Shown: positions 1-33,167 of the stretch, piece by piece
Layout of the letters: every line of letters begins with the position of its first letter
How positions within the stretch are numbered: the stretch's first letter is position 1
Virus record (IMG/VR): IMGVR_UViG_3300027668_001681
Location: 1-33,167 of that record
Direction: 5' to 3' (one strand)
DNA from: a virus
DNA length: 33,167 bases
Made by a program: the position numbers and the translations under genes
The notes under the pieces: model-generated
What the model was told of the DNA's origin: nothing
What the model saw: the letters and a program-made list of their open reading frames with translations, nothing else
Database searches by the model: none

Positions 1-2
1 TT

Positions 3-1361
3 ACATCAGTAGATTTCAAAATAGACAATATTACAACAGTGGGCTCATATGCAACTGGATTTGAAACCGGATACAACGATGCAGAAATAAGTTTATTAGA
101 TCCTCAAAAATACGCAGCTGGCGTAGTTTGGCCAGACAGAGAAATTAAAATTGAATTTGCTGGCAGTGCTAAATCAGTTGGCACAGTAAATGGAAAAGTC
201 GTTAAAAACTTAAAACATTTTACACTGGAAACAAATATGTATGGAGGCGCCGCTGCAACAACAAGCGGTGCAAACCTGTCACCTGGTCATCCAGGTAACG
301 GCTCAGATGGTATTGATACAAGAGAAGAAAATATAAACATCCATGAAGGAATTGGCCCACGTATTGCTGAAGACATACAAAAAAATTGTCCAGCTTGGGC
401 AGATTGGTGTGAGCATGCTAGTACATTAGGTGTCACACCTAGTATCGTAGTAGAACTTGGACATAAGATTAGACTTAACAACGCAGGCGATGAAATGGGC
501 CAAGGGTATCACGAAACAACAGTAACTACATTTAGTATACACATAAATTTAAGTCTGTCTGGATATAACGTAGATGCTGGCATAGCAGAAGAATTAGTAA
601 ATGATCAAGAGTTTCAAGTTGACTTATTTAATCTTAAGCCCATTATGAAAAATTATACATTTTTATATTCTGGGTTAAATACAGAGGTATTAAATTATCA
701 AATTGATATTGAATCACTATACACAGTTATAGACATTCCAGTAGGTGGAGTTTATATGAGAGATGGTAGACAGCAATTTACTGGCACATCTCCAATTGCA
801 ATAACAAACGTAACATCGGCTGAAGCTGCTGCAAATGCATCAGTTAATACAAGTGCATCAAGCGCACGATTTTTAGAAGATATTGATTTTGGAACAGTGC
901 ATGGTGGACTTAATCAATTAGCCAATAGAATAAAAATGACACCTAGTATTGATGATCAAAACAAAGGCGAATCAAACAAAGACCAAACTCAAACATACTT
1001 ACAAAGTGCAAACTTAGCAAAACGTGAATATGATGCATTGAACTTTAACATGGAAATTAAAGGCGACCCGTTTTGGATGGGAACAATGACATGCAGTATT
1101 GAAGGAAGATTAGAAGTACCAAATTATAATGCAACAGATGCGTTAATATCATTTATACAATACAATCCTAACGCTAGTGACTTGTTAGAAAATCAACGCA
1201 GAGGACCAGTTGATCTAATATCATCTGGAGTATATAAATTAACAACAATTGAAAGTAAATTCCAAGGTGGACAATTTACACAAACATTAAATGGATTTAA
1301 AGATCTTACTACAAATACATCGTTGGTGTTAGGACAACTACAAAGGATATCAGGAGAATAA
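3..1361 (+). CDS. Baseplate hub / tail-tube-associated virion protein (5' partial)
   Basis: The frame is open from the first bases of the window, and the earliest possible start (GTG at 39) has no Shine-Dalgarno in front, so the gene almost certainly begins upstream. About 453 residues are visible. The C-terminal part carries a GDPFW motif (NMEIKGDPFWMG) and near its end GGQFTQTLNG. I associate this combination with baseplate hub and tail-tube-end proteins of large myophages, but that is from memory of the family, not a search. It lies directly before the spike gene (one base between stop and ATG), as expected for a hub partner of the spike (gp27-like) or a tube cap (gp48-like). No signal peptide or membrane segment is seen. 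The structural role is likely; which T4 protein it matches is open. Confidence 0.6.
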   Translation, partial: TSVDFKIDNITTVGSYATGFETGYNDAEISLLDPQKYAAGVVWPDREIKIEFAGSAKSVGTVNGKVVKNLKHFTLETNMYGGAAATTSGANLSPGHPGNGSDGIDTREENINIHEGIGPRIAEDIQKNCPAWADWCEHASTLGVTPSIVVELGHKIRLNNAGDEMGQGYHETTVTTFSIHINLSLSGYNVDAGIAEELVNDQEFQVDLFNLKPIMKNYTFLYSGLNTEVLNYQIDIESLYTVIDIPVGGVYMRDGRQQFTGTSPIAITNVTSAEAAANASVNTSASSARFLEDIDFGTVHGGLNQLANRIKMTPSIDDQNKGESNKDQTQTYLQSANLAKREYDALNFNMEIKGDPFWMGTMTCSIEGRLEVPNYNATDALISFIQYNPNASDLLENQRRGPVDLISSGVYKLTTIESKFQGGQFTQTLNGFKDLTTNTSLVLGQLQRISGE

Positions 1362-1362
1362 A

Positions 1363-2565
1363 ATGGCAGATATGATAAAACATGACGGAACACGTGTTTC
1401 ACGTGGAGCAAAAGCTAATACATCCCCAAGCCTTAATAATATTAATGGAATATATATTGGCGAAGTAATTAGCAACGAAGATAGTTTATACACAGGAAGA
1501 ATTACTGTACGTATATCTGATTTCGGTTCAAAAGAAACAGACAGGATATGTGTATTATCAACTCCATTCGGAGGACATAATAAGATTTTAGACAGTGGCG
1601 AAGACGAAACAAACGAAGCTGTTGCTCCTGTAAGTTATGGCATGTGGCCACAGCCACCAGAGATTGGAACTAATGTTGTAGTAGCTTACACAGGAACACA
1701 GACTCAAGGAATTATATTAGGTAGCCTTATAGCTAAAGATAGAAATTCTATGATGGGCGGTAATGCAAGTGGTCAGATTTATGCTGATGGTAAAACAAGT
1801 TATGGACCAGCAGTTGAGAAAAATCCATATGATAAGAATGATGCTGACACAAAACCTTTAAATGCAGCGTTTCAAGCAGTATTAAATAATCAAGGACTAA
1901 GTGTTGACTATGTAAGAGGACATAGTCAAAGTAACGCAAGAAGAGAATCACCAAGTAAAGTATTTGGTATTACAACACGACAAGGACATACGCTTACATT
2001 AGATGACGGCGATGATAAAAATTCCAGTAATAATATTAGACTGAGAACCAAAGGTGGAGCTCAAATATTAATGGACGACAGTAATGGATTTGTTTTTGTT
2101 ACAACACAGAACGGAGATGCTTGGATTGAAATGGACTCCGCTGGACATATTGATGTTTACAGTAAGGCTGGAATAAGTATGCACACTGAAGGTGATTATA
2201 ATGTACACGCAAAAGGCAGTATTAATATGGAAGCCGAAATGGGTGTTAATATAAAAAGCACAGGTGGGGATGGAATAAAATTAGAAACAAGTGTAGGCGG
2301 CATTGATGTACATAGTGCATTAGATATAAAAGTACATGCAGAAAATTATCATCTAAATGCTGTTGGAAACCTCATTATGGTTGGCACACAAATAGATATG
2401 AATGGGCCAGCGGCTACAGCTCCAACAAAGACAACAGTACAAAACCAAACTACAAATACCAGTGTACTAAAAAGTGCAGCAAGCAGAGTACCAGAACACC
2501 ACCCATGGCTTGGTGCTGTTGGTGTAGAAGAAACAGCTACAACCGGTAAAGGGAATACAGCATAA
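1363..2565 (+). CDS. Baseplate central spike protein, gp5-like (OB-fold plus beta-helix, no lysozyme domain)
   Basis: This is the needle at the centre of the baseplate that pierces the outer membrane. Residues about 28-125 look like the gp5/VgrG OB domain (GIYIGEVISNEDSLYTGRI, then GTNVVVAYTGTQTQGIILG). Residues about 205-350 form a run of short alternating strands rich in G, I, V and D (SKAGISMHTEGDYNVHAKGS, SINMEAEMGVNIKS), typical of the triple-stranded beta-helix of gp5 and VgrG. T4 gp5 has a lysozyme domain of about 160 residues between these parts; here the linker is only about 80 residues and has no lysozyme motif. A lysozyme-like protein is instead encoded by the next gene, which overlaps by one base (TAATG). 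AGGAG at 1352-1356 is a good ribosome binding site for the chosen ATG. Confidence 0.85.
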   Translation: MADMIKHDGTRVSRGAKANTSPSLNNINGIYIGEVISNEDSLYTGRITVRISDFGSKETDRICVLSTPFGGHNKILDSGEDETNEAVAPVSYGMWPQPPEIGTNVVVAYTGTQTQGIILGSLIAKDRNSMMGGNASGQIYADGKTSYGPAVEKNPYDKNDADTKPLNAAFQAVLNNQGLSVDYVRGHSQSNARRESPSKVFGITTRQGHTLTLDDGDDKNSSNNIRLRTKGGAQILMDDSNGFVFVTTQNGDAWIEMDSAGHIDVYSKAGISMHTEGDYNVHAKGSINMEAEMGVNIKSTGGDGIKLETSVGGIDVHSALDIKVHAENYHLNAVGNLIMVGTQIDMNGPAATAPTKTTVQNQTTNTSVLKSAASRVPEHHPWLGAVGVEETATTGKGNTA

Positions 2566-3278
2566 TGCCTATTTTTAAATTACAAGCAACTGTAGATTCT
2601 ACTAACTTAATTGATTACGGATTATTTACTGTAATGGATAAAACTACAGTTGATACATTAATTAATTTAAATGAGTTAGAAGCAAGTGATAAACTTCTTA
2701 ATCTTAAAGTTAGAACAATATTATGGTCAGGCTATAACAGAAAAGGAACAATTGGATATGGAAACATTGACAGTACTAACCTTAGTGGAATAGGACTTAC
2801 TGAAGTACATGCATACACAGCATTTATTGAAAACTTCAAAGACAAAGAACGTAAATTTAAAAAGATATTTCCATTAACAACATTATCTCAATCACAGTAT
2901 GATGCTATGTTAGATTTATATGTAGCAACCGGTTCTTTTAATTTTGTAGGCACTCCTAACAGACAATTTAATTTAACTGATTATATTAAAAATAGACAAT
3001 GGGATTATATTGCAACTGCAATGACATTAGGTGGAGCTGATAGATTAAGCAGACAGGCTGATGCAAAAATATTAATGCTTGGAGACTATGGAGTATACAA
3101 ACTTAGATCACTTATTAAAGAACAAGGGATACAAACACTTGTAAAAGAATACTCAGCAGGACAATTAACAACAGTGCAAACAAAACAGGCAGAATATATT
3201 TATTATGCAGAAACAAAAAGATTCTTGCCTAACATGACTGAAAATAGAAAACGAACTATAGTCACTCAATTATCTTAA
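2565..3278 (+). CDS. Lysozyme-like (GH24 fold) tail protein, catalytic residues not evident
   Basis: The 237-residue protein resembles phage lysozymes in three places. These are a TIGYGN segment (residues about 62-67), a QSQYDAMLDLYVATGSF helix matching the conserved Q-x-DAL-x-SF-x-x-N-x-G helix, and a DRLSRQADAKILMLGDYG segment at the usual L-x-x-RR-x-x-E-x-x-L position. T4 lysozyme uses Glu11, Asp20 and Thr26. The Thr before IGYG is kept, but I see no Glu or Asp at the matching upstream spacings (sequence LKVRTILWSGYNRKG). It may therefore be a structural or altered hydrolase rather than a classical muramidase. Position just after a spike that lacks a lysozyme domain suggests that the T4 gp5 functions are split into two chains. 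No signal peptide is visible, which fits a virion part. Confidence 0.6.
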   Translation: MPIFKLQATVDSTNLIDYGLFTVMDKTTVDTLINLNELEASDKLLNLKVRTILWSGYNRKGTIGYGNIDSTNLSGIGLTEVHAYTAFIENFKDKERKFKKIFPLTTLSQSQYDAMLDLYVATGSFNFVGTPNRQFNLTDYIKNRQWDYIATAMTLGGADRLSRQADAKILMLGDYGVYKLRSLIKEQGIQTLVKEYSAGQLTTVQTKQAEYIYYAETKRFLPNMTENRKRTIVTQLS

Positions 3279-3284
3279 TAAATA
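3277..3284 (+). promoter_or_regulatory. Possible late promoter box AATAAATA before the HNH gene
   Basis: AATAAATA differs by one base from the T4 late -10 box TATAAATA. It overlaps the stop of the upstream gene and sits 25 bp before the TTG start, leaving room for the AAGG at 3298-3301. It is the weakest of the five intergenic boxes. Confidence 0.4.
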
Positions 3285-3309
3285 CTTTATAATTACAAGG
3301 AAAAGAAAC

Positions 3310-3852
3310 TTGAACAACAGTGTATTACTACTTAACGCTGACGGACAGCCATTATCAATATTACCTTTAAGCACTGTTAGTTGGCAAGATGCTGTCAAGG
3401 CTGTCTTTCAACAAAAAGTGCGTGTAATCAGAAGTTATGACGGCGTGTACCTACGTTCTGAATCACTTACTATACCATGCCCTAGCATAATCATGCTAAA
3501 CACATATCACAAGCAACCAATTAAAGCAAAATACTCGAGACGGAATCTATACCTACGAGATAATCATTGCTGTCAGTATTGCGGTAATCAGTTTAGTTAT
3601 GCTGACTTAACCATCGATCATGTGATTCCTAAGTCACATGGTGGCAGGCTTACGTGGGAAAACACCGTAAGTGCATGCGGACCTTGCAATGTTAAGAAAG
3701 GTGATAAGCTATCTAAGCCTATTAATGTACCCACAGTTCCAAGCTGGCACAAGATAAACTACTCTGAAAAGACACATCAAATAACAATTCCATGCCCATT
3801 CTGGCAAGATTACATAAAATGGCCCGAAGATAAGCTAATTCTTCAATCATAA
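3310..3852 (+). CDS. HNH endonuclease (McrA-like), TTG start
   Basis: A DNA endonuclease of the HNH family. A zinc-binding CQYC (Cys88-Cys91) pairs with CGPC (Cys123-Cys126) around the HNH core: TIDHVIPKSHGG (Asp103-His104), WEN (Asn118) and NVKKGDK. The N-terminal 80 residues have the LLLNADGQPLSILPL opening common in small phage and bacterial HNH proteins. The only sensible start is TTG at 3310, with AAGGAAAAG just upstream; an ATG start would remove the N-terminal domain. The gene is free-standing and sits between the spike/lysozyme pair and gp25, breaking the baseplate block, as homing nucleases often do in T4-like phages. A role in recombination, host DNA attack or homing cannot be told apart from sequence alone. 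Confidence 0.88.
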   Translation: MNNSVLLLNADGQPLSILPLSTVSWQDAVKAVFQQKVRVIRSYDGVYLRSESLTIPCPSIIMLNTYHKQPIKAKYSRRNLYLRDNHCCQYCGNQFSYADLTIDHVIPKSHGGRLTWENTVSACGPCNVKKGDKLSKPINVPTVPSWHKINYSEKTHQITIPCPFWQDYIKWPEDKLILQS

Positions 3853-3872
3853 TATACCTACTTATCTTTTTG

Positions 3873-3880
3873 CATAAATA
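3873..3880 (+). promoter_or_regulatory. Late promoter box CATAAATA before gp25
   Basis: CATAAATA fits the NATAAATA late box. It ends five bases before the ATG of the gp25 gene, so if transcription starts about six bases past the box, as in T4, the message begins at or next to the start codon. No Shine-Dalgarno is seen between box and ATG. Confidence 0.65.
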
Positions 3881-3885
3881 GTTGT

Positions 3886-4269
3886 ATGAGTAATATAATC
3901 GGATACACCACAATAAATTCGCCTTTCAGTAGTAAAAGTCTGTCAGGCATAGAACTAGCTAAACAAGATCTACTAAACCACTTTAAAATCCGTAAAGGAG
4001 AGAAGTGGACAGATCCAGAGTTTGGCTGTGACTTACACCTATACGTCTTTGAACCATTGGATCAAGCTACAATTGATTCAATTGACGAAGAGGTATATAA
4101 TGTAATATCATATGATCCGCGATTTGAAGTAAACGAATCAAGTATTACAGTTAAGCAAGATAAACATAGTGTTACAGTAAATGTAAAGCTAACTTACTTA
4201 CCAACAACAACTGCAACAGAGTTGCAGATTAAGTTCGACAATGAATTCGAACAAGACGCAGAGTTATAA
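3886..4269 (+). CDS. 25: Baseplate wedge protein gp25
   Basis: The 127-residue protein matches the gp25/GPW family of contractile-tail baseplates, which forms part of the wedge core with gp6 and gp53 and contacts the sheath. It keeps the family core RKGEKWTDPEFGCDLHLYVF, and T4 gp25 has a closely similar RKGSRPFDPEFGCDL segment. YDPRFEV follows at the position of T4's NYEPRID. Length is close to T4 gp25 (132 residues). The gene is followed by gp6 two bases after its stop. The ATG at 3886 lies five bases after a late promoter box and has no Shine-Dalgarno, so translation may start on a leaderless message. Confidence 0.92.
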   Translation: MSNIIGYTTINSPFSSKSLSGIELAKQDLLNHFKIRKGEKWTDPEFGCDLHLYVFEPLDQATIDSIDEEVYNVISYDPRFEVNESSITVKQDKHSVTVNVKLTYLPTTTATELQIKFDNEFEQDAEL

Positions 4270-4271
4270 TT

Positions 4272-7200
4272 ATGGCACAGAAATCAAGACAAAATAAATT
4301 ATTTGCGGCAGAGGACTTTACAGTTGTATACGAATCATATATTAATGCAAATTTTCAAGCATTTGATTATGATACTATTAGAACTGCAATGGTTGAGTAT
4401 GTCCGTAACAACTATCCAGAGAACTACAATGACTGGGTAGAATCAGCTGAATTTGTTTCACTACTAGACGTAGTAGCACAGTTTGGACACAACTTAGCAT
4501 ATCGAGTAGATATTAATGCTAGGAACAATTTTTTAAGCACATCCAGAAGAAAAGAATCAGTTTATAAATTAGCTGAGTTCTTAGGATATCAACCACGACG
4601 TAACGTGCCAGCGTACGGTGAGATGAAAATTACAAGTATTAAAACAAACGAGTCTATTATAGGTAGTGCAGGTGTTAGCTTAGGCGGCACTGACATTCTA
4701 TATGAAGTAAGTAACAATGTAAATAACTTAGACGATTTTATTACAATTGTTAATGCAGTCATGGAGAACAGCAACCAGTATGGTAGTCCAAAAACATCAG
4801 CAGTAATTAATAATGTGTCAGCAGATTTTTACGATCTTAATAATACTCCAAATCAAATTAAATATGATATAAAAGGTACAGTGAATGGTGTTTCATCTGA
4901 TTATAATATTATAAGCAGTGAATACGACAGCAAACTATTATCGTTTGCAGAGAAGTCGCCAGACCCTATTGGAAGTTTAGGAATATATTTTAAAAATGAC
5001 GGCAAGGGAATTAACAGTGCTAACACAGGTTTTTACTTTGGTGTTAAGCAGGGTGTATTAGGTTATCAAGACTTTTCAATTGACACTCCAATTGATAATT
5101 TATCATTAGACGTAAGTGCGGCAAATGTAAACAATTCAGACATATGGGTACAGAACATTAACAGCACGGGCAACGTTATTAAGAATTGGAAAAAAGTTAC
5201 AGATGTTAACAGTAATGTAATTTACAATGATTTAAAAGCAGGTGAGAGAGATGTGTTTAGTGTAAAAACTAGAACAGGCAATAAAGTATCAATCATGTTT
5301 GCAGACAAAGTGTTTGGTAACATTCCAAGAGATACTATCAGAGTTTGGTACAGAACAAGTGCAGACAGTACACATGTTGTTAGACCAGACGACTTGTCAA
5401 GCCAGCGTATACAAGTAAAATATACAGGCGCAGATGGCAACATATATACTGCAATATTTAAAATACAATTGATGCAATCAATTACAAATGCAAGCTCAAG
5501 CGAAACTATAAACGAAATTAAAGAAAACGCTCCAAAGAATTATGCTAGTCAAGATAGAATGATTACTGGTGCTGACTATAATACTTTGCTAGGAAATAGC
5601 AACGGTGCTATATTGAAAATTAAAAGCGTTAACAGAACATTTAGCGGACACAGTAGATATTCAAAATTTATGGATCCTACTGGAACATACAGCAACTTAT
5701 ACTTGTCAGGCAAGGATGCAACATTATACAGAGACAACAAACTGGTTTCAGTTTCAGCTGCAACAAATGACACAGAACAAGTAATATACGAAAAGTATGT
5801 TAAGAATATATTAGACAATGATGAATTTGTAAACTTATATTATATAGGGTATGCAGATGCGTTTGCTTCGTTAAGAACAGACAGTAGCCCAGCTTATATA
5901 GAGAATTCATTTAAATGGAACAACCCAAGCACAACTCCATCTGGAGTACTAACCGGTTATATAACAAATACATCAGTTATTCAACGTGTAGGATCGACAG
6001 TTGATACATATATGCAATACATTACACCTGGTGCAATGATTAAATTTGCACCAGCAGTAACAGCTTCTGGTAATTTTGTTGTAGGTGAAACATACAGAAT
6101 TGCAACAGTAGGTACAACAGATTTTACAGCAATTGGTGCTAGTGCAAACACAGTAGGCACTAGATTTGTTGCAACAGATACAGGTTCGTTAGCAGATACA
6201 GGTACAGCAAGATCAGCACTAACTAAGTGGGCTAAGGTAGTAAGCGTATCATCAAATGGACTTGGTATAGAAGGCACAGGCGCACAAGCCGGTCAACCGA
6301 CTGGGCTACGTGCTAACGGTACTGGTGCTATTATGCTTGATACTGAAATTCCAAAGAACTTTGAACTTAGTATTGTATATCCTGCATTAGCTAGAAAATT
6401 TGTTTCTAGAGAAAGAGATGTATTCTTATCATATTTAAAAGCAAAAAGATCATTTACTACATATTATAATTTTAAAACTAGAAGTTGGTCAATTGACACA
6501 GCTCCAGATCCATTTGTAGTTTTCTTACCAACCGCTTCAGAATCTCTTGTAGCTGGTATAGACTATATTATAGAAACATTAGGTACAACTGCATGGAGCG
6601 ATGCAGGTTGGGTAGCTGGTAACGGCGCCACAGGTAATAACGGAACAGTGCCGCGTATTGGTGATAAAATTCTAGCAGCAGCAACAAGTTCGGCAGTTGG
6701 AACAGGTACTGCTAAGAAATCATTCCCAACACAGTTTGGCAATAATAAAGAGAGTTGGACAGTTTACTTTAATTACACAGGTGCAAACTATGATGTTTAT
6801 TTAAGAACAATGAGACTTAATTTTAGCAGTGATTCGGTAAAATTAGGAAACATTACAAATGAATTAGAAATTGGAACGTACACTAAAAAAGCAAAACGTG
6901 ATACAATTGGATTACTGGGTCAATTAGTTAACGGTGATATTGTTTCTAAGGGCGCATATTATGTATATGGGTTTGAAACTACTGATGCAACTAATTATAG
7001 ACTTTCATTAATTGATGGCAACGCAGATAGCAGGCCAGACAATCCAGATGTATTTAAAGACACAGTAGGACAGACTACTATTGACTTAGCAAGCAAAACA
7101 TATGGCGGCCAGTCAAATTTAAACTTTGAATGGGAACATATTGCTGCAGAAAACCAAGTTGTTGATCCTAGCTTTACAAACATTATTGATGTGTTTGCTT

Positions 7201-7730
7201 TATCAAAATCATATGACACAGCATATAAGAATTATCTAAACGGAACAATTACAACAGAACCACTACCGCCAACCAGTTACGAATTAGGCACACAGTTTAC
7301 AAGTGTACTTGAAAAGAAAGCAGTAAGTGATACAGTTGTATTTAAATCAGTTAAGTACAAGCCAATGTTTGGTTCTATAGCAGAGCCTCATCTCAGAGCA
7401 AGATTTAGAATAATTAAATTATTTGGTGCTACTATTACAGACAGTGATTTAAAAACAAAAGTAGTTGCAGCAATTAACACTTTCTTTGATTCAAGTAATT
7501 GGGACTTTGGAGAAACATTTTACTTTACAGAGCTTGCAGCATACGTGCATGCACAGCTTGCAGGGTCATTAAGTAGTTTTGTTATTGTACCACAGGGCAC
7601 AGGCAGTGTGTTTGGCGACTTGTTTGAGTATACTCCAAATACAGACGAACTTATTATACCAGATGTAGACACGGGTGATATTGATATCATCACAAATATT
7701 ACCGACGCAAATATAAGAGCAGGATCATAA
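4272..7730 (+). CDS. 6: Baseplate wedge protein gp6, enlarged
   Basis: Gp6 joins the baseplate wedges into the inner ring. The N-terminus is typical of the family: FQAFDYDTIRTAMVEYVRNN, then FVSLLDVVAQFGHNLAYRVD and NFLSTSRRKESVYKLAEFLG (residues about 30-110). A further conserved part lies at the C-terminus (GSIAEPHLRARFRI, NTFFDSSNWDFGETFYFTEL, FVIVPQGTGSVFGDLFEY). At 1152 residues it is far longer than T4 gp6 (about 660). Part of the extra length is explained by two related beta modules (residues about 600-648 and 760-817) inserted in the middle, listed separately. It lies between gp25 and the giant tail gene with intergenic gaps of two and one base, consistent with one operon. Confidence 0.9.
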   Translation: MAQKSRQNKLFAAEDFTVVYESYINANFQAFDYDTIRTAMVEYVRNNYPENYNDWVESAEFVSLLDVVAQFGHNLAYRVDINARNNFLSTSRRKESVYKLAEFLGYQPRRNVPAYGEMKITSIKTNESIIGSAGVSLGGTDILYEVSNNVNNLDDFITIVNAVMENSNQYGSPKTSAVINNVSADFYDLNNTPNQIKYDIKGTVNGVSSDYNIISSEYDSKLLSFAEKSPDPIGSLGIYFKNDGKGINSANTGFYFGVKQGVLGYQDFSIDTPIDNLSLDVSAANVNNSDIWVQNINSTGNVIKNWKKVTDVNSNVIYNDLKAGERDVFSVKTRTGNKVSIMFADKVFGNIPRDTIRVWYRTSADSTHVVRPDDLSSQRIQVKYTGADGNIYTAIFKIQLMQSITNASSSETINEIKENAPKNYASQDRMITGADYNTLLGNSNGAILKIKSVNRTFSGHSRYSKFMDPTGTYSNLYLSGKDATLYRDNKLVSVSAATNDTEQVIYEKYVKNILDNDEFVNLYYIGYADAFASLRTDSSPAYIENSFKWNNPSTTPSGVLTGYITNTSVIQRVGSTVDTYMQYITPGAMIKFAPAVTASGNFVVGETYRIATVGTTDFTAIGASANTVGTRFVATDTGSLADTGTARSALTKWAKVVSVSSNGLGIEGTGAQAGQPTGLRANGTGAIMLDTEIPKNFELSIVYPALARKFVSRERDVFLSYLKAKRSFTTYYNFKTRSWSIDTAPDPFVVFLPTASESLVAGIDYIIETLGTTAWSDAGWVAGNGATGNNGTVPRIGDKILAAATSSAVGTGTAKKSFPTQFGNNKESWTVYFNYTGANYDVYLRTMRLNFSSDSVKLGNITNELEIGTYTKKAKRDTIGLLGQLVNGDIVSKGAYYVYGFETTDATNYRLSLIDGNADSRPDNPDVFKDTVGQTTIDLASKTYGGQSNLNFEWEHIAAENQVVDPSFTNIIDVFALSKSYDTAYKNYLNGTITTEPLPPTSYELGTQFTSVLEKKAVSDTVVFKSVKYKPMFGSIAEPHLRARFRIIKLFGATITDSDLKTKVVAAINTFFDSSNWDFGETFYFTELAAYVHAQLAGSLSSFVIVPQGTGSVFGDLFEYTPNTDELIIPDVDTGDIDIITNITDANIRAGS
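6069..6215 (+). repeat. GTTDFT-type beta module, copy 1, inside gp6
   Basis: Residues about 600-648 of gp6 read GETYRIATVGTTDFTAIGAS followed by a VGTRFVATDTG segment and end in TGTA. This module recurs in tail proteins of marine T4-like phages. A diverged second copy lies about 110 residues further on in the same protein. Confidence 0.7.
6549..6722 (+). repeat. GTTDFT-type beta module, diverged copy 2, inside gp6
   Basis: Residues about 760-817 of gp6 show the same plan as copy 1: AGIDYIIETLGTTAW, a glycine/asparagine-rich loop, GDKILAAATSSAVGTGTA. The YI-x-x-x-GTT opening and the GTGTA ending are kept, while the loop is longer. Confidence 0.6.
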
Positions 7731-7731
7731 T

Positions 7732-10700
7732 ATGAAAAAGAAGGCAGGACAACCTCCAGTTAATAATATAAAAACTAGTAATTTTTTACCAAGTGTTTTT
7801 CAAACACCTCTTAATAAAAATTGGCTAGACAGTACAATGGATCAAATGGTTTCAAAAGGACCACTTGAAAATATAAACGGATACATTGGAAACAGAGGCG
7901 GAAGAGATGCAACATCAACTGATGATTACATTGATCCTAAATTTCATAAAGCGTTAAGAAAGAAAAATCAATTACAACCTGGTGCTATTTCGTATGACAA
8001 CAGCGGCAACTTAACTAACGCAATTACATTTGATGATGTTGCACATTCTATTAATGAAAACTTTGCTACATATAATTATAATGCAGCATACGGAACCGGC
8101 TTACTTAGTTATACTCCTCCAATTAATATTGATAAACTTGTAAACTACCAGAACTATCGTTGGGTAGAAGAGTTACCTATATACGAAAGTATATGGACAG
8201 GCGCTGAGAAAAACTCAGTTACTATTGCAGAAACCACTTCAGTAATAACAGATGACAATAATACTATTAACATTGAAGAAGGCATGCTTATTAAATTTAC
8301 TGGCAGTGGACAACATGCTGATATAGCAGACGACACATACATAGTAGTTGGCAAACCAGGCAAGTACACTCTACATTTATATTTTAGCGTAGACGGAGCA
8401 ACAGTTACTAGAGTATACAACAACATAACAAAGCATACGCAAACAACTGATGGCGTGTATACTAATTCAAAATTATTAAACGTATTTCCAAATACTGCAA
8501 GCTCTTATTGGACCGCTGGTAAAACTCCGCAAGACTTAGTTACTGCATATAATGCTGACACAACTAGACTTCCTATATTTGATGGATTTAAATTTGCTGA
8601 TGTTAACTCTAATCCAGAACAGTTAATGAAAAATGTATTTGTGAAATTTAAAGATGGAAACGGTGCTACTTGGACACATGCAAGCACAAATGCGTCAGAT
8701 GTATATTCAATAACAATTGATGCAACAACAGGTAACTTAACAATAACATTAGCAACAGCTGCAGAAGAAGCCGCATTAAAATTAGTATCTCCTGGGCCAA
8801 CAATTTCAGGAACTGGCTCTAATTCAGAAGATACAGTAATGTACCACCTAGGACTACCAGTAGTTCCTTTAAAAGATTACATTGTTATTTCAAAAGATGA
8901 TCCAGCACAAACAGCATGGAGTAGAGCAAACCATTGGATTAACATTAGCACAATTAATAAGTTAAAAACATTACTACCAACTTATGATTTTACTGAAGTA
9001 TCAAATGTAAACAGGCATGCAACAAGACCAATTATTGAATATAATTCAGAAATAAATTTATGGAACTCTCCAGAATATAGCACATATACTGCTACTAGCA
9101 AATCACTAAACATTGGAACTGTTGATTGGGGTGTTGGTAGTGAAGCCGAAGCCAACAGCATTACAGATGTTGGCGACACATATGTTTATGTTAATAACCT
9201 TACTGGAAAAGCTGGCAAGCGTTTTACAGTTACATTAGGCGCAGCAACTGAGATTACATTAGGCGGAGACACAACATTTACTATTGCTAATGTTAAAAGT
9301 AGTTATTGGAATGATTGGAAAAATGCAGACGCATTTGTAGAGTCCGGCGTAATTAAATTAGCACAACAAAAAACTAAAATAAATCAATATCCACTGTATA
9401 GATTTTATCAGTGCGAGGCAGTTCCATTAGAAAATATAGATGGAGTTTCATTTAAAGGCGAGAAGATATTTGGATACAAGCAAGGCACAGGCATAGTTGA
9501 TACTGAATTAGGAATTGCATTAAGTTTTAAAGACACACCAAAGGGTGCTGAATTTGAATTTGAAAACTTTATTACAACTAAAAAATATTACAACACATAC
9601 AAACATGTTAAGAATGACAACCTAAGTCATACAAAATCACAATCAGGCTATAGTCTTTTCAAACATAGAGATGTATTAAAAACAACATATATATCAACAA
9701 GTGTTGCCGCAGGTGCAACTGATCATGTGCAGTATGAAGTAACTGCTGCAGACACTCCGTTTGTGATACCAAAAGGAAGAAACAACTGGCGCCCAACACA
9801 AACATATTATATACACTCAGACAGAGTAAGATATACATCAGGTGGCGATCAGTATGCAATTACAACAGCGCACCAGGATGGAGTTAGTCACACAACACGT
9901 GCAGGCACAACTGATTTTATTGAAGTTGGCATAGATCAAATAGTTTATTTTTATAACTTAACAGGCGGTGTTGTAACACATACTGCTGCAGGCGAAGTTA
10001 CTATAACAGTGGACCCAAGTGATGCTACTAAATTTAAAGTAGAATTGAGCGCACTTAGTAACGGTACTATGTTTGATATTATAATTGACGGCAACTTGCT
10101 ACAATCATTTATTGCTACTGAGAAGTGGGATCATTTGTATCACCAAGTTACGGTTAATGGAAAATTAGAAGAAGCTTGCAAATCAGTTAGCAATACTTCA
10201 ATAAGCATTGATGAAAGTGTATTAGCAGTTGGCGACATTATTGACTTACGTTGGAACAACAACGACCTTACAAACAAAACAACTAACACAAGTATGCCAG
10301 ACATACACAAACACAACGTGCATAATAAGATGATGGAAACATTTACATTAAGCGAAACAATGGACCACTGGTCTGATAAGCTAAACACAATGCACGGCTT
10401 TGATGGCAATACATTTGATGAAAACAACTATGCAAGTATTCCAACATGTGTACATGGTGGAACTATATTCATGTACGAAGATGGTAGCATAATGAATGAC
10501 ATCAACTATTCTAATAACAAATTAAGTATAACAGGTTCACTAAGTGAACAAGCAAATGAATTTGTAGCATTTAGAAATAGAGTAGCTGCGCAAGCAAGAA
10601 GAGTATACGGAGTTGACGGAGCTACAAGCATACAAGAATTAACTAATAAAGTAATTGACAATGTTACTAGAAATAGATTTGATACAGGAATGTACAAAGA

Positions 10701-13700
10701 GTCTAACATGCTTTATACGCAAACTGATACTACACAATCGTGGGATGTAACTGATTTAACAACAACTTCATTCAGAACAGGTTATACATTTAACGGCGAT
10801 GTTAATATTAGAGACCACGGATACGTTTACTTAACAGAATGGAATGGTTCTTATCAATGTAAAAAACTTCTTTTAAAAGATAAAGACTATGATATAATTG
10901 GTAACTTTATTATTATGAAGAAAGCATTTGCAGCATTAGACCCAACGTTGCTAACAGCACCTAAACTAGAACTTGTCTTTACACAAATGGACAGTGGTTC
11001 ATATGTTCCACCTAGCATGGTGAAACTTGGATTAGCATATGGTACTGAACCTCAAATACTTTCAAACACATTATACACACATGATGGTGTGCAAATAGAT
11101 ATAACTGGTAAAAATATTGAAAACGCTCAAGCAGGCGCTGCATTTGATCCTGTTAATGCAGTAATATTTGAAATGGAAAAGCGCATATATGCTGGACTAG
11201 TTAAAGAAGATAGCATGTACATTGACTTATATGGTCGAGCTGGAATAGAAAGATATAATTCTACAGTAGACTTTATACCAACACCACAAAACAACACATG
11301 GTTTACATTAAATGATTTAGACAACTATTTAGAAAAACATTATTACCAGTGGGCAAACCTTAATAAAATTACAAGTTTAAATACATCTGGATATTATGAT
11401 GCAGCTGATCCATTTACATGGAACTATAGTACAATATCATTGTTAGGCACTGATAAATTGCCCGGACATTACAAGGGTGCATACACACATATATTTGGAA
11501 CAACCACTCCACACATTACACCATGGCACATGCTAGGGCATGGATTTAAGCCAAGTTGGTGGGACGATCATTATAGCTGGAAAGATACTGCAAATGGTGG
11601 TGACGATGCAAAACGAGCAGCACTAATTGACGCATTGAAAAAAGGTATAGTATCAAAGCCAACAGCAGGCAACACAGTACAGGTTGTAGCTAATGCAAGA
11701 AACACATGGGACTGGGCTACTAAATGCCCAGTAACAACAGCAGGCGTCTTAGCCGATCCTAGTATAGTATTAGGCATGCCAGCAAATGTAGACAAGGCAG
11801 CAAACTTTGTGTTTGGCGATTGGGGACCAGTTGAGCAAATGTGGAGAACTAATGCAATTGGCCAAGCAATGACAGTTGATGCTATAATAAAATTAGTACC
11901 CGGCAAAGCATGGACAAACTTTTTCCAACCTGGCTTTATTTCTCAATACGGTAATGTTGTAAAAAATACAACTCGTTACTCAGGCATGTTAGCATCAAGT
12001 AATCAATATAAAATGCCAGGAGAGATATATGGAAATTCTGTTACTAGCATAGATGTTATTAATACAAACGATGACAGACCAGGTACACTAGAAGCAACAG
12101 GCTCACTTAAAATTATGGATGATTATGAAAGTACTATTGCTACAGCAACATATAGACTTAATGAATATCCAGCAGCTACTGGTTCTATTAGAAGTATTAG
12201 TGTAACTGACCGTGGACTTGATTTTACTGGAACTCCGGTGGTAGCATACGTAGGCACAACAGGAGCAGCAACAGGACTTAGTATTGATGTAACACTTGCA
12301 GAAGTTCCATTTGTAGCTAACGGTATTGCTCAAGCACAGTATAATTACATAAAGAGAAATCAACATAACGTTAGTCAAACAGAATTATATAAAAATTTAA
12401 CAACTAAGCTACAACAAAAGTTATGCGGATTTACTAGTAAACATTTATTAGACTTGTCAGCAGAAAGTAGTTTAACTGGTGACTTTGAATTAGGTGAAGG
12501 CGACTTTAATATTGCAATGTACAGAGGTGCAGTTACAGATTCATTAACAGCAAGTGCAGTATTTGTTAAGAAAACACTAACTGGTTATTCAGTAACAGGC
12601 GTTAGCAACAACAATAGAGAGTTTAAATTCTTAGAACCAAATCTAGTTAATGCAGTAGATTATAATACTGTAACTATTTCAGATCAACAAATAAGAAGAT
12701 ATAATAAATTCGTAACAACTGCAAGCATAGCAGAGTACGACACAGTATTCCAAAAAGTACAAGACACCTATAACTTCCTCAGAGGATATTGGGAATGGAT
12801 GCGTGTCAGTGGATACACAACTCAATATGATGGCGACAGCATAGCATCAGCATTTGTTACATGGTCGCTTACAGCAGAAGTAGGCAATGTATACATTTTA
12901 CAAATTGGCAGAGAAGTAAAATTCAAACCAACACATGGTCATGTATATGAATATAACCAATTAAGTTATAATGGTAACGGTGTACTTTCAACAGACAGCG
13001 GAACAATACAAAATAAAGATTTAAGTATATCACGTGCAGATGGCACAGTATCGCTTCAAACAAAGAATGCGGAATTCTTTGGAAGTATTACTAGTGCAAT
13101 ATTAGATTACGAACATGTTATTATATTTGAAAATAAAACAACACAAGGTATACATTTATTTGATGACGTTAAGAACAGACGTCAGACAAGATTATTATTA
13201 CGTGGACAGCGTACACAAAACTGGACAGGTGAAAAGAAAGCACCTGGTTACTTAGTATCTGATAATACAATTATTCAGAACTTTGACAGTGCAGTACAAA
13301 GTATAGACGACATGTACAGAACAGATGTAAATGAATTTAATGCATCATTTTCTAAAGCAAAAGATTTAACAATAGGAAATATAGACGGTACAATGCTTGA
13401 TGGCTTAGGGCTTGATAAGAACGTACTTACAAATTTCTATCAAGGAATGATTAAAGACAAGGGTACTAAAAATGCTATTGAACATATTGGTAAGAGTAGA
13501 TTATTAGATGGTGATGCAACAACAGTATCAGTGTACGAACAGTATATGTTTAGACAATCAGAACTTGGTAACAACGACATGGAAGATCCACTTGAGATAG
13601 AAATAGTTTCTAAAGATATTAATTCATCTCCACAAACAGTTTCGCTTGCCTCTTCTGGAACAAATGCTAATACAATTTATACAACAAGTAAAAAGATTAT

Positions 13701-16700
13701 TAACGACAAAGCCATTACATTTGAAACAAAGAGTTACAAAGATTCAGATTCAGATATACTCACAGGTGGCGAACCACTTGAAAATGAAACAAGATATCAT
13801 ATTGCAGATGCATTTCAATTAAGTACTGTGTTTGATAGTACTGCTAACTATGCAATTATTCCAACTTGGAATAGTTATACAAGTTATAAGAAAGGCGATC
13901 AAGTAAGACATGAAGGTAAATTATTAGAATGTACAGTAGATTATACTGGACTAACTGAGCAATCTTCTACTATAATACTTGACGGTACAGTTTCTTTCCC
14001 ATCATTTGTATATAACACTGTAGCAAACATTGCAGGCACAACTGTCACATTACAAAAGCAACAACTAGAATACAGTAATATTGTTGCAACTGGTACAGTT
14101 TCAAACCCTACACTAATGCCAGGCGCTGTATTAATTATTGACGGAGCAAGTATTCCGTTTAGTAAAAGTACAGATGTTCCAACAGTATCCGAAATGCCAT
14201 ACTTACAAGGCATATCAGGACCTGTTGCATTTTCAAATGTTACAGGAAAAACTATTTCAATTACAATTGATCCAGATGGGACTGGTACATCACCAGTAAC
14301 GACAGCTATTGACTTTGATACAACACCATCAGACGTGGTTGAAAACTTTACAGGTGTATTAAACAAAACAGACTTTATAATAGCACAAGCATTAACAGGC
14401 AGTACATACAGCGTAGGCAGTGTTACAATAGATGGTGCAAACGAAACTGGGTATACTGTAAGTGGGCAGGATATTATATTTACATCAGCACCAATTGCCG
14501 GCGCAGCTATTGTAATTACCTTAGTACATTTACCACATCAGAAAACTGATATAGAGATTAGAGATAAAATAAATGCAGCAGGTATTGCTAGTTTTGCAGC
14601 ATCTATAGTAGATGTAAGTGGAGTTAATGTATTAAAATTAATATATACTACATCTCATGTAGATGCTATATTAAAAATTGAACCAGGTGCAACAAATGCT
14701 GATTTAGGATTTAATATAGCAGGACAAGAAGACACTCCAACAAGTGTATTAATTGCTACACCACAGGCATTAACTTTAGCAGAAATTAAAGATGCAATAA
14801 ATGCAGTAGCAAACGTTAATGCATTGGTACCAGCATTAACAAAAATAACAGCCTCAGCACCAGGACAATATTTAATATTAACAAGTACTAATCGTACAGC
14901 AGCAAACTTAATAGTAACAGGCGCAGGTGCCACTACTGTTGGGTTAACAGGTGCAAGTGGCTCCGCAGTTGGAAATTATCCATATGTTGAAACACCTGTA
15001 AATGTTCCGGCAGACATGGGATATGCAGTTGCTAGAATACAAGAAGAATTAGTAGCACAATCACTTGATTCAATAGTTAGTGCAACAGTTGTACAAAACA
15101 GAATTAGAATAACATCAACAGCAACAACGCTAACAATGGGAACAACTACATTTAATACTTTAGCTGGTCTCGAAACAGGTACAGTGACTTCAGCAGAAAG
15201 TACTATTGTAAATGTATTTGACACAGCTAACTGGATTGATGTAGCAGTTGACCCAGCATTATATAACATACTAGTAACTGATGATAGTAATTTTGAAGTT
15301 GAAACATCGGGAACTATTGTTACTAAGTTTTGGGGCTGGAACGTATTACAAGTGCAAAACAATCTAACACCATTGTATACAAAGAGTACACCTAACATAA
15401 CTGAAACATTTGTTGGTGATGCAACAACCACTGTGTTCACAACAGTGTCTGATGTGTCAGCTACTACGTACAGCATACAGGCTGTGGTTGTAGATAGTGT
15501 GCCTCAGGTCGTAACAACCGACTTTACAGTAAGTGGACAAGTAATTACATTTATAACAGCTCCCGCAGCAACCGCTGTTATCCAAGTTACAATGAAACAT
15601 GCTACAACAATAGGATGTGGTATTTGTGCAGGCACATCAAGTAAAGATGGAAATGATGCTGAAATAACTACTAACGTAGCACACGGGTTGCAAGTAGGTG
15701 ATTATGTACAATTATTAAACACAACCACTACACCTAAGATTGATGGCATACACAAAGTAACAAAGATTAGTGCAAACACATCAATATTTTATATAGATGA
15801 ATACATTGAATCATGTGGTAATGCTGTATCTGTACTGCCTTTAGTTACAACTAGATTCGCAGACACAGCTGCAATGAATGCTACATATACAAATCCACGT
15901 TGGTATTTAGAAGTAGACAAACTTGTATGGGCTTCTAGGACAGTACTTACATCAGGCGCTGAAGCAACACGCGGTACGTATGTACGTAAAACTAAAATTG
16001 ATCCAAATGGAACTAGTACAATTCCTGATACATTTACATTTGTAAGAGACACAACAAGACGACCTACTAACAAAGACATTGACAGTATTGTAATTTATAA
16101 CCATGCTGACAACAGAGCTAAAGCACAACTAGAAGTTTGGGATCCAATAAGAAAGATCATTCCAGGTATTGCTAGTCAAAACTTAGATTATAGTAACAGT
16201 GCAGATAACGCAATTTATACACACTCAACTGATATAACACATTTAGTTGACGAAGATACATCATGGGGCGAAGACCAAATAGGAACCAGATGGTGGGATT
16301 TATCTACAGTAAGATATTATGATTACGACCAAGGATCTTCTTCTTATAAAGCATCCACGTGGGGTAAGCTATACCCAGGTAGTAGTGTAGATGTATACGA
16401 ATGGATTAAGTCAACAGTTGCACCAGATGATTATGCAGCAGCAGTTGAAAAGAATACTGAGATGTTTGGAACAGTAGCAACTGGCACAGCGTTCAGTGTG
16501 TACAACAGCCTTACAGAAGAAAACTTATATTACTACACATCAGTAGAAGAATGGAACCCACGAACAAGTTCATACATAGATGTATATTATTATTGGGTGA
16601 AAAACAAAACAACAACTACAGATACGAGAACATTGTCTGCAGCAGATGTAGCAAACATAATTAAAGATCCTACAGCAAACGGCGTAAGTTGGTTTGCAGT

Positions 16701-18447
16701 AATTAGCAGTAATGAATTTATTATTGACAATATTAGTTACTACATTGAAGATAAGAATACAGTATTACAAATTAATAAAAAGGGTGACAAATATAAGTCA
16801 CACAATGAATGGACACTGATTGCAGAATCAAATGATATAATTCCTGAGTACTATATAAATCGTATGAAGCGTAACCTAGCTGGTAGAACTGATACTAAAC
16901 TTAGAATACCTTTTAGTTCATTACACAGATTTAATAAGTATGGAGATGATTTAGATATTGGACAAGCATGGTTTAATGATTTATCTGATGCAAGGCGTAA
17001 TGCAGTTATAACAATTAACAGTTTATTGCAATATGTAAACCTTGACCAAGCATATAAGAATACATGGGATAGAACATTGGTTGCAAACAACTTCCCAACA
17101 GTATTATGGAACTGGCATGATTACAAACTAGAATCATACACCGGAACTATTAATCATACATTACAAATTGGTGCTTACTCTCAGCTAGCTAATATAAATA
17201 GAGATAGGCATTTAGTTGTAAAAATTCCTGTATTTGATAGAGATGTTCAACTTGACAGAAGTGAGATTTATGCTTATAATACAGTTACAAAACTGTGGGA
17301 TTTAGTACACAAGAGAAATGTAACAGTTCAGTTTAATGTTAGCTTGCTATCATTAGAAGGTGGATGGGACCAGGGCGCATGGGATACTGCAGGTTGGGAC
17401 CAAGCAGACTTATCAGAATATTGGGAAACATTAATTACAGCATTGCACAAAGATATATTTGTTCAATACAACATTGGTGAAATGAACACGTTCTTCTTTA
17501 GTGTTGTTAAGTATATACTTGCTAGCTTTGCTCAAACAAACTGGATTAGAAAAACAGCATATGTTCAATTAGAATTTAATAATACAATAGATACAAAAAC
17601 TAGAAAGTATAAGAAAGATAAAACTAATAGTGCAATAGGTTATATCCAAGAAGTTAAGCCCTTTCATACAAAAATTAGTACAACCACAAACAAGTATTTT
17701 CATAGAGATACAGTTGGACTAACATTAACTGAAACACCACAAACAGTTATATCTGTTAAACATTTTGATATTGATGCTGCATTCGGCGGCACAACATATA
17801 CAGCTGAAGCATTTGGAACTGATACTGCTACAACAACATTAACCGGTGGTGACTTTACTACTAACCACACTAACACAGATATTGTTAGTGGTGTTGGATA
17901 TAACAGCCCAGAGTACTTTAACTATACAACAGATGGAACAAACAGAAATAGTTTAGTAGAAATTAAACCACTAGAGTTATTAAGAATTAATGTGCAGACT
18001 AACACAGCAGGCAGTACACACAACACTGCTTCGAGAACATTTGCACACATACAAGATGCAAGCGGGTATGTGAGAACATACGCATTGTTAGAATCTAAAG
18101 AAGCAGCACTAGCTGCTGATTTAACTATAGTTGCAACAAGCATAAGTGTAGCAAGTACATCAAACTTTGATGATACTGGAATTGCGTATGTTGGTGGTGA
18201 ACTAATAGAATATATAAAAGAAAATTCAACGACACTCAATGTTTTAAAACGTGGAGTAGCAGGAACATTTGCTACAGCAGCAAGTACAGGAACCTCAATA
18301 ACACAAGTTAACACAGCAGAACTTACGTTTGCTAATGAGATTCCAAGTGCGCCACAGTACAATGCATTAAGTGATACGATTTTAAATAGCCCAGGCTCAA
18401 CAATAGCACAAGAGTTGCTTAATTTAGGCAAGGGTATTGAATTATAA
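7732..18447 (+). CDS. Giant virion structural protein (gp7-position baseplate/tail protein, 3,571 aa)
   Basis: A single open frame of 10.7 kb starts one base after gp6, where T4 has gp7, and is very probably a baseplate/tail structural protein. The N-terminal 150 residues (NKNWLDSTMDQMVSKGPLEN, NGYIGNRGG, YQNYRWVEELP) resemble large structural proteins of marine myophages. Residues about 1110-1130 hold a LYTHDGVQIDI segment and residues 1245-1278 a tryptophan/histidine-rich block (LPGHYKGAYTHIFG, TPWHMLGHGF, PSWW). Residues 2204-2266 and 2558-2623 are two copies of a short beta module, and 2273-2484 three tandem repeats resembling flagellar hook IN motifs. WDQGAWDTAGWDQ lies near 3211. The C-terminus has a GGELIEYI...LKRG segment (about 3485-3510) and ends STIAQELLNLGKGIEL. 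T4 gp7 is only about 1,030 residues, so homology to gp7 is unproven; position is the main argument. Confidence 0.75.
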   Translation: MKKKAGQPPVNNIKTSNFLPSVFQTPLNKNWLDSTMDQMVSKGPLENINGYIGNRGGRDATSTDDYIDPKFHKALRKKNQLQPGAISYDNSGNLTNAITFDDVAHSINENFATYNYNAAYGTGLLSYTPPINIDKLVNYQNYRWVEELPIYESIWTGAEKNSVTIAETTSVITDDNNTINIEEGMLIKFTGSGQHADIADDTYIVVGKPGKYTLHLYFSVDGATVTRVYNNITKHTQTTDGVYTNSKLLNVFPNTASSYWTAGKTPQDLVTAYNADTTRLPIFDGFKFADVNSNPEQLMKNVFVKFKDGNGATWTHASTNASDVYSITIDATTGNLTITLATAAEEAALKLVSPGPTISGTGSNSEDTVMYHLGLPVVPLKDYIVISKDDPAQTAWSRANHWINISTINKLKTLLPTYDFTEVSNVNRHATRPIIEYNSEINLWNSPEYSTYTATSKSLNIGTVDWGVGSEAEANSITDVGDTYVYVNNLTGKAGKRFTVTLGAATEITLGGDTTFTIANVKSSYWNDWKNADAFVESGVIKLAQQKTKINQYPLYRFYQCEAVPLENIDGVSFKGEKIFGYKQGTGIVDTELGIALSFKDTPKGAEFEFENFITTKKYYNTYKHVKNDNLSHTKSQSGYSLFKHRDVLKTTYISTSVAAGATDHVQYEVTAADTPFVIPKGRNNWRPTQTYYIHSDRVRYTSGGDQYAITTAHQDGVSHTTRAGTTDFIEVGIDQIVYFYNLTGGVVTHTAAGEVTITVDPSDATKFKVELSALSNGTMFDIIIDGNLLQSFIATEKWDHLYHQVTVNGKLEEACKSVSNTSISIDESVLAVGDIIDLRWNNNDLTNKTTNTSMPDIHKHNVHNKMMETFTLSETMDHWSDKLNTMHGFDGNTFDENNYASIPTCVHGGTIFMYEDGSIMNDINYSNNKLSITGSLSEQANEFVAFRNRVAAQARRVYGVDGATSIQELTNKVIDNVTRNRFDTGMYKESNMLYTQTDTTQSWDVTDLTTTSFRTGYTFNGDVNIRDHGYVYLTEWNGSYQCKKLLLKDKDYDIIGNFIIMKKAFAALDPTLLTAPKLELVFTQMDSGSYVPPSMVKLGLAYGTEPQILSNTLYTHDGVQIDITGKNIENAQAGAAFDPVNAVIFEMEKRIYAGLVKEDSMYIDLYGRAGIERYNSTVDFIPTPQNNTWFTLNDLDNYLEKHYYQWANLNKITSLNTSGYYDAADPFTWNYSTISLLGTDKLPGHYKGAYTHIFGTTTPHITPWHMLGHGFKPSWWDDHYSWKDTANGGDDAKRAALIDALKKGIVSKPTAGNTVQVVANARNTWDWATKCPVTTAGVLADPSIVLGMPANVDKAANFVFGDWGPVEQMWRTNAIGQAMTVDAIIKLVPGKAWTNFFQPGFISQYGNVVKNTTRYSGMLASSNQYKMPGEIYGNSVTSIDVINTNDDRPGTLEATGSLKIMDDYESTIATATYRLNEYPAATGSIRSISVTDRGLDFTGTPVVAYVGTTGAATGLSIDVTLAEVPFVANGIAQAQYNYIKRNQHNVSQTELYKNLTTKLQQKLCGFTSKHLLDLSAESSLTGDFELGEGDFNIAMYRGAVTDSLTASAVFVKKTLTGYSVTGVSNNNREFKFLEPNLVNAVDYNTVTISDQQIRRYNKFVTTASIAEYDTVFQKVQDTYNFLRGYWEWMRVSGYTTQYDGDSIASAFVTWSLTAEVGNVYILQIGREVKFKPTHGHVYEYNQLSYNGNGVLSTDSGTIQNKDLSISRADGTVSLQTKNAEFFGSITSAILDYEHVIIFENKTTQGIHLFDDVKNRRQTRLLLRGQRTQNWTGEKKAPGYLVSDNTIIQNFDSAVQSIDDMYRTDVNEFNASFSKAKDLTIGNIDGTMLDGLGLDKNVLTNFYQGMIKDKGTKNAIEHIGKSRLLDGDATTVSVYEQYMFRQSELGNNDMEDPLEIEIVSKDINSSPQTVSLASSGTNANTIYTTSKKIINDKAITFETKSYKDSDSDILTGGEPLENETRYHIADAFQLSTVFDSTANYAIIPTWNSYTSYKKGDQVRHEGKLLECTVDYTGLTEQSSTIILDGTVSFPSFVYNTVANIAGTTVTLQKQQLEYSNIVATGTVSNPTLMPGAVLIIDGASIPFSKSTDVPTVSEMPYLQGISGPVAFSNVTGKTISITIDPDGTGTSPVTTAIDFDTTPSDVVENFTGVLNKTDFIIAQALTGSTYSVGSVTIDGANETGYTVSGQDIIFTSAPIAGAAIVITLVHLPHQKTDIEIRDKINAAGIASFAASIVDVSGVNVLKLIYTTSHVDAILKIEPGATNADLGFNIAGQEDTPTSVLIATPQALTLAEIKDAINAVANVNALVPALTKITASAPGQYLILTSTNRTAANLIVTGAGATTVGLTGASGSAVGNYPYVETPVNVPADMGYAVARIQEELVAQSLDSIVSATVVQNRIRITSTATTLTMGTTTFNTLAGLETGTVTSAESTIVNVFDTANWIDVAVDPALYNILVTDDSNFEVETSGTIVTKFWGWNVLQVQNNLTPLYTKSTPNITETFVGDATTTVFTTVSDVSATTYSIQAVVVDSVPQVVTTDFTVSGQVITFITAPAATAVIQVTMKHATTIGCGICAGTSSKDGNDAEITTNVAHGLQVGDYVQLLNTTTTPKIDGIHKVTKISANTSIFYIDEYIESCGNAVSVLPLVTTRFADTAAMNATYTNPRWYLEVDKLVWASRTVLTSGAEATRGTYVRKTKIDPNGTSTIPDTFTFVRDTTRRPTNKDIDSIVIYNHADNRAKAQLEVWDPIRKIIPGIASQNLDYSNSADNAIYTHSTDITHLVDEDTSWGEDQIGTRWWDLSTVRYYDYDQGSSSYKASTWGKLYPGSSVDVYEWIKSTVAPDDYAAAVEKNTEMFGTVATGTAFSVYNSLTEENLYYYTSVEEWNPRTSSYIDVYYYWVKNKTTTTDTRTLSAADVANIIKDPTANGVSWFAVISSNEFIIDNISYYIEDKNTVLQINKKGDKYKSHNEWTLIAESNDIIPEYYINRMKRNLAGRTDTKLRIPFSSLHRFNKYGDDLDIGQAWFNDLSDARRNAVITINSLLQYVNLDQAYKNTWDRTLVANNFPTVLWNWHDYKLESYTGTINHTLQIGAYSQLANINRDRHLVVKIPVFDRDVQLDRSEIYAYNTVTKLWDLVHKRNVTVQFNVSLLSLEGGWDQGAWDTAGWDQADLSEYWETLITALHKDIFVQYNIGEMNTFFFSVVKYILASFAQTNWIRKTAYVQLEFNNTIDTKTRKYKKDKTNSAIGYIQEVKPFHTKISTTTNKYFHRDTVGLTLTETPQTVISVKHFDIDAAFGGTTYTAEAFGTDTATTTLTGGDFTTNHTNTDIVSGVGYNSPEYFNYTTDGTNRNSLVEIKPLELLRINVQTNTAGSTHNTASRTFAHIQDASGYVRTYALLESKEAALAADLTIVATSISVASTSNFDDTGIAYVGGELIEYIKENSTTLNVLKRGVAGTFATAASTGTSITQVNTAELTFANEIPSAPQYNALSDTILNSPGSTIAQELLNLGKGIEL
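14341..14529 (+). repeat. Dispersed beta module, copy 1 (giant protein residues 2204-2266)
   Basis: The module runs F-T-G-x-L-x-x-T-D-F-x-x-A-Q-A-L, then a VTIDGANE turn, Y-T-V-S-G-Q-x-I-x-F-x-x-A-P and a V-I-T-L strand. Bases 14345-14391 match 21308-21354 in another gene at 45 of 47 positions, so this is a DNA-level repeat as well as a protein motif. Confidence 0.8.
14548..15183 (+). repeat. Three tandem hook-IN-like repeats in the giant protein
   Basis: Residues about 2273-2484 hold three units. Each has a helix (IEIRDKINAAG; LAEIKDAINAV; AVARIQEELVAQ), a hydrophobic strand (LKLIYTTS; YLILTSTN; RIRITSTA) and a closing segment (ADLGF; TTVGLTG; LAGLETG). This helix plus LTS-x-x-x-G plan recalls the IN motif of flagellar hook-associated proteins. 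The repeat is visible by eye; the family name is an inference. Confidence 0.55.
15403..15600 (+). repeat. Dispersed beta module, copy 2 (giant protein residues 2558-2623)
   Basis: The plan is as in copy 1: ETFVGDATTTVFTTV, YSIQAVVVDSVPQ, FTVSGQVITFITAPAA, IQVTMKH. Its 3' half is close to the copy in the gene at 20143-21600 (15532-15560 against 21430-21458, 27 of 29 bases identical), while its 5' half is not. Confidence 0.75.
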
Positions 18448-18464
18448 TACTATTTAATATTTTG

Positions 18465-18472
18465 TATAAATA
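18465..18472 (+). promoter_or_regulatory. Late promoter box TATAAATA
   Basis: A perfect T4 late box lies in the 45 bp gap after the giant gene and 20 bp before the next ATG. The expected start site falls just at the AAGGA (18479-18483) that serves as ribosome binding site. The box is followed by GTGTAT, as at 21631. Confidence 0.75.
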
Positions 18473-18492
18473 GTGTATAAGGAATAGGAATA

Positions 18493-19107
18493 ATGAAAAC
18501 ATTAAATGAAAACTCAAGTGTTAAGGTAGAAGGCCACGTTGTAATCAAAGACTTTGATTCAGGTGAAGTTTTACTTGACAAATACAACGCAATAAACTTT
18601 CAGAATTTTGCAATGGCAGTAGCAAAGGCTATGGCTAACCAAGCAATTGCTGGAAGTACAGAAAAATATTTTATATCCAAATTAGCGTTTGGTTATGGAG
18701 GCACAACGATTGGTGCGAATGGAAATATTACATATAAAGATGCTAGAGTATCCGGAGAAGCTGTAAGTGGATTATATTCACCCAGTCCAGCTACAATTGG
18801 TGCAAACGCAGTAACAGATCCACTGCAAGTAGCAGTAACAACATTTACTGTAAACAATGCACAGAATCAACCATATTCAGATTTAGAATGTAAAACTATT
18901 TTAGATTACAATCAACCTGATGCAACTGGGCCAGCTATAGATAATTCAGCAAACTTTGATACAGCAGATGATTTTGTATTTGATGAAATTGCATTAATGA
19001 CTGAAGCCGGAACATACTTAACACATTTAATTTTTCATCCTATCCAAAAAAGTAATAACAGAAAGTTAGAGATACTTTATACTCTAAGAATAAGAGCAGG
19101 AGTTTAA
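18493..19107 (+). CDS. Virion structural protein, unassigned (204 aa)
   Basis: No T4 homologue is recognised. The N-terminus (VKVEGHVVIKDFDSGEVLLD, YNAINFQNFAMAVAKAMANQ) and a glycine-rich FGYGGTTIGANG segment at about residue 70 resemble a family of small tail-module proteins found behind the wedge genes of marine T4-like phages, usually labelled virion structural protein. The C-terminus (FDEIALMTEAGTYLTHLIFH, then KLEILYTLRIRAGV) is strand-rich and polar. There is no signal peptide or coiled coil. It has its own late box (18465) and AAGGA ribosome binding site nine bases before ATG. Three bases separate it from the next gene, so the two are co-transcribed. A short tail fibre or baseplate plug role is possible but not shown. 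Confidence 0.65.
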   Translation: MKTLNENSSVKVEGHVVIKDFDSGEVLLDKYNAINFQNFAMAVAKAMANQAIAGSTEKYFISKLAFGYGGTTIGANGNITYKDARVSGEAVSGLYSPSPATIGANAVTDPLQVAVTTFTVNNAQNQPYSDLECKTILDYNQPDATGPAIDNSANFDTADDFVFDEIALMTEAGTYLTHLIFHPIQKSNNRKLEILYTLRIRAGV

Positions 19108-19110
19108 CAT

Positions 19111-20142
19111 ATGGCATATACAATAAATAAATTTGGCGTAGCTGATATTATAGTAGAAGATGCTGAACTGAATACAACCACTTCATTAAGTTTAGTAGGT
19201 AAAGACAGACTTGGATATGGCGAAGCTATTGCACAAAACTCTGTTAAGCTATTAGAAAATTTTGCTAGTGAAACAGCACCAACAGACGCACAAGCAATAG
19301 AAGGTCAGCTATGGTGGAAGCCTAGCACAAACATATTACACATTAGACACACTCCTATTGTTAGCGGTGTTGCAGGAACTCCAGTATGGTTAACAATTGA
19401 TGCTGGCAGTAGTCTTGTAAAGATTTTAGACAGTGACGGTACAACATTGCATAACGTATTTGTAGAACGTGCAAACGGCGTTCCAGTAAGCATAGCAAGT
19501 TCAGAAGCACAGTGGACTATTGCTACTTCAGATATACATCATGCATTCTTTACAGACGATAGAACTGGAACAACGGGTGCAGCAACAATCAACCCAGGAC
19601 TTAACTTAAATACTAAGTCAACATCAGACATGTCAGTTAACACTCCAAAACTTACAACGAAGAAAATTACAACCGGTGGTAACACGGTAGCTGGAACAAT
19701 TGATGGTACGTGGACACTAGTTGCAGGCGCAAAGCTACAAGCAACATATGCGGATATTGCGGAGCTATACACGTCATCTGAAGAATACGAGCCAGGCACA
19801 TTAGTAATGTTAGATGAATTAGATGAATCACTGCATGAGGTAACTCAAACACAACATGCACAAGATCCAGACATATTTGGAATAGTAACAACTGATCCAG
19901 CAATGTTAATGAACAGTACAGCAGAAGGTACTACTGTTGGTGTAGCGTTGGCTGGTAGAGTGCCTTGTAAAGTTACAGGTATCATACAAAAGGGCGACAG
20001 GATTATATCAAGTGACGTACCCGGGCACGGCAAGTCGGGGCGTGGATTAGATCACAATTGGAGACATGTTGTAGGCAGAGCCTTAGAATCAAAAACAACA
20101 TTAGACGAAGGTATAATTGAAGTAGTAGTTGGAGCAAAGTAA
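19111..20142 (+). CDS. Tail fibre-like structural protein (343 aa)
   Basis: Residues 1-100 include EGQLWWKPSTNILHI and PVWLTID. This GQLWW...L...W pattern is common in tail fibre-type proteins of marine myophages. The C-terminal third starts with a YADIAELYTSSEEYEPGTLV segment (about residue 213). It continues with FGIVTTDPAMLMNS, VGVALAGRVPCKVTG and IQKGDRIISSD, a conserved beta-rich C-terminal module in many phage fibre and virion proteins. This may be a trimerising or receptor-side cap. The middle (LNLNTKSTSDMSVNTPKLTT) is low-complexity and shaft-like. It ends directly against the next ATG (TAA then ATG). It is likely a distal tail component; the receptor is unknown. Confidence 0.7.
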   Translation: MAYTINKFGVADIIVEDAELNTTTSLSLVGKDRLGYGEAIAQNSVKLLENFASETAPTDAQAIEGQLWWKPSTNILHIRHTPIVSGVAGTPVWLTIDAGSSLVKILDSDGTTLHNVFVERANGVPVSIASSEAQWTIATSDIHHAFFTDDRTGTTGAATINPGLNLNTKSTSDMSVNTPKLTTKKITTGGNTVAGTIDGTWTLVAGAKLQATYADIAELYTSSEEYEPGTLVMLDELDESLHEVTQTQHAQDPDIFGIVTTDPAMLMNSTAEGTTVGVALAGRVPCKVTGIIQKGDRIISSDVPGHGKSGRGLDHNWRHVVGRALESKTTLDEGIIEVVVGAK

Positions 20143-21600
20143 ATGCCGTATCCGTCAAGACCAGTTAATGTAAATAATAATGCAGCGGAAACTCCTACCG
20201 GAGCCACTGACGGACGAATCAAGGCAGCGGAGTGGAATGAACTAGTCCGATACTATAATGAAATATGGGCTGACAAAATAGCAGTACCAGTGTTTGATGC
20301 AGCTCATCATACTGATGTAGAGAGACGTTTTGGCTGGGGCCAAACACCAGCAGCATATACTCCGTTAGTTGACAACACTCAAGTAATATTAATAAATCAC
20401 ATAAACCAATCAGTTGCTCAATTAAATGCTGGCGTTGTTCATCAAGACGATCAGGCCGCACCTGTAACTAATTCAATTAAACCACAGTTCGCAGATACAT
20501 ATCCAATGAACTTAATCACTGCTACACACTACATTGGCATACTAGACAAGATAGAATCATTAACAACTAACAAATACCTAAGCGACTTTAATGACTTAAA
20601 CTTAGCGGAACAAGTTTCGACTAACACTGCTACATGGACTGATGACCTAGCAGTAGAACATAAATTTACATTTAATACATACAGTGATGCAAGACATTTT
20701 TTTAACAGCGGTGGTGAACTAACATTTGAACTATCAATGGCGCAAGGCGGTAGTGCCGGTAACATGGTGTGGCAAGAACTATTTGATCAATTTGATAGTA
20801 TACGTATAGGTGCAGAAACTTGTAAAGTTGTTACTGATGATGCTGGACAGTTTGATGTTATTGGCACAAGCTCAATTGTACCAAAGGGATTCTATACTGG
20901 AATCAACTACAATGGTGGTGTCTCTCAATATACCACAGTATTAGACGCTGGTGTATTTAGATATGCACCTGGCGACACGACACATGCATACGTGTTTGTA
21001 CACAGTGAATATAATAGTAGAAGAATTAGAATACAATTAAAAGCAGAAGAGGCTAACAACAAATTTAATATATATGCTAGAGTTATTTTAGTAGAAGATG
21101 CAGACGATACATATGATATTACACAAGACATAACATTAACATCTGGTTATTCACAGCCAGCTAACGCAACTACTAGAGCAAGCGATCGTACAGTGAACGC
21201 AGTTGTATATCAATTTGATGAACGACTAGCACCTACTGTAACAGAACATGTTGGATGGACTGAGACAGATGTATCTGCAAGCGCAGCGGCAGCTGATATA
21301 GTAGAATACTTTACAGGTGTATTAAACCAAACAGACTTTACAATAGCACAAGCACTTGGAAGTAGTATACAAATTGGTGAAATAACAATAGATGACGTAG
21401 AGCAACAACCAACAGTTGACTATACATTAAGTGGGCAAGTAGTTACATTTATAACAGCACCAGCTGCAGCAACAGCTATTAAGGTTACTATAGTTAGCGG
21501 TCAGTTAACTAATTGGACATCAGCTGATCCAGGCAATGATTGGAATCAAACTGTTGATCCAACTGACGACCCTACTGTTTATACAGATCCAACCAACTAA
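20143..21600 (+). CDS. Virion/tail structural protein with beta module (485 aa)
   Basis: No T4 equivalent is recognised. Residues about 25-110 are helical and polar (GRIKAAEWNELVRYYNEIWA, QVILINHINQSVAQLNAG). Residues about 165-200 contain FNTYSDARHFFNSGGELTFE, a motif I know from virion proteins of marine T4-like phages. The middle is beta-rich. Residues 388-453 are a third copy of the short beta module also found twice in the giant protein. The tail end (DWNQTVDPTDDPTVYTDPTN) is acidic and unstructured. It is the last gene of the structural block. The following 82 bp gap has promoters and no obvious terminator hairpin. Confidence 0.7.
   Translation: MPYPSRPVNVNNNAAETPTGATDGRIKAAEWNELVRYYNEIWADKIAVPVFDAAHHTDVERRFGWGQTPAAYTPLVDNTQVILINHINQSVAQLNAGVVHQDDQAAPVTNSIKPQFADTYPMNLITATHYIGILDKIESLTTNKYLSDFNDLNLAEQVSTNTATWTDDLAVEHKFTFNTYSDARHFFNSGGELTFELSMAQGGSAGNMVWQELFDQFDSIRIGAETCKVVTDDAGQFDVIGTSSIVPKGFYTGINYNGGVSQYTTVLDAGVFRYAPGDTTHAYVFVHSEYNSRRIRIQLKAEEANNKFNIYARVILVEDADDTYDITQDITLTSGYSQPANATTRASDRTVNAVVYQFDERLAPTVTEHVGWTETDVSASAAAADIVEYFTGVLNQTDFTIAQALGSSIQIGEITIDDVEQQPTVDYTLSGQVVTFITAPAAATAIKVTIVSGQLTNWTSADPGNDWNQTVDPTDDPTVYTDPTN
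21304..21501 (+). repeat. Dispersed beta module, copy 3 (mosaic)
   Basis: Residues 388-453 of the 485-residue protein read FTGVLNQTDFTIAQALG, IQIGEITIDDVEQQP, YTLSGQVVTFITAPAAA. The first 47 bases follow copy 1 at 14345 (45 of 47) and the later part follows copy 2 at 15532 (27 of 29), so it looks like a mosaic of the two. Confidence 0.75.
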
Positions 21601-21618
21601 ACTAATCACAAAACACCA

Positions 21619-21647
21619 TTGACAAATCACCATAAATAGTGTATTAT
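21619..21647 (+). promoter_or_regulatory. Sigma70-type promoter (TTGACA, 17 bp, TATTAT)
   Basis: A perfect -35 TTGACA at 21619-21624 is followed after 17 bp by TATTAT at 21642-21647 (five of six consensus bases). It would let host RNA polymerase transcribe the accessory operon early. The gap is A+T-rich, so the -10 alone is weak evidence; the exact -35 and spacing carry the call. Confidence 0.6.
21631..21638 (+). promoter_or_regulatory. Late promoter box CATAAATA inside the sigma70 spacer
   Basis: CATAAATA followed by GTGTAT repeats the 13-mer ATAAATAGTGTAT found at 18466-18478. It lies between the -35 and -10 of the sigma70 promoter, so the operon could be read both early and late. Confidence 0.6.
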
Positions 21648-21682
21648 ATATGTATATAATAATATTCTAACAGGAGAGCTCT

Positions 21683-22030
21683 ATGGACGAACGACTTGAA
21701 AAAGCATTAGACTTTAGTAACTATGCACTAACTATCAACAATCAAAAAAGAAACATTAGAAACAGAGTAGCACAGCTACAGATTGTACACTACATGGGCG
21801 GAGTGTTCTTAGCAGATCATGGAACAATTGCATTTGTAAAAACGTTAGTAGACATGAAGCATAAGAAATTTATTGTAATAGACAGTAAGAATAATCCAAT
21901 CACAGTAAAAAGTGTTAAAGAATTATTAGAAAAATTAATGGACGCATACATTAGTGCTACTACAGAATTTGATATTGAAAACGAAAAGCTGAAGAAAGCA
22001 CGTAATATTAAAACAATAATGGATTGGTAA
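21683..22030 (+). CDS. Small conserved phage protein of unknown function (115 aa)
   Basis: I do not recognise a function. The protein is charged and soluble, with no signal peptide or membrane helix. The N-terminal half (residues 1-40) and the C-terminal third (SVKELLEKLMDAYISATTEF, then DIENEKLKKARNIKTIMDW) look helical. The middle has two short strands (GTIAFVKTLVDM, KKFIVIDSKNNPITV). AGGAG at 21672-21676 is a strong ribosome binding site for the ATG at 21683. Its TAA overlaps the ATG of the next gene (TAATG), so it is the first gene of the accessory operon behind the dual promoter. It could be regulatory or an early takeover protein, but nothing in the sequence proves that. Confidence 0.75.
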   Translation: MDERLEKALDFSNYALTINNQKRNIRNRVAQLQIVHYMGGVFLADHGTIAFVKTLVDMKHKKFIVIDSKNNPITVKSVKELLEKLMDAYISATTEFDIENEKLKKARNIKTIMDW

Positions 22031-22929
22031 TGACCGAATACGATGCCAAGCAAGGCGTATGTTTCTTTGCTTACAATAACGATCAATTAGATTATGTAAA
22101 GATGGCTATACTTGCCTCTAAGTATGTTAAGAAGAACTTAAACTTACCAGTCTGTTTAATCACAGACGAGGGATCAGAAAGCTGGCTAGAACAAAGTCAT
22201 TCCAAAGAAGTTATTAACGAAGCGTTTGATTATATTGTAATTACAAACGACGAAATGAAAACAAACACTAGACAACACTTTGATAGTCCGTGGGCTAATT
22301 TTGCAGCGCAATTTAATAACAGCAACAAACATAAGATATATCAATACAGTCCATTTGAACAAACACTATTACTGGACATTGACTACATTGTAAAAACAGA
22401 TGCACTACTTAAATACTTTGATGATCGACACCCAGTGTGTATGTTTGACAACGCATTAACAGTTAGAAATGAATTGCCAGCTGAGCGAGAACGGTTCTTG
22501 TTTGATGCTGGAATTAAAATGTGGTGGAGTACAGTTGTGTATTTTGATCGCAGTGATTACAGCGAATTATTTTTTAATACGTGGGCACACGTTGCAGACA
22601 ATTATGAATTCTATCAGTACCTATACAACTTTCCAAGTAAGCTATTCCGCACAGACTATTGTGTAAGTATAGCAGTACACATACTTGCTGGCATGCAAGA
22701 CAATCAATCGTACCTTGGAAATTTTGATGACACTTCACTAGTAAATATAAATCAGAAAGATGATATTATAGAAACACAAAGTATTAATGAATGGATAGTA
22801 CTATCACATGATCAGAAAGAAGAATGGAAAAATATTCTAGTTAAACTAGATAAACAGGACGTACACGTAATGAACAAGCGAGCATTAAACAGAGTTCAGG
22901 ATACGTTGTTGGAGTATTTTAATGAGTGA
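22030..22929 (+). CDS. GT-A fold glycosyltransferase-like protein with DxD
   Basis: The start is ATG at 22030, overlapping the upstream stop; a TTG six bases earlier is possible but unnecessary. The 299-residue protein opens with GVCFFAYNNDQLDYVKMAIL and LPVCLITDEGS, the Rossmann-like start of GT-A transferases. It then has LLLDIDYIV with the metal/nucleotide-sugar DxD at Asp116-Asp118. Residues about 150-175 (RFLFDAGIKMWWSTVVYFDR) and the C-terminal helices fit an acceptor-side region. The likely reaction is transfer of a sugar from a nucleotide donor; acceptor and donor are unknown. Host LPS, phage glycoprotein and modified DNA are all possible. The next gene, overlapping by eight bases, encodes a similar protein without DxD, so the two may act as a pair. 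Confidence 0.65.
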   Translation: MTEYDAKQGVCFFAYNNDQLDYVKMAILASKYVKKNLNLPVCLITDEGSESWLEQSHSKEVINEAFDYIVITNDEMKTNTRQHFDSPWANFAAQFNNSNKHKIYQYSPFEQTLLLDIDYIVKTDALLKYFDDRHPVCMFDNALTVRNELPAERERFLFDAGIKMWWSTVVYFDRSDYSELFFNTWAHVADNYEFYQYLYNFPSKLFRTDYCVSIAVHILAGMQDNQSYLGNFDDTSLVNINQKDDIIETQSINEWIVLSHDQKEEWKNILVKLDKQDVHVMNKRALNRVQDTLLEYFNE

Positions 22930-23776
22930 GAAAGAACATAGAGGCTATGTAATATTAGCAATGCAAGACTTTGAATATGAGCAAGCTACTGCTCTTGCAT
23001 ACAGTATTAAGATACATAACAAAGATGCTAGCGTAGCATTAGTAACTAATTATATTGATCGAGTGCCAGCACACTATACTGATATATTTGATCATATAAT
23101 TGCATTACCGTTTGGGTCAAATGAAATTACAAGAACAAACGATTGGCAACTATACTGGGCAACTCCATACACACATAATATTGTTATTGATTGTGCTAGC
23201 CTTGTTAAAGAAAATCATATCACTGCATGGGAATATTTAGAAGATCATTATGATATGTATTTGTTTAACAATGTGTTTGACTTTAAAGGAATACCAGTAG
23301 AGAATAAAAAGTTTAATACATTCCAAGAAGAATATAAACTTAACACAGTATACTCGCATATGTATTATTTTAAACACGATACAGATTTAGCACTTGCATT
23401 CTTTAAACTAGCAGATGTGTTTATGCAGAACTGGAGAGATGTGTTTAATAATTATTTTACACAGGCACATGTTCCAACACATTATGATAGTAACATCATG
23501 TACAGCTTGCTTAATACAATTGTATTACACGACAGTAGGCCTATACATACTAACATTATTCAAACAGTAGACATGCCCAGTACATTAGAAAACAGATCAA
23601 TAGGCAAGTGGGACAAGTGGACTGATAGACTAAATGTATGGAACAGTAATGGAGCAAAGGTAAAGATTCAAAACTTTGCAATAGCTACAAACCTATACTA
23701 CGGAGAACAAGAGTTCATAACAGAAGATATTTTTAATGGTCACAGAGACACTTACAAGCAAACAGCAAAACGATAA
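22922..23776 (+). CDS. Glycosyltransferase-like paralogue lacking DxD
   Basis: The layout matches the preceding protein: GYVILAMQDFEYEQATALAY, VALVTNYIDRVP, and then at the DxD position NIVIDCASLVKEN. Asp90 is kept but the second Asp is Ala92. The rest (YDMYLFNNVFDFKGIP, YSHMYYFKHDTDLALAFFKL) resembles the same family. It may be an inactive partner, use a metal-independent mechanism, or serve as a binding subunit. It starts inside the last eight bases of the upstream gene and its own 3' end overlaps the next gene by 41 bp. There is no membrane segment or signal peptide. Common descent with the neighbour is judged by eye from the shared order of motifs. Confidence 0.55.
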   Translation: MSEKEHRGYVILAMQDFEYEQATALAYSIKIHNKDASVALVTNYIDRVPAHYTDIFDHIIALPFGSNEITRTNDWQLYWATPYTHNIVIDCASLVKENHITAWEYLEDHYDMYLFNNVFDFKGIPVENKKFNTFQEEYKLNTVYSHMYYFKHDTDLALAFFKLADVFMQNWRDVFNNYFTQAHVPTHYDSNIMYSLLNTIVLHDSRPIHTNIIQTVDMPSTLENRSIGKWDKWTDRLNVWNSNGAKVKIQNFAIATNLYYGEQEFITEDIFNGHRDTYKQTAKR

Positions 23777-24716
23777 TCTTCGATCATACTTTGTAGTATT
23801 TGATACACACAGTGGTAAGATACATAAGATTAATAATAGTTATGTTGAAACAGTTGACGATGCACACACGCAAATAGAAACCGTTAACTCTGTTTGCAAT
23901 GATATTATTAAAGGCAAAAAGTCTTTAAAGAAATATGGAATGGTGTGGGATGTTGTCAACGAAAAGTGGGACATTGGCAAGCGCAGTACAACATTAATAA
24001 TTGAATCAAAACATAATAAGTTAATTCCATTTGATAAGAATATTGATCCAAGTACTGCTGAAATATTTGTAAAAGTATTTTACGATGCTCGTAAAATTGT
24101 AGTGGAAGCTAATAGAGAAAACATAACAAGTATAAAAAATCTAAGTGACATAACAGAAATATCAACTACTGAAACAAATCTACTAGATATTTATGTTACA
24201 AGAAAAAACGACCCAGATTATTTAATTAATACTATTAACATTGACCCATTAACATTATTTAAAAGAGGAAGACAGGATATATTTTTAAAAGATAGTTTAA
24301 GCACACATGTTGATTGGGAGAACATTAGCCTGTATGCAAAGTCAGTATTCAATACATACGGATGGAACATTCAGTCAGCCAACGCCAATACTGCTTCAAC
24401 AGGAACACACAAAGTTGTACAACAATCAAATGTTGAAGATAGTTTTAACATAAATATTAACGTAGTAGATAATGTTATGAATATTGAAAGTAAGTTAACA
24501 GACGCAGAGAAATATTTCTTTGATGGGCGCAACAAAATGCGTTTTGTTGTATGCAACAATCATATAGATAATTTAGTTGGAGCATTTGAAGTATCAACTG
24601 ATCAGCTATTACAAGATATGTCAACAGTTAATATAAATTTTAAATGGCCCGACAACCCTATACTACTATACAAAAACAATTACCTAGCAGTAAGCACACA
24701 CGGAGAAACAGCATGA
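23736..24716 (+). CDS. Phage protein of unknown function (326 aa)
   Basis: I do not recognise it. The start at ATG 23736 gives a 41 bp overlap with the previous gene. No other in-frame start lies before residue 69, and the sequence is already protein-like from SYFVVFDTHSGKIHKINNSY onward. The protein is strand-rich in the first 190 residues (TTLIIESKHNKLIPFD, AEIFVKVFYDARKIVVEANR), then more helical (WENISLYAKSVFNTYGW). The C-terminal part has EDSFNININVVDNVMNIESK and a DAEKYFFDGRNKMRF segment. It has no metal-binding cysteines, nucleotide loop or signal peptide. It lies between glycosyltransferase-like genes and shares an ATGA junction with the next one, so it probably belongs to the same process. 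Confidence 0.65.
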   Translation: MVTETLTSKQQNDNLRSYFVVFDTHSGKIHKINNSYVETVDDAHTQIETVNSVCNDIIKGKKSLKKYGMVWDVVNEKWDIGKRSTTLIIESKHNKLIPFDKNIDPSTAEIFVKVFYDARKIVVEANRENITSIKNLSDITEISTTETNLLDIYVTRKNDPDYLINTINIDPLTLFKRGRQDIFLKDSLSTHVDWENISLYAKSVFNTYGWNIQSANANTASTGTHKVVQQSNVEDSFNININVVDNVMNIESKLTDAEKYFFDGRNKMRFVVCNNHIDNLVGAFEVSTDQLLQDMSTVNINFKWPDNPILLYKNNYLAVSTHGETA

Positions 24717-25699
24717 GCAAGATGACTAGCATAAACGAGTTTGACATTGTATTCATTAGTTACGATGAACCGAACGCAGATGAAAACTTTAACGATTTAA
24801 TTAACAAATGTCCTTGGGCTAAACGTAGCCACGGAGTATTTGGAAGTGACGCAGCACACAAAGCCGCTGCAGATTTAGCAGAGACAGATAGGTTTATAAC
24901 AATTGACGCAGATAACATTGTACGCGAAGATTTCTTTGGTGTTGAGATTGACATGAGTAAAATTAGTGATACAGATGTTGTTAGCTGGGCTGGCAAGAAT
25001 ACAATTAATGGATTAGTATATGGCAATGGCGGCATTAAGTGTTGGCCTAAAGATGTTGTGTATGGAATGCAAACACATGAGAATGCACCAGCTGGAGATA
25101 AACGAGCGCAGGTTGATTTCTGTTGGAACATTAACTACGTGCAGATGAATAATATTTACTGTGATGTAATGAATAATGCTAGTCCATTACAAGCATGGAG
25201 AGCAGGTTTCCGTGAAGGTGTTAAGATGGGACTAGTAGATGGTGACGTAGTTGATCCTACAAACTTAAAAGAATTAGTACACAATAAAAATTATAAACGA
25301 CTACTTACATGGATGAGTGTTGGTGATGACTGTGAGAATGGACTATGGGCAATCTATGGCGCACGTCTTGGATGTCACATGACAAACATCGGTAGAGAAG
25401 ATTGGGACTGGACAAACGTAAGAGACTTTGATTGGTTAACAAAATACTTTAACGAAAATGTATTACCAAACTTTGAAGCAGACAGTGACGAGCTATGCCC
25501 ACGCACAGGTATGCGTTGGAACTATAAAACATTACAAGATGAAAGCAACAGACTTGGATACGAACTACGTTCTAAATTAGATTTAGAAATTGCAGATATG
25601 GGCAAAGAAGGTTCTCGCTTCTTTAAAGAAGTATACATTAATCCTAGCCGCATGGGAGCTCAAATTAAAGAAGAACAGGTGGAAGATACATTAGAATGA
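24713..25699 (+). CDS. DxD glycosyltransferase-like protein (328 aa)
   Basis: The true start is most likely ATG at 24713, which forms ATGA with the upstream stop; the frame is open 69 bases further up but this would cost a 73 bp overlap. The sequence begins FDIVFISYDEPNADENFNDL, followed by WAKRSHGVFGSDAAHK and RFITIDADNIVREDFF with Asp65-x-Asp67. This is the usual order in GT-A (family 2-like) enzymes: strand, acceptor loop, DxD. A GNGGIKCWPK segment and WRAGFREGVKMGL further on may shape the acceptor site. The family occurs in marine T4-like phages. The donor and acceptor are unknown. It is directly followed by the acpS gene (ATGA overlap). Confidence 0.68.
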   Translation: MSKMTSINEFDIVFISYDEPNADENFNDLINKCPWAKRSHGVFGSDAAHKAAADLAETDRFITIDADNIVREDFFGVEIDMSKISDTDVVSWAGKNTINGLVYGNGGIKCWPKDVVYGMQTHENAPAGDKRAQVDFCWNINYVQMNNIYCDVMNNASPLQAWRAGFREGVKMGLVDGDVVDPTNLKELVHNKNYKRLLTWMSVGDDCENGLWAIYGARLGCHMTNIGREDWDWTNVRDFDWLTKYFNENVLPNFEADSDELCPRTGMRWNYKTLQDESNRLGYELRSKLDLEIADMGKEGSRFFKEVYINPSRMGAQIKEEQVEDTLE

Positions 25700-26010
25700 A
25701 TATAGGTGTGGACATAGTTTCTATTAATAGAATACGAACTGTATTTGAAAAATACGGAACACGGTTTACTGATCATTTTCTAACTGAGTCTGAAAAAGAA
25801 AACAAACTAACAGCAGAGTACTTAGCTAAGTGCTGGGCAGTTAAAGAGGCAGCTATTAAAGCAAGTGGTGTAGTTGATGCTAAACAATTTGCGTATGGCA
25901 AGAATGGTAAACAACCTATTGTAGTTACTGACGTTACTGGTACTTGGAACTTGAGTGTCTCAGATGAAAAAGAATATGCAATAGCAACAGTGATAAAATC
26001 AGATGAGTAA
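25696..26010 (+). CDS. acpS: Holo-[acyl-carrier-protein] synthase (4'-phosphopantetheinyl transferase, AcpS type)
   Basis: This enzyme moves 4'-phosphopantetheine from CoA to a serine of an acyl carrier protein. The family signatures are clear: MNIGVDIVSINRI with the Mg-binding Asp6, and LAKCWAVKEAAIKA with Glu51, matching Asp9 and Glu58 of E. coli AcpS. GKNGKQPIVV and LSVSDEKEYAIATVI match the E. coli LGKPRLRL and TLADERHYACATVI segments. At 104 residues it is about 20 shorter than E. coli AcpS, mainly in the loop after residue 30. It overlaps the genes on both sides. An ACP with a DSL serine motif lies 7 kb away in the same window and is the obvious substrate. Host ACP is an alternative. 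Confidence 0.93.
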   Translation: MNIGVDIVSINRIRTVFEKYGTRFTDHFLTESEKENKLTAEYLAKCWAVKEAAIKASGVVDAKQFAYGKNGKQPIVVTDVTGTWNLSVSDEKEYAIATVIKSDE

Positions 26011-27589
26011 GCAAACTAAAGACTTTGATTGGGAATTAAATTCTGTAACAAACGAGTTTGATCCTGGGCTTCGTAATCAACAACATATGAAGTCATTGCT
26101 TAACAGCACAGGTCCTGGTATGTGTTTAGCTAAATGGACACAGGTTACTATGCACTTAGGCAACGGCACTACACATAGTTGTCATCACCCTGCTCCACAC
26201 AAGATACCACTAGAAGAAATAAAAAATAATCCTAGTGCATTGCATAATACAAAGTTTAAAAAAGAACAACGCAAACAAATGCTCAACGGCAAGCGTCCAA
26301 AGGAATGTGAATTTTGTTGGAGAGTGGAAGACAGTGGAGAGCAAAGCGATCGTGTGTATAAAAGTCTAGACTCGTTTAGTTTTAAACACCATGACACGAT
26401 TGCAAAGTTAGTTGGCGATGAAGATATATTTCCTACGTATGTTGAAGTAAGTTTTGGAAACACATGCAATTTTAAATGTGCATATTGTGGGCCAGCCTAT
26501 AGTAGTCAGTGGCAGCAAGAAATTAAAAAAGACGGCCCATACTTATTACCTGACATGACGTTTAATGATAACAACGGAGAACACTCTGAAGCACATATTC
26601 CACAGCGTGAACACAATCCATACATTGAAGCATTTTGGGAATGGTTCCCTGAAGCATACAAACATATGCATACGTTTCGTATCACAGGTGGTGAGCCGTT
26701 GCTAATAAAAGACACAATGAAAGTTATTGATTTCTTATTAGAGAATCCAAATCCTAATTTATCATTTGCAATAAACACTAACGCCTGTCCACCAGATGGC
26801 ATGTGGGAAGAATTTACTGCAAAGATTAAACTACTTGAAGAAGGTAAATGTATTAAAGATTTTGTATTGTTCACTAGTGCTGAAGCAAGCGGTGACAAAA
26901 ATGATTATGTTCGTTATGGCATGGACTACGAACTATGGAAAAAGAATATAGAATACTTTTTAGAAAACACACTATACGCAGGTGTTACTTGTATGAGTGC
27001 GTTTAACTTATTAAGTATCACATCTTTTAAGGAACTGTTAGTATGGATATTAAAACTTAAAAATGATTACAACTGGGCAGGTTGGGATAGGTGGCTACTT
27101 AACAAAGGACTTGACCGTCCTCCTATTAATAGCAATGCAGTGATAATGAACAAGCGGCAGTCGGTAAAGCCTGCTAGAGTATTAATAGATATTCCATATC
27201 TACGTCACCCAGCTTTCTTAGATGCAAGCATTGCATCACTTCCATTAGTTCAAGAGTACTTGTTACCTGCTATTGACTTTATGTACAAAAATTTGTCACA
27301 TGGTGATTGGGGTGGCAATATAGGATTTGATGATTGGGAAGCAAGAAAGATGCGTAGGACTCTTGTTGGCATTGTTGATAAAGCCCAAGAACATTGTGAT
27401 GACAGTGACATAACAACTAATCCAGTTACACGACAAAACAGAACTAGATTTTATAATTTTATAAACCAATATGATAAGCGTAGAGATACTAATTTCTTAG
27501 CAACGTTTCCAGAGTATGCAGAGTTTTATAAACTGTGTAAGCAAGAACACGTTATACTACACGACTTAAAAGCGCAAGGCAAAGCATGA
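26003..27589 (+). CDS. Radical SAM protein with N-terminal twitch-type cysteines
   Basis: A radical SAM enzyme: Cys155-x3-Cys159-x2-Cys162 (CNFKCAYC) holds the 4Fe-4S cluster that splits S-adenosylmethionine, and TGGEPLL (228-234) is the SAM-binding GGEP motif. Before the core, Cys41, Cys60, Cys102 and Cys105 (CLAKWTQ, THSCHHP, ECEFCWRVE) form what looks like an auxiliary-cluster half-SPASM (twitch) domain placed at the N-terminus. This arrangement matches a family of N-twitch radical SAM proteins of unknown function that I recall from marine phages and metagenomes. At 528 residues it is long for radical SAM enzymes; the C-terminal 200 residues are unassigned. It starts inside the last eight bases of acpS, which argues for a linked job, perhaps on a carrier-bound or glycan substrate. 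Confidence 0.88.
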   Translation: MSKQTKDFDWELNSVTNEFDPGLRNQQHMKSLLNSTGPGMCLAKWTQVTMHLGNGTTHSCHHPAPHKIPLEEIKNNPSALHNTKFKKEQRKQMLNGKRPKECEFCWRVEDSGEQSDRVYKSLDSFSFKHHDTIAKLVGDEDIFPTYVEVSFGNTCNFKCAYCGPAYSSQWQQEIKKDGPYLLPDMTFNDNNGEHSEAHIPQREHNPYIEAFWEWFPEAYKHMHTFRITGGEPLLIKDTMKVIDFLLENPNPNLSFAINTNACPPDGMWEEFTAKIKLLEEGKCIKDFVLFTSAEASGDKNDYVRYGMDYELWKKNIEYFLENTLYAGVTCMSAFNLLSITSFKELLVWILKLKNDYNWAGWDRWLLNKGLDRPPINSNAVIMNKRQSVKPARVLIDIPYLRHPAFLDASIASLPLVQEYLLPAIDFMYKNLSHGDWGGNIGFDDWEARKMRRTLVGIVDKAQEHCDDSDITTNPVTRQNRTRFYNFINQYDKRRDTNFLATFPEYAEFYKLCKQEHVILHDLKAQGKA

Positions 27590-28266
27590 TACACGATCCT
27601 ATAAAGTCCGTACACTCTAAAGTTGGGTTGTTGAATATATTGTTTACGCCTGGATCAAGTGGAACATTTTTAGCAAACATGCTAGCACAAGCAATAAGAG
27701 ATCCTTGGTGGGAAGATTATGTTCCTGAAACACCAAACGAATTGTTTAGAGTAACAAATGAATCTCTCAACCCGTTTAATCATATTGCAATGACATGGCA
27801 TCCTGTTAATATTCCTGAAACACATGATGTATTAAGTTTAACAGATATCAACTGGATTAACTTAATTGTTACACCCAACGAAGCAAAGTTTATAAAAGTA
27901 TTATGGGCAATAAAAAGACAAGACTTTATTAATGTTACAAAGGAAGATATATTGTATAGACTTTCTGATGCTAGCGACGATGAGTTCCACGGTATGCATG
28001 CAATGCAAAGTCGCGTTGTGTCGACACTATCAGTTCATAATAATGTGCTAGACGTAAAGTTCAGTGATATATTTGTAGATGGAAATACAGACGTAATACT
28101 ATCCATATTGAATACAGTATTCAAAGGACATTATGTTGCAACAGATGTAGTAAACAATATAGCAACACAATGCATGATTAAGCATTCCGCAGATATAAAA
28201 CTACATAATGAGTTAATTGTTCCCGACGGCGATGGACTTATTGATTACATACTAGCTGAAGTATAA
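27586..28266 (+). CDS. Possible sulfotransferase-like P-loop protein (226 aa)
   Basis: The only recognisable motif is near the N-terminus: LNILFTPGSSGTFLANML (residues 16-33). It looks like the 5'-phosphosulfate-binding loop of sulfotransferases, a strand followed by a Gly/Ser-rich turn and a helix. A VLDVKFSDIF segment at about 165 could correspond to the later strand-Ser motif, but this is weak. The length suits a small sulfotransferase. It shares ATGA with the upstream radical SAM gene and its last 15 bases overlap the 3' end of the convergent minus-strand gene, so no room is left for a terminator. The role remains tentative; it may simply be an unknown P-loop-like phage protein. Confidence 0.45.
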   Translation: MIHDPIKSVHSKVGLLNILFTPGSSGTFLANMLAQAIRDPWWEDYVPETPNELFRVTNESLNPFNHIAMTWHPVNIPETHDVLSLTDINWINLIVTPNEAKFIKVLWAIKRQDFINVTKEDILYRLSDASDDEFHGMHAMQSRVVSTLSVHNNVLDVKFSDIFVDGNTDVILSILNTVFKGHYVATDVVNNIATQCMIKHSADIKLHNELIVPDGDGLIDYILAEV

Positions 28267-29253
28267 ATCTAGCTGTCCGCTGTTCCTAAGCTCTAATGTT
28301 ATATAGTGATTACCAAAGGTATACGCTGTATTTCTAATACCTCTCATATTAATATTTGACATACTTGTATCTAGTTCATCTCGGTACAATTTAAATCCTA
28401 TATCATCAACATGAAACACATATGTAAACTCTGTGTTGGGCATAGCTGTTGCTATGCTACTAATCGATACTAACTTGTCTGGAATGTATTTACAAAATGC
28501 TATATTACGTAGTGCTACTTCAAATGGTGTTTGAAAGAAATTAAGCATATTATGCTTGCCATCAACTGTTGTATAGAACGGATCGCTGAATACAACATCA
28601 GGGTCGCATGTAGTTGTACCACTTAGTACTAACACACGTGTTGCATTTAAATGATATGCAAGCATACAACTGCTATGCCCGTTTTTACAATCTGCAATAA
28701 CATTATACTCAGTGTTTGGAATTAACTGCTTAATGTAGTTGGCTAGTTTCTCTGGACCATTAAGGTCGTCATTTATCCCTTTATACATACAGCTATCATA
28801 CAACACAGGGTTGTGATGGCTTCTCCTTACATCATCTACTATGCTTATAACATTATAATCAGTATAATGATCTAACATCCAACTTAACTGATGTTCAATT
28901 GAATTTCTAGTAAGTTGAAGTAACCAACTACCTCCGCTTACTGCTACTATAGTTTTTGGCTTACCTCTGTCAATATATGACACGGCTAAGTTTTGATCCT
29001 GTATAGCATTCTCATGATGACTTGGGTACATCAATTGATCTATATCTTGTATCTTATCAAAATTATCTACACAGTACTGCCGCTGGTTAGCTGTAAGCTG
29101 CTCATCATTATCATATGCCATATGTTTTATGTTGAACTTATTCATTTCAGTGTAAAAGTCTATAGCCTGCTTGCTGTTAGCAAAGCTCCAATCCTTGCTA
29201 GTAATGTAATCTACAATTGAACAATCGGTTACAGTTGGATGATAAAATTTCAT
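28252..29253 (-). CDS. Alpha/beta-hydrolase-like protein (333 aa)
   Basis: Residues about 100-215 look like the core of an alpha/beta hydrolase. They hold a strand KTIVAVSGGSW, a further strand YNVISIVDD, and a nucleophile-elbow segment NVIADCKNGHSSCMLAYHL with Ser194 in GHSSC, followed by a strand RVLVLSG. The GxSxC elbow departs from the usual GxSxG. I cannot place the acid and histidine with certainty; the C-terminal part has several Asp and His (FHVDDIG, FGNHYITL). Such a fold could be an esterase, acyltransferase or thioesterase. With an ACP nearby a thioesterase is attractive but unproven. It is the last gene of the minus-strand trio, its ATG abutting the upstream TAA, and it overlaps the convergent plus gene by 15 bp. 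Confidence 0.45.
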   Translation of the reverse strand: MKFYHPTVTDCSIVDYITSKDWSFANSKQAIDFYTEMNKFNIKHMAYDNDEQLTANQRQYCVDNFDKIQDIDQLMYPSHHENAIQDQNLAVSYIDRGKPKTIVAVSGGSWLLQLTRNSIEHQLSWMLDHYTDYNVISIVDDVRRSHHNPVLYDSCMYKGINDDLNGPEKLANYIKQLIPNTEYNVIADCKNGHSSCMLAYHLNATRVLVLSGTTTCDPDVVFSDPFYTTVDGKHNMLNFFQTPFEVALRNIAFCKYIPDKLVSISSIATAMPNTEFTYVFHVDDIGFKLYRDELDTSMSNINMRGIRNTAYTFGNHYITLELRNSGQLDLYFS

Positions 29254-30270
29254 TTATTTTCCACCGTGCCAGTTAGGACCAATTATAGTATCGTATTGTA
29301 CTTCAAGTTCGTCATCAGTCATGTTGGCTAAGTCTGGTATTACATTATCTTCCCAATACTCTGCTCTTACTGGAAACGGTGCAATGGCTGTTAATCTAAA
29401 ATCATGTGGGTTGGAATGTAATGCTTTGCGACCTATATCTTCTCTACCTCTTATTATATAAGGAAACATACTAGTAGGTATAGTCATTTTTTTAGCAAGG
29501 GACGCTATCATTTCGTGTGTATCAATTACTGGATATCCAGTGTTAAGTTTCTGTACAGAATAATTACTTATATGCTTGCTAGGAATATATTCCATAGCAT
29601 CGTATACTAGGTTATCTAAAGCAGTTCCAACGCCAAACAGAAACATGTCCTGGCCATTTGGATACATAAATGTGTTATTATATCTTCTAATAAGTTCTAT
29701 GGGTTGTAGTAATATTAAATTCTTGTCAGCAGTATTAAACGACATGCGAGTATCAACTGGGCAATTTGTTAATTCATTAACCACAGTTCTAAATGCATGC
29801 TGTGGCCATACTAACACATCATACCGTTGCATAACAACTAGGTCGTATGTTATGTGAGTAGCCGCTTCGTGTTTTTGCTTTAGCATAATACTATCTGCCC
29901 ACCCGGCTAACACTTTACATCCCACAATAGACCGGTCAATATCTAAAAGTTGTTCTTCGTATTCAGTAGTGTATATTTTAAATTCTACTGGATTATACGC
30001 ATCGTGTATTTGTTTAGATTGGTACTTAACTGTATCAGATGATAAGAGTTGTTGTTGTCTGAAATCTTTAATTCCTGACTTTTCATTGTAGTGCGGTCTT
30101 GTATATGAAGTTTCATATTCTTTTAAACTACAAAAGAAATCTACGTTTACACCTGGCATGTCGTAGAATTTCTTTATGTATTCTTTACACGCATCGCCAG
30201 TACGGTACTGTCCATACATGCAAACAGCTACGTTCTTAATGACTATACTACTTTGTACAGCATCTGTCAT
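29254..30270 (-). CDS. Glycosyltransferase-like protein (338 aa)
   Basis: The start VAVCMYGQYRTGDACKEYIK (residues 14-33) and the later YDLVVMQRYDVLVWP (142-156, with Arg149-x-Asp151) resemble a family of poorly studied sugar-transfer proteins that open with a C-x-x-GQ-x-R motif and carry an R-x-D motif in place of DxD. Residues about 205-230 (YPNGQDMFLFGVG) may form the following acceptor segment. There is no signal peptide or membrane segment. It overlaps the upstream minus-strand gene by four bases (ATGA) and is followed at once by the hydrolase-like gene. It probably modifies host surface glycans or a phage product; donor and acceptor are unknown. Confidence 0.5.
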   Translation of the reverse strand: MTDAVQSSIVIKNVAVCMYGQYRTGDACKEYIKKFYDMPGVNVDFFCSLKEYETSYTRPHYNEKSGIKDFRQQQLLSSDTVKYQSKQIHDAYNPVEFKIYTTEYEEQLLDIDRSIVGCKVLAGWADSIMLKQKHEAATHITYDLVVMQRYDVLVWPQHAFRTVVNELTNCPVDTRMSFNTADKNLILLQPIELIRRYNNTFMYPNGQDMFLFGVGTALDNLVYDAMEYIPSKHISNYSVQKLNTGYPVIDTHEMIASLAKKMTIPTSMFPYIIRGREDIGRKALHSNPHDFRLTAIAPFPVRAEYWEDNVIPDLANMTDDELEVQYDTIIGPNWHGGK

Positions 30271-30788
30271 GTAAATGATTCCAATTCAGTATATTGCAGG
30301 TTCCGTTGCCACATTGTTCTGACTAATATTTCATGTGCAGTATCACGTTCTAGTACAGCTGGTTCGTTTTTGTAACCATCAATCCATTTCCATAGTGTTA
30401 CTAGTTTCATAAAACTACTATAACTTGTTACAAATGCAGTTGGTATCGGCCATGGTTGAGGAACGTGTTCCCAACTATACTCTGGGTATCTTAACTTATC
30501 AAATATAATTGCGCTATTAGGAAGTGTATTAAATTTTTCTAATAATTTGCTGAAGTCAAAATCACCTGTGCTTGCACATACTGTACACGAATTATTAGCA
30601 AGTTCGTGTTGACCAAACTTAGTATACATGTCAACACCATTCTGCCAATGAGCTTTAAAGTTGCCAAACAAAGAATGTTCATATTGATCCCAACCGTCTG
30701 AACCACATTGGGTTGATATAAACGTATCCCAATGTCCCGGCGCTGTTGGTATAGCTTCCTCAGTGGCAACAATACTTAATAGTATCAA
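30267..30788 (-). CDS. Unknown phage protein, TTG start (173 aa)
   Basis: I do not recognise the family. The best start is TTG at 30788, six bases after AGGGAG (minus strand, 30800-30795); an ATG start would lose more than 50 residues. The protein is rich in aromatic residues (Trp, Tyr, Phe), with segments GHWDTFISTQCGSDGWDQYE, SWEHVPQPWPIPTAFVTSY and VTLWKWIDGYKNEPA. It has no membrane helix and no metal-binding pattern. It is the first gene of a minus-strand trio and lies behind the GATAAATA half of the bidirectional box, so it is probably a late gene. The GWDQYEHSLFGNF region could be carbohydrate-binding, but this rests on composition alone. Confidence 0.6.
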   Translation of the reverse strand: MILLSIVATEEAIPTAPGHWDTFISTQCGSDGWDQYEHSLFGNFKAHWQNGVDMYTKFGQHELANNSCTVCASTGDFDFSKLLEKFNTLPNSAIIFDKLRYPEYSWEHVPQPWPIPTAFVTSYSSFMKLVTLWKWIDGYKNEPAVLERDTAHEILVRTMWQRNLQYTELESFT

Positions 30789-30817
30789 TTAATTCTCCCT
30801 ATCATTAACTACACATA

Positions 30818-30832
30818 TATTTATCATAAATA
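30818..30832. promoter_or_regulatory. Bidirectional late promoter, near-palindrome TATTTATCATAAATA
   Basis: The 15 bases form a palindrome except for the central base. On the plus strand CATAAATA (30825-30832) ends five bases before the ATG of the aminotransferase-like gene. On the minus strand GATAAATA (30825-30818) precedes the AGGGAG ribosome binding site and TTG of the minus-strand trio. Both fit the NATAAATA late box, so one 15 bp site could fire in both directions. Confidence 0.65.
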
Positions 30833-30837
30833 CATAC

Positions 30838-31596
30838 ATGCCTACTAAACTAATAAACACTTTTATACTTCCAGAAGTACAACAAGAGTTAGATACTGTT
30901 GTGCCACAACTCAATGGCAGACACGCATATGAAACAAATATTAAACAATGGCTATCGCCTATAGTAGACTTAACGGGCTTCTTTGTTTATCCAGTAAATG
31001 GAATAACAGAAGCAATCAACTGGTGGGCAAGTAAAGAACAACGCAACATACACAAAGCCGAAGGTGACTACGAATGGGTTGAAGAAGGTATGCATAACTT
31101 GTGGGCTAAATCAAATGATGTACTGTATATGTCTTGTCCAAGTTCCATAGATGGAAACTATGTAGATATTCCAACTGATGTTCCAGTGGTGCTAGACATT
31201 GCATACGTAGGAACTACACCTATTAAAAAAATTAACATAACGCCCAATGTTGAAAAAGTATTTTTTAGTTTAAGCAAACCTTTTGGAATAAGCAATATAA
31301 GAACAGGTTGGTACTTTACAAGACGTCCAGATGCACGATTACATATGCTAACTATAGAAGCAATGTATTATAACAAGTGTGCTTTACAGTACGCAGAGCA
31401 CTTGATAAATACATACAGCATAGATTATATACACAGTAAACTAAAAGATGCACAACTTCAAGTATGTAATGAACTAGATATTACACCAAGCGATTGTGTT
31501 TGGTTAGCCACTTCAACCAATGACAAGTATATAAACTACAGACGCACTAACAATATAGCTAGGCTTTGTATCACAGAACTATTAAAGGAAATATAA
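30838..31596 (+). CDS. Compact PLP-dependent aminotransferase-like protein (252 aa)
   Basis: The protein keeps the core of fold-type I aminotransferases in the right order. These are VYPVNGITEAIN (residues 50-61, cofactor phosphate region), VVLDIAYVG with Asp120 and Tyr123 (ring nitrogen and ring oxygen contacts), and FFSLSKPFGISNIRTGW with Schiff-base Lys147 and Arg155. The C-terminus YRRTNNIARLCITELL resembles the last strand-helix of the family. Full-length members have about 380-420 residues, so most of the small domain and N-terminal segment is missing. It may be a dimer that borrows parts, or act on a large carrier-bound substrate. The ATG lies five bases after a late box with no Shine-Dalgarno. 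Its TAA overlaps the ATG of the next gene. Confidence 0.72.
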   Translation: MPTKLINTFILPEVQQELDTVVPQLNGRHAYETNIKQWLSPIVDLTGFFVYPVNGITEAINWWASKEQRNIHKAEGDYEWVEEGMHNLWAKSNDVLYMSCPSSIDGNYVDIPTDVPVVLDIAYVGTTPIKKINITPNVEKVFFSLSKPFGISNIRTGWYFTRRPDARLHMLTIEAMYYNKCALQYAEHLINTYSIDYIHSKLKDAQLQVCNELDITPSDCVWLATSTNDKYINYRRTNNIARLCITELLKEI

Positions 31597-32735
31597 TGGA
31601 AAAACACGCAGACAAAAATGTAACTGCATCACAACGTGTGGATGCAAAAGCATACGAAGAAATGAACATGCCTATGTCAGGTAACCCAGAACAAGATAAT
31701 ATTACTATACTAGATGACAAGCCACCGCTGTTTCACAGCATACCGGAATACGATATTGAAAACAATCCATTTAGCTTCTTGTACGTGGACATGACATACG
31801 ACTGCAATATGGAATGTGAATTTTGTTACAACCCAGTGCGTACATACAGTACATTAGACATTGAATGGTTTGAAGATGTGTGTGCTAGGCTACCGCACCC
31901 AGTTAACTTTAGACTGTTGGGCGGTGAACCAACGCTATACCCAGACCTAGAAAGAGCATTAGATGCATGTACAAAATATGGTCACCAGGCAGCAGTAGTC
32001 ACAAACGGATTACGTTTAGCTAGCATGAACTATGCAAAAAAACTTAAAGCAGTTTTAGATCGTAATCCTACAGTAAATGTATCGCTGTCAATGAATGGTG
32101 GAATGCATCATGATGATTGGTATGTAGCTATTGATGGTGAGAGCAGACGTGCTAAGAAAGTTAAAGCATTAGAAAATATGTTAGAGCTAGGTTATCGTAG
32201 GCTATGTATTAACGCTATTATTGTTAAAGGTCTTAACGAAGGACTTGTACAAGAATTTTATGACAAAGCATTACAACACCCAGGACAAATTACAAACATT
32301 AGATTCCGTACAGCAGCCAAGCAAGGTCGTTGGGACGAAGAGATATTTGATGAAGGTGAACAAACAAGTTACACAGGACTACAGCTTGACGAATACATTA
32401 AAAGTGTTATACCAGAAGCACGTAATCCAATTAAAACTATTAGAGATGGATACAATCCTAGCACAGGCAGTGGTGTAAGAATTAATAACCCAGACTTAAA
32501 GTGTAACCAGTGTTGCTTTATGTATTACATACGACCACAACTGTGGGTAGCAACTGTAGAGTTTGGATCACATAACAGTGCATTGTGTTGGCGCCGTGGA
32601 CAACTGGTGCAAGGCAACCAAGTCATACAACCATTCCATCACTACATGGACGAGCTTAGTAGATATATTCAAACATACAAGCCCAGCGGTATCAGAGAAA
32701 CTGCTAAAACAAAAAGCATACCAATACAAGAATAG
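31596..32735 (+). CDS. Radical SAM protein with C-terminal cysteine cluster
   Basis: The start is ATG at 31596 (TAATG with the upstream stop, AAAGGAAA just before); an open frame 30 bases further up lies inside the aminotransferase gene. Cys70-x3-Cys74-x2-Cys77 (CNMECEFCY) is the radical SAM cluster motif and LLGGEPTLYPDLE (108-119) binds SAM. The following HQAAVVTNGLR and VNVSLSMNGG strands are typical of the MoaA/anSME-like branch. Near the C-terminus Cys303, Cys306, Cys307 and Cys331 (KCNQCCFMYY, SALCWRRG) could bind an auxiliary Fe-S cluster. The 379-residue length is normal for SPASM-type enzymes. It is followed nine bases later by an ACP, so a carrier-bound substrate is plausible; peptide or sugar substrates are alternatives. 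Confidence 0.9.
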   Translation: MEKHADKNVTASQRVDAKAYEEMNMPMSGNPEQDNITILDDKPPLFHSIPEYDIENNPFSFLYVDMTYDCNMECEFCYNPVRTYSTLDIEWFEDVCARLPHPVNFRLLGGEPTLYPDLERALDACTKYGHQAAVVTNGLRLASMNYAKKLKAVLDRNPTVNVSLSMNGGMHHDDWYVAIDGESRRAKKVKALENMLELGYRRLCINAIIVKGLNEGLVQEFYDKALQHPGQITNIRFRTAAKQGRWDEEIFDEGEQTSYTGLQLDEYIKSVIPEARNPIKTIRDGYNPSTGSGVRINNPDLKCNQCCFMYYIRPQLWVATVEFGSHNSALCWRRGQLVQGNQVIQPFHHYMDELSRYIQTYKPSGIRETAKTKSIPIQE

Positions 32736-32744
32736 GAAAACACT

Positions 32745-32990
32745 ATGAACAAAGAAGAAACAAGAGCAAAGATGCAAGCAATATTAACTGAAGGATTATT
32801 TCTTAAAAGCGATGATACCTTTGATATGGCAAGCACGTTTGGTGGCGACTTAGGTTTAGATAGTTTAGATAAAATCGAAGTTAAGCTAACACTCGAAGAT
32901 GCATTAGGAATACTATTGCCTGAAGATAGTTTTGCAGGTGATGTTGATACTGTAGAAGATGCAGTTGATCTGATAATGAAACATGCATAA
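32745..32990 (+). CDS. Acyl carrier protein (81 aa)
   Basis: A stand-alone acyl carrier protein. Its length, acidic composition and the motif GGDLGLDSLDKIEV, with phosphopantetheine-accepting Ser40, are those of type II ACPs. The four-helix plan is visible: KEETRAKMQAILTEG, then the DSL helix VKLTLEDALG, a short GDVDT turn and VEDAVDLIMKH. It would carry an acyl, aminoacyl or other thioester intermediate once AcpS has added the arm. The AAT-AGGAAAA sequence before ATG is a fair ribosome binding site. The next gene starts inside its last eight bases, so ACP and HAD protein are translationally linked. Its neighbours are a radical SAM enzyme and an aminotransferase rather than fatty-acid synthesis genes, so it probably serves a special pathway. 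Confidence 0.93.
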   Translation: MNKEETRAKMQAILTEGLFLKSDDTFDMASTFGGDLGLDSLDKIEVKLTLEDALGILLPEDSFAGDVDTVEDAVDLIMKHA

Positions 32991-33167
32991 GTCAATCATA
33001 TTTGATTTTGATGGGACACTAGCAGACTGTAAAGAGTTACATCAAACAGCATTTCGTAATGCTGTTATGCAGCTGTGTCCTAGTGCAGAGTTTAAAGATG
33101 AAGATATAGAAGGTAGACCCACACGTGAGAAGATACGCATACTGCATACAATGGGATACGAGTTTAA
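32983..33167 (+). CDS. HAD-superfamily hydrolase (3' partial)
   Basis: The frame begins at ATG 32983, inside the end of the ACP gene, and is still open at the window edge (61 codons). The N-terminus SIIFDFDGTLADCKELH is the HAD motif I with nucleophile Asp8 and general acid Asp10. The helix QTAFRNAVMQL and the segment IEGRPTREKIRI look like the start of a subfamily I (phosphoglycolate phosphatase / beta-phosphoglucomutase type) cap. The likely reaction is removal or transfer of a phosphate on a small sugar- or acid-phosphate. It does not show the DLDNTLW motif of FkbH-type glyceryl-ACP synthases. The substrate cannot be told from this fragment. Confidence 0.88.
   Translation, partial: MHKSIIFDFDGTLADCKELHQTAFRNAVMQLCPSAEFKDEDIEGRPTREKIRILHTMGYEF

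Follow-up and report, generated by a model that had tools for sequence, protein, structure and literature searches.

Gene organization around the divergent junction

The window, that is, the whole 33,167-nucleotide stretch of viral DNA analyzed here, contains a divergent junction at which a 49-nt gap (30789-30837) separates a minus-strand ORF starting with TTG at 30788 from a plus-strand ORF starting with ATG at 30838 (Table 1). The first plus-strand product showed no sequence match to solved structures, and its aminotransferase-like fold was assigned by structure search; the homologue in the SAR11 phage Mosig is annotated as aminotransferase. With 252 residues, the protein is approximately 100 residues shorter than most of its solved fold relatives. 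Genes for phosphopantetheinyl transferase and a second radical SAM protein were found on the plus strand past the far end of the minus-strand trio (25696-27589). The regions 25696-28266 and 30838-32990 together encode a phosphopantetheinyl transferase, a carrier protein, two radical SAM proteins and the aminotransferase-like protein. This phage-borne gene set suggests that a marine T4-like phage has a biosynthetic pathway of the carrier-bound type.

Table 1. Positions of genes, promoter boxes and predicted transcription start sites in the window
Feature	Position	Strand	Basis
Late box, next start 25 nt downstream	3277-3284	+	Sequence
Late box of the leaderless type, CATAAATA, 5 nt 5' of ATG 3886 (gp25-like baseplate gene)	3873-3880	+	Orthologues throughout the clade have identical spacing
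Late box TATAAATA, 20 nt before ATG 18493	18465-18472	+	Sequence
Late box, 44 nt before ATG 21683	21631-21638	+	Sequence
Minus trio gene 3, 333 aa, family not assigned	28252-29253	-	ORF
Minus trio gene 2, 338 aa, family not assigned	29254-30270	-	ORF
Minus trio gene 1, 173 aa, TTG start, family not assigned	30267-30788	-	TTG (30786-30788) and Shine-Dalgarno conserved in relatives
Shine-Dalgarno GGGAGA of minus gene	30794-30799	-	Sequence; GGGAGT/AGGAG in relatives
Predicted minus +1, leader of about 24 nt	30812	-	Register as for the plus side
Near-palindrome TATTTATCATAAATA, back-to-back pair of late boxes with base 30825 in common	30818-30832		Sequence; identical in relative G001
Minus-strand late box GATAAATA, 29 nt before TTG 30788	30818-30825	-	Found in all related haplotypes with the junction
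Plus-strand late box CATAAATA, 5 nt 5' of ATG 30838	30825-30832	+	5-nt spacing kept in all relatives with the junction
Predicted plus +1, A of ATG (leaderless)	30838	+	T4 late box at -13 to -6
Plus gene 1, PLP fold-type I aminotransferase-like, 252 aa	30838-31596	+	AlphaFold2 pLDDT 84; Foldseek aminotransferases, E 3.5e-10
Plus gene 2, radical SAM protein	31596-32735	+	PF04055, E 4.8e-13
Plus gene 3, acyl/peptidyl carrier protein	32745-32990	+	PF00550, E 2.2e-05

The baseplate genes of the window matched T4-like tail families, and a single ORF of 3571 aa (7732-18447) was located directly 3' of the baseplate wedge gene. The annotated phage collection held no close DNA relatives of the window; the nearest annotated records were the large T4-like phages SCTP-2, PA5oct and Atu_ph07, at approximately 35% protein identity. 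A single-protein search of viral contigs with plus gene 1 gave no relatives, and the relatives used below were recovered via the radical SAM gene followed by profile searches. The gp55-type late sigma family phrog_12791 was detected in 17 of the 18 related or reference records searched, and in the contigs closest to the window (G001, G003 and G004) with E values of about 1e-94, while no gp55 gene was identified within the 33-kb window fragment itself. In S-PM2, the phrog_234 match to the late sigma region (84538-85035, L235) crosses one in-frame TGA.

Two late promoter boxes in the intergenic gap

The gap was found to hold TATTTATCATAAATA, a 15-bp near-palindrome that is the sole exact match to TATTTATNATAAATA in the window, and each strand of it constitutes one T4-type late-promoter box, NATAAATA. 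The position of the near-palindrome, its reading on both strands and its location between the minus-strand trio and the plus-strand genes were all as described in the original prediction. T4-type late promoters carry the NATAAATA box before late genes without a conserved -35 element, and this is the arrangement seen at the site. The promoter scan of the junction gave no sigma70 -35 element paired with it, and sigma70 promoters and terminators were detected there at chance level only. The same box, likewise placed in front of late genes, structural genes among them, is known from the gp55/gp33/gp45-dependent late promoters of T4 (TATAAATA; PMC2988020) and from cyanophages (NATAAATA; PMC2984593), and the presence of a gp55-family sigma factor in the close relatives of the window is a further likeness to the T4 system.

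When the gap was shuffled 200,000 times with dinucleotides preserved, 0.5% of the shuffles contained both boxes and 0.011% the exact palindrome, and the box density of the window itself gave an expectation of about 6e-5 for both boxes in the gap. In the whole window ATAAATA was under-represented, with 12 copies versus 20.2 +/- 4.6 in shuffles, and it was aimed at the downstream gene in each of the five gaps exceeding 15 nt. The box position was locked to gene starts across the clade. The 5-nt spacing of the gp25-like gene persists in orthologues down to approximately 35% identity of the adjoining baseplate protein.

The box pair lies closer to the plus gene than to the minus gene. The claim that each box is correctly placed for its gene held for the minus side, with a distance of 29 nt and the GGGAGA motif; on the plus side, where the 5-nt distance to the ATG had been overlooked, it holds only if the mRNA is leaderless, a reading that the comparative data support.

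Conservation of the junction in related phages

The divergent genes were kept in five further contigs representing three haplotypes. Looking for the palindrome between divergent genes of related phages had been proposed as a check, and in G001 it was identical despite an identity of only 52-70% between the flanking proteins; box pairs also recurred elsewhere. The junction reads TATTTAT-CGA-CTAAATA, with a 3-bp spacer, in G002, G003 and G005, and TATTTAT-CGATAG-CTAAATA, with a 6-bp spacer, in G004. The distance from the plus box to the ATG was 5 nt at every orthologous junction, while the box spacer was 1, 1, 3 or 6 bp, indicating that a box goes with the gene it serves and that the sharing of a base is not preserved. 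CTAAATA, alone among the 21 one-base variants of the box, peaked 5 nt before ATG (10 cases, compared with 74 for ATAAATA and 0-3 for the others), and is by this positioning a genuine box variant. Remoter relatives of the plus gene (L013-L026) belong to other operons that lack the junction, and are thus uninformative about the palindrome.

Recurrence of back-to-back boxes at divergent junctions

Box pairs within 60 bp were surveyed in the window, the related contigs and Mosig, amounting to approximately 1.8 Mb before overlap removal. The gene starts came from a simple ORF caller and were checked at a few sites, where the annotated starts of HTVC008M and Mosig agreed. Back-to-back ATAAATA pairs were rare; the set had 10, and all 10 lay between divergent genes with good starts, versus 15 of 261 pairs (approximately 6%) in a decoy control with 20 permutations of the motif letters, so that the assignment as a two-way late promoter is well supported. 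When CTAAATA was also counted, 13 of 15 pairs were at divergent junctions, with spacers of 0, 1, 1, 3, 6, 6, 7, 8, 9, 25, 25, 30 and 45 bp. A box on both strands was carried by 23 of the 80 divergent junctions in the survey set. The proposal of two T4-type late promoters pointing apart, one for each gene group, was thus strengthened by the recurrence in relatives, together with the gp55-family gene in the closest of them.

Marine phages, isolated phages of SAR11 among them, appear to use tight back-to-back pairs of T4-type late promoters repeatedly, and T4 itself has a single case. Mosig carries TATTTATATAAATA between annotated genes (60971-60984) with a 0-bp spacer. The pair TATTTATATCTAAATA in the isolated SAR11 phage HTVC008M (18914-18945, L261) has a 2-bp spacer and lies between the genes for DNA end protector and head completion proteins; both annotated ATGs are 5 nt from their own boxes, that is, both sides are of the leaderless type. 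The T4 pair between genes 26 and 51 (NC_000866, 116441-116461, 7-bp spacer) resembles the window site in having back-to-back late boxes between divergent late genes, but both T4 sides have leaders and the two boxes have no base in common. In G032 (22849-22870, L131), the two boxes of a further back-to-back pair each lie exactly 5 nt from an ATG.

Predicted leaderless transcript on the plus side

The late box of T4 spans -13 to -6, and substitutions with A at -13 have been described (PMC2988020); the T preferred by T4 at this position is absent from both boxes of the window site. With the box in this register, the 5-nt distance would place the +1 of the plus transcript on the A of the ATG, and the transcript is therefore predicted to be leaderless. 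Box-to-start distances in 13 clade contigs and Mosig were two-peaked, with 4, 6 and 7 nt nearly empty. The class at exactly 5 nt comprised 40 genes from 25 families, all starting with ATG, and only six had SD-like triplets; the gp25-like baseplate family provided 13 of these genes, and the other 24 families are independent. In the leadered class (10-40 nt), SD-like triplets preceded 143 of 164 genes, and 15 genes had TTG or GTG starts. HTVC008M contributed 8 more ATAAATA cases and 3 CTAAATA cases at 5 nt. This exact spacing, frequent in the clade of the window, was not found in T4, S-PM2 or Syn9.

Leaderless genes are marked by a -10-type signal that puts the +1 on the start codon, by the lack of a Shine-Dalgarno sequence and by an ATG start. 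The plus gene starts with ATG and has no Shine-Dalgarno sequence after its box, which is predicted to put the +1 on that codon. Leaderless initiation at this gene is inferred from the spacing, and a transcription start only a few bases off would give a leader of 1-3 nt or the loss of the ATG. In the TA-led genes of bacteria, a -10-type signal approximately 10 bp before the start codon marks leaderless genes (PMC3160421). The phage class likewise has a -10-type signal at about this distance without a Shine-Dalgarno sequence, but differs in that the signal is a late-sigma box locked at one exact distance.

A search of open-licence papers yielded nothing on T4-type late mRNAs that lack leaders, nor on the 26/51 pair of T4, and leaderless late mRNAs in T4-like phages are provisionally regarded as undescribed so far. 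A published search for late promoters in SAR11 myophages failed (PMC7029224). The present results would help to define the late promoters of these phages and improve the annotation of gene starts. They lead to the prediction that a whole set of late genes, structural genes included, is translated from leaderless mRNAs, and the isolates HTVC008M and Mosig make both this and the paired-promoter prediction directly testable.

Proposed mechanism and polymerase exclusion

This marine T4-like phage very probably has a compact two-way late promoter at the site, with a leadered minus side, a leaderless plus side and mutually exclusive polymerases that would set a ratio rather than operate a switch. 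The comparisons above establish the sequence, its conservation and recurrence and the locked spacing, from which the start sites, the late timing, leaderless translation and mutual exclusion are predicted. Two gp55-type late boxes stand back to back, each of which would act as the -10 analogue of its own promoter, and RNA polymerase with the phage late sigma factor could melt the site facing either way. The minus transcript would run from around 30812, with the Shine-Dalgarno sequence in its leader of about 24 nt, to the TTG start, and the plus transcript would begin exactly on the A of ATG 30838. The predicted starts are separated by 26 bp (25 bp and the spacer). At such a short distance, one polymerase is expected to exclude the other, and the two sides would alternate on a given DNA molecule. 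The activated late complex of T4 makes protein-DNA contacts at -39 and -36/-35, and its upstream footprint grows by 13 bp with the sliding clamp (PMC2988020); with a footprint of this size, both promoters could not be occupied together. As many genome copies are present late in infection, the outcome would be a ratio between the sides. Whether that ratio follows the orientation of the sliding clamp, and hence the local replication direction, as the factor that picks the transcribed side at back-to-back late promoters, is doubtful; if it did, the ratio of the two sides would be tied to replication.

The original prediction went further, in that the one-base overlap could make a built-in either/or switch or a balance between the two sides. 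In its strong form, this reading has the overlap evolve under selection so that expression of one gene group excludes, or is closely balanced against, that of the other. Base 30825 is indeed common to both boxes, and the retention of the exact palindrome in G001 despite the divergence of the flanking proteins would fit such selection. Bidirectional promoters of E. coli do show polymerase competition, but only at high activity (PMC12825309), a level that activated late promoters may reach. Steric exclusion, however, needs no common base: it is expected at all short spacers, as a by-product of tight packing, and the spacers shift to 3 and 6 bp at the orthologous junctions and are 0-9, 25, 30 or 45 bp elsewhere. 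Neither a feedback loop or regulator nor a fixed spacing was seen, and an either/or choice would be averaged out over many genome copies. A selected switch is an unlikely reading, and the weight that the prediction gave to the common base was not supported.

The compact two-way late promoter proposed here can be compared with the bacterial bidirectional promoters described by Warman et al., whose start sites are usually 18 bp apart within a defined range of 7-25 bp (PMC12825309, PMC10268837). In both, short symmetrical DNA could take up polymerase either way round, and a polymerase bound in one direction would block the opposite one. The bacterial promoters, however, overlap at one shared sigma70 -10 element, whereas the window site consists of two full late boxes side by side, with one base in common and predicted starts 26 bp apart. 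The site is therefore predicted to work like a bidirectional promoter while falling just outside the Warman/Grainger definition.

It is very unlikely that the TATNATA centre serves the host polymerase as a sigma70-type bidirectional -10 element. The hexamers TATCAT (+) and TATGAT (-) do overlap at the centre, and the starts they imply, 30834 and 30816, have the classic 18-bp spacing of bidirectional promoters (PMC10268837). These central hexamers are nevertheless gone in G003 and G004, where both late boxes are retained. The site is accompanied by neither a -35 nor an extended -10 element, the promoter scan returned no promoter using it, and the plus start would leave a leader of only 4 nt.

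Operators of dimeric regulators are typically two-fold symmetrical sites between divergent genes, and the site has both the symmetry and the location. It is still extremely improbable that a dimeric DNA-binding protein uses it as an operator to repress or activate the two sides: the half-site spacing differs by 2 and 5 bp among the orthologous junctions, which would break the helical register, and the half-sites are a promoter box that occurs singly before many other genes. This reading was rejected on spacing and conservation. A chance match without function in an AT-rich gap has next to no likelihood and was likewise rejected, given the rarity of the palindrome in shuffles of the gap, the fixed spacing, the conservation in relatives and the location of all 10 ATAAATA pairs at divergent junctions.
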